This document shows positions 1-64,000 of a DNA stretch of 64,000 nucleotides, piece by piece. The DNA lies in the NCBI GenBank assembly GCA_003116975.1, contig BGKB01000038.1:248001-312000 (forward strand), read 5' to 3'. The position numbers and the translations under genes are program-made. How positions within the stretch are numbered: position 1 is the stretch's first letter; each line of letters begins with the position of its first letter. The notes below the pieces were generated by a model. That model had not been told where the DNA came from and did no database searches. It saw only the letters and a program-made list of their open reading frames with translations. Source of the stretch: Aurantiochytrium sp. KH105. Its lineage: Eukaryota > Sar > Bigyra > Thraustochytrida > Thraustochytriidae.

Positions 1-1
1 C

Positions 2-2509
2 TCGTTTCTCACGGATCCGGACTCGCTCTGGTACGTGCGCGTGTACGAGAGCTCGGGCATGCGCGCTCTTGTGGATGCCTCTCTTCTCGGTTATCTGTTG
101 ATCACCTTTTACGAGAAAAATGACGGTTCGCAGCCCGCATGGACCTACGTTGTTGAGACCTTTGCGTGGACTTTCCTGGCCGTCATGTTCTCCCTACGCG
201 TTCGCTTCACAGATCTAAAGCAGCTTCAGCGCAGTCTTTTTGCAAAGATACATGCTTTTGCGCTCACCGTGGCCTTGATTGATCTCATTGCGAGCATTTA
301 CATGAACGCAGTCGCACATCATCCGTATTATCGCTATGCACGTGTTGTACGACCTCTTTTGCAGCTCGAGTACTCGCATTTGGTGCGTAGACGTGTCATC
401 GACATTCTTCGAACGTGTTGGCGGGTTCGTGCGGCCTTTTTATTGCTCGCCTTTGAGATTACTTTTTTTGCCGTGGTGGCCATCTTTCTCTTTTATGGAT
501 CAGAGGAAGGCGACCAGTTCTTCAACTCGATGGGTGAATCGATTGTTACGCTGGTGATTCTTCTTTCAACGTGTAACTCGCCTTCTGTCATGGTGCCTGC
601 GTACGAGTCGAACCCGTGGAGCGCACTTTTTTTCGTCTGTTTCTTGGTGGTCTCGGTCTTCCTCATGCTCAACTTGCTCCTCGCAGTTATTTACAAAGAG
701 CATCGTCGTCATCTTTTGCACGAGGCGAAGCGACAGGCTGTGCGCAAGCGCGCCTGCACATCGGCAGCCTTTCGCGTGCTACGACAAGAAAGCATGCACA
801 GTCTCGCGCCCGCCTTGCGTCCGACCAGTTTCGGACCCGTGGGTGTTCCTGATGGCCTCGTCGCTGATTTGCTCGTTGATCTCGGCGTTAATGTCGAAGA
901 CGCTCCTTTGCTGGTCAGTCTACTAGGAGAGGGACGCACCCCTGGCTTTGTATTTCGTGACGACTTCGAGGATGTTTTGCTCGTATTGCATTTTACCATC
1001 AAGGAGCATGCGTCCGAGGAGGAGGAGGTTGATGCCTTCTTTGGGGACAATGATATGATTGCGAATGAGGACGCAGAGGGTGCTGGCGCCGGCGCCGGCG
1101 CCACGCAAGACGGAACGAACGCTGCTAGCGGCGAAGGAAACTTCAATGTTTCGGGGCGGTCATTCTTCAACGGGTCGCCAATGTCGCGCACACGGTCCGA
1201 CGTTGCTGCCACGCCCATGAGCGGGCACTTGAGCGAAGCCGAAATCTCCTCGCCGGGATCGCTGTCTCGCCCGGCCAATGTGCGACGAAGTAAACCCATG
1301 TCTCGCTCAAGGCAGATTGCCATCCGTCTGGTCAAGCACGAGATTTGGATACCCTGCATTGGTAGAGCACGCACTCTCGACCTTGCTGTGAACACCTTGC
1401 TCATCGTCTCTGGTCTCATTACTGTCACTGCGCTTTCCGTAGACATTGACGTGGTCATTTACGACGATCCTCTTCCATTTCGCATCATTAATCGTTGCTG
1501 CACGCTGCTATTTGCCACAGAGATTGCTGTCCGTGTCCACGCGGCCTCGCCTCGTCGTTTCTTTGAGTCTGCGTGGAACACCTTTGAGTTTATTATTGTC
1601 AGCGCTTCTCTGATCGGAACGCTCTCGCAGGTCTTCACCCCCAAGCTTTCAGGCCACACTCATCTCCTGCTCTTTTTGCGAAAGTTGCGTCTGCTACGAC
1701 TCCTGCGTTCCGTGCCACAGTTTCGGCTCCTCACGGAGATGATTGTTTATCTTTTGCCGGCCCTCTACATTTTCTCACGCGTCATTTTCTTCTTCATGTA
1801 CATCATTGCCATTGTGGCAATGGGCACTCTCGATATGCAGTTGCAAGATGCGTCCGATTTCGCAGCAACCAACTTTCTTACCTTTGCAAATGCGTTGCTC
1901 ACGCTCTTCCAGCTCATGGTCGTCAACGACTGGAATAAGACCATGCGTGCTTATTATGCGGCAACAGGCAACCCACTGGTCTACGTCTTTTTCATTGCCA
2001 ATTATCTCTTTAGCGTCATGGTTGTCCTCAACGTGGTCACCTCCTTTGCGCTTGAGGCCCTCGACAAGAATATTGCGGACTTTGCTTTGCTGCAGGACGC
2101 CGTGCCCGCGGGGGATGCCAACTCGATCAGCAGCACGGAGCGATTGGAGCTACAGATGCGCGAGCAGGCCCGGTTGCAGCAGCGACGACAGAACTCACGT
2201 CGAGAACGCGACCTTTTCCAGGGTCGCCAAAGCCGTGTCGGCCTTGCTGCAAGTGTTGGCGACGACCGCAGCGATCGCGAGCTTAAGCGCACCTTTAGCT
2301 ACGTAGAGCGACTCCAGACGGTGCGCAAGGTGAATCGCGTCGTTCGTGCGGCTCCTCGGGAGTCTCATCTTGTCCGTCTCTTGCGCGATGTCTTTGACAA
2401 CGAAATGGACGAACCCACAATTGCGGAGATCAATCAAGAGCTTCGGCGCAATGGCCTCTCCAGTCTACTTTCTCGCCCAGCACAGCGCGATGATGTCTCC
2501 ACCAGCTGA
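2..2509 (+). CDS. Two-pore cation channel (TPC family), 5'-truncated by the window
   Basis: The reading frame is already open at base 2, with no ATG before the first membrane segments, so the N-terminus lies outside the window. Two six-helix channel repeats are joined by a long linker, the layout of endolysosomal/vacuolar two-pore channels, which work as dimers conducting Na+ or Ca2+. The first pore has TCNSPSVMVPAY (from base 569), close to the family's first filter. The second has FQLMVVNDWNKTM (from base 1907), close to its second filter. The repeat II S4 (LRKLRLLRLLRSVPQFRLL, about 1678-1734) carries arginines every third position, so voltage sensing is likely. The linker (about 980-1310) is acidic and Ser-rich with a Gly-Ala tract from GGCGCC repeats. 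I see no canonical EF-hand loop, unlike plant TPC1. Ends with TGA. Family assignment is firm; activating ligand and ion preference are not visible. Confidence 0.88.
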   Translation, partial: SFLTDPDSLWYVRVYESSGMRALVDASLLGYLLITFYEKNDGSQPAWTYVVETFAWTFLAVMFSLRVRFTDLKQLQRSLFAKIHAFALTVALIDLIASIYMNAVAHHPYYRYARVVRPLLQLEYSHLVRRRVIDILRTCWRVRAAFLLLAFEITFFAVVAIFLFYGSEEGDQFFNSMGESIVTLVILLSTCNSPSVMVPAYESNPWSALFFVCFLVVSVFLMLNLLLAVIYKEHRRHLLHEAKRQAVRKRACTSAAFRVLRQESMHSLAPALRPTSFGPVGVPDGLVADLLVDLGVNVEDAPLLVSLLGEGRTPGFVFRDDFEDVLLVLHFTIKEHASEEEEVDAFFGDNDMIANEDAEGAGAGAGATQDGTNAASGEGNFNVSGRSFFNGSPMSRTRSDVAATPMSGHLSEAEISSPGSLSRPANVRRSKPMSRSRQIAIRLVKHEIWIPCIGRARTLDLAVNTLLIVSGLITVTALSVDIDVVIYDDPLPFRIINRCCTLLFATEIAVRVHAASPRRFFESAWNTFEFIIVSASLIGTLSQVFTPKLSGHTHLLLFLRKLRLLRLLRSVPQFRLLTEMIVYLLPALYIFSRVIFFFMYIIAIVAMGTLDMQLQDASDFAATNFLTFANALLTLFQLMVVNDWNKTMRAYYAATGNPLVYVFFIANYLFSVMVVLNVVTSFALEALDKNIADFALLQDAVPAGDANSISSTERLELQMREQARLQQRRQNSRRERDLFQGRQSRVGLAASVGDDRSDRELKRTFSYVERLQTVRKVNRVVRAAPRESHLVRLLRDVFDNEMDEPTIAEINQELRRNGLSSLLSRPAQRDDVSTS

Positions 2510-3382
2510 TGCAAAAAGTTTAATCCCCTGTTTTCTCGTCTTGTTTATCTTTTCCCTTTTCCTACAATGTCAAACAAAAGTCTTCACAGGTCTTCTTCAA
2601 ACCGCCTGCGTCAGACCCGCCCGAGAAACAAGACTCGGGTTCGCAATAGTGGCATGCCCCAAAAGGTGTTGGTTGGAGAGTGTCTCCAGTCCTAGTTCTT
2701 GTTCCTCCTCTTTTTTGCAACCCTTGCAAGAGGTTCGATCCGCTTTGTAAACATTCATGTTGCGGTCCAAAACCATCAGACACGCACCCTCCCTCCCCAA
2801 GGTCCCGCAACCAACCGGACGGGCCTTCGGCGCAGAAGCATAGACACACATTTGCTCGCTGCTGAATCGGCGCCAGTGGTGCTAGGCGAAAGTCAATTAC
2901 CAGGACCGAGACCGCACGCTGACGAGCCTGGTGCGAGTGTGGCGGAGTGGGTGGACACACTTCGCTTTTGCAATTTTTATGCCCGCTGGTGTCCTCAATG
3001 TGCGCTTGCGCAGCGTTCGCCATGTTTGTGAGGGGGCCAATCCAGGACCCAGCGAAGATCATGTGCAGCGCAAAGCTGCATTGGCGCAGGGCTCGCGCTC
3101 GGGTGGGTGGCTGCCGACGGACCGGCGCGGAGACGAGCGTACTCGCGCGGGGAGAGACGCGGCGCCCGAGCGTGGGTGCTCGGAGCGAAGTCGGCGTCGC
3201 TGGGCGTCCGTCGGTCGTCGTAGTTCCTGAGGCGCGAATTGCGTGTTGCCTGCCGGGCACGGAGGAGGCTCTCTCCCTGTCTCGTGCGCGCGCGAGGCGC
3301 GCTTGTAAAGACAGACTAGGTCCGAGACGAGACAAAACGAGAGAGAGCTCCTGGGCGACGGAAAACAAAAAGGACCAAGACC
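2510..3382. other. Intergenic: channel 3' flank and transporter promoter/5' UTR
   Basis: 873 bases without a convincing gene. The first 100 bases are T-rich and probably hold the channel's 3' end. The rest is GC-rich and probably carries the promoter and 5' UTR of the transporter that starts at 3383 in a good initiation context (ATGG preceded by CAAGACC). Open frames on both strands look like chance. Confidence 0.5.
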
Positions 3383-5050
3383 ATGGACCGCGTCATGAGT
3401 TTCGACTCGCAACTGGACGAGACCGCGAGGCTCGAGCCTGGAATGCACCATCCCGACAGACAGAGCTCCCGAAGCTCGTCCGTCTTTAGCCTTGTGGCTA
3501 CGATGGTTGGAGGCGGCGTCCTTTCGCTGCCATATGCGCTGCAAAGAACCGGCGTAGCCCTTGGTCTCACGTACCTGCTGGGTAGTGGCGTGATTGGAGC
3601 CTTTTCAATTCGCCTTTTGCTCTCGGCATCACGTCGCAGCGGCGCGCAGTCATACGAAGAGGTTGTCGAGCGTAGCTTTGGGCTCAAGGCCAAGTATTTA
3701 ACAATGCTGCTTCTAATCGCCATGACCTTCCTCGCAAGCGTGGCCTACCTCGTCTTGGCACGTGATCTCGCCGTGCCTCTCGTGGAGGCCTACATTGCGG
3801 ACGATGATGGCCTTTCCAAGCAAGGTCACAACATCGTCGCCATTCTCTGCCTCCTCCCGGTGATTCCCTTGTGCTATGCGACGTCGCTGCACTCGCTGCG
3901 CTTTACGAGTCTTAGTTCGCTTCTGGCTCTACTTGTGCTGACGGCTGCCGTGATTTGGCGGTGCGCGGATCGTGCGACCCATGTGCGTCCTATTCGCACA
4001 GAGGACATCAAGTGGGTTTCTGCGGATCCTGAGGCGACGCTTTACGCGCTGCCGTTCTTTGAGCTTTCTTTCATGTGCCATTTTAACGTGCTCCCTGTGC
4101 ACTCGGGTCTGCGAAAGCCAACGCGCACGCGCTTGGACTGCGTGGTCTTTTCGACCATCTTCTCTGCACTCTGTTTCTACGTTATTGTCTCCATCTCTGG
4201 CTACCTCTTTGCCTATGATCACAAGTGCGATGCGCATTCTTCCTCGACGTGCGTTGACAACGTCCCGGATAACATTCTCAATGCCTTTGACCGCAATGAC
4301 GGTCTCATCAATCTCGGCCGCGCCGGCTTTCTTTGCGCCCTCATGCTCAGCTTTCCGCTCCTCGTCTTGCCTTGCCGTGACACGGTCATTCGTCTCGGCA
4401 CATTGCTCATCTACGGCTCGGGAAAGCGCCGCAACTTTTCGGAAGCGGATGAGCGTCTCTTGTCTCGCACGAGCCTCGACCACATTGAGGAGTCTAATCA
4501 TTCGACCGATGGCGCCCACGACGCCTATGTTGCGATGCAAGACCAGCAGCAGGCTTCCACAGGAGGCAACGGAAACGCTCCCACTGCCGTGCCGCCTATG
4601 CGCCACATCAACGTGCGCGACCCCTTGGACACGCCGATGAACGAGGACGAGCTTGCGATTATTGACACGGAGGATTCGCCCGAGTTTCGTACGCCTCAGA
4701 TGGAGCGCACCCGTCGTCGGCTTACACGGACGCTTTTGCGACCTCTGAACTTTTGGACCAAGGCTGGTTTGGTGCACTTTGCCGTGACCTCGTTAATTCT
4801 CGTCTTTTCTGTCTTCAGTATGGTCGCGGTGCCTGGCGTTGCGGTGGTCTGGAACCTTTGCGGCTCATCCGTGTCTATGCTGCTGGCCTTCATCTTGCCG
4901 TCGGCGAGTTACATTGCGTTGCGAAGCCCCGACGGGTTCTTCAAGCCCAAGAGCCGTGACGCTCGACTTGTCGCTGCATGGATTCTGCTCGTCGTTTCCT
5001 GCATTCTTGGCGTCGTTTGCACCATTGAGTCTGTCAAGCAGGTATTGTAG
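3383..5050 (+). CDS. Amino acid/auxin permease-type transporter (AAAP, SLC38/SLC36-like)
   Basis: 555 residues, ATG at 3383, stop TAG. A hydrophilic Ser/Arg-rich N-terminus precedes the family signature around residues 38-52 (VATMVGGGVLSLPYALQ), the unwound first helix that binds substrate in Aa_trans proteins. About ten or eleven hydrophobic helices follow. A long hydrophilic loop (about residues 345-440, with Gln, Ser and acidic runs) lies before the last helices, which resume at FWTKAGLVHFAVTSLILVF. The protein should act as a proton- or sodium-coupled amino acid carrier in the plasma or vacuolar membrane; substrate cannot be read from sequence. Its 3' end is convergent with the gene ending at 5297, and an AATAAA at 5124-5129 is a plausible polyadenylation signal. 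Confidence 0.85.
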   Translation: MDRVMSFDSQLDETARLEPGMHHPDRQSSRSSSVFSLVATMVGGGVLSLPYALQRTGVALGLTYLLGSGVIGAFSIRLLLSASRRSGAQSYEEVVERSFGLKAKYLTMLLLIAMTFLASVAYLVLARDLAVPLVEAYIADDDGLSKQGHNIVAILCLLPVIPLCYATSLHSLRFTSLSSLLALLVLTAAVIWRCADRATHVRPIRTEDIKWVSADPEATLYALPFFELSFMCHFNVLPVHSGLRKPTRTRLDCVVFSTIFSALCFYVIVSISGYLFAYDHKCDAHSSSTCVDNVPDNILNAFDRNDGLINLGRAGFLCALMLSFPLLVLPCRDTVIRLGTLLIYGSGKRRNFSEADERLLSRTSLDHIEESNHSTDGAHDAYVAMQDQQQASTGGNGNAPTAVPPMRHINVRDPLDTPMNEDELAIIDTEDSPEFRTPQMERTRRRLTRTLLRPLNFWTKAGLVHFAVTSLILVFSVFSMVAVPGVAVVWNLCGSSVSMLLAFILPSASYIALRSPDGFFKPKSRDARLVAAWILLVVSCILGVVCTIESVKQVL

Positions 5051-5123
5051 TGAAGTGAAGTATCGTGGTATAAGTTCTTTTTTCTTTCGTTCTTCTTTTT
5101 CGGGGTACTGCGAATACGATCGA

Positions 5124-5129
5124 AATAAA
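5124..5129 (+). terminator. Candidate polyadenylation signal AATAAA
   Basis: Hexamer 74 bases after the transporter stop codon, in a short AT-richer convergent interval. Position and sequence fit a poly(A) signal; this is not proven. Confidence 0.4.
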
Positions 5130-5296
5130 TCTTACGCGTGACCCACTTGGCCTACACGTGGTCGTCATGTGCGTGAGTGTGGTTACTGATTTTTCTTACA
5201 TCCATTGCAATTTATCATTCTTTACCGTTCTTTACTTTCTTTTTCTATTTTTTTTTAAGACCGTGGCCGAGACCTATGACTCAGAACGATAGAATT

Positions 5297-6472
5297 TCAC
5301 CGAGCACTAGCGTTGCTCGCAGACCTATTCACAGAACTACGGTGTGCAAGAGGACTCTGCCCGCTCATGTTTACCGGACTCGGGGAACTCGTTCCCGCGC
5401 GACGCTGCTTGCGCTCCTCGCGGTCTTTACGCTTCTTTAAGCGCAGGGCGCGCACGAGAATGTTTGTGTCGTCATTCTTCACAGTTTTGCAACGACCACT
5501 CGTGCGTCGTTTGGTTGGTTGCAGGGTCGGTAAAGGGCCATACGAGCGACTGTATTCGTTAACATCCTCACTCCGTACCCGGGTAAATGTTCCACGTTGT
5601 GGCAAGTTTTTCAAGAGCGCGCGCACAGACGAGTCTTGACGAGCACGCTCTCGCATTTGCGATGGACTTGTCACACCCTGGGCCTGCGATGCATTCGAAA
5701 CCGACATGCCAGAGGCAGATCCCTCTGATCTGGCTTCTTCTGCTTCTTCATCGTCGTCGTCGTTGTCGTTGTTGTGGTCCATGGCATCGCTTGCGCCGTC
5801 GCTGTCCCCTGCATCAGCTCGGTTCCTGACGCCGTTTGCGCATCTTGTCCCTCCTTTGCCTCCTTCGCAGCCTTCGCGTCGTCGTCGTCGTCGTCGTCGC
5901 TGTCGTTTTGCAGGCGTCTTGCCAAGATTTGACCGAGAGTTGCTCTCTCCACTTGCAAGACCTTGCGTTTCGTCGTCTTCATCCTCATCATCGTCGTCGT
6001 CGTCATTATTGTCGACGTTCTTTTCCTCCTCCTCCTTGCCTGGACCATCCTCGAAGCATCGTTTGCGCGAGCGCGTGGTAACGCGCGCGCGTTTTGGCGT
6101 GCGATGAAGTGTTTCCAATTCGTCTACATCCGCAGGACGCGATTCCTCCACAACAGCGCCCAGCTGCTCCTGGGAATTTCCTTCGACATGACTACCCGCG
6201 TCGTTGATCGCATCGCGCGACTCGTCCTGTGCTGCGTTGCGCTCCGCCGCCGTTCTGCCTCGGCCCCCATCGTCGTCGGCGTCGGCGTCGACGTGCACCG
6301 CGGCGACCCTGGCGGCGGCGACCTCATGGCGTTTGTCCCCGTCTCCGTCAGCCCGACTTTCGCGCTCCGGCTCAGCGCCGGCGTCGCGCTCTGCGTCGCA
6401 GCCGGCGCGACTGCGTCGTGCGCCCACCGATGGCGTGCGCGCTGCCGCCGCCGCTGCCGCTGCGCGCTCCAT
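5297..6472 (-). CDS. Hypothetical low-complexity acidic/basic protein, probably nuclear
   Basis: 391 residues from a true ATG at 6472. I do not recognise the family. Composition is extreme. There is an Ala/Arg-rich N-terminus, two Asp/Asn/Glu runs (about residues 155-170 and 240-250), and an Arg8 run (KTPAKRQRRRRRRRREG, about 185-200) encoded by a TCG repeat on the opposite strand. The C-terminus is Lys/Arg-rich (LRLKKRKDREERKQRRAG, near 350). The least repetitive part is about residues 275-330 (ALLKNLPQRGTFTRVR onward) and is the best query. Alternating acidic blocks and basic clusters suggest a nucleolar or chromatin-associated protein with several nuclear localisation signals, by inference only. 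The absence of stops across 1.2 kb supports coding, though trinucleotide repeats can inflate frames. Confidence 0.55.
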   Translation of the reverse strand: MERAAAAAAAARTPSVGARRSRAGCDAERDAGAEPERESRADGDGDKRHEVAAARVAAVHVDADADDDGGRGRTAAERNAAQDESRDAINDAGSHVEGNSQEQLGAVVEESRPADVDELETLHRTPKRARVTTRSRKRCFEDGPGKEEEEKNVDNNDDDDDDEDEDDETQGLASGESNSRSNLGKTPAKRQRRRRRRRREGCEGGKGGTRCANGVRNRADAGDSDGASDAMDHNNDNDDDDEEAEEARSEGSASGMSVSNASQAQGVTSPSQMRERARQDSSVRALLKNLPQRGTFTRVRSEDVNEYSRSYGPLPTLQPTKRRTSGRCKTVKNDDTNILVRALRLKKRKDREERKQRRAGTSSPSPVNMSGQSPLAHRSSVNRSASNASAR

Positions 6473-6725
6473 CGCGTCTCGTAGTTCTCGCTCTGCGTGC
6501 GAGACGAGACCGATCGGCGGTCGGTGGTTAGGTCGTTAGATGCTCATAAAGTGTGACTCGGGCTCGGACCTGGAGTCGAAGCGCCAAACCTGACAATTCG
6601 GATCTCATCTTCCTCCGTCACTGGCCGAGACCACGAGCGATTGTAAGATCAAGAACGCGATGAGGTGAAGACACCGCCACCCGCCTCACGGTCAGTGCAA
6701 GGCGCAAGGCGGGCATTGTGATGAT

Positions 6726-8060
6726 TCAAGGAAGCATCCAGGCCATGCGCTCCGGCTTTCGCAGCTTTGGCTGCGGCGGATCCTGAGCACCGTCGGCGAG
6801 TGTGGCCTCCTCGACAGCTTGAGCAAGAAGATCCGTAGAAGCAGGCTGTAAGGAGGCCGCCTCAAAAGCACGCTCCTCTTCGTCAACGAAAGCGTCGAGT
6901 CTGGCGAGCAGAGAAGCGCCGTACTGCTGGCGCAAGGCGGCACGGAGATCGACGATGGCAGGTTTTAATGCTGCCGAAGCCTCACTTTCGTCGAGAAGAG
7001 ATGAAAGTGCTTCGGAAAGAAAGTTGTCCTCGAGCAGCTCGTTCTGAAAGAGATCCTTGGGCAGCAAAAACACCTGGTGCGCGAGCACATTGCAAAAGAG
7101 CGATATCCATGACGGCTTCTCTTGGCGGAGACTTGCGCTCGAGGCCACCAGATGGACTGCCGTCTTCCAAAACTCGAGTCCAGGCAGACTCGCCAAGTAC
7201 ACAAAGAGAATAAAGGCAAGCTGGATCTCACCCAAAAAGAGCTCATGGTCTCCATGATACGCCACCTCGATTAAGCGCTGTAAGAGAGGCGTGGGATCAA
7301 GATGCAATGCGGTAATTTCTGCAGGACTGAGCCAGGCGCCGCTGGCCGACTTGAAAAAGTGCGCCCCCTTCGTGTCCGAGAGCGTGCCATTTGCACGCAT
7401 TTGTCTGCTCAGACGAGCCAGGTCGGGAAGAGTGGTAAAGTGGGGCGTGCAATAATCAGAGCCCACACCGCCAGGGCTCGAATGACTGGCTTTGTCCCCT
7501 GTTAGATCCATATCATCACCGGTGTCAAGTCCATCGTTATTGTCAGCATGATCATTACCTGCGCCCAACACGAGGACGTCAGGCCGAAGACCCGCTACAT
7601 TGAGGACGCGCTCGTCCCAGAACTGCGTGAGCTGCTGCCAGCGTGCATAATGCTCTGGGTCGTAGGCGCCGAGATTGGCGTCGAGTTCAAGGCGATGGAC
7701 CGCTGCGGTAATTCGTGCAGTGTCTTCTTCGTCGACCAGCGCAAAATCCTCGAGTGCTTTATCCCAGCGCAATGCCACAACTCTGTGCGCCTTCTCGTCG
7801 CCAGACTGTTCTGGGTTCCCCAATTGGAAAAAGAATGCCCTGGCAGGACCATCGGATCCCCCAAGGCGGTAGTGCAGCATTCGCAAGCCCGGCGGCACAA
7901 GCTTGACCCCCTTGAACCTCGGACCCAGCGCGAACGCCTTGAGATCCACGCCAAGCTGAAGGCCGGCGGGCGCGTCGAGACACACCACCGTGCACGCCTC
8001 GCCGCCCTTCTCTGCGACGAGCCCCGCCATGCGGCCCGCGTCCACATCTGCCCAGGCCAT
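6726..8060 (-). CDS. AAR2: AAR2 splicing factor homologue (U5 snRNP assembly)
   Basis: Aar2 binds Prp8 in the U5 snRNP precursor and is replaced by Brr2 on maturation. The N-terminal domain is clear: VVCLDAPAGLQLGVDL, then GPRFKGVKLVPPGLRMLHY, the family's defining segment. The C-terminal helical domain (GDHELFLGEIQLAFILFVYL, then WKTAVHLVASS) is also present. The frame extends upstream to 8153, but that stretch is Arg/Gly low complexity from a GTC/CTC repeat. The ATG at 8060 (MAWADVDAGRMAGLVAEKGG) puts the conserved domain near the N-terminus as in other members, so I chose it: 444 residues. An Asp/Asn-rich insertion (HADNNDGLDTGDDMDL) separates the two domains. Divergent from TAF11 with 377 bases between starts. 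Confidence 0.87.
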   Translation of the reverse strand: MAWADVDAGRMAGLVAEKGGEACTVVCLDAPAGLQLGVDLKAFALGPRFKGVKLVPPGLRMLHYRLGGSDGPARAFFFQLGNPEQSGDEKAHRVVALRWDKALEDFALVDEEDTARITAAVHRLELDANLGAYDPEHYARWQQLTQFWDERVLNVAGLRPDVLVLGAGNDHADNNDGLDTGDDMDLTGDKASHSSPGGVGSDYCTPHFTTLPDLARLSRQMRANGTLSDTKGAHFFKSASGAWLSPAEITALHLDPTPLLQRLIEVAYHGDHELFLGEIQLAFILFVYLASLPGLEFWKTAVHLVASSASLRQEKPSWISLFCNVLAHQVFLLPKDLFQNELLEDNFLSEALSSLLDESEASAALKPAIVDLRAALRQQYGASLLARLDAFVDEEERAFEAASLQPASTDLLAQAVEEATLADGAQDPPQPKLRKPERMAWMLP

Positions 8061-8437
8061 CTCAAGGCCTCGTCGTCGTCGTCCTCGTCCTCGTCGTCCT
8101 CGTCCTCGCGGCTCTTCGCGCGAGCTTGGCGAGCAGCAGAGGTCTCCTGGCACGTCTCCGAGCGAGCCGAGCGAGGCCGGGCAGATCGGCTTCGCCTGGC
8201 AGCGGCCCGGGTGCCAGCTGGCTACCGCGAGCTCGAGCTCGACCTGCCCTGGACCTCGGGCCCGGCCGAGCTCGGGCTTGGCTTTGCTGTGCTGCGAGGA
8301 GCTAGCTAGCTAGCTCTGCCTGGCCGGCTGGGCTTGCTGGGCTCGCTCGGCTGGGCTCGGCTCGGCTGGCAAAAGCGGTCTGCGCGCGACCCCGCGCGGC
8401 GCTCGCGGGCGGGCAGCTGCTCGCGCCGGGCGCGGCG
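8061..8437. promoter_or_regulatory. Divergent intergenic promoter region AAR2/TAF11
   Basis: 377 bases of very GC-rich sequence between two divergent starts. It holds a GTC/CTC trinucleotide array at about 8073-8110 and a short GCTAGCTAGCTAGCT palindromic run near 8302. No core promoter element is recognisable. Shared promoter use is inferred from spacing. Confidence 0.4.
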
Positions 8438-9052
8438 ATGGCCTCGGAGGGCGGCGGCCTGAAGCGGCGGCTGTCGGAGCCGGACGCCAAGGGCAAGTCC
8501 GCGAAGAGGCGGAAATCGGAGGACGCCGGCGCCGCAGCTGGCGCTGGAGCTGGAGCTGCTGGCGGCGCCGCCGCCGCCGGCGAGGCCGCGAGCAGCGCCG
8601 CCGCGAGCAGCGGGCCCGCGGTCGGCGGGGGCGGCCTCGGGGGAGGCGGGTCGACCGCCGCTGCGCCAGGAGGCGGCGGCATCGGCGCAAACAAGGCCGA
8701 ACGCGACGCCGAGCTGGAGGAGCGACAGCGGCTCACGGCGCTGCTGGGGACCTTCTCGCAAGAGCAAATGGAGCGCTACGAGGCGTTCAGGAGGTCGCAC
8801 TTTGACAAAAACAAGGTCAAGAAGCTTATACAACGCGTCGCAGGTGTCGATACCGTGAGCAACGAAATGGCCGTCGCGCTAGGTGGCATTGCCAAGATTT
8901 TTGCCGGCGAGCTCATTGAGCTCGCTCGCCAGGACATGAACGACTTCAAGGGCGCGATTCATCCTCTTCATATTCGCAACGCGTACCGCAAACTTCGCCA
9001 GGCCGGCAAGATTCCTTACCTGCCGGCTCCGCCACACGGCCTCATCGACTAA
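8438..9052 (+). CDS. TAF11: TFIID subunit TAF11 (histone-fold)
   Basis: 204 residues, ATG 8438, TAA stop. The C-terminal half is the TAFII28 histone fold. It begins LLGTFSQEQMERYEAFRRS, continues KKLIQRVAGVDTVSNEMAVA and GGIAKIFAGELIELAR, and ends IHPLHIRNAYRKLRQAGKIP. TAF11 pairs with TAF13 in TFIID, next to TBP. The N-terminal 85 residues are Gly/Ala/Pro low complexity with a basic patch (KRRLSEPDAKGKSAKRRK) that could be a nuclear localisation signal. The size is similar to metazoan TAF11. The 3' end lies only 63 bases from the convergent 5-phosphatase gene. Confidence 0.92.
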   Translation: MASEGGGLKRRLSEPDAKGKSAKRRKSEDAGAAAGAGAGAAGGAAAAGEAASSAAASSGPAVGGGGLGGGGSTAAAPGGGGIGANKAERDAELEERQRLTALLGTFSQEQMERYEAFRRSHFDKNKVKKLIQRVAGVDTVSNEMAVALGGIAKIFAGELIELARQDMNDFKGAIHPLHIRNAYRKLRQAGKIPYLPAPPHGLID

Positions 9053-9115
9053 TACCAGAAACACCCATGCCGAAAAAATATCTCTCTGTATTACTCCCTA
9101 CGTTTTTACTCATTT

Positions 9116-11746
9116 TCATTGAATCACGCACGCTCTGGACTTGTTGGCATTCGCCTCTGTATCCATGCGAAAGCTGACTTCTTGCTGCTGGGCAGCCTTG
9201 GCTTTTCCCTTTGCACCAAGGACCTTGGCGCCCAAACCAATGCTCTTGGAAGTCCCAGCAGAAACTCCAACGTTCGCCTTGGCCGCAGCATCAGCTTCGG
9301 CCTGAACCCGCTTCATGAACTCAGCTTGGGCAGCGTGCCAGTCGGACCAGATGCCGTGCGGCTCTGCCAGTGTCACAGCATGCGCAGCGAAGACGGGTTT
9401 GTGCACGGATGTGCACACGGCATTGAGCATGCCATATGAAAGCCAGGCACACTCTGGCTGGTCGCGCTTGACGAGAATACGGTCCGTCCACGACGGCACG
9501 CTCTTGTCGCAATATGCGCCGGTCGTCTGATTGAAACGAAATGTTGGCGGAAACGAAATGGGCATCTCTTCATAGTCCTCGAACGCGTGATTATTATTCA
9601 AAAGCCCATCTCGCTCCAAGAGCTTGCCAAGATTTCCTTCATTCAGTACCTTGTGCGACTCGGCAACGCTTGGAACCATGCTGTCCAAGTGCACGCGGTA
9701 GTTGAGGTCTCCTAGCCACCACGCAAAGTCAAAGCGCTGCGAAATTGGCGTCGTCGTCTGAAGCTTGTTGAGAGGAAGCTTGAAACGAACATTGATTTCG
9801 TGAAAGTTGGCATCGCGAGAAGCGTCGTCCGTAGGCTGGCCCTTGAAGTGACTGTTCACAAAGACGAAAGACTTGCCCCTCATTTGAAACGAAATCGCTA
9901 CAGCGCCCTTAATGCGTTCCCCCTTGGGTGCGATCGTCTCATTGCCGAGGTCCACACCGAAAAAGACATGATCACTTTGGACGTCTTTAACGAGTGGCAA
10001 GAGCGAGGCGTGAATATAGATGAACAGGTGCATGCGCTGCATTGACACGCCTCGAAGTTCAATGTACGCGGGCGGCAGAATCGATGTCAACGTTTCGCGC
10101 AGAGGGTCCCCACCCGTGCGCAAATCCTGGAACGCCAGACAATATATGTCATAGCCTGGCGCGATCATCTTGGCAATGACGTCTCCCGCGAGGGCTTGAC
10201 GTCCTTTGCTGTGCGCGTTGAACGTCACAGAGTACACTTGCACCTTGCCCGTCGAGCCAATACGTTCTGCCACCGCAGCTACGGGCTCTTCTGGAATGGT
10301 GCTCGGGGACTTGGGGGACGAGACTGCCGGTGAGCTGTGTCGACGAGGCGCTTGTTGCGCCGAACTCGTACCGCTCGTTTTCGTGGATATCGTTGCGGAA
10401 GCGTGTACTTGCAAAGCACTTTTGGTTTCAGCGAATTCCTTTTCCTCCCTTTCCCGCGACTTGAACGAAGTCTCTTGACCTGAAGTCGCGTACGAAGGCG
10501 TGAACCTCTGTGTAGCTGGAGCTTCACGCGATGGCAAAGAGGTATGTTTTGCCGGAGGGGCACGCGAGGGTGCCGTATGCTTCTTTTTGATAGGTCTCTT
10601 TGACATTATGTCGCTGTGCTTCGACTCGGCAGCGGTGCGGCGAGCGTTGCCGCTCACCTCAACATCCTCCGCGTCGTCGCTCTCATCGTCTTCATCCGAT
10701 GACGTGGACAATGACGACTCGGAGGACGACGACGACAAGGACGATGACGAAAGACTCGCGTTGGCTTCAACTTGCGTCGCAGGGCTGTTGGGAGGCCCTG
10801 CCGGCGGTCGCGCGCTACGAGGGGTCTGCGTTCTTGCCGTTGAAGGCAACGAAGACACATGTTGAGGAGCTTGCAAAAGTCCTTCGCCTTGAACATTTGC
10901 AGATACGGGAATGGGAATGGTTGTCGCATTAATAGATTCTGGTGCGAGACGATGCGGGAGGGGTGGTAATGTCGGTTCTGGCGGAAGCTTTGCCGGATCT
11001 CGATTCAAGATCGGCTCTTGAGTGCCATACCTCGCCGGCGCAACATTTGCAGAGGCATTCGCGCGCTTTCCCCGAAGCCAGTTGAGAACGCTTCTTGCAA
11101 GATGAGAGCGGTACACGGTCTGGATCTTAATGGACGCAGCCTCATAGATGGACCGCTGATCCATATCAAATGCTCCTGTGAACCCCACATTTTGCGTCTT
11201 TGAAGCATGTGCGTTCGTCTGTGCGTCGGCGAGGTATCCCTTGTACTGGCCCGGCCGATATCGCCCCATGACGCGCAACCGACTCCGCGGCACACTGTAT
11301 TCTTTTGTGGCGTCAAGAAATTGCACGTTGACACTGCCATCCTGTCGAGCGCGAGAAATCTTGCCGAGACGCCATTCGTCAATGGAATTGCTCGCTGCTG
11401 TTTGCACTTGTACCTTGACGCCTCGAGTGAGGGTAATCGGAGGAGCATGCACGGCGTCTGCGGCGATGAATAGGGTAGGTGCTCCATTTCCTCTCGAAGT
11501 GTATTCGAGCTGAAGGGCGTTCCCGAGATCTTGGGCGCGTTGTTGCAAGACCTCTTTTCCTGTGCTCGAGGTTGCGAGTGCCTCGGCAATCCAGACCTCA
11601 AAGTCGGAGCACTCCTGCCCCCCCTGCAGAAAATGCACCTTGACGTTGAGCTCGCGAGGCAAGTACGGATCAAACACGATTGCAATTACGGCGCGTGTAC
11701 CGTCGGGCTTCGACACCCCACCGCGGAACAGCTCGCAAGCAGACAT
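9116..11746 (-). CDS. Inositol polyphosphate 5-phosphatase with Tudor-like, IQ and CaaX features
   Basis: 876 residues, true ATG at 11746. The order is an N-terminal region, then a Tudor/Agenet-like beta segment (about 110-165, WRLGKISRARQDGSVNVQFL), then an IQ motif (about 200-222, AASIKIQTVYRSHLARSVL) for calmodulin-like proteins. A long Ser/acidic disordered linker follows, then an IPPc catalytic domain (about 500-790). Signatures in order: FNAHSKG, FVNSHFKG, WWLGDLNYRV (near 673), VPSWTDRIL (near 749). Two catalytic-motif positions differ from the family: FQD replaces the usual LQE, and SVHKPV replaces SDHKPV (near 781), so activity may be reduced. The protein ends RACVIQ, a CaaX prenylation box like that of INPP5A, predicting membrane attachment. 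It should act on phosphoinositides or soluble inositol phosphates at membranes, if active. Confidence 0.85.
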   Translation of the reverse strand: MSACELFRGGVSKPDGTRAVIAIVFDPYLPRELNVKVHFLQGGQECSDFEVWIAEALATSSTGKEVLQQRAQDLGNALQLEYTSRGNGAPTLFIAADAVHAPPITLTRGVKVQVQTAASNSIDEWRLGKISRARQDGSVNVQFLDATKEYSVPRSRLRVMGRYRPGQYKGYLADAQTNAHASKTQNVGFTGAFDMDQRSIYEAASIKIQTVYRSHLARSVLNWLRGKRANASANVAPARYGTQEPILNRDPAKLPPEPTLPPLPHRLAPESINATTIPIPVSANVQGEGLLQAPQHVSSLPSTARTQTPRSARPPAGPPNSPATQVEANASLSSSSLSSSSSESSLSTSSDEDDESDDAEDVEVSGNARRTAAESKHSDIMSKRPIKKKHTAPSRAPPAKHTSLPSREAPATQRFTPSYATSGQETSFKSREREEKEFAETKSALQVHASATISTKTSGTSSAQQAPRRHSSPAVSSPKSPSTIPEEPVAAVAERIGSTGKVQVYSVTFNAHSKGRQALAGDVIAKMIAPGYDIYCLAFQDLRTGGDPLRETLTSILPPAYIELRGVSMQRMHLFIYIHASLLPLVKDVQSDHVFFGVDLGNETIAPKGERIKGAVAISFQMRGKSFVFVNSHFKGQPTDDASRDANFHEINVRFKLPLNKLQTTTPISQRFDFAWWLGDLNYRVHLDSMVPSVAESHKVLNEGNLGKLLERDGLLNNNHAFEDYEEMPISFPPTFRFNQTTGAYCDKSVPSWTDRILVKRDQPECAWLSYGMLNAVCTSVHKPVFAAHAVTLAEPHGIWSDWHAAQAEFMKRVQAEADAAAKANVGVSAGTSKSIGLGAKVLGAKGKAKAAQQQEVSFRMDTEANANKSRACVIQ

Positions 11747-12386
11747 ACTTGTTCTGAATCGATTGACCTTTAGACGTGATGTTTTATTACGAAGCGTCTC
11801 GTCACGTCAGGGCTTAGAATGTCCTGGAGCTGTCGAGCTCACAGTAATTTATCGCGGCAATGAGGGTACCGATGAAGGGGAAGAGGAAAGACGAAGAAGA
11901 AGAATGCACGCCGATCGTGCACAGCACAACGAGGTTGGCAACCCTCTCTGTCGACAATGACTCTCTCACGTAATCAAGCCGATTGCAATCACGCAAGCGA
12001 GTAATAACTAAAGGAACTAGGCCTTAGCAATCAATTGATCGGACACCGTCAAGCGTAAGCGATTGACAGCCCGACGCCACGAAGTGTCTCTCGCGCAAGC
12101 GGTCTTGCTTTACGCGTCGTGTGCGCGCGCGCACGCCGACGCTCCACTTCTGCCGAAAGACCGGTCTCTCAACAGGAGTTCGCTACCGCCGCGGCGCTTG
12201 CTTTGTTCTGACGCCCCCGCCTTCGGTCAGCGCACGCATCGATTGATGACTGACTAGCCTGCCTAGTCATTGGTTGCAGTGGTGGAAGGAAACGAGAAGA
12301 AAGGCGAGCTAGCCAAAACGGTGTGCACCGGCCGCGCCAACGGCTCTGCGCGTTGCGCACACCGCGGCGAAGGCGCACTGCCCTCA
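11747..12386. promoter_or_regulatory. Divergent intergenic region, 5-phosphatase/CMSS1
   Basis: 640 bases between divergent starts. The left part is moderately AT-rich and includes an A/G-rich run near 11876-11905; the right part is GC-rich. The frame of CMSS1 stays open back to 12270 without an ATG. No RNA gene or repeat array is visible. It probably contains both promoters. Confidence 0.4.
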
Positions 12387-13397
12387 ATGGCCACGAACCG
12401 CGCGCAAGCTAGAGAGCCCGAGCGCGTCCAGTCAGTCCCGAAAATCCCGAAAGCGACAAGCGAGATGGTGCTCCTGGACGCGCGCACCGGCGGCGGCAGC
12501 CAAGGACAAAGCCAAGCGAAGTCGTCGTCATCCAAGAAGCGACGCAGGAACGAAGACGGTCTTGCCGCCGCGAGCGATGGCGGCCAGCACGCCGCCGGGT
12601 CCAGCAAGACCCCAAAGAAGCGACGCGGCGACGACGCCGACAAGGACGGCGCCAAAAAGCAGAAGCAGAAGCAGACGCGCGATAAAAAGTCTGAGGGCAA
12701 GGACGATGATGTTCAAAAGGGCCAAGCCGGGGAACCAAACAAGAACAAGAAGACCAAGCAAAAGAAACAGCAGGTCTCCAGCAAGAAGCGCGCCAAGGTC
12801 CGCCAGGATGTTAGCCTGGCCGAGGCAGGCGGCGAGCTTCATCTTTGGTTCAAGCACAGATACGAGACGGAAGGCTCTAAACTGAGCAAGATCGAGCTCT
12901 ACCCAGGTCTTGAGCCATTCTCTGCAGCCGACTTTTGGCCGGTGAAAACGGGGAAAAAGACGCTTGACAGCCTCAAGGAGCATCTCGACACCAAGAGAAA
13001 GAGTACCGTACTTCTGGTTACCCGATCCGCTGTACGAGCTTGCGATTTGCTCAAGACGCTCAGTGTGCTGCAACGACCTGTTGGCAAGCTCTTTGCAAAG
13101 CACATGAAGCTCGACGAGCAGGTAAAGTACCTCCAGGGGCCTGGCAGCGCACTCGACGTGGCCATTGGCACGCCTAATCGTTTGCTCAAGCTCGCCGAAG
13201 CTTCTTCGCTGTCCAACTTTTTGTCTAATCCGGATGCTGTGATCGTCTTTGACCTCGACCGTGACGTCAAGAATTACCACGTCCTCTCCATGCCTGCAGT
13301 CGGTAGCGACGCCTTTTTGTTTTTGCGAAAGTTTTGGCTGCCTCAAAAAGCCGGGTCGCGCGCGAAGATTGTCATTTTTTCTGATGAGAAACTTTGA
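12387..13397 (+). CDS. CMSS1: CMSS1/Cms1-like small-subunit processome protein
   Basis: 336 residues from ATG 12387 (MATNRAQAREPERVQ). The open frame runs further 5' but only with non-ATG codons. The first half is Lys/Arg/Gln-rich with several nucleolar-type basic clusters. The second half is the Cms1 domain: LWFKHRYETEGSKLSKIEL, STVLLVTRSAVRACDLLKTL, VGKLFAKHMKLDEQVKYL, DVAIGTPNRLLKLAE, AVIVFDLDRDVKNYHVLSM. This fold resembles a DEAD-box RecA domain without working ATPase motifs. Members associate with U3-containing pre-ribosomes, so a nucleolar role in 18S rRNA maturation is expected. Confidence 0.83.
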   Translation: MATNRAQAREPERVQSVPKIPKATSEMVLLDARTGGGSQGQSQAKSSSSKKRRRNEDGLAAASDGGQHAAGSSKTPKKRRGDDADKDGAKKQKQKQTRDKKSEGKDDDVQKGQAGEPNKNKKTKQKKQQVSSKKRAKVRQDVSLAEAGGELHLWFKHRYETEGSKLSKIELYPGLEPFSAADFWPVKTGKKTLDSLKEHLDTKRKSTVLLVTRSAVRACDLLKTLSVLQRPVGKLFAKHMKLDEQVKYLQGPGSALDVAIGTPNRLLKLAEASSLSNFLSNPDAVIVFDLDRDVKNYHVLSMPAVGSDAFLFLRKFWLPQKAGSRAKIVIFSDEKL

Positions 13398-13585
13398 GGA
13401 TGAACATCAAAGCGTCAGGTCACTCACAATACAGCATGCAATGGAAGAGTCTCCGTCTCTCAGATATGATATATTCCCCGCAGAGTTTGTGAACAAATCT
13501 TTTGCGACGGAGGCTTCAGAAAAGAACACGTCATGCTTTTTATAAAAAGAAAATTAATTTGGTAGTCTGATGGTACCACTCTTTT

Positions 13586-15661
13586 TCACGCTGCGGCGGA
13601 TGTCTCGTTCCGAAAACTCTTGTACCTTTCCGACGAGGCTGCAATCTTTTCGGTGCCGGCCGTAGATGCGCGCATGGCGCATGAATCCTCGCCAAATTTC
13701 AGAGAGTGCATGTTCTCTTCACCTTGAGCCTTAATGTAAGCCAAATTCTGTTCCTTGCGATCAGCAAGGCGAAAGCTTGTCGCGTATCCCTTGAAAAGAC
13801 CACCGTAAAGAAGAGCGCCCTGCATGATGCAGCCCATCGTCAGCTGAAAGCACATGGTACGGAACCATTGCTCGCCAGGCTTCTTCTCGCCCTTGCGGGG
13901 ACCGGCCACGTAAGTGCCAGAAACCGTCTCGCGGTACATGCGCCAGATATTGTCTTCGGCGACGTTAAAGGAACCCGGTCCAACCAATCGATACTGGAAT
14001 GGGTTGAAGCCAAGCGAGGTTCCGCCAAAGTACCAGTGCCATAACGCCGTAGGACGTTCTGTGAGAAGCTTCCAAAACGTCGGAAGACAGCCAATATCAT
14101 TGGCAAGGTCGTCATAGTACATGACGCCGAGACCGTGCTGCGTGCGAAGCTGCTCGCGATCCATGTATTGCGCGGAAAGAGCTGTGCGCGTGTCAAGCAT
14201 ATCCTGATATTGGACTTGTGGAGAAGGCAGCTTGATTTTTCCGCGCAATACGCGCGAGTAATAGCGAGCTTGCATCTCTCCACCCATAAAGGTCATTGTT
14301 TGCACATGGTTGATAAAGGCCACTGGGGTGATGCGATCATCGGCTTCCTTGGGAATGGCGAGAAAGCCCTTGTACAGGGGCACATCCGTTCCGCTGCGCC
14401 CAAAGCGGAGATCAGCGGTTGACTTGGGGTCAACAAAGCCCACCGAGAACCGATAACCCGTGGCAAAGATGACCACGTCGGCGGCAATTTTCTCCTCGCC
14501 GTTTGGACCGCCGAGGACAACATATGGTCCGTTTTCGTCATCTTCCGCAAAACGCTCGAGCGACTTGTGCACAATGATCTTTCCATCCTCGAGCTGCTGG
14601 TGAATGGTAGGACCGAACATGCCCGTGACGAGCTCGTGCTGCTGCTGCAGGCGATGCTTGGGCTTAAGACCGTGCTTGTTAAGAATCTCCTGATCCTTGG
14701 CAACGATGCCTTCGCGAATGTCCGACTGCCACCACCACGGAAAGCGGAAGAAGGCATCCATGGCGAGACGGCCCATACCAGCATCGCTGAGCTCGATCTC
14801 TCCCGGCTTCACCACCGTAAGCCAGAGTCCAGATCGGCTCACTAGATGCGTTTCCTTGGCGACCTGACTCACCTCGGTGACGATGTCCAGACCAGAATTG
14901 CCAACACCCACAATGACGACCTTGGAATTTTCGGTGATTCCATGCTTGGAAGGGTACTTGTACATGCTCGAATGCAGGGTTTTGATGGGGGTCTCTACGA
15001 TACCCGGGAAGCGAGGCACGTAGCCGGATGCGCCGTGGCGACCTGTGCAAACGAGCACGCCGTCAAAGAGATCTTCAAAAGTCTCTCCAGAGGCCAGGTC
15101 CCGGGACTGCACAGCCCACTTGGCCGGATCCTCCTCGGACCGCGCCACCCAGACAACCTCGCGGCCAAAAGTGATGTACCGCTCGAGCCCAAAGTCCCGC
15201 ACGTTGTCTTCCAGATACTCTACAAGCTGTGAGTTATGCGTGAAAGCGGCGCTTCCAGGCTGGTACGGACGGTCTCCGTACGAGTTGATGTCGCGCGGGG
15301 TATCAATGTACACGCTCTTGTACACGGAAGGAACGCCTTCCTCCTCGCTGTAGCGCCAAAATCCGGCCACCTGTTTCTCCCGCTCAAAGCACGACACATC
15401 GAGGCCTTCCTCTAAGCACGCCTTGAGCGCGCCGATCCCGGTAATCCCAGTGCCGATGACGAGGCATTTCTTTGGAGATTCGCCTTTGGCCTCCGCTTCG
15501 GCCTTGACCTCCGCCTGCATCTCCTCGATGAGCTCGTGCGGGCCCTCGGGCCGCCGGTGAAGCGCGGCCACCGCGCGCTGCAGGACCTTGATGGTGAACA
15601 CCGTCCCGCCCACGAGAGCGAGGCGCCGGGCCCAGCGCATCACGACCGGGTTGGCCTCCAT
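13586..15661 (-). CDS. Flavin-containing monooxygenase (FMO class), membrane-anchored
   Basis: 691 residues from ATG 15661. The frame continues upstream through a hexamer repeat but has no better ATG. Residues about 8-30 (MRWARRLALVGGTVFTIKVL) form a signal anchor, suggesting ER membrane attachment. An FAD Rossmann motif follows (VIGTGITGIGALKACLEEG, near 65), then FPGIVETPIKTLHSSMYKYP, which matches the FMO identifying motif region. The NADPH Rossmann motif is VIVGVGNSGLDIVTEV. The C-terminal PFQYRLVGPGSFNVAEDNI resembles the PYQFRLVGPG segment of animal FMOs. The enzyme should oxygenate soft nucleophiles (N or S), or act as a Baeyer-Villiger-type oxidase, using NADPH and O2; substrate unknown. 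At about 690 residues it is longer than typical FMOs (about 530), mainly through both ends. Confidence 0.85.
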   Translation of the reverse strand: MEANPVVMRWARRLALVGGTVFTIKVLQRAVAALHRRPEGPHELIEEMQAEVKAEAEAKGESPKKCLVIGTGITGIGALKACLEEGLDVSCFEREKQVAGFWRYSEEEGVPSVYKSVYIDTPRDINSYGDRPYQPGSAAFTHNSQLVEYLEDNVRDFGLERYITFGREVVWVARSEEDPAKWAVQSRDLASGETFEDLFDGVLVCTGRHGASGYVPRFPGIVETPIKTLHSSMYKYPSKHGITENSKVVIVGVGNSGLDIVTEVSQVAKETHLVSRSGLWLTVVKPGEIELSDAGMGRLAMDAFFRFPWWWQSDIREGIVAKDQEILNKHGLKPKHRLQQQHELVTGMFGPTIHQQLEDGKIIVHKSLERFAEDDENGPYVVLGGPNGEEKIAADVVIFATGYRFSVGFVDPKSTADLRFGRSGTDVPLYKGFLAIPKEADDRITPVAFINHVQTMTFMGGEMQARYYSRVLRGKIKLPSPQVQYQDMLDTRTALSAQYMDREQLRTQHGLGVMYYDDLANDIGCLPTFWKLLTERPTALWHWYFGGTSLGFNPFQYRLVGPGSFNVAEDNIWRMYRETVSGTYVAGPRKGEKKPGEQWFRTMCFQLTMGCIMQGALLYGGLFKGYATSFRLADRKEQNLAYIKAQGEENMHSLKFGEDSCAMRASTAGTEKIAASSERYKSFRNETSAAA

Positions 15662-16455
15662 CTGCTCCAGCGAGCGTCTCTTCCTCCTTCGCGCGCACGT
15701 GCCCCAGTGCCTTGCGATCTCTTGCGACCGCTCCAACAAGGTCGAGGTCGCGGTCGAGGTCGAGGTCGAGGTCGAGGTCGAGGTCGAGGTCTAGTAGGGC
15801 GAGGTCGCGGTCGTCCACGTCGTAGACAGGACGGTCGAGGTCGAGGTTGAGATGGATGCGGGTCTGGGCAATTTTCGTTCGCTCGGCGATGCACCTTGGC
15901 GAAGATAAGATACGAAGACACGCGACCCGAGCCCGTTCGACACGCACGAGCGGATCTCGAACCCGCGGTGGGCGCGGCGGGAAGCGGCACGGCAGCAGGG
16001 CGCGAAGACTCACGCTAGCGGCCTGGCAGCTACAGCCGGGGGGAGCTGAGCGGCAGGACGAATGAAAGAAAATCTAGACGATTAGCCAGGCGTTGAAGAG
16101 ATACTTGATGTGAGCGGAAGAATGACAAGACGGTGGCGATGAAGGCGCGTGTATGATCAGGCCGGAAAAGAGATGAGAAGACCCAATGCCGTTGGGGCCG
16201 CAAACAACTAGTATTGGTCGTCGCGTTTTAGCGACGGCAATGATAACATCTGTCTTTAATTTTTTAAAACGAAGCTTCGACCATCGACTTCGCACCCGCT
16301 TGGTAAACGCCATCACTGCAATTTGAGAGCGGGAAAGAAATTGCCACCGACCTGAAAACAAATCATCTTCTCCAAGCTCCATTGCCCCACGTTTACTAAG
16401 GCCTCAGGCCTGAGCCTTGACTCTCAATTTCAATGCAAACAAAATTCGTACAAGA
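15662..16455. other. Intergenic: FMO promoter side and TALPID3-like 3' flank
   Basis: 794 bases. The part next to the FMO gene holds the GAGGTC array and GC-rich sequence. The part next to 16456 is AT-richer and probably contains the 3' UTR of the gene transcribed leftwards from 22362. A 102-codon ATG frame on the minus strand (16074-16382) has no recognisable domain and I do not call it. Confidence 0.45.
15740..15792. repeat. Hexanucleotide array (GAGGTC)n
   Basis: About nine near-perfect units of GAGGTC, one variant (GCGGTC), lying 80 bases upstream of the chosen FMO start. In the FMO frame the array would encode alternating residues if translated, but no ATG lies upstream within reach, so it is probably 5' UTR or promoter. 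Confidence 0.85.
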
Positions 16456-19400
16456 TTAGTTCATGCTCAGGTTTGATAGACTCAAGTCGGACGCTGAGGA
16501 AGTAAGCGAGACATCAGCCGCATCATGAGCGGTTTTCAGAGTCTTGGCATCGAGACTGGGCATTTGTCCTGGTGGCCACGGTGCACCCGTAACAGCGGGC
16601 TGCAGCGCGCTGCGATACGCTATGGTAAGAGGGACTTCTTCGCCATCACTAAAGTCTCCAGGGCTCACCTCGAGTTCTCCTTCAGACAGCGACCGCGAGT
16701 CAGCAGAATGATCGTCTCCAGCCTCGAGATCTTCTTCTTCATCGTCACTGTCTGACCACTCCAGAAGCGTTGCAGAAAATCCTTTGGCCGGTGGCTCTTT
16801 TGCAGGTTGAACTCGAGGAGTCACGATGCGCGGAGACAGGGATGGCGGCGAAGCGGCCGCGTTCGCCGCGGGCCCACCTTCTGCAGGGAGCATGAGTGAA
16901 ATCGGCGAATCGAGTGAGCTAGCCCGGGGTGACTCTGAAACGACAACGGCGGAAAGATCCAAAAGGGACACGTCCTTCGTTTCATTTCGTGCCCGAGGAT
17001 ACGGCAATACCAAGGAGAGACTACCCTCTTCGTCATCATCCTCCTCTTCCATATCATTTTCTCCCTCAAAATCTTCGCCAGACTCGGCATCTCCATCGTT
17101 GTCGTTGCCGCTGTCGTCATTGTTACTTCCTCCTTCTTCTTTGGTGAACTTCGCAATCTCTGCTTCTTCTGAAAACGACTCAGATGGCGACTTTGACTCC
17201 CCATCACTCGCTTTGCGTTCTAAAAGGTCCACCTCTTTATCTGCAGCAACGAAGCCTCGTACTTCTGATGAATGTCTCTCCACTTCACCTCGAGATACTT
17301 CCCGCTCCAAGGGCGTCAACTCGTCCGTCTGCGTCGCCAGAGATACCACGCGCTGTATCTCGGCGTCTTGCGCAAGAGGCGCAGGAGGCAGTGCATGCTG
17401 CATACGGTCAAATGCCATCCCAAGTGTTTCAAGCTGCAGTTGGCCAAATTTTGCGAGGGTGGCCTCAAGGTCCGCTACCCGACCTCGTTCCTGTTCGGCC
17501 AGCATTTCATGACGGGCAGATGTTTCTGCAACGAGGCGCTCCAGCATGGCCTCCTTGACACCCAAAGCAGACTGAGCTGCAGACGCACGTGCCTCGGCTT
17601 CTCGTAGAGCGACTGTGCGTTCCTGCTCAAGGAGCTGGACTTCCCTGAGTCGCACACTCTCCTCGCGCGCAAGAATTGCACGTTCGGCAGCTTCCGCGGC
17701 AAGCCTAGAAGCGAGCGCGGCGTTTGCGGCTTGTTCGCTTGCTTGAGCATTGGCGTCTTTTGAAGACTTCGTGTGCGGCGCTTCGTTCGCTCCAAGAAGC
17801 GCAGTGTCCAAAGCTGCATCGTTCTCGGACTCTTCAGTGTAGACTTGTGCAAGCACAAGGTTTGTGACGAGATCTAATATGTTGCCATCTGACCACGGTC
17901 GAGATGGCGCGTCCAGGTCCCAAACGGTGTCTTCAGGCGACGCAGAAGAACTGCCAAGAGCTTTAGATATGGCTTCGGCAGTTGCTGCCTTGACCGCACT
18001 TTGATCCACTGCTTCTCCACGATCCATAAACCACTGGACTATACCACCGCCACCGTTGAGCGATGGCGAAACTGTGCTTTCACTTGCATCGCCTTGTGCT
18101 GTCATAGGTGATTCATTTATTTCGCCTTCGGATCCCACGTTCGCATTCGCTTCTTGCACCAGCACCTCAGCTAGGACACTACTCCGCAAGTAGCTTTCGA
18201 GCTGTGCGACCGACGGTCGCAGTGGTTCTGGACTCCCAATTGACTCCATTGCAGCGTTCGGGGTTGCAGACTTTGCAGCGAGCAAGTCTTGACCATCATG
18301 GTACTTTTGTCTTTCTTGAACTCCTGCCGCCTCGCCACTCAATTCAAGCGACGCTTCCACACCACGTTCTTCAGACACGGGCACACGAACGCCTTGAAGT
18401 TCGCTAGTGCTCTTTGCGCCGTGGTGCACGCGCAAAAGATCTTGCATCCGTTGAACAATTGCGTCTAGAGCCAAAGAAACGGCCCGCTGATCGTCCAGAT
18501 GCGCCACAGACGAAGCGCGCTCCGCAGCAACTTCGACCAAGAGGCGCGCTGCAACAGCGTCGACAGCTCCGAGTGCAAATCTTTCTGCGCCCTTCTCTTC
18601 GTCTTCGTCTTCTTTTTCCTCCAACGGTGAACCTGATCCATAGAAAACCTTGCGCAGACTCTCATAGCTTGCTGCAGTCGAGCTCTCTCCGCCCAAAAGG
18701 TGATCAATGCGACCTGCCTCGACTGAGGAGTTCAGACGCTTCACCTCGTCGAGATCGATAGCCATTGGACCGTGAAAAATGCTTGGTTGCACTCGCATAC
18801 TCATCTGCACGGCTTCGTTCAAACCTTGTTGAATCTGAGCTCGCACATGCAGAGAACTTGTCAAGGCGGCGCGCACAGCAGCCTGGCCCGCTTCTTGAAG
18901 TGGGTAACCTTGCTGTGCACAATGTGCACAAATCGCCGTAGCCATGGCAGACACCTCGAGATCTCCAAGCGGGGCGCTTCCTCGAGCAAAGCCCAGGGCT
19001 GTTCCTTGTACAGATGCGAGAAGCGAAGCAAGAATTCCTGGCGATGCATAGGAACACTTGGCCTGAGCAAAAATCGCGCTCGCGGCTTGAATTGAGGCAT
19101 GGGCGCGCACAGGCGCGGCTTGACCAAGCATCGCGAGCTGAACCCCTTGAGACGCACGAACCGCAGAGGCAAATGTCGAAGCCCCGTCCTTTGAGCCAAT
19201 CACCTTGAGTGTGGAGAGAAGACCTGTCAAAGCCCCCTTGGCAGACAAGGGGAGGCCGCTTGCGCTAACGCGCTGGTGAGCAAGAGCAATCAAGGTCATG
19301 CACGAGTCTGCCCGAAGAATGCATTGCGAGCCCGCATCTCGTTTGTCAAACGTTTGCTCCAAGAGCGTGAGCATGTCCGAAACATCGTCCGCGATAACAC

Positions 19401-22362
19401 CTTCGTCAAGCAATGCCTCCAAAGCGACCTCTTGCACGCATGCGCGATATGCGTACTTTGACTGCAAATAACTTGCACTTGCAGTCACAATGCAATGCGT
19501 CCAAAGATCGCGACCTGCAGCAGAACCTAGTTGGCACTGTGCGAGAACGCTTCCGGTGGCATCCACGCTTGCGAAGCGCGCAAACGACTCTCGAGGACCT
19601 AGCGTCTTTGTAATGCAGTCGACGAGATCTGCCGTTCGTACATGTAGAGGCTTTCTTGCTTTTTCGAAGCTTTCGTTTTCGGGTACTGCCTTGGTCGACG
19701 TAAACGCTCTCCGCGATGCTTCCTCGTCAGCCGCGACTCGAAAGGCATTATCGGCTGATACTACAGGTGGGCCAACGTGTTCAAGAGGGGGCGGCGGCGG
19801 CGGCGGCGGTGGTGGTGCGGCAAGGGATGCACGCTCTGCAGCTTCAAATGCGTTTTGCAATTGCTGCCGGTCATCGAGAGCGCCAAGGATACTTCCAACC
19901 TCCTCCAGCGCTGCACGGTCTTCCAATGACAGGTTCTCTTCCTGCCGTGTTTGTCCAGCATGATCTCCTTCTGGTCGATTGTAAAATGGACTCACTGCCA
20001 TGTCATTGGTTGCGGCTGCTTTACGAGCGGTTCTTGCTGTGTCTCCAGCAAGTCTGGCCTTTTCCCTTGCAATTTTCCGCGCGCGCAATTCGCTACGCTG
20101 ACGGCGTTTCTCCTGCTCCTCCTCGCGTTGCCGGACGCGCTCACGCGCCGTGAGTTGTCGTTTTGGGGCGGGTTCCTCGGCTTGGACGGGCTGCTCACGC
20201 CCGGGGTCTTCAATCGCCGCTAGTTTACCGTCAGGGCGTGACGTAGCCGCACTGGCAGCACTGCCAAGGCGTGGCCGTCGATACTGCAGGCTTGGGGCCT
20301 TGGATTTCTTTGTTTGCAATATCTTGGGTGGTTTGGGCGGTTCTTTGGCATCTGCAGGATGCCGCACGCGCGCCCAGGCTTCTGGACCCATCCAGGGTGC
20401 AATGGGTTCAAAGGTCGAAATAACGGTGTTTTCCTTGTCTTCGCGCGCCATAGGATGTCGGCGGCGAGCTCGTGCACGAGCGTCCTCGCGCGCTTCGTCC
20501 TTGGCCTGACGCGCACGGAACGCAAAGGCGTCTTCGACAAAAGCAACAATCTCCGCGTCGATTTGCGAAATCCTAGAGCGAACCTCGCGCGAAAGGTTGA
20601 GATCGGCTTGGGCATCAAAAGGTCCAAAGACCGGCTGATGCGCATCCTGCAGCATGGCATCGATCTGGCGCTTACGTAATGCAATATCGTGTGCCTCGGC
20701 CTGCAAGAGGGCATGGTCGAAGTTGTCGCGAGACGGCATCCACTGCGGCTTGCTTCGTTGTTTGTCCTGCGCAAAGTCTGCACTGAGGAAACCAAGAGGC
20801 GCACGCGCAGCCAACTCATTCATGTCTCGGTAGCTCTGCACTAGAGTTCCTATGCGCTCATGAAGCGAACGCGTTGCTTCAGACGTGTCATGCTCCATGG
20901 TCTTAATAGCTTTGACAAGCTCAGGAAATGCATCAAGGAGCTCTAACGTCTCGCTCTGAGCCTCGCGCAGACTTTGCCTCGTACCTGCGACTGATTCGAG
21001 TGCTTCGAGCTCGCTTTTGACACGGGCGAGTTCAGCATCAACGCTCCTCTTCTTTGTCGATGTCTCAATTCGATCATGACGCGGCGACAAAGTCTTAGGA
21101 GGCGAGATTCCAGTCTCTTTTGTCGAGCGAGCGACTCGCTTCCGAGGAGAAAGCGCACGTGGCTGATTTTCTCTGAAAGGCAGAGATGTTTCACTTTTCC
21201 CGTCAAGTTTTTCGCTCGGCTGATTTTTCTGAGATGCAGTCAAACGTTCTCGTTTGGCAAGCAAACCTAGTTCTCTTGCAGGCTTGCGATGTTGCGCCAA
21301 ACGTCTCGCTTCTGACGCATTCCTTGACGTCGTTTGTGTTGTATGCCTCACCTTTGCCCTTTCATTAAACTGCTTACGCGCGAGAGCGCGCTCTGCGGTT
21401 CGGCTCCCGACACCTTTGAGGGCACCGGTTTCGGTGACTCGTGCCCTTTTCTGCGCTTCTGCTTTTTTTTGCAAATGAAGGTCCTTGCTCGCCAGACTTT
21501 GCGCTTTTCGACTTGTGTTCGCCTCCATACGATCCATGTTTTGCAAGAGCGCACTACTTGCACGCTCGATATCGCGGAGTTCGGCTGCAAGACTCATAGG
21601 GAGGGACCGCGGTTCTCCTTTCTTTTCGTCTTCGTGACGCGGAGGGACCATGGCAAAACCTGGAATGTCAAGAGATCCATCAACGACCGAGTGTGGAGTA
21701 GGAGCCCTGCCCTGGTCCACTTCATCGACACTGAGCCGACTTCGATTATGGAAACCGCCCAGTAAGCTGCGCGCAAGCACGTCCCTGTCAGACTGATCCG
21801 AGGCCATCATCGTCACGTCGACGCGCCTTTGCTGGCCACGCCCGCGCGGGTCCGCATCCCCATAGGAATTCCCGCTGCCTTGGGCGTTAGCTCTCTCCGG
21901 CGTCCCAGGACTCCTTGACGCAGGTGATCCCGTCGGCACGCGTATTTCCACCATCGCCGCGGCCTTGAAGACGTCCGCGCGCTCCGCGCGCTCCGCAAGC
22001 CGCGCCTCTTCCGGCCCTTTTTCCTCCCTCCCCCCCCCCCCCGAAAATCGATCTCCTCCGCGCGAGTTCTTCGCCCTCCTCGTCCTCGTCCTCGAGCTCG
22101 AGCTCGAGCTCGAGCTCGAGCTCGAGCTCGTCGTCCTCTTCGCCGATGCCGCGTCTGTCACCGGACGTTTCGCCTCGCCTCTGCGCGCTCGGCGCGGCTC
22201 CGCGTGGCCGCCGGCCTGCCGCCCGCGTCTCCGCGCGGCGCGGCCGGGCCTCGGGCTGCGCGGCGCGGCGCCGTCTCCCGCCGGGGCTCGGGCTGCGCCG
22301 GGGCTGCGCGCGCGGGTCTGCTGCCGCGGCGGTTTGCTTTGCTGGTTTCGTGTCCTCTGCAT
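16456..22362 (-). CDS. TALPID3 (KIAA0586)-like centriolar/ciliary scaffold
   Basis: 1968 residues from an ATG at 22362. An in-frame ATG at 21954 (MVEIRVPTGSPASRSPGTP) follows low-complexity Ser/Arg sequence and may be the real start (1832 residues). Most of the protein is disordered or coiled coil. Several short segments parallel TALPID3 as I remember it. ADLNLSREVRSRISQIDAEI (near residue 580) resembles its conserved coiled-coil region. GIVQWFMDRGEAVDQSAVKA followed by ATAEAISKALG (near 1445) resembles its 'FVDAGVPV...EALAETIA' block. APSRPWSDGNILDLV is similar to its PWGDGD segment. RSLSEGELEVSPG (near 1898) matches its repeated SEGE/SEGQ motifs. A Pro10-type run lies near 850. TALPID3 is needed for centriole maturation and basal body docking. 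The assignment rests on motif order, not an alignment. Divergent from the desaturase fusion gene. Confidence 0.55.
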   Translation of the reverse strand: MQRTRNQQSKPPRQQTRARSPGAARAPAGDGAAPRSPRPGRAARRRGRQAGGHAEPRRARRGEAKRPVTDAASAKRTTSSSSSSSSSSSSRTRTRRAKNSRGGDRFSGGGGREEKGPEEARLAERAERADVFKAAAMVEIRVPTGSPASRSPGTPERANAQGSGNSYGDADPRGRGQQRRVDVTMMASDQSDRDVLARSLLGGFHNRSRLSVDEVDQGRAPTPHSVVDGSLDIPGFAMVPPRHEDEKKGEPRSLPMSLAAELRDIERASSALLQNMDRMEANTSRKAQSLASKDLHLQKKAEAQKRARVTETGALKGVGSRTAERALARKQFNERAKVRHTTQTTSRNASEARRLAQHRKPARELGLLAKRERLTASQKNQPSEKLDGKSETSLPFRENQPRALSPRKRVARSTKETGISPPKTLSPRHDRIETSTKKRSVDAELARVKSELEALESVAGTRQSLREAQSETLELLDAFPELVKAIKTMEHDTSEATRSLHERIGTLVQSYRDMNELAARAPLGFLSADFAQDKQRSKPQWMPSRDNFDHALLQAEAHDIALRKRQIDAMLQDAHQPVFGPFDAQADLNLSREVRSRISQIDAEIVAFVEDAFAFRARQAKDEAREDARARARRRHPMAREDKENTVISTFEPIAPWMGPEAWARVRHPADAKEPPKPPKILQTKKSKAPSLQYRRPRLGSAASAATSRPDGKLAAIEDPGREQPVQAEEPAPKRQLTARERVRQREEEQEKRRQRSELRARKIAREKARLAGDTARTARKAAATNDMAVSPFYNRPEGDHAGQTRQEENLSLEDRAALEEVGSILGALDDRQQLQNAFEAAERASLAAPPPPPPPPPPLEHVGPPVVSADNAFRVAADEEASRRAFTSTKAVPENESFEKARKPLHVRTADLVDCITKTLGPRESFARFASVDATGSVLAQCQLGSAAGRDLWTHCIVTASASYLQSKYAYRACVQEVALEALLDEGVIADDVSDMLTLLEQTFDKRDAGSQCILRADSCMTLIALAHQRVSASGLPLSAKGALTGLLSTLKVIGSKDGASTFASAVRASQGVQLAMLGQAAPVRAHASIQAASAIFAQAKCSYASPGILASLLASVQGTALGFARGSAPLGDLEVSAMATAICAHCAQQGYPLQEAGQAAVRAALTSSLHVRAQIQQGLNEAVQMSMRVQPSIFHGPMAIDLDEVKRLNSSVEAGRIDHLLGGESSTAASYESLRKVFYGSGSPLEEKEDEDEEKGAERFALGAVDAVAARLLVEVAAERASSVAHLDDQRAVSLALDAIVQRMQDLLRVHHGAKSTSELQGVRVPVSEERGVEASLELSGEAAGVQERQKYHDGQDLLAAKSATPNAAMESIGSPEPLRPSVAQLESYLRSSVLAEVLVQEANANVGSEGEINESPMTAQGDASESTVSPSLNGGGGIVQWFMDRGEAVDQSAVKAATAEAISKALGSSSASPEDTVWDLDAPSRPWSDGNILDLVTNLVLAQVYTEESENDAALDTALLGANEAPHTKSSKDANAQASEQAANAALASRLAAEAAERAILAREESVRLREVQLLEQERTVALREAEARASAAQSALGVKEAMLERLVAETSARHEMLAEQERGRVADLEATLAKFGQLQLETLGMAFDRMQHALPPAPLAQDAEIQRVVSLATQTDELTPLEREVSRGEVERHSSEVRGFVAADKEVDLLERKASDGESKSPSESFSEEAEIAKFTKEEGGSNNDDSGNDNDGDAESGEDFEGENDMEEEDDDEEGSLSLVLPYPRARNETKDVSLLDLSAVVVSESPRASSLDSPISLMLPAEGGPAANAAASPPSLSPRIVTPRVQPAKEPPAKGFSATLLEWSDSDDEEEDLEAGDDHSADSRSLSEGELEVSPGDFSDGEEVPLTIAYRSALQPAVTGAPWPPGQMPSLDAKTLKTAHDAADVSLTSSASDLSLSNLSMN
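22030..22042. repeat. Homopolymer C13
   Basis: Thirteen consecutive C on the plus strand, inside the N-terminal low-complexity part of the TALPID3-like frame, where it encodes glycines. It lies upstream of the alternative start at 21954, so a length change would matter only if the upstream ATG is used. Confidence 0.9.
22091..22130. repeat. Palindromic hexamer array (GAGCTC)n
   Basis: Six to seven tandem GAGCTC units (a self-complementary hexamer, so the array can fold on itself). In the minus-strand frame it encodes a serine run. It lies about 230 bases inside the upstream ATG and 140 bases upstream of the alternative ATG at 21954. Confidence 0.88.
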
Positions 22363-22685
22363 CGATCGATCAGGCTCCGATCAGTTCAACGCGTGTCAGG
22401 TCGGGCCGAGTCTTGCTATAGCATAACGCGACGCAGCGCCGCGAGAGCCCGGAAAGGCGCACCAGAGCCCGAACACGAACTCCGCGCCCGCGCGCGAGGA
22501 GGGCGAGGACGAGGACGAGGGCGAGGACGAGGACGCGGGGGAGAGCGGGGGAAAGGCGGGTCTGCGGAGAGGCAGCGACAGCGGCGATTTCGGGCGCACA
22601 CGCAGGCGAGACAGGGAAGAGAGGGCGAGAACTCGCTCGCGGGCGCGCAGGACCTAAACGTGGCAGGTACGGCGGCGGCGCGAGC
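22363..22685. promoter_or_regulatory. Divergent promoter region, TALPID3-like/desaturase fusion
   Basis: 323 bases between divergent ATGs, very GC-rich, with a GAGGACGAGGAC-type purine array around 22495-22540. No TATA-like element stands out. Shared promoter use is inferred from spacing. Confidence 0.4.
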
Positions 22686-25070
22686 ATGGCCGCGGTGGTG
22701 GCCAGGGGAGCCGCGGCGACGGCAGCGGCGACGACGACGGCGGCGGCAGATGTAGAATCAAGCGACTCTACGGTCCGGATGATGAGGTGCGAAGCGGAAG
22801 CCACAGAAAAGAACGTCGCGGAGACCAAGAAGCCGTCGGCGTCGCCGCAGTCGCCTTCTCCGGCGAAGAGGACCAACTTTGCACATCTCGACGTGCAGAC
22901 AAGTGCCCCGCTGACCGTGTCAGCTTGGCAAAAGGCTGCGCGAACAACGTTGCCGCTGAGGCGGTGCAAACGCAACTTGCAACGCGTTTTAGGAGAAATG
23001 ACCCGACTTGCTGACGCAGGTATGCACACAACGTGTCTCTGCCTCGGAAAATGGGCTCGCGGGGCCCTTTTCGATGCTCGAAAATGCTTGGCAAAGGAAT
23101 CGTCTAGTCCCAGCTCCCCTGAAACAGCATGGATTGCCGAGTACGAAGACCAAGTCGACCTCTTGGAGGCGGTCGCCCATCTTTCCATGGGGCATCTCTC
23201 GGGCACCCTACAAACGGTGAACCGTGTCATCAAGCGGAATGCTGATTCTTTTGCTGTGGCACGCTGTCTGCAGCTTCGTGCGCATGTCATGGTCCTCGTT
23301 GGTGTCGATAAACTTGGCGAAGAGGACATTCGCGAATGTCTTAGGGTGTTGCAGGGCGGAACGTGGCGACTTTCTCTCGATGGCGATGATCTAGCGCCCG
23401 CTGTCTTGCCTCCAATCCCGGATATGCAAATGGCGTTCAGCGCTGCAGACTGGCACCGCACGCGCCGCAAGCTCATGCAAGACCGATACCCCGAAATCAA
23501 GCAACTCTACGAGACGCGTTCGGGCTTTCCTGGCGATGGGTTTTACGAGGCAGTCTTGTTGCTCGCCATTTTTGCCTCGCACGTGTGTATGGTTTTCGTT
23601 GTCTCATATTTGCAAAGCGCACTTGCTGTGCTCATGCTCTCTGCCACTTTTGGTGCTGCGGCTGTCTACGGTTTCCAGGCGCTCAACCACGACCTTAGTC
23701 ACGTGACGCGCGTTCCCGGGATCCGTTACCTCGCGATGGTCCTTTCTTCATCTCTTTGTGTTTTCCCATGGGCCATGTATTACCAAAATTACCATGCCGT
23801 TCATCACGCCTTTACCGGAACGGATATGGATCGCGATGGCGACATCCTCTTTCAGCCATGGTACTCACCGCCACGGTTCGGAGTCCTTGTCAACCGTACG
23901 CGTCCTCGGCGATCGCGCTTTGTCCTGAAGCGATGGTCCGAGTACTTTGAGGACGAGGCCGCTCTCGAGGCGCACGAGGCACTGGTGCGGGAATTTGCCG
24001 ACGCCGGTGATAAATATTGGGCCTGGAGCATCGATTTGTCGTCTTCGTGGCAGACGCGTTTCCTGTGGTCCGTGATCGTCCCCACGTTCATGTATGTCAT
24101 GTTTCTTGTTCGCAAGTTGCTGCTCGACAGAGCGCATCGCCCCATGATTCAGTACGAGGGGCTAATGCTCATTGCACAAATCCTATGCTGGCGCGTCGGA
24201 GGAATTTATGCCCTTGCATATGTGTGGCTTTCTGGTTCGTTTTCTCACGGTGGCGCCTGCCATCCTTACTTTGGCTTTTGGTTAATCCAGCACGAAAATA
24301 CCTGGCGTCAACCCGAGCTCGACGAGGATCTCTTTCAATTTAAAGAAGCGCTTTCCATGCACAAAACGTGGCGCCCGCAAGCGCAGCCTACGATTTCCTA
24401 TACGGGTTCATGCCTCTGGCAGTATGCAAACTTTGGCGAGCTGCAACACGTCGAGCACCACGACTTTCCCATGATCCCCGCTCGGCACTACCCATTGCTT
24501 CGGACCATGGCACCAGAGTTTTTTCAGAATTTAGTCACGCGCGACTCTATCATTGACGCAATCAAGACGTGGCTTTTCGCGCCTTCTGACGAGACCTGGA
24601 TGCAACAGCATGGAGACTTTGCACGTCGCGACGTCTTTATTGAAGATCTATGGATGCGCAGATACCGATTTCCGGATGACACAGAAGAGGCTGCAGAGGC
24701 ACTTTTGGATCGAATCACGAACCCGCATCATCGCTCTGTCACCATGGGGACCTGCTATGCCTGTTCTGGGCCCATTCGTGCAGTGGGTCGTAATTCGCGT
24801 GGTCTCATTGTGGTGCGAGGCGCTGCGCTATCGTGTGGTTGTTATGGGTATCCCCTTCACGTGGCCTGCGCACGCACTCTCACGGAGTGCCCCGCGTGCA
24901 GTCGTCCCGCCTCCTCGACAGCATGCCACTGTTTGCAATCGCATATTCACAGCTGTTTGTCCAAGTCGCCCTGCTCCGAATGTAACTTGCTCAATAATCA
25001 AGGCTCCGTCCTGCCGCTCCACGCGGCCCGCTATACAGGCCCGCTCCAGCCTCCTACGACCGTATCCTGA
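22686..25070 (+). CDS. Sphingolipid delta4-desaturase-like enzyme fused to an N-terminal helical region and a C-terminal RING-CH-like zinc cluster
   Basis: 794 residues, ATG 22686, TGA stop. Three parts. Residues 1-270: Ala-rich start, then helical sequence (LLEAVAHLSMGHLSGTLQTV, CLQLRAHVMVLVG) that looks TPR-like. Residues about 280-625: a membrane di-iron desaturase with HDLSH (335-339), HAVHH (370-374) and HVEHHDFPMIP (588 onward). The HHDFP box and its place near the end of the domain are typical of DEGS dihydroceramide desaturases, which put a delta4 double bond into sphingoid bases in the ER. Residues about 690-767: Cys/His cluster with CYAC, CGC, LHVAC and CPAC, a C-x2-C / C-x-C-x5-H-x2-C / C-x2-C order like RING-CH fingers, followed by more Cys pairs (CHC, CSEC). 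DEGS proteins normally lack both flanks. No break or splice consensus separates the parts. Substrate and finger function are inferred. Confidence 0.8.
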   Translation: MAAVVARGAAATAAATTTAAADVESSDSTVRMMRCEAEATEKNVAETKKPSASPQSPSPAKRTNFAHLDVQTSAPLTVSAWQKAARTTLPLRRCKRNLQRVLGEMTRLADAGMHTTCLCLGKWARGALFDARKCLAKESSSPSSPETAWIAEYEDQVDLLEAVAHLSMGHLSGTLQTVNRVIKRNADSFAVARCLQLRAHVMVLVGVDKLGEEDIRECLRVLQGGTWRLSLDGDDLAPAVLPPIPDMQMAFSAADWHRTRRKLMQDRYPEIKQLYETRSGFPGDGFYEAVLLLAIFASHVCMVFVVSYLQSALAVLMLSATFGAAAVYGFQALNHDLSHVTRVPGIRYLAMVLSSSLCVFPWAMYYQNYHAVHHAFTGTDMDRDGDILFQPWYSPPRFGVLVNRTRPRRSRFVLKRWSEYFEDEAALEAHEALVREFADAGDKYWAWSIDLSSSWQTRFLWSVIVPTFMYVMFLVRKLLLDRAHRPMIQYEGLMLIAQILCWRVGGIYALAYVWLSGSFSHGGACHPYFGFWLIQHENTWRQPELDEDLFQFKEALSMHKTWRPQAQPTISYTGSCLWQYANFGELQHVEHHDFPMIPARHYPLLRTMAPEFFQNLVTRDSIIDAIKTWLFAPSDETWMQQHGDFARRDVFIEDLWMRRYRFPDDTEEAAEALLDRITNPHHRSVTMGTCYACSGPIRAVGRNSRGLIVVRGAALSCGCYGYPLHVACARTLTECPACSRPASSTACHCLQSHIHSCLSKSPCSECNLLNNQGSVLPLHAARYTGPLQPPTTVS

Positions 25071-25426
25071 CTGCGAGTAGTAAACCCAAAGTAACGAAGC
25101 CGTCGCCACCTTTCTTTTCGCCTCTTTCGGCTAAAAGCAGTGGACACACGTCTGCGCGCCATCTTGTCCTGCTCTGATTTTCTCTGCTCCGCACATGCTT
25201 CGGTTCTGGACCCAGGGCCTCCAACGACTGCGTGCAAGCGGCACAGCCAGCCTTGGCCGGCGCAAGAGCGAGAGCAGAAGGCTGGAGGGAGCGTGCGAGC
25301 CGCTGCCGTGCGCGTTGGCCACGAAAGATAGCCTCATGTTTTCTGCCCGGCTGCCTGCCTAGCAGGTAATAGTATCCTAGATTGGGACTCGCGCTCCAAC
25401 CGCCGTTAACCGACTTGCGTGCATGG

Positions 25427-25470
<44 letters not shown>
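25427..25470. repeat. Tetranucleotide array (TTGA)11
   Basis: About eleven perfect units of TTGA (equally TGAT/GATT), a microsatellite in the intergenic region. Confidence 0.93.
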
Positions 25471-25813
25471 CACTCTCTTTTTTGGTATCAAAGAAAGACA
25501 TTGACGGCTGAAAGACACGAGTCAATCAAAGCAAAGAATCGTCGCGCACGAGCCCACTCACAGTCAGTCAGTGTGAGGACATTGACATGTGAGGCGCGAC
25601 AGCAGCGACATGGCCCAGCACCGATGGCTTGCTGGAGCAGGCTGGGTGGTGTGCAACCGCCGGCGGCCTCGCTCGAGAGAGATACCGACGATCGTCCGAG
25701 GTCGAGCGCCCGTCGCGACCGTCAGGCAAGCCCGGCTGCAGATTGGAAGCGAGGAAGGAAGCGAGAGGAGCAAGGAGGAAGGAGAAAGGACGAAAGACGC
25801 AGGGGCGACCAAC

Positions 25814-25842
25814 TGATTGATTGATTGATTGATTGACTGATT
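25814..25842. repeat. Tetranucleotide array (TGAT)n, second copy
   Basis: Seven or so units of the same tetranucleotide motif as at 25427, on the same strand, with one T-to-C change near the right end. It lies about 290 bases upstream of the SAM-domain gene start. Confidence 0.85.
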
Positions 25843-26130
25843 GCTCTCCTCCGCGTGGATACGCGACGAACCGACCACCAGAGCCAAGGCAAAACAGCAA
25901 CAGGAGCAAGGCCCCGGCGAGCAGACGCCCCCGCGCGCGCGCGCGCCCGCTCGGACGAGGTCCCAACGCCGCACGGCGAAGACGGAGACGGAGACGAAGA
26001 CGACGAAGGTGAAGCCAGAGTTTGGCGCAAGTCGAGGTCGTAGACGAGTTCCAACGGCGGGACGCGACGGGACGAGCGAGACCCATCGCGAGCACGTTGT
26101 GATAACCAGACGTTCACTCGAGAAGGGAAA

Positions 26131-28989
26131 ATGCTGAGCGTCCTCGAGCAGGACCCCGTGCAGGTGTTGGCCAGAGTGCGCAAGAGCAAGCGAGGAGCCG
26201 GGCTCACGAGCTGCCGCGCAGAGGTCGAGGTCATCATCGGCGATACACCCGCACGTGTGACTGACAAACAACGACTTGAAGTTCGGGTGCCGCCTCGCAT
26301 GCCCGTGATCGACTGGTTCGAAACGGAGCTTGCACCTCAATTCGTCCAGGGCCCCGTGCGCGCACAAGTCATCGAGGATGAGCAAGACATCACGCTCTAC
26401 TTTGACTCGCGATTCATGTTCGACTGCTTCGCTGCAGGTAGTGATGAGCGCTTCGAGAACCTTGACCAGCTGAGCGACATCGCGCAGTACGAATTTGCCC
26501 AGAGCGTGGCGCTCGACTACTTTGGTCCGCGCCGCGTGCCCTCCCACTTCCGCAGACGTCAAGCCATTCTCGTGCGCGTGCACAGTCTCATCAAACGCCA
26601 CTGGCTTCGTTTTGCCTGGACAAGGCTCATGCAGCGGGCCTCACCAAGCCGCAAAGTCAATGAGCGCCTCGTGGATCTGCTCACGCGCAACTTTGCGCGC
26701 AATCGTCGTCATCGTTGTCTTCGCGAGGTTTTTCAGGCCTGGTCCACCGCGAGCGCGAACCGGAAGCGCCGACATTCGCTCGTTGGCCGGCTCGTCAATA
26801 AAGCCTCCTTTGCGCAGAAGAATCTGGCCTTTCAGGCTCTCTTTCGCAACGCTTTGCGCTCCAAAATGGACGAGCTCGTCTACGACAACCAGCCATCTCA
26901 GACTGTGAACAAGCTCATTTCCAGCGCCCGACGCGAGGGTCTCGACTCGCAGGGCGTCCTTTCGCCACAATTAATCCTCAAATACCTAATGGAGAGACAT
27001 CTGGACATTGAAGGCGACCTCGTGAATCAGGTCATGCGAAGCCCCATTAAAAAACAGCAAAAAGGTAGTCCCGATGGTGCCCGGCCCTCCCGAGGGTCTT
27101 CTGCGCGTAAACCTTTGCGTGCTAGGTCTGGACTTGGTGCTGCGAGTACGAGCGTCAGCACAGAGCAGACTCGGCGCTCCGGCGTAGTGAATACGCCCGA
27201 AAAACCGTCCTCGACATTTAGCTCCCCATGTCCAGACAGTGGTGACTTTATCTCTGCGACACCGAGCAAGTCGGCAGAGACTCACAGGCAAGATGCGCGC
27301 TCGGCGCGAGCGTCTGTGCGCCGAGCTGCAAATGGTAATTTCCGTCGCGCGAGCCCGCTCTCCGAGTACCTGCGGGCGCAACACTTTCAACGCAATCAAG
27401 ACGCATCCACGCCTCAGTCTGGAAATACTTTTGCCACACCAGAACACACTCCGATACCACAAATTCGCTCGCGAGCACACCCGCATTCGCAATCGCGTTG
27501 CGCAACCCTGCCACCCACGCCGGAACATGTTCCTGAAGTCATGACCCCCGTTGCAAAGACGTGCGTGCCGCTGCCAGCCTTTGGCAATGAGAATGCTGAT
27601 TTTTCGCGACAAGGACACCCGTTTCGGGAAGGTGACGAAAGTCCCAACGAGGCAGTTGGAACACCGGGCACGGAAATGCCGGACGCACAGCTACCCGAGG
27701 ATGATGCGTCTATGATCTCCTGCGAAGATCCTGCATTCGGTCCTTCGAGCGAGAGCGAAATTGCTGGCGCTGGATACACGAGTTGCTTTGCCGACACCTC
27801 GTCCAAACGTGGAAACGGTGCCATGCGTTCTGAAGATGCGGAGGCGAGTCGCCGCATTACCGATTCTTCGATATCTTCGGGAGATAGCGCGCTCTCAGCA
27901 TGGCGGCAACAGGCGCGTGGCAACCAGGAGCGCGCGCGCGGAGTGCAGCTCGGGGCTTCTTTTAGCGCCGATCTGTCTGGATCATCTTCGGTCCGTGACA
28001 GTCTCGATCCTCTCTCGCACGCTTGCAATGGTGGTGTGAGCGGCGCTGAAACGGAACGTGCTCGGACGCAAAATGCCAAACTTGGTCATCGTGGATGGCA
28101 TGGCAGGGCCATGGAAAGAAAGGCCGCAATGTCCCGTACACCATTGTCTGCAGGTCTCGTGTCAAAGTGGCAGGTCATGAGCTCGCCCTCGTCTGCCAAC
28201 TCGAGCTCATCGCAAGAAACCTATCTTGTTGGACCTCCCACCCGCATGCGCAACCTTAGCGCATACGAAATTCCGGAAACGCCTGGGCCGGAGAGCGACA
28301 GTCAGTCGTCTTCATTTACCTCGCCTGCGCTCGCATCCTCGGCGGCAAGCTACAACAAGCGACGTCAACGCCAGCGCCGGGAACAAGAAAGCCAGTCGAG
28401 TGCAAGCTCTCTTGGGTCGGGCGTCGTGCAACTGCTCCAGACACTTGGACTTGATGGCTTCGTGGACAGGTTTGTCGAGGAAGATCTTACGGACCTTTCA
28501 CTGCTGGTGCGAATGTGTGTTGCCGACAAGCGAGAGTTCAAAGAGACACTTCGGGAGATGGGCATCATGAAGATTGGTCAGCGCGAGCGAATCGTTCGTG
28601 CTCTTCTCGAGGAGCACGAGAATATGCAAGAAACTTCTTCACGAAAGTCGAGTGCCTCAAAGAAAAGCAAGAGGAAGAAAAAGCGCAAGACGCCTAAATT
28701 CGAAGAACCCAACGTTGTCCGTGCGCTTCAGGACAGTCAGCGGCGCGAAACCGAAGCGAATCGCAAGATATCGTCCCAGTCGCAGATTCAACTCAAAAAG
28801 ATCTCTAAGAAGGTGCTGCAAACGGTGCAAGGGCCCCTCTCGACGAGTGTACCACGGTCCGCACAAATTGTCGCGCCCATCGATACGAGCAAAGCCAAGC
28901 AGCTGAGGGCCGTCTTTCGTCCCAGCGGCGAAGTCGAGGGCTTTCAGTTACGCTGCGATTACTACCGACGTCTGGGTCTCAAGGTTTGA
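26131..28989 (+). CDS. SAM-domain protein of unknown function
   Basis: 952 residues, ATG 26131, TGA stop. I do not recognise the full-length family. Residues 1-130 look like a small globular domain (LEVRVPPRMPVIDWFETELA). Residues about 150-250 are Arg/Trp-rich helices (HRCLREVFQAWSTASANRKR, KNLAFQALFRNALRSK) with a spacing that recalls Sfi1/centrin-binding repeats, though weakly. The middle (about 300-750) is Ser/Thr-Pro-rich and disordered, with many TP and SP sites. Residues about 764-830 form a SAM domain (VVQLLQTLGLDGFVDRFVEE, then REFKETLREMGIMKIGQRER), usable for homo- or hetero-oligomerisation. A Lys/Arg cluster follows (KKSKRKKKRK) and a conserved-looking basic C-terminus. A cytoskeletal or cell-cycle scaffold is plausible, but this is inference. 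Confidence 0.72.
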   Translation: MLSVLEQDPVQVLARVRKSKRGAGLTSCRAEVEVIIGDTPARVTDKQRLEVRVPPRMPVIDWFETELAPQFVQGPVRAQVIEDEQDITLYFDSRFMFDCFAAGSDERFENLDQLSDIAQYEFAQSVALDYFGPRRVPSHFRRRQAILVRVHSLIKRHWLRFAWTRLMQRASPSRKVNERLVDLLTRNFARNRRHRCLREVFQAWSTASANRKRRHSLVGRLVNKASFAQKNLAFQALFRNALRSKMDELVYDNQPSQTVNKLISSARREGLDSQGVLSPQLILKYLMERHLDIEGDLVNQVMRSPIKKQQKGSPDGARPSRGSSARKPLRARSGLGAASTSVSTEQTRRSGVVNTPEKPSSTFSSPCPDSGDFISATPSKSAETHRQDARSARASVRRAANGNFRRASPLSEYLRAQHFQRNQDASTPQSGNTFATPEHTPIPQIRSRAHPHSQSRCATLPPTPEHVPEVMTPVAKTCVPLPAFGNENADFSRQGHPFREGDESPNEAVGTPGTEMPDAQLPEDDASMISCEDPAFGPSSESEIAGAGYTSCFADTSSKRGNGAMRSEDAEASRRITDSSISSGDSALSAWRQQARGNQERARGVQLGASFSADLSGSSSVRDSLDPLSHACNGGVSGAETERARTQNAKLGHRGWHGRAMERKAAMSRTPLSAGLVSKWQVMSSPSSANSSSSQETYLVGPPTRMRNLSAYEIPETPGPESDSQSSSFTSPALASSAASYNKRRQRQRREQESQSSASSLGSGVVQLLQTLGLDGFVDRFVEEDLTDLSLLVRMCVADKREFKETLREMGIMKIGQRERIVRALLEEHENMQETSSRKSSASKKSKRKKKRKTPKFEEPNVVRALQDSQRRETEANRKISSQSQIQLKKISKKVLQTVQGPLSTSVPRSAQIVAPIDTSKAKQLRAVFRPSGEVEGFQLRCDYYRRLGLKV

Positions 28990-29147
28990 GAGCAACCTTT
29001 GATGTTTGCAAGAGTCTCGAAGTTTGTGCAGTGCTCATACACCTTCACCTTTTCTCGCTCACGATACATGCAAAGGTGCAAAAAGAATTCGTATATAAAG
29101 ATGCCAGAAGCTCTCATTGTAGTGAGAATGTAGACTACTCAATCAAG

Positions 29148-31712
29148 TCATATAACTTCCTCGCGTTTGCGCACACCGCAGCGAACGCAAACAAAGAGAG
29201 TGCCATGGAATCCCGAAATTGCAGGGTCTCTTTCATTCTTGGCTCGTTTCTTCGCTACGAACTCATGCTCGCAGGCCTGCGCGTGGCCGCGCAACTGAAC
29301 CTCTACGGCGTCGTTGACATCGTCTCCATTATCAGGGTCGTTACTGGCAGGAGCAGAAGAATTGTAGCGCTGCGCAAGTTCTGCCTTGACGAGAACTGCC
29401 TTAGTAAGAGTTTCCCATCGCTTGAGTACTCGCTCCCGGCGTTTCTGCGCGGCCTTCTCTATACGAGCTTGTTGTAGTTCCTCTGCTGCATCGCGTACAG
29501 TTTGTGCATGATGTGTCGCCACAATAACACCTTCGTACTTTGGAAGCATTCGAAAATCGCGATGCTCAAAGCCGACCATAGCAGGCGCAAAGTCAATACC
29601 AAGCCCCTTGGCAGCTTGTGCGGCAAGTTCGACTTGAACATGTTCGCAACCCTGCGGGCAATGTTTGGGGCTCCACATTTCAACGTTTCCGTACTGATTC
29701 TTGGGAATCTCGCCATTTGGTCCAAGCGGTGGAGGAACAAACTCATCTGTTTGCCACTCCCCAAAGAGCCGAATCTTACCAGCCTCCGGGTCGGTAGCAC
29801 CTTCGCCATCTTCGCCGTCTTCTTCGAATGCATCCATATCCTCGGCCTTGTCATCTGCATCGTTTTCGGACACCTTTGCGCTCCTATCGTGGCCCTCATG
29901 CAGAGAAGGAAAAGTACCATTAGAGGAAGGGTTCAAATGCGACGCGACAGAAGGTTTCGCGTTGGATGTACTTTCGTTGACATCGAAAGTGGCTGTGCTT
30001 GCGTGGTTCAGACCTCCACGACGAATGGGATCCACGAGCTTGTATGGATTGCCTCGCTCGTCTTCACGAATGACTCGACCCTTGCACCTCCATCCTGTTT
30101 TGGATCGCAGGGTGGCGACATTCTCGCGCAAGTGAACTTCCATGCCTTTAAAGAAGCTTGTCGGCTGCACATTAGGTTTGATTGCTTCGTAACGACGAAG
30201 ATGCTTGAGCAAGACATACGACGAGTGTCTACGAAAGGCTTCTACACTGGTAGGCAAACTTTCGTGCTCGGCCCGCTTTTGTAACTCTTCCTCTTCGTTT
30301 GCGACTACTTCCATCGAAACAGCCTTTCGGAATGCCCGACGCTGCGCCGCGGTTAACTTCGTCTTGGCATTCTCTACCCAAGTCCGTCCGCGTTGCTGCA
30401 TACCGAGTAGAACACCGAATTGCCACCAGCCGTCCTTTTCATTGTGCCTAAATTTAGAAGTCGAGGACCAACGTTGAGCGTAACGACGCGTCACATCAAC
30501 CGCAAAGCCTTCGCTCAGCACTCCAACCACATAGCAGCTCTCTGCAGGAAGGTGCCCGAGAGTTCCGATGTCGCGATCTGCTGGAAAGACGCTGATCCAA
30601 GATCCATGTGCGGCCGGACCCAGCTCTACTACTTCCGGCGTCTCTCCCTTTGCCTTAGTTTTCTCACTCTCATTGACACCATCACTATCATCGTCATCAG
30701 CTTCATCATCATCATCGTCGTCGTCGTCGTCGTCGTCGTCATCGTGGTCAACGAGATTCTCGACTTTTCGTCGTTTACCTTTTCCGGTCTTCTTTGCGCC
30801 ACGCGGCTTGCCTGAAGCATCACCAATCGGCAAAACGAGAATCTCTGCCCAGTACTCATTGGGTCGCGACGATGTGCGTTTCGCTTGGCGTATGGAGACG
30901 AGGGTAACCTCCTCCGAGGTGGAAACTGATTGTTCGCCACCTCCTGTCTTTTTCTTTGCCTGTGTTGCGACCAAACGTCCACGAGGATGCAAATTTGCCA
31001 CCAGTCGACATGGAATGCCAACAGATCGCGCGAGCGCAATAAAGACTAACGTGAGCTCGAGACGGCTACCTAAGCGCTCTCGAAGCACATGCGCCAAGCG
31101 GTCCGAGGAGACAAGTTCGGAATCCTGGCACGAATCGTCGATCCCAAATGTATCGTGAAACCATCCGACAAAGACACGGACACGTTTGACCGTGTCCATG
31201 GTCCGAAAGGGCGCAGGCATTTGTACATTTGCAAGCTTCCATAACATATCCGCGTCGCAGACTTTGTTGATGCGCATTGCACGCGAGAGCTGGCAAAGGA
31301 GGTCCAGACGATGCTCAAGTTCGATGCGCGCGCGCTGTCTCCTTTTCTTCTCCTTTTTCCTTTCTTTGGTGGAAGAACTTGCTGCTGTTGCTGCGTCTGC
31401 CTTCTCCTGTTGCGACTTGGCCTCCTTCTCGTCTCCTACGCGCTTTTTCTCAAGAATTCGCGCAAGCCCCGGATCATCCTGTTGCGGCGCCTGCGTTTTT
31501 GTGGTCGCGGAAGACGTCCAGGAAATCCCAATATCGCCCTCGTCGGCATCCTCGTCCTCGCCATCATCCTCGTCCCCGATGACGTCCGCGCCAATATCAA
31601 AGTCGAACTCCACGTCGGACTCCTCGTCGCTCTCCACGCCCTCTGGTGCGAGCTGCGCGACCTTCAAGTTGGCGCTGTCCGCGGTCGGGTTCGAGGCCGG
31701 GTCCGAGGCCAT
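29148..31712 (-). CDS. XPC: XPC/RAD4 DNA damage recognition protein
   Basis: 854 residues, true ATG at 31712, TGA stop. XPC/Rad4 finds helix-distorting lesions and starts global-genome nucleotide excision repair. The inactive transglutaminase-like domain spans about residues 115-470, including LELTLVFIALARSVGIPCRL and FAVDVTRRYAQRWSS. It is interrupted by a poly-Asp insertion near 330 (TCG repeat on the plus strand). BHD1 begins near 490 (VEAFRRHSSYVLLKHLRRYE) and continues through CKGRVIREDERGNPYKLVDP. BHD2/BHD3 cover about 650-770 (IPKNQYGNVEMWSPKHCPQG, VGFEHRDFRMLPKYEGVIVA). The C-terminus (about 815-850) holds CEHEF and FVCVRCGVRKREE, a possible zinc ribbon. The acidic N-terminus (about 20-60) may bind TFIIH, as in other members. 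Divergent from VPS13. Confidence 0.93.
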   Translation of the reverse strand: MASDPASNPTADSANLKVAQLAPEGVESDEESDVEFDFDIGADVIGDEDDGEDEDADEGDIGISWTSSATTKTQAPQQDDPGLARILEKKRVGDEKEAKSQQEKADAATAASSSTKERKKEKKRRQRARIELEHRLDLLCQLSRAMRINKVCDADMLWKLANVQMPAPFRTMDTVKRVRVFVGWFHDTFGIDDSCQDSELVSSDRLAHVLRERLGSRLELTLVFIALARSVGIPCRLVANLHPRGRLVATQAKKKTGGGEQSVSTSEEVTLVSIRQAKRTSSRPNEYWAEILVLPIGDASGKPRGAKKTGKGKRRKVENLVDHDDDDDDDDDDDDDEADDDDSDGVNESEKTKAKGETPEVVELGPAAHGSWISVFPADRDIGTLGHLPAESCYVVGVLSEGFAVDVTRRYAQRWSSTSKFRHNEKDGWWQFGVLLGMQQRGRTWVENAKTKLTAAQRRAFRKAVSMEVVANEEEELQKRAEHESLPTSVEAFRRHSSYVLLKHLRRYEAIKPNVQPTSFFKGMEVHLRENVATLRSKTGWRCKGRVIREDERGNPYKLVDPIRRGGLNHASTATFDVNESTSNAKPSVASHLNPSSNGTFPSLHEGHDRSAKVSENDADDKAEDMDAFEEDGEDGEGATDPEAGKIRLFGEWQTDEFVPPPLGPNGEIPKNQYGNVEMWSPKHCPQGCEHVQVELAAQAAKGLGIDFAPAMVGFEHRDFRMLPKYEGVIVATHHAQTVRDAAEELQQARIEKAAQKRRERVLKRWETLTKAVLVKAELAQRYNSSAPASNDPDNGDDVNDAVEVQLRGHAQACEHEFVAKKRAKNERDPAISGFHGTLFVCVRCGVRKREEVI
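30711..30747. repeat. Trinucleotide array (TCG)n encoding poly-Asp in XPC
   Basis: About ten TCG/TCA units; on the minus strand they read GAC/GAT and give a run of about fifteen aspartates inside the transglutaminase-like domain. Confidence 0.88.
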
Positions 31713-31775
31713 GACCCCGGACTAGCACGCCGAGGCACAAGTGCGGCCACCAGGCACAAGAGCGGCCACCCGCAA

Positions 31776-31802
31776 GGCAGGCAGGCAGGCAGGCAGGCAG
31801 GC
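31776..31802. repeat. Tetranucleotide array (GGCA)n, copy 1
   Basis: Six to seven perfect GGCA units, 64 bases from the XPC start codon. Confidence 0.9.
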
Positions 31803-31975
31803 GAGCAGGCTCTGGGCGGCAGCGGGTCCGGGTCTGCGCAGCGTCAAACTCTCTGCCGGCCCCCGCGAGCCTTGGCTTGGCCTGGCCTGGCTGGCTTGGC
31901 TTTGGGCTTCGGGCTTTGGGCTTTGGCGAGTTGGAGGACTGCGAGGGATTTCAAAACCGCATTGCATGCACGGCA

Positions 31976-32014
31976 TCTATCCATCCATCCATCCATCCAT
32001 CCATCCGTCCGTCC
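31976..32014. repeat. Tetranucleotide array (ATCC)n/(GTCC)n
   Basis: About seven ATCC units followed by GTCC variants, midway between the divergent starts. Confidence 0.9.
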
Positions 32015-32266
32015 AGGCGCCGCCAGTCCCGCGACGCGCGAGGGCCGGGCGCGCGAGGCCTGGCACGTGCGCGCGCGCGCGCGCAGGCGGCCGCGGGGCG
32101 GCCGTGGCTGCTGCGGCGGCTCCCCTGGAGGCGCGGGGAGCGGAGCCAGCCAAGCCCGTTGGGCGAGCGCCTGCCTTGTATCCACGAACCCGAAGTCCCA
32201 GGGCGACAGAGCGAGGCTGAGGCGCTGCGCGGCGCAGCGCGACGCGGCTCTCTCTCCAGGTCTGCA

Positions 32267-32268
<2 letters not shown>

Positions 32269-32314
<46 letters not shown>
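32269..32314. repeat. Tetranucleotide array (GGCA)n, copy 2
   Basis: About eleven perfect GGCA units in the same orientation as copy 1, ending 73 bases before the VPS13 ATG. Confidence 0.92.
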
Positions 32315-32386
32315 CGCACGAGCGCAGGTGCGCAGGTGCGTGCGCGCGAGGGAGAGGCGAGGGCGACATAGACGCGACCTGCGAGG

Positions 32387-35300
32387 ATGCTCGAGGGAAT
32401 CGTAGCTGGCGTCTTGAACAAATCGCTCGGGTGGCTCATCGACGATCTGAACAGCGATAATCTCAGCGTCGGCATCTCCAAGGGCGACATCTTTCTCCAG
32501 AATGTCAAGGTCAAAGCTTCGGCACTAAAGGACGCAGGGCTACCGCTGGAGCTTGCTCATGGCTCGCTCGGGAAGCTGCGAATCCGAATTCCATGGACAA
32601 ATCTCTACAATGCGCCGGTTCGCGTCGAGGTGGACGACGTCTTCTTGCGCGTTCGCTGTGCGCGCGCAGAGACTGTTGGACGAGCTGGAGCTGAGGGTCA
32701 CGCAGACGGGGATGGAGACTCTGAGACAGATGAACAGGAAAGTCGAGAGGCGGTACTTGAGGCCCTCGACGCCTCGCGCAAGAGAGCCCTTGCTGCTTTT
32801 CAAAAGGGCCTCCGCCCTGCTCCTGCAGAGTCTTGGTCGGGCCGCCTCATTTCTGGCATTACCTGCGCAGTCATTCAAAACTTACTCGTCACAGTGACGA
32901 ACGTTCACATCCAAATCGACCATCGAGATAACGTCACCGACAGAGTCTTTCAGGTTGGCCTTGCAATTCCTGTGCTCAAGGTTGCACCCATTGCAAGCTC
33001 ACGGGAACCCGAAGCAGGATGTGTGCGCAAAACGGCTTCGGTGGAGGGTCTCCGCATCTATCACAGAGAGCCCGAGGTCGCCAATGTATCGCCATTGGAC
33101 ATTTTTGACGCAGACACCTACCTGGAGGATGGTGTAAGCTTGTTGTTGGAGCCTCTCGACGTCAACGTGCGTATTCCCGCACTGTATGTAAAGGGCTCTC
33201 CACCGGCGTCAAAACCAGCTTTGCAGATCATCGTCGATATCAAACGCGTCGCCATGAGCTTTGATGCACGCCAGACCAAACAGGTCACCGCTTTGGCTAC
33301 CTATTGCGCGCAGGAGACCGTCATTATGACAAGCGGCTGCAAGCGCCCTCGGCTGCGCCCCGATCAATCTCCCGGCGCGTGGTGGACCTTTGTCTTGCAT
33401 CGGGTGAGACATGATCTGCGAGCGCGACGCCGGCGTCTTTCGTGGCTGCGTCTTGCGGGGCTTTTCACCAAGAGCCAGACGTATGCTTCTCTTTATACCC
33501 GCAAATTTCCCGGGGGTGCTGCAACCGTGGATCAGCTACAGGCTACCCTGCAGCTCTCCGTTCAGGATAGCGCAAAGTTGCGCAAACTAGAGAACAGCCT
33601 CACCGATGCAGAAGTGATGGCGTTTCGCACGCTATCAGAACTGCGCCTTGTGCAAGAGTTCAACTTGGAACAGCAAGAGAGCTTTTCGCATCGATGGCTC
33701 GGCGTTGGTGGCAGCTCAACAAGATCTATTCGCGAGCATGCCGCAGCTCTTGCGCGCGCTGAAGCTGCAAAATTTTACGGCAACCCTGCGCGTCCCGACG
33801 ACAGCGTGATCCAGTTCGATGTCTTCGCCGCGGTGCATGAATGCAAACTGCAGCTGGCAGGTCTTCTCTCTGTCGAGGTCGACTACCTGGCCACCAAGGC
33901 GATCAAACAGGGTCCACAAACAAAGGGCGACATTCAAATTCTTGACGTGCGCATGGCATCCGATGCGACTCTCAGCAAACCGAGCATCCTCGCCTTTCCC
34001 GACAAAGTCATTGGTGATCCGTGCTGTGAAGTCATCTTTACGCTGCGCGACGGAACCTCTGGCGAGGCCAGCGAGATTGTTGCCGCCTTTGAACCTCTGG
34101 ACTTTTGGCTCGACGCTTCATTGCCCCGAGCCATCGAGTCGTACGCACGCGTTAGTCTGCTCGGGGCCTCCCATGTCATCAACGAGGAAGACATCATCAT
34201 CGAAGAGGCGCACAATCTTCGCACGTTCAATCAAGGCAAACGTCGCGACGCGCAAAAGGCCATGGCTCACATGCAAATATCCTTACACATGCGTGATCTG
34301 AGTGTACATGTGCCTATGCCGTCCAGACGATCGTTCACAAGATCCGAAGTCGATGCCGGGCCCGATGACGCTATTCTCATTCATGTTGAGGATGTCAAGT
34401 TGCACAAGGTCGACGAGCCCAATCTATGCACTTCGAACATTGCATTGAGTTGCGGAAAAATTAGTCTCGATCATGTCAAGGTTCTTCCCGCCAGTTCTTG
34501 CGTCCTCAGAGGGGTCGAGACGGCATCCATCCTGCGCCCGCTCGACTTTGGTCTTGATGTCACCATGAATCAGTGTGCCGAGGATCAATTATGCGATCTT
34601 CTCGCTGTGAATCTGGACCTGAATTCGTCCGTACAGATCAACGTGTCCACGAGGTCTCTGCGTCGAGTTCTCGCGTTGCAAGCTGCTCTCGAGGCCGCCT
34701 TGGATCTTCCAAGTACGAGCCCGGACCCAACACTCAAGTCCATTGCCCCTGGAGCACTGCAAGTCACACAAGCAGAGGCAGAGCAACTTGCGCAACGGGT
34801 TCGTATGCGCGTCAACGTTTCGCTCGTCTCGTTCGTACTTGATCTGCAGGCAAGCGAAGCGCAAACCGGAATCTCAATTTCAGGGTCCAAGATTCTCGTT
34901 GAACAGGTCTCGCGGACGTTTGGCTCGCAGGCAAGGGTCGAGATTGCCTCTTTGCACATTTCTGGCGTCAGTGGGGTCGTTGACGCCTTAGTGTTGAAGA
35001 ACGCGTATTTCTGGCGCAATGCGCAATCCGCACTTCGCCCCGTTTGGCTTCCTGTGCCAGGCTTTCTCGGCGACAACACCGACCAAATTCTCTTCAACGT
35101 CGACGATGCCGTCGTGTTCCGCGCCACCGCGCTCGACGTCTGCGCCGAAGACCAACTGTTGTCCTCCGTCATGACGCTGCAGCAAGAGGCGCAGCAACAA
35201 ATCGCTGCTGTCGAGTCCACGAATATGCAACAAGAAAAGAGTAGAAATGGAACACCGCCTTTGAGGAGTGCACCACCGCGCTCGATCTCTGCTTTTGTGC

Positions 35301-38300
35301 TTGTAGATCAATCGACCATGTGCATGCGAAGAGCAGACGACACAGGAGACGTCGTCGTCATTCGTATTGCCAGCGTTGAGGCAACTTTGCTCGACATGAA
35401 GAGCAAACACTATGGAGATGGCACCGAACCCGATCGCGATTTCTTTGCAACTGCAATGGTTGGCGGGGCCCGCGCCCACTCGGGTGGTCGGAATGCAGAA
35501 GAGGGCCTCTTGTGGACAGGTGAAACCTGGCCGACGCCAACGCTCTGTGATATTGCATGGATGCGTCGTGTTTTCACCGCAAAGGACGCCTTCGTTAGCC
35601 TGCAAGTCTCACGCGAGACTCCAGAAAGTCACTTTGATGTGTCAGCAAACTTGGCGCGGCTCCGCTTACATGTGTCATCTCCACTTGCCGCCAATTTACT
35701 CCAGTTTGCAAATGAGATGGGGGCCATTGTCAGCGCATACACGGCGCCGAGTCCCGATGCAGACGCTTCTAATGAAGGTGTGGGAGGAGGAGATATCGAT
35801 GATGATGATGATAATGATTTCACGGCCGCGAGGGACCGGCGCACGGGGTCGCTTGTAGGTGAGCAGAACCAAGGCGCCGATGTGGCGATCCAAATCACTG
35901 AGATAGCAATACTCATTCCACGAGATCCCTCTGCTGACACCGGCGTCGCGTGGGATTCACGTGATATGGTCGTGAGCCAGCTCAATGAGCTCGCTGTCCA
36001 GGCTTCCTTTGGCCCAGGTCGGCTCGGAACCACCACCGATGGAAGCTCACGTCGCGACTCGTTGTACTCTGATCCATCGGCTATCCTTGGCGACGATTCG
36101 GACGGTTTCTACGATGCACGGTCCGCTGCTTCAGATGGACTGTCGGCGCGCAATTTTCTGGAAATGTCTCTCTCTGCGCAAGTGGCCCTCACCAATTTTT
36201 CAATCGAGACCTGGTCCTTTCATCGCGACCTGTATCAGACCCTTGTCCGCCTGTCCATGGCAACGGCCATACAAATGGAACCCGGACATCACGACCTCCG
36301 CTTCAATGTTACTCCGGCTGTGATTGCGTGTTCTCAAGAGCAGTACGCTCTCCTTCTCGACGCCGTGGCTGCAAATGACTTTGCAAGTATCTCTGCGTCC
36401 TCAGGCGCCGCCGCTGCACCGGCCCCAGCGGCCGTTGAAACGAGCCAAGCGCGAAGTCGAAGAACTTCTGCAGTATCCAATCGCTCGAGGCGCACGAGTC
36501 GTGCCGATGAGATTGGAAGTGCACGAAATGGACAACTTGATGGCGAAGAAGACAACGGAAACTGCCACGTTGTATCGTTGAACTGCTCTTTCGAGTCTCT
36601 GACTGTGACGCTGTTTCTCGACGCTGGCGGCGACCAGCTTCCGCGACCTCGCGAACGGGACGAAGTTCTTTCGCGCGAGAAACGTGCTTTGGGGCGCGAG
36701 CTTCTTCGTTTCCACGCCAAAGGAATGCTTGCAACTCTCGAGAGTCCAGCTTTTCCAGACGAGGGCACCGGCGAGGTTGTGCTGCAGCATATGGAACTGA
36801 GAACCTCGAGTACGTCAGGTCGTAAGCACCACGCTCTTAAAACCGACCGAGAGCCCTTTTTTGTCACAACATTTGCGCTCGCTCCTGATCTTGTGGAGAT
36901 CAACGGTCGTCTCGCTAGTATCACAATCGAGACATTCGAACTCGTTTCTGCAATGGCCACCTTTTCTCAGGTCCAAGATCACCTGCGCGTTCGGTCACTA
37001 GATGACGTCAAAGCGGGTGATGGCCTGCATTCTGTCTCAACTCGACAACTCCAAGAAAGTCGAGCGGCGAACACTTCGAACGCGGCGACGGAGGCCGCAT
37101 TTTTGCAATCTTACCACGCCAGGCAATCAAACGTCCCGCAGCGCATTCTCTTGCCCAAGAATGTGCGCTTTTCAATGTCTTGCGAGGAGTTCGCCGCATC
37201 GCTTTCGCCTGCCAAGTCGGCTCAAAAGCTCGTCTTCGCGCTGGCCTTCCAGGCGAGTGCCAAGGTTGTCAAAGACGCGCGGGCCGAGGTCCACGTTGCA
37301 GTCCAAAACATCAACCTTGCCCGAAGAAACGCGACGCCGAACTCATTGCCTGCACGAGTAACCGACGCCAGCAGCGTGGGTGCGGGTACGGGCGCAGATG
37401 CTGGCGCAGATGCAATGCACAACGACGACTCGATCGTTTGGTACTTGCTGCGGCCCTTTTCGCTCAATTTGCAAGCAAACGTTCAGATTCCAGGCCAAGA
37501 GAACCCAACCTTGCGACAAGATGTTGTCTCGGCCGAGCTCAACGTGGAGAGCATTCAGGTCGAAGTCGGTCGTGAGGAGTATGCACTCTTGATGGAAGCC
37601 GCAAGCGTTGACGCGTCATCGTCCTCTCAGCATGGCTCTGGGGATGACAAAAGCACCGAGACAGACGCTAGGGCTGGCGCTCCTGCATCTTCTTCGGAGC
37701 CAACGACTTCCACCGAAACGTATGCCCCAGCTCCACTGCCAAAGCGTCGCGAGGTGCGGTTGAAGCTATGCATAGAAGACTCGTCTGTAGCGCTTTTTGA
37801 AGACTGGACCGAATTTCGTCCTCCAATCGTGCAAGCGAGACTGCAGCGCTTTGAGCTTACCGCCTCACAATACGACTTTCGCGACCTGCACTGTCAGTCT
37901 CGCGTGGACCTTGATGTTTTGCTCTCTGCATCATACTGGAATAAGAGACACGGATCATGGGAGTCCATGATCGACCCGTGGTGCTGCCACATCGGAGCCG
38001 ACAGTCCACAATTTGTCCAGGAGTCCCCCAAGGAGCGCCTCGTGCAAACTCTGGGCTACGACAAGGAAGCCCCTGTCAATCCTCTGCGGTTGGCTTCCTT
38101 GTTTGCCAATTTCGAGTCAACTCAAATGCTCAACGTCAATGTGACCTCGGCTGCAGTGCAGCAGCTAACCAAGGCACAAGATCTCACAGCGATCGACAAT
38201 TATACCAAGCGTGCACTCGGGGATCTCGCGCATGACCGTAGGCGCGCCCCGGGCTCGAGATCGGCCGATGATGACAGTCTGATTGTCCGTAATGAGACCG

Positions 38301-41300
38301 GGTCCCAAGTGACCGCACGATTGCGTCGTGTGAATGTCACCTCGACTGGAGGGTTTTTTGGCGCTCTTGTCGGAGACAGCGACGATCACGCCTTTTATCG
38401 TGCACGCATCGTTGGCTGCTGGGCCTTCAAGTCTGACCCAACGGGTGCTCTGTGGAAAAAACGGTATATCACGGTCGAAGGCGGCTCACTCAAGTACTAT
38501 AAAAGTATGAAGGCCTTCCGTAAGGCGCAGCCGCAAGGTATCATTAAGCTGCGTGCTGGATCCAAGTCTGTCTTTGTCAGAATGCAGGGAATGGTTCCTC
38601 CGAGGATCTACCGCAGCCATCAAATGCTTCGTGAATGCGCTTTTCAGGTGGTGACACCCTCTCGCGTGTACGGTTTCATCACCTTTGGTCTTGAGGATAA
38701 GGAACGCATGACCCGTGCTTTGCTTCAAGTGCTCGCAGTTGAACCGAATCCTCTCGACATTGAAGGCTCTCGCGGCATCAATGCATTTCCTGCAAAGGTG
38801 TACTCCGTCCGTGTGAGCCGTGGCGTAGCGGATCGAGTCGCACGGCAAGATACGGACGAACTCGAGCCGGGGAACGACGACAAGGCTCGAACACAAATGC
38901 ACGAAGACCTCGAGACCACGGCTGCCAAGATCCTACTTGATGGGCACAGCTTGTATGTCTTTGACGAGGAAGTCGACCTCGAGGCGCAAAAGGGCGACGA
39001 AGTCCACGCGTCTCCGCTCATTGCCATCGATTTACAGGCATTTTGTGTCGTGAGACAGCCGCAAGGGAGATCGCACCGCATTGAGATCATTGGCCCCGAG
39101 TTCCGGGTTGTGGCAGACAATGTCGATGTCGCCTCCAATATCTGCAGTGATGTGCTCTCGCGCACACGCACGGCATTGAGTGTCGGCCCAACAGACGAGG
39201 TTATGGAGCAGGCTCGTCCGGATGAGAACAACGCGCCGGATAAGACGCTTCGCATCGACTTTCAAATGAAGTTAAAGGGGGATAAGCCAATTGAAAACGC
39301 ATCCTCCTTGCGGGTTATCATGCTTCCATCCGGTCTCGACGCACGTGTAGAGGACCTCGAAACCTTGAGCGGTACAGTCTCTTTGCCAACGTCCACAAAG
39401 TGGTGCACCGTGGACCAAATTCTTCGTTTCGATGTGCTCGGCGGCGTGTCGGGCGAAGACATCCTCGCGAGCACACATATGATACTTTCGGCGGTCGAGC
39501 GCCCAGATGATCTGCAGCGACGGGAAGAAATCTCGTTGTATTCAACTCTAAAAGATACATTTGCTCGACCTGACCTGCGAGACCCATGTGCAACCCTGAT
39601 AGCGTCCGTGACGCTTCCCGAGTCAATTATTTCAGGAAGTGGCCTTGGCCAAAGAACCGAGGACGCTTCTGGTCGCATAGAGGCCGGCCAGAACTTATCG
39701 CTCAAACTCGCTGGCGGAGAGTATCGTAGCGCGCACGAACGCCAAGCCCCTGGCCTCCGCATCCAAATTGACGGCTTTGTCGAAAGTGTTCCAGTCCCCG
39801 TTGATCGTGCAAGTAGGTTTGCTGTCCCCCTTCACTCGCAGCAAAGCGATCTTTACGGGCCAGACGCTAGCCCCGAACTAGCTGCGACAAGCCTCTTCCG
39901 CTTTCAGAATGTGCCATTTATGGGCTTGGTGGATATTCATTTTGAAGAAGGCGAAAAGCTTGCGAAGGTCTCGTCCTGTGCAATGTTGAAAAACCGATTG
40001 CAAGAGCAAGTCAATCTTACGTTCCAAAAGCTTGCTCTGCACGCGCCTCTTAAAGCTGACGACGGCCATGCATCAGAAGGTCAGGCTTCGCAGCGTCTGG
40101 CATTCGATCAACGAGTTGACACCGCGTGGGTCGCGGTACTTTCATCTTCTCGCAACGGAGACCGTGCATCGAACTGCGCGGAATACGTAAGCCCGACGGG
40201 ATCCTCCACGAAAGCTGTACTGTATTCAGTTGCATCAGGGCCGAGCACAAGTAGCAGCTCTTATGCACCCAGTGCCTGGGTTCTTCAAGGCTACGCAGAA
40301 GACACCAACGAGTGGGTGGACCTGGACGCGCGCAGCGAGGTCGTCTTCACCGAAGCTGCACAACTTCGAGATTTTGCTGTGGACAAGGTGCACGCGTGCA
40401 CGCGGTTCCGCATTCGAATTTTAGACGGAAAACGCCTTGGAAGCGAGGGACCCGGACGCACTCGCGTGCAAAGCAAATCATTGTCTTCTTCGAGTCCATC
40501 ATTGTCCGATGGATACAAAGTACATGTCGGCAACGTTGTGCTGTACTGGTCTTCGGAAAACGACTTTCGCCGCGATGTTTCGCTCTTGCCCAACGAGACG
40601 ACGCATGTTCCGATCGAGTGTCTCGGCGCGGGCGGTGTACTGTGGGCAGACAATGGCGAGCCAACACGCATCCACGAGTTTCTCGATATTCACCCCTGGC
40701 GCATGGCAAACCAGCCAGCGCGTCGAAAGCCACGATACGTACCAGTGAGCATGGATTTGCGGGCAGACAAGATTGCACCGCAGGCTGAAAGATTTTGTGT
40801 CATGCATGTGAGCTTTCACCACGTCAGAGATATCGCCAAAACGCTCAGCGAACGAGATGGGTCATCCCCTCGGTGGATTCTGACTCTCGATCCTCCCGTT
40901 CGTGTTGAGAATGTGCTGCCCTTTGCGCTTGAGGCGCGCCTGGCGCGTTCGGTAAAGGGCCAAATTCTCGCCTTGAACGATGACGGGTCTGGCAATGCTC
41001 GTGCTGTTGTTGCGCGTGGCGAGCAGGAGCAATTCTTCGACGTCGACCCTGCAATCGGAACAGAGGGGTCACATTGGCGTCAGAACTTGGAAGGAGGGGC
41101 TGTGGTAGAGGCAATTATGCTTCATTTTGCGATCCGTCGCGAGTCGGAGCTCCTACGTAGCGACCCGGACGAGGCGCCCATGATTCTTGGCGAAGATCGT
41201 GAGTCTACGTATCAGGTGAGCATGCAAGGTAATCCAGATCTCTTTATCGACGTACAAGTGATCCCAGCTTCAGCAAAGGAGGAGCGCGACCCTGACCATC

Positions 41301-44300
41301 AGCATACGCACGCCGATGATAACATCGATGAGTATGTCGACGCCGTGGAAGCGGGCGCGGAGCCCGACGAAGCTGACGAAGGCTTTGGCGCAGCTCTTTC
41401 GATTCCGAGCAGCGCGACCTCGTTTGTTGCCGAAGCGTTGCAGAACTCTCGCGACGGCGATGCCTGGGATGGTCCGATTCCGTGTCTATGGCGCTCAAGA
41501 AGCGTCCCGCCGCTTCGCGTCATTTTGTATTGCCGCTTCCTGGTTTTGAACTGGTCTGGACTGCCTCTTATTTTCGCTGGCAAGGCTCCCTCGCGGTCGC
41601 TGCGCACAAAGATTGTGCCTCAGGCGTTCCAGACAAGTGAAGGCGACCGGTCGGAGAGGGAGGAAGAGGAGAAAGTGGACGAGGGCTTGGGGATGGAAAA
41701 GGTATCGTTAGGCAAGGCAGGTTCCAAAAGCGCCAAAAAGTTGCTGCGGCTCAACATGTTTTCCCCTAAAGAGGAAAAGATGACCATGTCGCTCGAGAAC
41801 GACCGTAGCGGTTGGTCGCGCGAATTTGGACTTGTAGTTGGTATGTCAGGCGAGGTCACCATTCCTCCCACTCCTGGAGCTTCCATCGTGCACCAGGTTG
41901 GCGTTCAAGTGACGAGCGGATCTGGTATTTTCTTGCGCACCAAGGTGGTCACGCTCACGCCCCGTTTCGTTGTGGCAAATCTCACGCAAGAACCGATTTA
42001 CTTGCAACAAATTGGTGCAAATGAAGGCGATTGGCAACTCCAGCTCGATGCCGGTGTGTTTGCTCCGTTTCATCCTGTCGATGTCAATGGAGATGGTGCG
42101 CTCGATGCAAAGGACTTTGCTGCGCGTATCGGGGTGCAGCAGCAGGACGGATCTACGGGCGCTATGATGGTCTCACCTCACTTTCACCTTGACATTGTCA
42201 AAGAGCACTTGTTGCTGCTAGGGCCTGATGACGCCAAGCCAGCATCAATGCAAGAGTGCACTTGGAGAAACACGCTTGCTGCGCCTGTTGTTGCGAGACG
42301 AGCGTCCGAAGATCAGGCAGGACGAAGAGCTGCGGACCTCATCAACGCGAACGTGGAACTCATTGACAACGTTGTCCGAATTGTCTTGAGCAAGCCTCAC
42401 CGCGCACGCGCGTACGAGTATCGTATCGACAATCTGAGCTCTTTCGTGCGTATCGGTGTAGTTCAGCATAAGCAGAGTCATGCGAATATGGTCATGCTCG
42501 GCCCGGATGAACACAAGGTGGAATTTGTTTGGCCTGCTCCGGGAAAGAAACGAACAGTGGAGGTATTCCTAGAACTCGTGGGTCTCGACGCTCTCCGCTT
42601 TATTCCGCGGTCAAAGTATCGCACAATTGTATCTGTAGATTTTGACTCGCTGCGTGATCCACTTCGCGTGCAGGTTGGCGACCTGCAAGTAGAGGTTCGC
42701 GTCTCGGTGGAGGGTATTACCAGAGTGCTGTCTGTCTCCGACCTTGCCGAAGCACGTGCGAGAAACCAAGTGCGCAAGGTCCTGCAAGAGCATGTGCAAC
42801 GCATCGAGTCACGGCTCCTCTCTGACCAGCAGCTCCTCTTGAGCAACATGACTCCTGCGGTGATGAAGGCCAACGCAAGCGGTGATGGGCATGGTTCATC
42901 TGCAGCTATAGATGGTGATGCCTACACATCTTGGCGAAGCGCGCAGCCACCGGCATCGCGTACCAAACTCGAATGCGAACTCGATGGTGAGCACGGCGAA
43001 TGCATCGACGCATACTCTTTCACGGTCGCGAGCCTTTCGTTGCATCCGCGTCGCTGGAAGCTCTATGGGCGACGTGCCAGGGCTGTGACTGACACAAGTT
43101 CTCTCGTCGGCGATGACGACGACGAATGGGAGCTTCTTGATGATCGTACCGATCCGTCGTTGCGCAAGGACCTCAAGTACTTTGAGGTGTCGCGATCACG
43201 TCAAACGCGTACAACTGCGTTCCGATTGCCCTTTGGCTCCCCTCCCTGCAGCGCTTTCAAACTCGTGGTTGAAGGTCCTTTCGAGGTACGGCACTTGAAT
43301 TTTTACAGGTCCCGAACGTCACTTGCAGCTGACACCTTGGCAGGTGAAAACATGCAAGAAACGTCGGAGATCTGGGGCGATCAAACTCACGTGTGGATAG
43401 CCTTGCTTGAAGCTCGCGATCTCCCTGTGATGGACATTTACTCGAGTGACCCCTATGTAAAGATTCATGTGGGCAATCAGCATCAGCGTAGCAAGACCGT
43501 GTCGCGCTCACTTCATCCCTGTTTTGACGAGGAGTTCTACTTTGACCTGCACGGGCCTCTGAATCAAGTGTTGGAGTTTGAGGTTTTTGACAAGGACCTT
43601 TTCACATCAGACGATTTGATCGGACGCGCCTCGATTGAGCTTGACAATTACACTTTACGCAACGGCTCACCGATGGAGGTTTGGGTTACGCTCTGGGATG
43701 GCAACGCGCCCCGTGGTCAGCTTCGCTTGGCAATGCAAGTCTACACGCTCATGACAAGCGAGGTGGACGCTACGTGTGGCGACAATCGGCTCGGAAGCAT
43801 TGATGCGATTGTAGAAGAAGGGGACATGAATGGTGAAAGTGATGATGCTGGTGATGCTGCAAGCATTGCGAAGCAAGGTCTTGAGTGCACTCCTTCGCGT
43901 CCGGAACTCTCGAGTGTGCGCTTCCCTGCACTCTTTGAGGAAGAGCTGGGACTCTTGCGCGCCCTCAGGGACAAGCTTGTGAAGGAAGGCGGTGTTTTAC
44001 GAGCACTCTCCACCTTCAGGTCTGTTGGCACGTACGATGGGCATTGGAGCAGACAATGGATGCGACGAGGCTCATTGAGTCGAACGCCATCGAATGGGTC
44101 ATTCACTTCGCCCCCGCAACAAACGCGCGTGGATCATGGCCCCACATTACAGATGCAAGACCTCGACACGGATATCAAGGTGCGACTAAACATGACTGTT
44201 CTCCAGGCTGATAAGATCATCGACCCGCTCTCGATAGGCTGGAAATCGCAGCGGGGCAAACTTTCGCGTGATGACATCGAAGTCTATTGCGTTGTTTCGT

Positions 44301-47300
44301 ACGGAGACCGAGTTCTGCGAACAGATCCAATGCCTATGGTTCGCAGAAATGACGCGGAGGAGAGTCCTTCGCAGGCGCGTTCGCCCAGCTGGATGGGTCA
44401 ACCCGCTTCAAGACAATCCGATCGCACCTCAACGCAAGCGTACGAGTTTGAGGAAACGTTCGAGGAAGTGGGTCCCCTCGGCTTGCAGCTCGAGCGGCTT
44501 GACGATGGATCCTTTTGCGTGCGTACCATTGCATTGGAGAGCGCAGCGGCGCGAAAGAGCCGGCTACGACCTGGACTTCGGCTCACGGGAATCCAAAATA
44601 CCCGCCTATCTGCAGACTGGAGTCTGTCTGCTCTGCGTGATATGCTTGGTACTTCACCGAGGCCCCTGCGACTCCGCTTCGAAGAGGATATGGTCTCGGT
44701 GCACCCCGAACCTCCGTTGCCCACAGCAATTGATTCTGAAGCGGAGCTGGCGCGGATTTCGTGGATGCAACAGCTTACCTTTGACGAGGCAGATACCTTA
44801 CGTGCGCGAGCGCGGCAAGAGTCGGATTCATTCGGGACAAACGCAAAAGGTCTCGAAGGCCAGCGTGCTCGAATTTCTCTCTATGCGCGTGACCGTCGTG
44901 AAGCTCCTTCGCTGGATCTGTCTTCGGCGGGCGAGACGGACAAGGAGATACTCGTTCCTCTACTTTTTATGTTTGGCGAAGACATTGAGACAGACAGTGA
45001 GCTGAACGCTGCGCGTGAAATGCGTGGAGACAAGGATGTGCTTTTGGGCCATGGCACTGTGCTGCTTCCCGAATTGAGCGTCGCGCCAACGGCAGCAGGG
45101 GCCGCTCGACGCCAGGTGGACTGCCCGCTTGCACTGCCGGGCAATATCTTTGCGGGTCAAGTGTCGCTCGAAGTGAGCTGGAACGCCGCGCCGCCTGATG
45201 CTTCGGACATCGTGAAGCTCGCTCTCGACGTTCGCTTGGCAGGCTTGGGTATCTCTCTTGTTGACACGACGACGCGGCAGTGCGAGCTGGCCTACATGTC
45301 CGTGCGAGATGCGCGGTGTTATGTGGCTCAATATGGCAATGGACGTCAAGTCTTGGACTTTCGCCTGGGCGCTCTGCAGGTCGATAACCAGCTGCCTTCG
45401 CCGGTGCACCCAATTGTTTTAAGCGCCGCGCCCGTGCCCTATGCGTGGTTGACGCACGAAGAGGCGTGTGCTTCGACTGACTTCGTACGAAAGGACGCGC
45501 TGGAACGTGCGACTGACATAGCCGTGTCGCAGCCTGCGTTCTTGCTGACTGTGGTCAAGCGCGACCTCGGTGACTCTTCGTCCATGTATGTTGAGTATTG
45601 CGAGGCATTCTTGCAAGAGGTGAATCTTCGACTTGAGGAGCGCTGGCTCACGGCGGTCCAAGAGTTTGCGGCTTCGTTCTCCTCGCAGCAACCTGACAAC
45701 GCTGCTCCTGCTGTGGACGCTGCTGGGAAGCGCTGGCGTAGCAAGGACGGTGACGAAAGCAGTAGCGATGGAGCGAGTCTGCACGACACGGGGTCGGCCA
45801 GGGATTCCGAACGTGAACGTGGTCAAAATTCTTATCGCCAACATCAAGGTGACGAACAAGAAGGACGCCACGCAGGTCAGGAGCGCGACGAGGCGATGGC
45901 TCAAGATGGAGAGAACGCGTGGAGCGCCTTTTGCCCGAACGCGCCGTTTCAATGGGTGGACTCTCTCTCGGCGAGATCCGGGGCAGATACGCACGCGCGC
46001 ATTCTCATTGAGCGGGCCGACCTGAAACCTGTGAAAATCAACCTCACCTTTTCCATGACTTCGGACGTGGAGTCTCGTGCGGACAACCGACTCAAAATTC
46101 TGCATTTGATGCAGGGCATCCCCGTTCTGGCTGCGCTCTTTAGCGCGCTCGTGAACACTGTGGCAAATATCACGGATGCCCCATTACGATTTAATTCGTT
46201 GCAGATCTTCAACGAGAGTCTCTCGCAAACGATGCTGCGGAACACCTTTGTGCAGCACATTATGGGTCAGCTCTTGGGCAACCTTTCGCAGATGGGTAAT
46301 CTATTGGCCTCTGCAGATCTACTGGGGAGCCCTGTGCAGCTGATTGGCAGTTTCGGTCAGGGAGCGTACTCCTTCTTTTATGAGCCAGCGTTGGCCATGT
46401 CCATGGGCGGATACCTCTCGATCGGCAAGGGACTGCGCAAGGGGGGAGTGGAGCTGGTACGTAGCACAACGCATGGTGCGTCTGCATCTCTGGAGAAGTT
46501 TGCCGAGTCGGCGAGTCGTGCGTTGAGCCAAGCTTCCTTGGACTCGCGATACGTGCGACTTCAAGCTCGTCGGCGCATGGACGTGGTGCACGAGCCAATC
46601 AATCTTATTGAAGGTGCCCTCTCCAGCTCGGAGGCTCTGAGTCTGGGCATGCTCGACGCCTTGACCGGCATTGTGAGTCTGCCTGTGCGCGATGTCTCGT
46701 ATCGGGGAGCAACAGGAGTAATCACAGGCGCAGGCAAGGCTGTTGCTGGCATTTTTGTCAAGCCTGTTTGCGCCATGTGTGACGCGACGTCACTCTTTTT
46801 CAAGGGCGTTCGCAACACTACGGAAACTCTTCACAAGCAGCAATTGCCCGTCCGCTTGCCGCGCATGGTGCGTGCCGGCCACCAGCTCGGGCCATATTCT
46901 GCGCGCGAGGCAATTGGAGTATACTTGCTGCGCCGCTGCGGCATTGCAGACACGCAGACGTACGTTTATCACGAGTACGTGTTTGGCGCCCCGGCGCCTG
47001 GAACACCGTCTGGGCTTCTCGACTCGCATGCGCAGGATGAGGAGGTCTTTGAGCACTGGGTCGAACACAACCCGCTCGTGTTGCTCGTCACGGAAGGCCT
47101 CGTTTTGCTTTTGCACATTCGGACAACGGAGACGTTATGGTGCGCCCCCTTGAGCAGCGTGCGGACGACTGGATTTGGTCGCATGGTCGAAGTCGTGCTG
47201 GCCTCGAGTGCGGGTGCGATGCCGATTGTGCGTCGCGCGTCGGCGATGCAGCAGCACCAACAGCACGCAGTCGACTCGCGACGCGTAACACCAGCAATTG

Positions 47301-48139
47301 CAGCTGATGCCGGCGGTGCGGAGCCTCTCCGGCTTGGTACACGGCTCTTTTGCAAAACAAGCGAGGCCGCACGTCGCGTTGAAGACGTTATCACACTCGC
47401 ACAGGAAGGTGGCCGAGCTCGAGAGCAGGCTGCCGCGTGGGAGCAACAGCAGAGCATCAAGACCGCGATGCTCGCCATCCAGGATCCAACAGGGGCTCGC
47501 AAGCTTGGGGCGGCCATTGATGAACACGTTCGTCAGATTTTGACGAGTGAGAGGTCCATGGATGCAAACGACCATGAACAAGACGCCGCTCCAGCAGGAG
47601 CCACTACAGGGGGCGAGGAGCAAGAAGAGGGCTGGATCGCGATCGAAGGAGGCTCCGCTGGAGAGGCTGTGGCGAGCCCGGAAACAAAACTGACTCCTCA
47701 CGATGGGGTGCGCCAAGTGGCAGGGCTCAGTGTGCTCAAGGCGGTTATCACTACGCGCAAAGTGTCTGTCTCGCGGAACGGCAGCCTGTACACTGCGTAT
47801 CGAATCGTTGTTGCCTCCGCAGAAAGCGACGATGTGTGGATCGTATGGCGCCGTTACTCAGAATTTCGCAGACTACGTGATGCCTTGATGCAGCAGTTGC
47901 AAAAGTCGCGCACTGCATTAGCGATCCCGGCGCGATCGCCGTGGCGTCTATCGAAGACCGCTCTCAACCAGAGACAATACGGTCTGAATTTGATGCTTCA
48001 GGAACTTATGCATAACACGGTCATGCGTGAGAGTCCGCTGGTCGTACAGTTTCTCACAACGGACGCGGACATTCTTGGGGCTACATCGTGGGCTTCTGCG
48101 CTGCGTCTGAAGCCAGAGGCGATCGAGAGTGCCGAGTAG
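32387..48139 (+). CDS. VPS13: VPS13-family bridge-like lipid transfer protein with PH, C2, PDZ-like and PX modules
   Basis: 5250 residues in one uninterrupted exon, ATG 32387, TAG stop. VPS13 proteins form a long hydrophobic groove that moves glycerolipids between membranes at contact sites. The chorein N-terminus is clear (MLEGIVAGVLNKSLGWLIDD, then GKLRIRIPWTNLYNAPVRV). Approximate residue positions of further modules: PH domain 2000-2125 (GALWKKRYITVEGGSLKYYK); discoidin/F5-8C-like segment 2578-2690; SHR-BD/VAB region from about 2828 (WILTLDPPVRVENVLPFALE); canonical EF-hand loop at 3232 (DVNGDGALDAKDF); second discoidin-like segment 3486-3643 (SAAIDGDAYTSWRS); C2 domain 3665-3790 (LPVMDIYSSDPYVKIHVGNQ); PDZ-like 4025-4100 (GPLGLQLERLDDGSFCVRTI); VPS13_C 4548-4815 (PVQLIGSFGQGAYSFFYEPA); PX 5110-5232 (VSRNGSLYTAYRIVVASAES). 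PH, C2 and PX modules probably target phosphoinositide membranes. Human VPS13 proteins are 3100-4400 residues, so this one is unusually long. Confidence 0.93.
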   Translation: MLEGIVAGVLNKSLGWLIDDLNSDNLSVGISKGDIFLQNVKVKASALKDAGLPLELAHGSLGKLRIRIPWTNLYNAPVRVEVDDVFLRVRCARAETVGRAGAEGHADGDGDSETDEQESREAVLEALDASRKRALAAFQKGLRPAPAESWSGRLISGITCAVIQNLLVTVTNVHIQIDHRDNVTDRVFQVGLAIPVLKVAPIASSREPEAGCVRKTASVEGLRIYHREPEVANVSPLDIFDADTYLEDGVSLLLEPLDVNVRIPALYVKGSPPASKPALQIIVDIKRVAMSFDARQTKQVTALATYCAQETVIMTSGCKRPRLRPDQSPGAWWTFVLHRVRHDLRARRRRLSWLRLAGLFTKSQTYASLYTRKFPGGAATVDQLQATLQLSVQDSAKLRKLENSLTDAEVMAFRTLSELRLVQEFNLEQQESFSHRWLGVGGSSTRSIREHAAALARAEAAKFYGNPARPDDSVIQFDVFAAVHECKLQLAGLLSVEVDYLATKAIKQGPQTKGDIQILDVRMASDATLSKPSILAFPDKVIGDPCCEVIFTLRDGTSGEASEIVAAFEPLDFWLDASLPRAIESYARVSLLGASHVINEEDIIIEEAHNLRTFNQGKRRDAQKAMAHMQISLHMRDLSVHVPMPSRRSFTRSEVDAGPDDAILIHVEDVKLHKVDEPNLCTSNIALSCGKISLDHVKVLPASSCVLRGVETASILRPLDFGLDVTMNQCAEDQLCDLLAVNLDLNSSVQINVSTRSLRRVLALQAALEAALDLPSTSPDPTLKSIAPGALQVTQAEAEQLAQRVRMRVNVSLVSFVLDLQASEAQTGISISGSKILVEQVSRTFGSQARVEIASLHISGVSGVVDALVLKNAYFWRNAQSALRPVWLPVPGFLGDNTDQILFNVDDAVVFRATALDVCAEDQLLSSVMTLQQEAQQQIAAVESTNMQQEKSRNGTPPLRSAPPRSISAFVLVDQSTMCMRRADDTGDVVVIRIASVEATLLDMKSKHYGDGTEPDRDFFATAMVGGARAHSGGRNAEEGLLWTGETWPTPTLCDIAWMRRVFTAKDAFVSLQVSRETPESHFDVSANLARLRLHVSSPLAANLLQFANEMGAIVSAYTAPSPDADASNEGVGGGDIDDDDDNDFTAARDRRTGSLVGEQNQGADVAIQITEIAILIPRDPSADTGVAWDSRDMVVSQLNELAVQASFGPGRLGTTTDGSSRRDSLYSDPSAILGDDSDGFYDARSAASDGLSARNFLEMSLSAQVALTNFSIETWSFHRDLYQTLVRLSMATAIQMEPGHHDLRFNVTPAVIACSQEQYALLLDAVAANDFASISASSGAAAAPAPAAVETSQARSRRTSAVSNRSRRTSRADEIGSARNGQLDGEEDNGNCHVVSLNCSFESLTVTLFLDAGGDQLPRPRERDEVLSREKRALGRELLRFHAKGMLATLESPAFPDEGTGEVVLQHMELRTSSTSGRKHHALKTDREPFFVTTFALAPDLVEINGRLASITIETFELVSAMATFSQVQDHLRVRSLDDVKAGDGLHSVSTRQLQESRAANTSNAATEAAFLQSYHARQSNVPQRILLPKNVRFSMSCEEFAASLSPAKSAQKLVFALAFQASAKVVKDARAEVHVAVQNINLARRNATPNSLPARVTDASSVGAGTGADAGADAMHNDDSIVWYLLRPFSLNLQANVQIPGQENPTLRQDVVSAELNVESIQVEVGREEYALLMEAASVDASSSSQHGSGDDKSTETDARAGAPASSSEPTTSTETYAPAPLPKRREVRLKLCIEDSSVALFEDWTEFRPPIVQARLQRFELTASQYDFRDLHCQSRVDLDVLLSASYWNKRHGSWESMIDPWCCHIGADSPQFVQESPKERLVQTLGYDKEAPVNPLRLASLFANFESTQMLNVNVTSAAVQQLTKAQDLTAIDNYTKRALGDLAHDRRRAPGSRSADDDSLIVRNETGSQVTARLRRVNVTSTGGFFGALVGDSDDHAFYRARIVGCWAFKSDPTGALWKKRYITVEGGSLKYYKSMKAFRKAQPQGIIKLRAGSKSVFVRMQGMVPPRIYRSHQMLRECAFQVVTPSRVYGFITFGLEDKERMTRALLQVLAVEPNPLDIEGSRGINAFPAKVYSVRVSRGVADRVARQDTDELEPGNDDKARTQMHEDLETTAAKILLDGHSLYVFDEEVDLEAQKGDEVHASPLIAIDLQAFCVVRQPQGRSHRIEIIGPEFRVVADNVDVASNICSDVLSRTRTALSVGPTDEVMEQARPDENNAPDKTLRIDFQMKLKGDKPIENASSLRVIMLPSGLDARVEDLETLSGTVSLPTSTKWCTVDQILRFDVLGGVSGEDILASTHMILSAVERPDDLQRREEISLYSTLKDTFARPDLRDPCATLIASVTLPESIISGSGLGQRTEDASGRIEAGQNLSLKLAGGEYRSAHERQAPGLRIQIDGFVESVPVPVDRASRFAVPLHSQQSDLYGPDASPELAATSLFRFQNVPFMGLVDIHFEEGEKLAKVSSCAMLKNRLQEQVNLTFQKLALHAPLKADDGHASEGQASQRLAFDQRVDTAWVAVLSSSRNGDRASNCAEYVSPTGSSTKAVLYSVASGPSTSSSSYAPSAWVLQGYAEDTNEWVDLDARSEVVFTEAAQLRDFAVDKVHACTRFRIRILDGKRLGSEGPGRTRVQSKSLSSSSPSLSDGYKVHVGNVVLYWSSENDFRRDVSLLPNETTHVPIECLGAGGVLWADNGEPTRIHEFLDIHPWRMANQPARRKPRYVPVSMDLRADKIAPQAERFCVMHVSFHHVRDIAKTLSERDGSSPRWILTLDPPVRVENVLPFALEARLARSVKGQILALNDDGSGNARAVVARGEQEQFFDVDPAIGTEGSHWRQNLEGGAVVEAIMLHFAIRRESELLRSDPDEAPMILGEDRESTYQVSMQGNPDLFIDVQVIPASAKEERDPDHQHTHADDNIDEYVDAVEAGAEPDEADEGFGAALSIPSSATSFVAEALQNSRDGDAWDGPIPCLWRSRSVPPLRVILYCRFLVLNWSGLPLIFAGKAPSRSLRTKIVPQAFQTSEGDRSEREEEEKVDEGLGMEKVSLGKAGSKSAKKLLRLNMFSPKEEKMTMSLENDRSGWSREFGLVVGMSGEVTIPPTPGASIVHQVGVQVTSGSGIFLRTKVVTLTPRFVVANLTQEPIYLQQIGANEGDWQLQLDAGVFAPFHPVDVNGDGALDAKDFAARIGVQQQDGSTGAMMVSPHFHLDIVKEHLLLLGPDDAKPASMQECTWRNTLAAPVVARRASEDQAGRRAADLINANVELIDNVVRIVLSKPHRARAYEYRIDNLSSFVRIGVVQHKQSHANMVMLGPDEHKVEFVWPAPGKKRTVEVFLELVGLDALRFIPRSKYRTIVSVDFDSLRDPLRVQVGDLQVEVRVSVEGITRVLSVSDLAEARARNQVRKVLQEHVQRIESRLLSDQQLLLSNMTPAVMKANASGDGHGSSAAIDGDAYTSWRSAQPPASRTKLECELDGEHGECIDAYSFTVASLSLHPRRWKLYGRRARAVTDTSSLVGDDDDEWELLDDRTDPSLRKDLKYFEVSRSRQTRTTAFRLPFGSPPCSAFKLVVEGPFEVRHLNFYRSRTSLAADTLAGENMQETSEIWGDQTHVWIALLEARDLPVMDIYSSDPYVKIHVGNQHQRSKTVSRSLHPCFDEEFYFDLHGPLNQVLEFEVFDKDLFTSDDLIGRASIELDNYTLRNGSPMEVWVTLWDGNAPRGQLRLAMQVYTLMTSEVDATCGDNRLGSIDAIVEEGDMNGESDDAGDAASIAKQGLECTPSRPELSSVRFPALFEEELGLLRALRDKLVKEGGVLRALSTFRSVGTYDGHWSRQWMRRGSLSRTPSNGSFTSPPQQTRVDHGPTLQMQDLDTDIKVRLNMTVLQADKIIDPLSIGWKSQRGKLSRDDIEVYCVVSYGDRVLRTDPMPMVRRNDAEESPSQARSPSWMGQPASRQSDRTSTQAYEFEETFEEVGPLGLQLERLDDGSFCVRTIALESAAARKSRLRPGLRLTGIQNTRLSADWSLSALRDMLGTSPRPLRLRFEEDMVSVHPEPPLPTAIDSEAELARISWMQQLTFDEADTLRARARQESDSFGTNAKGLEGQRARISLYARDRREAPSLDLSSAGETDKEILVPLLFMFGEDIETDSELNAAREMRGDKDVLLGHGTVLLPELSVAPTAAGAARRQVDCPLALPGNIFAGQVSLEVSWNAAPPDASDIVKLALDVRLAGLGISLVDTTTRQCELAYMSVRDARCYVAQYGNGRQVLDFRLGALQVDNQLPSPVHPIVLSAAPVPYAWLTHEEACASTDFVRKDALERATDIAVSQPAFLLTVVKRDLGDSSSMYVEYCEAFLQEVNLRLEERWLTAVQEFAASFSSQQPDNAAPAVDAAGKRWRSKDGDESSSDGASLHDTGSARDSERERGQNSYRQHQGDEQEGRHAGQERDEAMAQDGENAWSAFCPNAPFQWVDSLSARSGADTHARILIERADLKPVKINLTFSMTSDVESRADNRLKILHLMQGIPVLAALFSALVNTVANITDAPLRFNSLQIFNESLSQTMLRNTFVQHIMGQLLGNLSQMGNLLASADLLGSPVQLIGSFGQGAYSFFYEPALAMSMGGYLSIGKGLRKGGVELVRSTTHGASASLEKFAESASRALSQASLDSRYVRLQARRRMDVVHEPINLIEGALSSSEALSLGMLDALTGIVSLPVRDVSYRGATGVITGAGKAVAGIFVKPVCAMCDATSLFFKGVRNTTETLHKQQLPVRLPRMVRAGHQLGPYSAREAIGVYLLRRCGIADTQTYVYHEYVFGAPAPGTPSGLLDSHAQDEEVFEHWVEHNPLVLLVTEGLVLLLHIRTTETLWCAPLSSVRTTGFGRMVEVVLASSAGAMPIVRRASAMQQHQQHAVDSRRVTPAIAADAGGAEPLRLGTRLFCKTSEAARRVEDVITLAQEGGRAREQAAAWEQQQSIKTAMLAIQDPTGARKLGAAIDEHVRQILTSERSMDANDHEQDAAPAGATTGGEEQEEGWIAIEGGSAGEAVASPETKLTPHDGVRQVAGLSVLKAVITTRKVSVSRNGSLYTAYRIVVASAESDDVWIVWRRYSEFRRLRDALMQQLQKSRTALAIPARSPWRLSKTALNQRQYGLNLMLQELMHNTVMRESPLVVQFLTTDADILGATSWASALRLKPEAIESAE

Positions 48140-48396
48140 GTAAAATGGAAAGGCGAATATCGGCACAGACTCATGTTCTTGTCTCTCCATCTCTTACATT
48201 GGAACATATCCACGACATTCGAGCATTCAAATTGGCTTTTTGGTCTGCTCGCCCCGATTGAGGCGGGTCAGAAGAAGTAAGTAAGCCAAGCACAAAAAGA
48301 AATTTTACGTTTGTTGATATCTTACGAGGTGAAATGTGGTCGCGCAACCAGAAAACCCTGCTGCTCCGTAGAAACCGCACGAAATGCCGATCGAGC

Positions 48397-49443
48397 TTAC
48401 TTGTGAATGGCGTCCGAAGCGACCTGGGCCACCATGATATCAAAAAAGTACTGGCACTCTAGAAGACCATCCTCTGGAAGGTCTGTGCAGTGAACAGCAT
48501 TCTGCACCTTGTCAATTCCAAAACGCGCGCGAAGGGTGTTGGGCCGGAGTGCCTTTGCGACTTCGACATCATGCGGTCCGCAGAGCTCGCGAAGTTCGCG
48601 AACGCAGCTTTCGGCGCGCACCTCGATTGCAACGCATGGCCCAGAAGAAAGTTCAAGAGTCATATTCGAGTACTCACTTGCATTAATGACTCCCTTGTAG
48701 ACTTCGGTAAAATTTTCAACCTCGGACCTCGAGAGGGTGAAGAGCTGCATTGCGGAAACCTCGAAATTGGCGTCGATGAGAGCGGATACGAGCGGGCCAG
48801 TGTGGCCAGCCCTGACGGCATGCGGTTTGATGAGAAGAAGCGAGCAGTTGTCAAACGTGGCGGTTGAGGACGGGCCATTGAACAATGTTGCGTTTGTCTC
48901 AGCATCCGAGGCACGAACTTCTGCTGCTCGGCAGCACTCCTCGGGCGCGGCGCGAAAGAGCGCCTCGCGCAGATCTTCATCCGTGCGCGCTCCGCCAGTC
49001 GGGCCCACAAATTCAACCGCCATTGCCACGCTGCCATAGGATCCGGGTTCGCCGACGGTCTTGAGCTTGGTCAGCGAGAATCCAGCCTCTTGCGCGATAG
49101 TGAGGACACGACCAAAATCGCGATAGTAAGAGGCCGGGACGATTGCAGTAACTAGACCACGATCGCTTGTGAAGGCTGCTCTCGTTTTCTTATCCGCGTA
49201 TGCAGTGACCTTGAATTGACGGGCATAGACAGTAACCTGTGCGCCTTGAAATAGGTCGCTCAGGCTCACGTCATCATAAGGCCCGCGCTTCAAAAAGACC
49301 CGCTTTTTGGTGAGATCGAAGATCGCCACTTCGTTTGGCGCAGAACCAGGGTTCTCAAAGTACGTCAGCACATACGGTCGCGGCCGTCCTGCGAGTTCGT
49401 CGTACCACTCGACCTTGAACTTGTACTCTACAGCGTCAACCAT
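48397..49443 (-). CDS. NME7: Nucleoside diphosphate kinase homologue 7 (DM10 + two NDK domains)
   Basis: 348 residues, true ATG at 49443. NME7 is an axoneme- and gamma-tubulin-ring-associated NDPK. Residues 1-90 form the DM10 domain (YKFKVEWYDELAGRPRPYVL, then PNEVAIFDLTKKRVFLKRG). The first NDK domain (about 92-195) begins LVTAIVPASYYRDFGRVLTI but is short and lacks the Asn-x-x-His catalytic motif. The second (about 200-330) is more regular (SLLLIKPHAVRAGHTGPLV) and has catalytic His318 in NAVHCTD. The human protein is 376 residues with an active-site His in each domain, so one active site is probably lost here. The presence of NME7 supports a flagellated life stage. It is convergent with VPS13 (257 bases between stops). 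Confidence 0.88.
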   Translation of the reverse strand: MVDAVEYKFKVEWYDELAGRPRPYVLTYFENPGSAPNEVAIFDLTKKRVFLKRGPYDDVSLSDLFQGAQVTVYARQFKVTAYADKKTRAAFTSDRGLVTAIVPASYYRDFGRVLTIAQEAGFSLTKLKTVGEPGSYGSVAMAVEFVGPTGGARTDEDLREALFRAAPEECCRAAEVRASDAETNATLFNGPSSTATFDNCSLLLIKPHAVRAGHTGPLVSALIDANFEVSAMQLFTLSRSEVENFTEVYKGVINASEYSNMTLELSSGPCVAIEVRAESCVRELRELCGPHDVEVAKALRPNTLRARFGIDKVQNAVHCTDLPEDGLLECQYFFDIMVAQVASDAIHK

Positions 49444-50058
49444 TTTTGCCTCGCTCGCTCGTGCTGCTGCTTTATACTTTGCGGCTGCTCAATCTCGCGC
49501 AAGGCCGCCCGCGCGCGCGCGCGTAGCGCTGCAAGGGAGGGAGGCGACTGAGACGCAAAAATTTATCGCGTGCGCGAGTGCTCCCCTACCTTTCGCTTTG
49601 GCGCCGGAGGCAGATCGATCGAGGTTTCGCTCGCAGACTCTGCCAAATCGTTTGTTCTCTCTCTCTCTGTCTCTGTCTCTCTCCCTCTTTCTCTTTCTTA
49701 TTCTTCGTCGCAACGTGCGAGGATCGACGGTGAACCCAACGGATACCAGCGAGGGAGTGAGATTGTGAATGAGTGGCCGGCCGTCAGCCCGAATTCACAT
49801 CAGAAGCGATGCGCATCCTACGAATCTCACACCAATACTTAATTTTGATGAATCGATTGAAGTCCACTTCTTTCCTTAATTTAAAAAAAAAAGTTGGTGT
49901 GCCGCTTCAAGGAGAAGACAACCAAAATAGCAACAGCAACAGAAAACGACAAAGAGCACAAGGTACGATCAATGATCCTGTAGTCCTGCAAACATTAAAA
50001 TTAACAATTGCCCATGACTTTTTTCTTCCTTTATAAAACATCATTTTTTTTCTCTTGG
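49444..50058. other. Intergenic: NME7 promoter side and Slo channel 3' flank
   Basis: 615 bases. A pyrimidine-rich CT microsatellite lies at about 49649-49700. The right half is AT-rich, with poly-A near 49883 and TTTATAAAA near 50030, and probably forms the 3' UTR of the potassium channel gene. No RNA gene recognised. Confidence 0.45.
49649..49700. repeat. Pyrimidine microsatellite (CT/TCTG)n
   Basis: Around 50 bases of nearly pure CT/TCTG repeat about 205 bases upstream of the NME7 start codon. Confidence 0.8.
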
Positions 50059-53000
50059 CTACAGCTCTGTTGCAATAGCAGTCTCTGGTTTAATTTCCTC
50101 AATCTCTTCAGTGGCGACGGTTGCCTTGCGATTTCGCAAACCAAGAGCAACACGGATCTCATTCATCGCGTCTCGAAGCTCTGCAATGTCCTTGGAAAGC
50201 TTTTCGACATCGGCTCGTCCGTTGTCTGATTTTTCGTCCTGGGGAGACGCCGCCATGGCGGGTCCTTTGGAAAGTTGTGACATATTGCTCAAAAGGTCGG
50301 CAAGGGGGACGCCGGCGAGCTTGCTACTTGGTGCGTCTTTGCAAAGAACAAAAACCTTGTCCGCCCGAGATAGCACAGTATCCCCTGGAGGATTCGTGAA
50401 TACATATGCTATTTGGTTGCCCTTGTAATGATCGGAAAGTGGTGATTGGATACCTCGCAATAACCCCAACGGGATCATGCCGTACTCTGTAGAGAGCGTT
50501 TGGAAAAGGTGGGCATAATCGAAATCATGCATTTCCTTGGGGACCGGAATCTGGAAGAGATGGCTCTGCTTTGTCTTTTGAACAAAGGCTCGTCGCGCCG
50601 CGATGCGTGCACCTTCTTCAGATCGTGCAGCACTGTGTGCGATGGCAGCGGCGACAGCTCGACTGTCGCCATCCTCGCAATCCGAGTTGCCCGCGATGAG
50701 TTGCTGAAAGACGGTGGTGATGTGCGGGTTGTAAAAGGACTGGCAAATGAGAGTGTCGAGCATCGAGGGGGAGTACACAATTCCAGCAATGAACTGCAAG
50801 GCGTTGAAATAGTTCGAGCTCGCCACGGAGCGAGTAAGAGTTCGCTTGGACAACGAGTTGTCGCCGGGCGGTTTATGCGCTGGAGCCTTGTGACCTCCAA
50901 TGTCGAGGAATCCGACATTTGACTCGTTGATGAGCTCTGTCACAATCTGAATGTTCTTGTTCAAACCAATGATTCCTTGGTGCGCAAAGATAGCGTGCGC
51001 ATCGCTCATGGTCTCGTCGGAGCTTGCAACCTGAGCATCACGCGAGCGAGCAAGAACAATGGCCCGCGATGCATACTTGGCGCCAGCGCGCCCAAGGTCT
51101 CGCCTCTCGGTGGCCGACCCTTGCACAAAGTAAAGAAGGGGAAACTGCGCGATCTGGTTCCACAGATGAAAGGGCAGTGGCTCTGGATGGAGAATGACCA
51201 CCGGAAGCATTTTTGACAGGTGGCGAGCTCGAAGCGTGCGAATGAGAATGAAGAGGCCTGAAAGGTTGCCACAAATGATAATGTGCTCCTTGACACTGGG
51301 AAAGTCTCTTGCCAGCGAATGGCGCACCGTAATCCGTTCCAAAAGCATTGGGACTTCCAAGTAAAAGTAGTTGCTGCTTCCCGCTTGATCATCGCTTTCT
51401 TTCGCTACCTCCGCAGCATCAGGTGTCTTTTTCGCTCGTGACGGAAGCGTACTTTTAAGGATGCCCCAACCGCGCCCCGCGCCTCCTATTTTCGACTTGG
51501 ATCCTTTGCGCGGTTTCTCTGTTGCATTTGTGCTGGGCGAGTCTTTGCCTGCATCCGCCTTTGCCTCAGGTTCCCCGGCATCGGGCTCACTATCATTGTC
51601 CGAATCGGCATCTGGTTGCTGCTTGGCGGCAAGGATCTGACGCGCAAGATCTTGGCGCGGGTCGCTCGCCTTGATCGAATACAATCGGGCAAAGGAGCGC
51701 GCTCGTTTGCTTTGCGAATCGTAGTTAGTCTTGCCTGGATCCGTATTATTCGAAACAGAGTTTCTTCGGCCACCTTGGAAGTACAAGGCAGCATCAAGGT
51801 CGGCAAGCTCCGCGGACTCGAGGTCTTGAGCAATAACAAAGCAGTGAACGTCGTACTCATCAATGTCCGGAAGGAGAAAGTTTCCAGGGTTCATGATGAC
51901 ACGGGAAAGTCCTCCACCGTTGAGCTCGAGGGCAAACATGAGTGCACCCGTCGCGGCATGCACGAGCTGGGATGCTTTGGCGAAAGGAACCCCCTTGAAG
52001 ACCTTGGAAAGCTTGGTTCGGTAGATCTCAAACTCGCTCCCCTCATTGTATTCATCAAGCCACTCGTTTCCTTTACCCGAGGTGTCGCCGGGAGCGTCCA
52101 CTGACATGACCAGATTTCCGATCATGGTAATGATGCCAGGACACAAGCAAGCTTGCGCCAGCAGATTCATCTTGATTTCGTTCACGCAAATGAGAGGGTC
52201 TTGCTGGATTTGCTGTGTCTTCTTGGCAACGTCAAGGTCTAACTCGCTCTGATGCTCACTCTCGCACGAGCTAAGATGCTTGACGGAGGACTTTGCTTCC
52301 TGTACGCGACTTTCAAATTTGGACATACCTCTAATCTGCATGACATGCTGGCCTTTTCCTTCCTCGACGACGCCATTCGAGTCCGATGGAAGGTGGTCCT
52401 TCATCATAATTTCGTGACTGAGCGTGAAGTGCTGTTTGTTTTCCAGACGAAGCAGCTGTACGCATGTGCGAATATCTTTGCCCGTGTACTGCAAGACGAA
52501 GCGCTTGATGGAGAGCGCGCGCAAAATGGTCGCAGCATCCTCGGTATCTGGGTCATTCGTAAATTTGTTGCAGAGTAAAAAACACGTCTTGCAGCGCAGC
52601 ACGCTCGCTCGAAGCAGGTCGTTTGCGTCAAGTGGAGAGCCTTGCAAGTACGTCACATTAAGGCTGTACTGCGTGCGGAGCATATTTTCCATTGCTGCTG
52701 AAGGAAGTTGCTCGCATAGCAGAACGGCCTGAAGATCAACATTACCATGATCCTCATGAAAGAGCTCCGTGAGAAATGCGCGAGCTGCCATGACGTCCAA
52801 AGACCCACACACGAGAACAAAGTCTGTGTTTGGTGATGGGTTGAAACGATTACGGGCATATACGGACCGAGCCGACATGAGTGAGACCAGGTGGTTCGTT
52901 GACTTGGGAATGTAGACAAGGGCAGCACAGATGAGGATCATCACTGCAAGCTTAGAGAGGTCGCTTTCAGGGTTGATGTCTCCGTATCCAACGGTCGAGA

Positions 53001-54083
53001 TGGTTACAACGACGAAATCTGTGGTTGCCGAAATACGCATCGAGAAAGAAAGCGGATATGTCAGTTTGTGTCCGAGGCCGGGGTCGAATTAATCAACCAG
53101 TTGTCACGAATTACGCATCACGTTGGCGAGTGTTGGTGTGTGGGTGGGAGAGTAAACTTACAGCAAGCTTCGTGGAATTCGAGGGTGGCCAGGTGGTGCG
53201 ACTCGCGATAGTCGTTCTCAAAAATGTGCACAATGCCCGCGCAAAAGAATGCTGCCGTGACTACTGTTGTGACAAGCATTGTAAGCTGTTGGCTAATCTC
53301 AGAGGTTGCATTGGAAAGAATGAAGCGATTGATTCGAACAATGCGGAGAACACGTAGCACACGAATGAGTTGATAAAGTAGCGCAAAGTTCGTAGAAATG
53401 GTCACGAACGCAAAGACGACAGGAACCAGCGTGAGAAGGTCAATGGACGCCATCGGACTGCGAATGTATTTGAGTCGGTTGTCGGCCAAGAAGACGCGCA
53501 GAATGTAGTCGGCGATAAAAAAAGCACAAAAAGCCAAGTCAATTGTCTCAAAGAGCTTTTTTTGGTCGCTGTCGTAGGTTTCCCACACGTATAGCACGCA
53601 CGAAACTCCCGAGAGGATGATATTGAGAAAATCGACGCAGATTCCAATCCACGAATTCACCATTATCCTCTGAAGCCATCGGCGAAAGCCGATACTAGTG
53701 TGCATGTCTGGCCGAGCCGAAGCCCCATACCAAAAGAGAGAGAATAGGCCTTGCCTTGAATTCCTAATGAAAGCGGGCACAGGGCCAGAGCTTCTTCTCG
53801 AGCCTACCTGATCGTCGATGCCATTGATCGACGCAGACTTGTTTGTGTCACTCAAAGCCGATAATGGATGCACAATCGATCCAGAGCTGCGACGTCCTTC
53901 TTCAGCCCCCGTGAGAGATTTTTTCCTCCCCATTACTGTCGTAGGAGCGTCATCTGCATGGTACATGGAGCTTCTTCTTGCTCTTCGCAAGGTGCCGGAG
54001 GGTCTGGCTGCGCGTAAATCGCGCATGGCGGCTTGTTCTGGACTATCTGCGAAGCCCGCAAAAGAGCTTCTGGGGAAGTCCAT
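50059..54083 (-). CDS. Slo/BK-type voltage-gated potassium channel with tandem RCK domains (two exons)
   Basis: Exon 1 is 54083-53162 and exon 2 is 53018-50059; together 1293 residues. The ATG at 54083 (MDFPRSSFAGFADSP) is the first usable; the frame upstream has no ATG. Exon 1 carries a disordered N-terminus and S1-S5, including a strong S4 sensor (LIRVLRVLRIVRINRF). The intron falls just before the pore; joining gives EACYFVVVTISTVGYGD, in frame, with the TVGYGD potassium filter. S6 (LAVMILICAALVYIPKS) is followed by RCK1 (DFVLVCGSLDVMAARAFLTE) and RCK2 (KEHIIICGNLSGLFILIRTL), the cytosolic gating ring of Slo1/Slo2 channels. No Slo1-type calcium bowl (Asp run) is evident, so Slo2-like Na+/pH gating or another ligand is possible. 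An acidic Lys/Ser linker separates the RCKs, and a coiled-coil-like helix (LSKDIAELRDAMNEIRVAL) lies near the C-terminus. Confidence 0.87.
53019..53161 (-). other. Spliceosomal intron in the Slo channel gene (143 nt, phase 1)
   Basis: On the coding strand the donor reads GCT|GTAAGTTT and the acceptor CAACCACAG|ATTT. A CTGAC branch-point-like motif and a pyrimidine tract (CGCTTTCTTTCTC) lie upstream of the first available AG. Removing the intron joins the two channel halves in frame and creates the expected pore helix. It is the only intron I can demonstrate in this window. Confidence 0.9.
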
Positions 54084-55363
54084 CTTGCGGTGTTTTGATG
54101 ACGATGCGAAGAGCGAGGCGAGACACTGTAGCCGACGGTGGCGCCACCGCTGTGTTCTCTGCTGACGAACCGACAAGGTAGTGCTACGTCGACCTTGCGG
54201 CCGAGCCTACGTGTGACCAGCCAGCGAGGGCCCGAAGAACAGAAAATGTGCCAGGGCTCAAAGCCCTCGTCCGTCGTCTGCTTGCCTCTCTCGCCCCGCG
54301 CACGCCTGCGCGAGCGCGGGCCCTCGCGCTTGGAGTTCAAGTGGAGAAGACGAACACCTTTTGTGCAGCCGCTGGAGGCCTTGGAAAGCAGCCTTCGCTC
54401 GAGTGAGCTTGCTTATCCCCTCTTTCTTTAGGGGCGCTCCTCCCAATAAGCGTACGAAAACTGACACTTTGAGCGAAAGCTAGCCTTTTCTTCAGTCTTG
54501 CGCATCGATCGATATGCCCGTTGAGCAAGCCTTCGAACTTGACTTTTACTCTGCTTGCTTTTACTGTTATAAAATTTTTGTTTTTGCCCCCTTTTTCCTC
54601 TTTTCCTGGCGCAAACTTCTTGATTTTCTTTCCTGCCACCGCTCGCAACGTTTGTTCGTTTGAGAACGTTGTTTGCTCTTCTTGACTATTTGTTTTACCT
54701 TGTTTTGCTGTGCTTTGCTTTGCTCGTAATTTGATCGTCGATGTCGATGCTTTGAACGACTGCTTGGGAACAGTGGCTTTGCCTACAAGCGTATGCACGC
54801 AAAGGGAAGAATCTGAAGATCAGGGAGATAGTTACTACACGCATTTCCTGTCAGGGTGCGGTATACTTTTCAACGAGATGGCTTACTTTCAATGAGGGCC
54901 TTACTTCTTGCTGAGGCTCACCAGTCAACATTAACGTAGTGAAGATGAGCTTGCGTCTTGGTCGGTCGGTTGGTTGCAGCCGACGACGGTCCGACTGATC
55001 AGTCTCGTGGATGGCTCGCGTGAGATGAACCAACGGCTTTCTGAACAACTCTTTTGCGGCTCTTTTGCGTTCTTCTTCGAGATCTCTCTCTCCAGGCCGA
55101 TCCCAGGGTGATGATGTCTACTGCAACCATAAAAAGAGCACAGGACCGCAAGCCATATGCCCACCAGCAGAGAACTGAAAGAACTCCGCCTGGCCGACGA
55201 CTTACTTGCGACAGAGTATGCAGCGAATGAATGTGCCAAATTATCAATGGGAGCCATGATGGATTGAAGTGAAGGAGAAAGAGGCGCCGCAGCCACGGCC
55301 ACACAATTTCCGAGAAAACGAGAGTGGCCCAATTCTGTATATCCCGTGAAGAGGATCATCTCG
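54084..55363. promoter_or_regulatory. Divergent intergenic region Slo channel/PNPase
   Basis: 1280 bases between divergent starts. The segment 54530-54760 is AT-rich with many TTTTGC-type runs; the remainder is mixed. Several open frames of 70-220 codons lie on the minus strand, but they start without ATG or overlap the PNPase coding region. They show no recognised domain. No RNA gene or repeat array was recognised. Confidence 0.4.
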
Positions 55364-57541
55364 ATGCTCGCGTCGGCGGTGGCGCTGGCGGCGGCAGCAA
55401 CGGCCTCGGTGCGCGTGCGCCCAGGTCTGGCCCGGAGGCTGGCGTCCACGGCGAGCAGTGTTGCTGCCGATGGCTCTGTGCACGTTTGTGCCTCCGCGAC
55501 GCCTGGTGGAGGAGGGACCGCGCCGCTCGAGCTTCGAGCCTTGCAGCCCGCTCTCGGGGCGCGCGCAACAGGGGCGGTCGTGGCACAGCAGGGAGACACG
55601 ATTGTTCACGCAACTTGCGTAGTCGATGAGGCCCCTGAGGAAGCTGTGGACTTTGCGCCAATTACCGTAGTGTATCGCGAAAAAGCTTTCGCTGCAGGCA
55701 AAATAGCGCGCACTTTTACGCGTCGAGAATTTGCTGGCAAGGAGAACGAGATTCTTGCTGCACGCGCCATCGATCGTTCTCTGCGACCCCTTTTCCCTGA
55801 AGGCCTTCAGAATGCCGTACAGATCATTTGCACAGTCTGGGCGGCGGACGGACGTCACGATCCGGAGATTCTTGCGATCAACGCCGCATCGGCAGCCACT
55901 GCACTCGCAAAAATCCCCTGGGACGGCCCGCTTGGTGCTGCGCGAGTGACATCCCTTACGGATCCCTCCCAAAGACTTTTGATGGAGGTGGAAAATGGTG
56001 CAGAAAGCGATACACGAAGGCCCGAACAAGGTACGGGCGACTCGCTCGATCGCGAGAGCACCGAGATCTGCATCAATAGCGCGTCCCCAGAACATCAAGA
56101 CGCGGCTCGTTCGTGGCTCAATCTCACAGTCGCGGGGACTGGCGCATCGGACAAGGTTGTTATGCTCGAGGGCTCTGCTCGCGAGTTGTCGCCGGAAGCT
56201 ATGGTGGCGGCCGTAGACTATGCCCAACCTGAGATTCAAGCAAGCGTTGCGGCGCAAATGGCCCTTGTCGAGACTGTAGCAGACGCAGCCCCCTCAGCAA
56301 GACAGGAAAATTTCAAGGTGACGAGCTTAAATCCGTCTCAGGAAATGCGCGACCTTGCGCGAAAGATCGCAGAAGAGCTTGTACACGTTATTTTCACCGT
56401 TCCACACAAGACGAAGCAAGAGAGAGGCAAGGCTCAAGTAGCCTTTTGGAAGGTGGCGAGCGAGCGACTTGAGGCTGTGTGTGCAAGCGCAGATTTTGCT
56501 GACGCTGGCGACGAGTCGATGCAAAACATTGCCCTTCATGATGTGTTGCGCGATGGCATTGCGCGTGCGGCGCTTGGCAAAACGCATGGCCGACCTCTTC
56601 GGATCGATGGAAGAGGGACGATGGAACTGCGTCCAATCGATGCCGACGTCGATGTGCTGCCCTCGGCGCACGGCTCAGCGGTCTTTTCGCGAGGCGGGAC
56701 ACAGGTCGTCTGCACAGCTACAGTGGGCCCCGCCAAACTGCAAAAGGCAATGCACCCCACTTTGGGGGAGTCAAGGCGGACTCGTGCTATGCTGCAGTAC
56801 GACTTTCCTCCTTATAGCGTGAACCGAACGGGCCGGACCTCGGGAATGAATCGTAGGATGGTGGGTCATGGCAATCTGGCCGAGCGAGGCGTGCTGCCCA
56901 TTCTCGCGCCTGTTTTACATGGTGAAGAAACGTATCCGTTTGCCATTCACATTGGCAGTGAAGTGACCTCATCGGACGGGTCTTCGTCCATGGCGACAAC
57001 TTCGGGCGCCAGTCTGGCCCTTATGGATGCTGGCGTGCCGATTACGCGCCCTGCAGTCGGCGTATCCGTCGGTCTTTTTGTTGACCCGGATGATGCGTCG
57101 TCGTTTTGTACTCCGGTAGACATTCTTGGACTCGAGGACCATTTTGGTGGCATGGACTTTAAGGTTTGCGGAACAGCTCAGGGCCTCACGGCCTTGCAAG
57201 TAGACATCAAGCGCTCCTTTATCACCAAAGACATGCTGCGCATGGCCCTGTGCAGGGGGCACGAAGCACATATAGACCTCATTGACGCCATGTGCTCGAG
57301 TGCTGGGATGCGGGAGCCTCGTCCAGCGCTCAAGTCCAATCATTGGTCCATCGATCGTGTTCACTACCCGCAAGACGTACTTTCGCATCAGGATATCGAC
57401 ACATTGCGGGATATTGAAGACTCCACTGACGTGTACCTGGAGCTCGACGAAGCCGCTCGCGCTCTGACCATCTTTGCTCCCACGCACCAGCGTTCGGCCT
57501 CTGTGCGTCGAATTCTTCAGCGCAAGGGCTTTGTTGCTTGA
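55364..57541 (+). CDS. PNPT1: Polyribonucleotide nucleotidyltransferase (PNPase), mitochondrial, lacking S1
   Basis: 725 residues from ATG 55364; the frame opens earlier only with a GTG. The N-terminus (MLASAVALAAAATASVRVRP, then GLARRLASTASS) is a typical mitochondrial presequence. First RNase PH-like domain: VVAQQGDTIVHATCVVDEAP, then TRREFAGKENEILAARAIDR. An alpha-helical linker follows. Second RNase PH-like domain: RIDGRGTMELRPIDADVDVL and HGSAVFSRGGTQVVCTATVG. The phosphate-binding DGSSSMATTSG (near 538) is intact. The metal ligands equivalent to E. coli Asp486, Asp492 and Lys494 are kept in EDHFGGMDFK. The protein ends about 50 residues into a KH-like region without a GxxG loop (VLSHQDIDTLRDIEDSTDV), and there is no S1 domain. 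It should degrade RNA phosphorolytically in mitochondria, with altered RNA capture. Confidence 0.9.
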   Translation: MLASAVALAAAATASVRVRPGLARRLASTASSVAADGSVHVCASATPGGGGTAPLELRALQPALGARATGAVVAQQGDTIVHATCVVDEAPEEAVDFAPITVVYREKAFAAGKIARTFTRREFAGKENEILAARAIDRSLRPLFPEGLQNAVQIICTVWAADGRHDPEILAINAASAATALAKIPWDGPLGAARVTSLTDPSQRLLMEVENGAESDTRRPEQGTGDSLDRESTEICINSASPEHQDAARSWLNLTVAGTGASDKVVMLEGSARELSPEAMVAAVDYAQPEIQASVAAQMALVETVADAAPSARQENFKVTSLNPSQEMRDLARKIAEELVHVIFTVPHKTKQERGKAQVAFWKVASERLEAVCASADFADAGDESMQNIALHDVLRDGIARAALGKTHGRPLRIDGRGTMELRPIDADVDVLPSAHGSAVFSRGGTQVVCTATVGPAKLQKAMHPTLGESRRTRAMLQYDFPPYSVNRTGRTSGMNRRMVGHGNLAERGVLPILAPVLHGEETYPFAIHIGSEVTSSDGSSSMATTSGASLALMDAGVPITRPAVGVSVGLFVDPDDASSFCTPVDILGLEDHFGGMDFKVCGTAQGLTALQVDIKRSFITKDMLRMALCRGHEAHIDLIDAMCSSAGMREPRPALKSNHWSIDRVHYPQDVLSHQDIDTLRDIEDSTDVYLELDEAARALTIFAPTHQRSASVRRILQRKGFVA

Positions 57542-58476
57542 TTTGTTTGTATAACTTATGTCTGTCATCCCTGGAATGGTGTTCATCCCCTAATTTTGTA
57601 CCGTGGGCAAGATTACCTTTTTACGTACCCACGCCTTGACAAGCATTCGCATACCCCAAGAGAAAGTCTAACTGTGAATAGTATCATTTTTTTCCACAAG
57701 GACCAAGACCATTCTATCCCAGCGATAGTAGAAACTTCATTTGTTGCATCATGCTGTAGGCCCAAAGCCAAGCTAGATGCAGTTTTTGGCAGCGAGAGTT
57801 CTATCTCGGCCAACCAATGTTGTTGATGCGTTAAAAGTTCCGTTGAAAGACTAGTAATGGCGCCACAGTGCCACACACTCACTAATCCCTTGCTACCCAC
57901 TGCACTACCAGTGTCGCAGTCAGTGTCTCTACTAGTGCGAGCTTTAGCGGTACAGTCGTTCGTTCAATTTCGCAATGAATGCTCCACACAAACTGCAGGC
58001 TGTGGGCCTGCATGTGGACAGCGAGCGTCTGGTCACTGCTTGTGTCACTTGGCGCGGCCGAATCCAAGGCCGCGCAGGCCGCTTATGCTAAACCAAAGCC
58101 TGCTCTTCACAGTCCTGAGCCTTGGCTGCCGCGCTTTGCGATGCAATCCATTGCCACCTGGCCGACATTTCGTCCCCGCGATCACTCGAAGCCTGAGACA
58201 CTGCAGTGCTGATTTAAGGCCTACCACGTAAGGCGCGGACCTAAGCCTTCGATGAGTGGAAGGGGAAGGGTGCAGTGCCAGTGCAGGGGCCGCCCACACG
58301 GACACGCAACGGCTCTAGCTCAAGTAATAAGAATAGAATCACGAAAGAGTGAACGTATGCGAGCGATGGTACGCGCCTTGAAGCGTGGCGAAGAAGAGCA
58401 GAAACGGAATGGCAAAGGGCGAAAGGACTGAGTGCGACAACGCGAGCGCTCGAGTCGATCACTCTGCCGAGTAAAA
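57542..58476. other. Intergenic region between PNPase and the CHASE gene
   Basis: 935 bases. The left 300 bases are AT-rich and probably hold the PNPase 3' UTR. The right part is GC-richer with a perfect 8-bp-stem hairpin at 58052-58075 and probably the CHASE gene promoter. I scanned for tRNA T-loops (TTCRANY with pairing arms) and found none that fold. Confidence 0.45.
58052..58075. repeat. Perfect inverted repeat (8-bp stem, 8-nt loop)
   Basis: GCGCGGCC, an eight-base spacer, then GGCCGCGC. It can form a GC-only hairpin in DNA or RNA. It is intergenic, about 400 bases upstream of the CHASE gene start. Confidence 0.75.
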
Positions 58477-59859
58477 ATGACGAGCGGGACACCCGGTGCG
58501 ACGGCCAAAATTGCGCCTGCCAAGGCGGCGCAACAGCGCGAGGCAGATGAATCGAAGAGCAAATCGGGAAGCAAGAATGCCGAAGCCACAAGTTGCTGTA
58601 GCACACCGTTTCGATTGTATGGACAGCTTGCAGCATTCAGAATCGACAATTACTACAAATGGTCTGCAGTTGTGCTCGTCGTTATGTTTGGCATTGCAAT
58701 TTACAGATTCTTTTATGCAAGCCAAGGTGAGCAAGAGATTTCAATGGCAGCATTGGAAAATACAGTGTACGCCATGTCCAAAGTGTTCGCCATGCGTCTG
58801 GAGAAGGACTTGGCGCTCCAATCTCAAGTAGCGAACCTCTGGGCACTTGACGAGGGCATTACCCGTGCCAAGTTCCGTCAGTTCATCATGAGCCCTGCCT
58901 TTGAGCCCGCACTTCAGACCATGAGCGGTATGTCGCTCATCCCGTATGTTTTGAATGCTGATCGTGCGGCATTCGAAGCCCGCGCTGAGACACAGGATCT
59001 CTTGGAAGCCTGCTGCAACTCTACCGTCTACGATAACACCGCAAGCGCTTGCCGAGATAAAGCCGCAACGCTTTGTGAACTGGGAAGATATTCGATCTTG
59101 GAGTCTGTCAATGGATCTCTCGCTCCATCACCAGCGCAGGAAGCTTACGTTGTGGTGGACTACATCGAACCATTCGAGAGCAACGCGGGCGTGCTGGGCT
59201 TCAACCTCGCTTCCAGTGCAACGCGCAAAGAGGCTTGGGAGCAAGCTGTCGACACTGGTTTGGCAGTCTTCACACGAAGAATTCAGCTGGTTCAAAGCAA
59301 TACGAAAGAGTTTGCCTTTCTGGTATGGAAAGCGGTGTTCGAAGGCGAAGTCGAAGGCACGTTTGCCTTCAAGGAGGAGTCTCCCACCAGTGTGCCGCGA
59401 GGAAGTGTAAACGGAGTTTACAAGGCGCAGCAGTTCTTGAGTGGAGCCATGGCCATCTTTGGGACGTCAGAGCTCGCTAACCTCGACATCTTTCTCTTTG
59501 ACACGCTTGCGCCAGCGGGCCAGCAATTTCTCGCAGTGTATTCGGAGTCACTAGGTGATCCTCTTACGCTCGCAACGACATTTGAAGAATACACTCCAGA
59601 GGATATTGTTGGTGAATTTGGAACGATCCAGCGCACCATTAACATCTCAGGCGCCGATGCAGAAATGATGCTTGTCGTCCGTCCGAACGAAGCCTTCTTC
59701 CGCGAAAAGGCTAGCGACGCACCACAAAACCTTCTCATTTGGTCGATGCTTCTCATCTTGGCCTCGCAGGCTGAGCGTCATCTTGGTTATCTCGCAGCCA
59801 TTGCAAATCGAGCGAGAATGCTCAACGTACAGGCCATAAGTAAGCGACTCTCGAGCTAA
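58477..59859 (+). CDS. CHASE-domain membrane protein without an output domain
   Basis: 460 residues from ATG 58477 (MTSGTPGATAKIAPAK); the frame upstream starts with GTG only. A Lys/Ala-rich cytosolic N-terminus precedes a transmembrane helix near 62-81 (WSAVVLVVMFGIAIYRFFY). A large extracytoplasmic domain (about 85-410) reads as CHASE, the ligand-sensing module of cytokinin receptors and some adenylyl cyclases. Markers are LTRAKF-like ITRAKFRQFIMSPAFEPALQ, MSLIPYVLNADRAAFEARAE, VVVDYIEPFESNAGVLGFNL and FVLVW-like KEFAFLVWKAVFEGEVEG. A short hydrophobic segment (LLIWSMLLILASQ, about 421-433) follows, then only 27 residues to the TAA stop. No histidine kinase, cyclase or GGDEF domain follows in any nearby frame. 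Either a truncated sensor or a CHASE-only partner; ligand unknown. Confidence 0.68.
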   Translation: MTSGTPGATAKIAPAKAAQQREADESKSKSGSKNAEATSCCSTPFRLYGQLAAFRIDNYYKWSAVVLVVMFGIAIYRFFYASQGEQEISMAALENTVYAMSKVFAMRLEKDLALQSQVANLWALDEGITRAKFRQFIMSPAFEPALQTMSGMSLIPYVLNADRAAFEARAETQDLLEACCNSTVYDNTASACRDKAATLCELGRYSILESVNGSLAPSPAQEAYVVVDYIEPFESNAGVLGFNLASSATRKEAWEQAVDTGLAVFTRRIQLVQSNTKEFAFLVWKAVFEGEVEGTFAFKEESPTSVPRGSVNGVYKAQQFLSGAMAIFGTSELANLDIFLFDTLAPAGQQFLAVYSESLGDPLTLATTFEEYTPEDIVGEFGTIQRTINISGADAEMMLVVRPNEAFFREKASDAPQNLLIWSMLLILASQAERHLGYLAAIANRARMLNVQAISKRLSS

Positions 59860-60482
59860 AAGTTTACCTGAGGAGCAAAACAAAGCGCGACGCGCAACGG
59901 AGAAAATATAAATTTGATGCAAGTGAGAAACAAGGTCATGAGGGAGACACCCTGTGCTAGAAGTCTCGTTACATTCTAGAGAAGAATCCAAGTATTTTGG
60001 TCTTGAAGTTGCTGGAGGGCAGGTCTGTCCGCTGGTCTGCTTGGGGTGTTCCAAGGGCCAAACGGAGGAGCGGTCACAGCCAGAGCAGAGCTCGAGTCTA
60101 CTACCGACACAAGCTATGTTCCGAACGCGAACGAACACGACAGGCAACGCGTTAAGGAAAGAACGTGATGAGACATTTCTCGTCCGTTTGTTTCTACCCT
60201 TTCCCATTCACAAGTTGATTGTGAATCCAACAAACCTTTCGAACGCGCGCACAATGCCTTCGGAGGCTTTTTAGATCGGATACACGTTGGAAGTCTGATG
60301 CTCATGTGAACTTCAGAAAAACTCATGCCGAGAGCGATGGTAGGCTTTCGTTCGGCTGAATAGTATTGTTCTAAAAGAAAAGAGTCTCACAAAAGCAATG
60401 TCAAGTTCGATTCTCTTGGCAAAGTGTTTTTAAAACAATAAATAATGGAAGCAGCTCGCTCGCTTGTAGGACTGTTCTGTCT
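59860..60482. other. Convergent intergenic region after the CHASE gene
   Basis: 623 bases between convergent stops. It contains an AATAAA on the plus strand near 60439, and AT-rich sequence at 60340-60460. No continuation of the CHASE protein into a kinase or cyclase domain could be found on the plus strand. Confidence 0.45.
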
Positions 60483-61211
60483 CTACCGGATGAGTCGCCG
60501 GAAAACAAAGCTTAGCAAAAAGAGACAGCACAGGACAAAATAGAAATCCTCGAAAAGAGAAAGCGGCGTTCGAGGGGGATAAACAAGAAGACCTTCTTGT
60601 GTACTATACAGTGGCGGGTTCCAGGTGATAGGACTCTCCCCAGTTTGATCCTGTACGAATTTGAGAAGACCAAGGAGGTCGTGGTGGTCACCGGGATACA
60701 AGCTCGTTTTCCCCTCTTCGTTGAGATGAAGGAGAACAGGGAATGCTTTGGGAAGTGCATTGCCTGGCGCAATACCCGATCGCCGGCCTTCAATGCCAAC
60801 AAATACAACATGCGGAAAGGCACGCGCCGCGCCGGTCACGAGGGGCGCGAGTGTGTTTGCAAAGTGATTTTCTGGCAAATAAGCAAAGATGATGCATTCT
60901 CCAAAGAGCCTCGCCTCACTTCTGTCTCTGACCTGCACGATAAGGTCTGAGGATTTGTTTCCAACGATAAAGACGAGCTCGCGGCCCTCCTCGTCGTCAA
61001 GAGCCTGCCACTCCTCGGTGACGGCTACGTCGTTTCGCCATGTCGGGGGGCACTCTTCTTCGTCCACGTCCACTGGGCACTCGTACCGAATATCTACGGC
61101 CGCGCTGCTCCCGAGGCCCAGAGCGGCGCCGCGCGCTCCCTCCTTCCCCTCTTCCTCGCCGCCGTCAGTGGCCCCCTCGACGACGACGCGCCTTCGCATC
61201 ATGGCGTCCAT
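60483..61211 (-). CDS. TXNDC15-like membrane-anchored thioredoxin-fold protein
   Basis: About 242 residues from the ATG at 61211 (MDAMMRRRVVVEGATDGG). The frame remains open to 61319 through a GCATC repeat that generates extra Met codons, so the exact start is uncertain. A predicted thioredoxin-fold region spans about 85-200 (LFGECIIFAYLPENHFANTL, then RAFPHVVFVGIEGRRSGIAP, then LPKAFPVLLHLNEEGKTSLY). It is followed by PPRTPLSLFEDF and a C-terminal transmembrane helix (YFVLCCLFLLSFVFRRLIR). This order, including the Pro-Leu-Ser segment right before the tail anchor, parallels animal TXNDC15, a ciliary transition-zone-associated protein. No CxxC redox motif is present, only a single Cys (GEC). 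A substrate-binding rather than redox role is therefore likely. Assignment from memory of motif order; moderate confidence. Confidence 0.5.
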   Translation of the reverse strand: MDAMMRRRVVVEGATDGGEEEGKEGARGAALGLGSSAAVDIRYECPVDVDEEECPPTWRNDVAVTEEWQALDDEEGRELVFIVGNKSSDLIVQVRDRSEARLFGECIIFAYLPENHFANTLAPLVTGAARAFPHVVFVGIEGRRSGIAPGNALPKAFPVLLHLNEEGKTSLYPGDHHDLLGLLKFVQDQTGESPITWNPPLYSTQEGLLVYPPRTPLSLFEDFYFVLCCLFLLSFVFRRLIR

Positions 61212-61613
61212 CGCACCGGGTGGGTTTGCTTTGCCATCATGGTTCACATCGCATCGCATCGCATCGCATCGCATCATCATTTTTTTTTTCAAATTCCAGC
61301 CTGCCCACCGCCGCCGCACAACGCAAATGTATACAGCCTATCAGCGCAAGGGGTCACCGCGCAAGTCTTGGCGGAAAGATCTCGTGAAGCCGCAGCTTAT
61401 CGCCTGTCAGCCGCCGAAAAAAGAGACGTAGAATACCCGCTCAGGTCGGTCCGGACGGTGTGTACTCTTCGCACGTGGAGTAGATGCAGGTGCAGTCTGC
61501 GCTCGTTTACGCGGTGTCCACACCAGGCCAGCAAATCTGCAAATCGTCGGGGCCGCGGCGCTCGAGGCCACGACGCGAACGAGGAGAGCGATTCGGAGAG
61601 TAAGAGCAGCAGT
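61212..61613. promoter_or_regulatory. Divergent intergenic region TXNDC15-like/MFS transporter
   Basis: 402 bases between the chosen starts. It contains the GCATC array and a T10 run (about 61280-61290). Both genes' frames remain open through parts of it, so the true starts could lie further apart or overlap. Confidence 0.4.
61248..61280. repeat. Pentanucleotide array (GCATC)n
   Basis: Five to six GCATC units followed by ATCATCAT and a T-run. On the minus strand it produces repeated Met and Arg-Cys-Asp-Ala codons. Confidence 0.88.
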
Positions 61614-63230
61614 ATGGCCGACGACCTCCGCGTGGGCTTTGGAACCGGCCGCGGGAATGAGAGCGACGTAGGCCTGGGACGGGGACCAGAACCGGGCCCA
61701 GTGGGCGACGCCCATGTCGAGGACGCCAAGGACGGCGTCCTCGCAATTCATGGGGAAAGGCAGCCGAGTTATGTGCACGACCACGATGCTCATGTGTCGT
61801 GGTATGTGCGGGTGCAATACGCACTGCCTTCGCTGGGCCTTGCCGCAGTGCAGGTGATGATGTCCACCTTTGTGCCAAAGTTCTATACGGATAATCTGCA
61901 CGTGTCGTTGTCTGTGCTGGGGTACCTGTCGCTCGGCTCGCTCGTCTTTGACGCGATCACTGACCCTGTCGTTGGATTCTTGAGCGATTTCACGCGTTCG
62001 CGCTGGGGCCGACGGCGGCCATGGATCTTTGCGGGCGGCCTGTACCTTGCCGCCTGCATCTTTGGCATTCTCGCGCCGCCCTATGGCTTGAGCGAAAACC
62101 AGCTTGTAATTTGGGCTTGCGTCTTCGTTATGAATATTATGATGGCGTCTACCATCACTCGCGTGCCTTGGTACGCGTTGGGGATGGAATTGACGCATCT
62201 ACATGACGAAAAGACCTCCGTCTTTGCCACGCGCGAGGCCATGTACATTGTGGGCTCCATCTTTGGCGCAGGTCTGCCTCTGGCCATCAACTTCTTTATG
62301 GGCGACGTTGAGTCGGACGAGGATCAACGTGACCAATATGTTATTTTGGGCATCCTCATTGGCATCGTAACAGCAGTGTCAAACGTCTCTTGCGCCATTG
62401 AAGTCAAAGAAAGAAGGTACCACTTGATTCCAAAACACCCCCGAGGTACCTCTATCGCTATGATGTATGGTCTCAGTTCTCTCCTTCGTAACTATGCGCA
62501 CCTAATTCACGACCTTTCTCGCTACAAGCCAGCTCGTGCCTTGCTACTTTCAGCATCGGTGTACGGCGCGGCAACATACACGGGAGCATTCTTTTTTTCA
62601 TACTATGTGGACTACGTGGTGGACGCCCGCGATTATTTGGAGATCATTCTCATCATCTACATTGTCACAGCGATTGCTTGCATTCCGCTCTGGGTATGGC
62701 TTGCGAAGCGATACGAGAAAATCAGCATGGCCAGATTGGCAATGTTGATCCAAAGTATCGTACTCACGGGGTGTTTCTTTTTTGTCCGCGAAGGAGATAT
62801 TGCGCGCTTCCAAGGCGCTGTAGTCTTGGCGGGCATTGGCTTCGGCGGATATGCTGCGTTGCGCGCAAGTCTCATTAGCGACCTTTCCGATGTGGACGAG
62901 TGGAACCAGGAAATCAGGACACATGTGCGTCGCGAGGGCGGAATCCAGGGACTTTTTGATCTCAATTCCAAGACGCTTTCGGCCATTTTCACGGGACCCG
63001 CGCTCGTGCTTCTTGGCGAGCTTGGCTACGTGCCCAACACGGCCCAGAACTACGAGAGCAAGCTTTTCATTCGCTCCATGTATACTTTGTTTCCAGGGAT
63101 TCTTGGGCTTGTTTCGATCGCAATGTTGTCGTCCTATGATCTCACGCGCGAAGAGCATAGTCGTCGAAAGCGTGAGTGGGGCCGTAAACGCCAGGCATCA
63201 CAACGCGAAGAACAACAAGTGGCGGCCTAG
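61614..63230 (+). CDS. GPH/MelB-family (MFS_2) sugar- or lipid-cation symporter
   Basis: 538 residues from ATG 61614 (MADDLRVGFGTGRGNE); the frame is open back to 61239, but that stretch is repeat-derived. About twelve transmembrane helices. The family signature near residue 105-130 is clear (SLVFDAITDPVVGFLSDFTR followed by SRWGRRRPWIFAGG), the cation-binding helix and loop of glycoside-pentoside-hexuronide symporters, MFSD2 lysolipid carriers and related proteins. WYALGMELTHLHDEKTSVFA and SLISDLSDVDEWNQEIRTHV are further typical segments. It should couple substrate uptake to Na+ or H+; sequence alone does not tell sugar from lysophospholipid. Basic/Gln-rich C-terminus (RKREWGRKRQASQREEQQ). 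Confidence 0.85.
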   Translation: MADDLRVGFGTGRGNESDVGLGRGPEPGPVGDAHVEDAKDGVLAIHGERQPSYVHDHDAHVSWYVRVQYALPSLGLAAVQVMMSTFVPKFYTDNLHVSLSVLGYLSLGSLVFDAITDPVVGFLSDFTRSRWGRRRPWIFAGGLYLAACIFGILAPPYGLSENQLVIWACVFVMNIMMASTITRVPWYALGMELTHLHDEKTSVFATREAMYIVGSIFGAGLPLAINFFMGDVESDEDQRDQYVILGILIGIVTAVSNVSCAIEVKERRYHLIPKHPRGTSIAMMYGLSSLLRNYAHLIHDLSRYKPARALLLSASVYGAATYTGAFFFSYYVDYVVDARDYLEIILIIYIVTAIACIPLWVWLAKRYEKISMARLAMLIQSIVLTGCFFFVREGDIARFQGAVVLAGIGFGGYAALRASLISDLSDVDEWNQEIRTHVRREGGIQGLFDLNSKTLSAIFTGPALVLLGELGYVPNTAQNYESKLFIRSMYTLFPGILGLVSIAMLSSYDLTREEHSRRKREWGRKRQASQREEQQVAA

Positions 63231-63569
63231 CCGGACATTGCGCATGTTAAATGGACCATGTGTTTTCTTTATTTCTTCAGACCTTGCTATTTGCCTTTGG
63301 AACGGCAGATTATAAGAAAAAGGGAGAAATGTTGACGAAAAGAAGAAGCTGAGTCTTTTCATGCGCAAGGAAAAGTTCTGACAAAGGAATAACAAGAAAA
63401 AGAGTTTACAGTCGAAGTGAAATTAGATCTTGATGCGCAAGTTGAAAAGCGAGCACGTTCTGGAGCGTTTGATTTTTGTTTGCTCTCAATGGAAAGAGAA
63501 GAGAAGAGAAGAAGAGAAATGATAAGCAAGAAAATTGAGCGGATTCTAACATTCAGCACATTGAGCGAA
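63231..63569. other. Convergent intergenic region
   Basis: 339 AT- and GAA-rich bases between convergent stops, with a purine-rich AGAGAAGAGAAGAAG run near 63493-63516. Nothing else is visible; presumably two 3' UTRs. Confidence 0.5.
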
Positions 63570-64000
63570 TCATGAGGTTACCGGCTCGACCTTCGAAGTA
63601 GCGGTGTTCCCCCTGCGTCTCGTGGCAGATGTCGCGCGATTGCGAACATGTCGGAAGCCTGCACCCTGCGCAAGTCCAGTGGTTGTCCGTAGCTTGGTCG
63701 CTGCCGATAGCTCCTTCAAGGCTGCGCGCTCAAAGCGTTGAAGAAGAGCGTTGTTATATCTCCGCGTCGTAAAAAGCTTCATGTATGACTCGTGCGCATC
63801 AGGATTGTTTAGAGGCGGGAAGATCCGCGTAAAGTGGCCGCGTCGCAATCGCTCGCCCGCTACGCGCTGAACGAGCCTACGGTCTGCTGCAGCGAGCGCA
63901 GGCCATGGTCTGGTCGTTAATCCTCGGACGTTGCGCGAGCCTTTGGGCCGACGTCCTTCAACCTTTTGGCGGTCAGCGATGGCTTGAGCCTCGGCATCTG
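63570..64000 (-). CDS. 3' end of an unidentified gene (possible tubulin tyrosine ligase-like protein)
   Basis: The minus-strand frame is open from the right edge (first full codon at 63998) to a TGA at 63570, giving 142 residues of C-terminus. No start lies within the window. The sequence is Arg/Ala-rich. RRGHFTRIFPPLNNPDAHES, then YMKLFTTRRYNNALLQRFER, resembles in outline the C-terminal end of TTLL polyglutamylase domains, where an Arg-Gly-x-Phe-x-Arg-Ile-Phe/Tyr-Pro motif precedes the final helices. That comparison is from memory and weak. The last 45 residues look disordered and basic. Confidence 0.5.
   Translation of the reverse strand, partial: DAEAQAIADRQKVEGRRPKGSRNVRGLTTRPWPALAAADRRLVQRVAGERLRRGHFTRIFPPLNNPDAHESYMKLFTTRRYNNALLQRFERAALKELSAATKLRTTTGLAQGAGFRHVRNRATSATRRRGNTATSKVEPVTS

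Follow-up and report, generated by a model that had tools for sequence, protein, structure and literature searches.

The window, the 64,000-nucleotide stretch of Aurantiochytrium sp. KH105 DNA analysed here, contains a desaturase gene that codes for an additional domain on either flank of the enzyme. One open frame of 794 codons, closed by a TGA stop, encodes a protein of three parts: a TPR-like N-terminal domain, a desaturase core resembling sphingolipid Delta4-desaturases (DEGS), and a C-terminal Cys/His module that is putatively zinc-binding (Table 1). The gene is a known kind of enzyme in a new domain arrangement, and the three-part architecture is real and conserved, and apparently undescribed. 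As a rule, desaturases of the sphingolipid type stand alone and have about 320 residues.

Table 1. Features of the three-part gene and its surroundings, in window coordinates.
Feature	Position	Strand	Remarks
Whole gene	22686..25070	+	single frame; second copy at L010
Low-complexity stretch, residues 1-74, probably disordered	22686..22907	+	block-mean pLDDT 35-54; exact start codon uncertain
TPR-like domain, residues 91-224, six helices	22956..23357	+	model and structure alignment
Lipid_DES-like segment before desaturase, residues 253-277	23442..23516	+	PF08557, 20.2 bits by protein scan (cut-off 23)
Membrane desaturase domain, about residues 283-661	23532..24668	+	PF00487, 28.2 bits (cut-off 29.7); model
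Histidine box 1, HDLSH, residues 335-339	23688..23702	+	H335, H339 identical in 18/18 rows
Histidine box 2, HAVHH, residues 370-374	23793..23807	+	H370, H373, H374 identical in 18/18 rows
Additional His pair, HPYFGFWLIQH, residues 526-536	24261..24293	+	H526, H536 identical in 18/18 rows
Histidine box 3, HVEHH, residues 588-592, followed by DFP	24447..24461	+	H588, H591, H592 identical in 18/18 rows
C4HC3 cluster, candidate ligands C690, C693, C717, C719, H725, C728, C735, C738	24753..24899	+	invariant in 3/3 module-bearing proteins
Third candidate metal site, H753-x3-C757-x5-C763-x2-C766	24942..24983	+	invariant in 3/3
GT-AG interval absent from P0005, 1306 bases; judged not to be an intron	24833..26138	+	spans most of the zinc module

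Gene copies and gene model

Of the 367 contigs in the 76-Mb assembly, C38 carries the gene. A second copy of the gene, in G000:C63, is 99% identical and keeps the frame, both copies in the assembly being the three-part gene. The relatives P0002 and P0003 have all three parts in the same order, and the uninterrupted frame described in an earlier note on this DNA was confirmed. A genome search with PF00487 (25 candidates scored) gave 22 matches, mostly pairs with nearly equal scores; the window gene was not among them, its protein scoring below the PF00487 cut-off. Because the gene has a 99% identical copy and the PF00487 matches are mostly paired, we read the assembly as two haplotypes. Codon by codon over the whole gene, the C38 and C63 copies show 59 synonymous differences and 11 non-synonymous ones; 8 of these 11 lie in residues 1-99.

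A near-identical gene of Hondaea fermentalgiana, a thraustochytrid of the Labyrinthulomycetes, is represented by a public model of 1407 residues (P0005) named 'Sphingolipid delta4-desaturase DES1'. Between residues 105 and 716, it differs from the window protein only by G399E, which is also present in the C63 copy. P0005 follows the window protein to ...RGAALS and then continues as VLEQDPVQV..., the start of the next open frame (26131-28989). If the public model were right, a splice at 24833-26138 would make the zinc module intronic and fuse the desaturase to this downstream frame of 952 residues, and the GT-AG interval does explain the junction in P0005. We regard this as highly improbable, because relatives keep the module contiguous with the desaturase (P0002, 769 residues; P0003, 899 residues) and the allele differences look coding. 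Between 24834 and 25067, all 7 mismatches between the alleles fall at third codon positions and there are no gaps (chance about 0.0005), whereas the 46 mismatches between 25071 and 26130 are distributed 16/12/18 over the same frame positions, without third-position bias, and are accompanied by 12 gap runs. The predominance of synonymous allele change across the whole gene also counts against the splice, as does the position of the putative acceptor, 8 bases into the next frame's own ATG-starting reading frame. P0005 thus appears to merge two genes, and to hide the zinc module, by way of a doubtful interval.

The downstream frame of 952 residues has no Pfam match at E <= 0.001. Further along the window, a single frame of 5250 residues (32387-48139, forward strand) resembles a VPS13-type lipid transfer protein, with VPS13_N, VPS13_VAB, C2 and VPS13_C domains and a C-terminal PX domain.

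The N-terminal TPR-like domain

The earlier note had assigned about 270 residues of TPR-like helices to the N-terminus. Such helices exist, but they extend over about 130 residues only, preceded by the probably disordered start of the protein. In the predicted structure, block-mean pLDDT is 84-98 across residues 91-220, and residues 91-224 align with solved TPR domains, which suggests antiparallel helix hairpins in tandem with TPR-like stacking. The match to Arabidopsis FLU (4yvo) has an rmsd of 1.6 over 116 residues; FLU and the TPR domains of AIP/FKBP-type co-chaperones share the three helical hairpins of the window protein. In contrast to these domains, the window protein matches no TPR family, and the scores of its relatives reach 16.3 bits for TPR_12 (P0007, cut-off 30.1) and 12.9 bits for TPR_2 (P0008, cut-off 27). 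A PDB profile search with the N-terminal block returned no TPR protein, the best match being RNA polymerase Rpb6 (E = 0.11). The TPR-like block is present in 7 of 10 aligned proteins.

A desaturase core classed as DEGS-like

The PF08557 segment scores 24.4 bits in the genome search, and PF08557 exceeds its cut-off in the relatives P0006 and P0009. PF00487 does so in P0002-P0004 and P0006-P0008. The DEGS-type boxes reported earlier (HDLSH, HAVHH, HVEHHDFP) are indeed present, and ten core histidines are identical in all 18 aligned rows, nine from the window lineage and nine of DEGS type. The window protein also shares the Lipid_DES-like segment and the HHDFP after box 3 with DEGS/DES1 (also called dihydroceramide desaturase, the enzyme that completes ceramide), the public name of its Hondaea counterpart. 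It differs from DEGS by the TPR-like N-terminal domain and the C-terminal zinc module, parts that the earlier note rightly called unusual: the nine DEGS-type rows found are 320-390 residues long. Between H526 and H536, the window protein has F531 and Q535, where DEGS-type rows have H (8/9) and E (9/9), respectively; Q535 is found in all nine rows of the window lineage.

A maximum-likelihood tree built from 18 desaturase domains separates the window lineage (nine rows) from the nine DEGS-type rows with support of 100/100. On this split, we class the window protein as DEGS-like rather than as DEGS. The genome also contains a separate DEGS-type locus, L012 (G000:C242:229418-232525) and L011 (C48), with its parts in two frames, which is probably the ordinary sphingolipid Delta4-desaturase of this organism. 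The ceramide desaturation proposed in the earlier note is only a candidate activity, since the genome has this separate locus and the window protein belongs to a deep branch of its own.

In PMC7073664, one thraustochytrid 'delta-4' desaturase of 388 residues is described as 100% similar to Hondaea GBG25593.1. L012 could not be fitted to the gene length given there, and the protein may come from the DEGS-type locus or, alternatively, be an incomplete model of the window gene. Passages of PMC7698632 and PMC9530390 contain no description of the fusion, and the titles and abstract openings listed from the open-licence literature name no TPR- or zinc-fused desaturase.

A PDB profile search with the desaturase part gave no match. 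The top rows of a VIA-align comparison were PDB 8xks_K and 8xqw_M, which belong to Orf2971/Ycf2-FtsHi motor complexes (that of 8xqw being a Chlamydomonas one). The identity of the two chains is not given in the titles, but desaturase-like folds may serve as subunits in such complexes. P0003 carries, within its desaturase domain, a long, low-complexity, alanine-rich insert that follows histidine box 2 and precedes the later membrane part; the fragment P0010 shares it.

Relatives and order of domain acquisition

Four further relatives (P0004, P0006, P0007 and P0008), 42-49% identical over the desaturase, resemble the window protein in having a TPR-like block followed by the desaturase, but differ from it in that their sequences end after the desaturase, without a zinc module; P0004 is possibly truncated by annotation. 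The seven TPR-bearing proteins group together in the tree at 80/91, and the three zinc-bearing proteins at 83/86. The tree excludes P0005 and P0010, and according to a warning from the program its long branches (P0011, P0018) could be grouped artificially. Because four relatives have the TPR part and the desaturase without the zinc module, the TPR part is probably the older addition; this order holds if P0004 and P0006-P0008 truly lack the module and P0004 is not a truncated model.

The protein searches scored the candidates that shared most words (7,995, 7,996 and 7,996), so that relatives may have been missed. In two scans covering viral contigs and bacterial and archaeal genomes, 74 and 101 stretches, respectively, matched one of two peptide patterns each, none of which was confirmed as a desaturase relative.

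The C-terminal Cys/His module

All three module-bearing sequences conform to the spacing C-x2-C-x23-C-x-C-x(4-5)-H-x2-C-x6-C-x2-C-x(14 or 28)-H-x3-C-x5-C-x2-C. Among gap-free columns of these three sequences, 12 of the 16 at which the window protein has Cys or His are invariant, compared with 10 of the 70 others (Fisher p = 4.5e-6). Because twelve candidate ligands are invariant, three zinc sites would be expected, instead of the two metal sites of the earlier proposal. A genome search with the module returned the two copies of the window gene and one match at chance level; the latter, on C16 (E = 0.138), falls within a stretch rich in repeats and was dismissed by eye.

The fold of the module was predicted at low confidence (mean pLDDT 40.5 for the isolated module, with block means of 38-66 when the full protein was modelled), and a PDB search with the predicted structure gave a best E of 2.0. 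A PDB profile search up to E = 10 yielded five matches, the best to SAGA-associated factor 11 (E = 0.24), followed by FAAP20, DNA polymerase kappa and a LIM-domain protein. Readings of the module as RING-CH, RING-H2, PHD, C1, LITAF-like or UBZ-like were considered, and none was significant. LITAF-like scored E = 0.0027 on the P0003 fragment (18.2 bits, cut-off 23.8), but the matches listed for P0003 at full length did not include it, nor did it occur in the other two sequences. For PHD_NSD, E was 0.11 with the full-length P0003 and 0.3 with the fragment (13.3 and 11.8 bits, cut-off 23.9). In hhalign comparisons, the module matched RINGv with a probability of 14.4% (E = 0.0019), RING_2 with 17.7% (E = 0.0014; both E values for a single comparison) and C1 with 1.5%, while the positive control, RINGv against RING_2, gave 96.9%. 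With near-identical rows collapsed, the sets contained 11 RINGv (20 loci), 15 RING_2 (30 loci of 146 matches) and 8 C1 sequences (12 loci). No excerpt could be used from L037 and L067, and the C1 comparison is poor, as at least one row of its set (L072) was wrongly read. The module appears to be a zinc module outside the assigned types, leaning weakly to the RING side.

Docking module, ubiquitin ligase or pseudo-enzyme

The earlier note had described the module as a RING-CH-like finger that could couple the enzyme to protein turnover. The C4HC3 ligand order is indeed that of RING-CH E3 ligases (RINGv/MARCH, PF12906), and both RING profiles were the best of the three compared. The identity as a RING-CH E3 was not upheld: spacings and E2-contact positions differ, and neither the window protein, its relatives nor the isolated modules reach the Pfam cut-off for a RING or any other zinc family. 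The best RING score, for zf-C3HC4_3 on the P0002 module, was 8.2 bits (E = 3; cut-off 27). In the module, ligands 4 and 5 are 4-5 residues apart and ligands 6 and 7 are 6 apart, compared with 7 and 12-19, respectively, in RINGv domains of the same genome (4 of 11 excerpts with the full pattern); both spacings are also unlike those of RING_2. RINGs bind their E2 through a W after ligand 6, an I/V before ligand 2 and an R/K after ligand 8. Inspection by eye found the W, four residues after ligand 6, in 10/11 RINGv and 15/15 RING_2 sequences, the I/V in 15/15 RING_2 and the R/K in 14/15 RING_2 sequences. The three modules have Leu in the first position, A, A and S in the second, and S, K and G in the third. 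CPxC does occur at ligands 7-8 in two of the three modules, but in comparison with RING-CH and RING-H2 ligases the module lacks most of the E2-contact residues and adds a third, H-C-C-C site. We consider it quite unlikely that the module works as an atypical RING-type E3 with the desaturase, or a partner recruited by the TPR-like part, as its ubiquitination target. There is little support for a ubiquitin ligase, and the module is most likely a docking or regulatory domain instead.

The desaturase fold might also be inactive, and serve as a lipid sensor anchored by the TPR and zinc parts. The separate DEGS-type locus in the same genome would be compatible with such a regulatory pseudo-enzyme, as would the long divergence of the window lineage from DEGS and the four positions fixed in a state unlike the DEGS-type rows (W256, Y366, Q535, L586). 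The conservation of all ten core histidines and the mostly synonymous change between the alleles argue against it, making this reading unlikely. We rather favour, as the probable identity of the protein, a membrane-bound lipid desaturase or hydroxylase that is related to but separate from sphingolipid Delta4-desaturase, with a TPR-like docking N-terminus and a three-site zinc C-terminus.

DEGS and SCD enzymes are ER proteins whose two termini both face the cytosol, and the window protein would by analogy be placed in the same way. The histidine core of the desaturase family binds two irons. That of the window protein would hold two irons likewise and oxidise a long-chain lipid; sphingoid bases and ceramide are possible substrates. 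The flanking modules may bind partners, for instance an electron donor, a regulator or further enzymes of lipid metabolism, and so place or control the enzyme. It is very unlikely that the protein is a desaturase built stepwise, TPR first and zinc later, into an enzyme with a TPR recruiting arm and an atypical zinc E3 or ubiquitin-reader in cis; if true, lipid state, partner binding and protein turnover would be coupled in one polypeptide.

The finding points to a public gene model that fuses two genes and conceals the zinc module. Thraustochytrids are used for lipid production, and a conserved lineage with domains on both flanks of the enzyme offers a route to studying the placement and regulation of a membrane desaturase.
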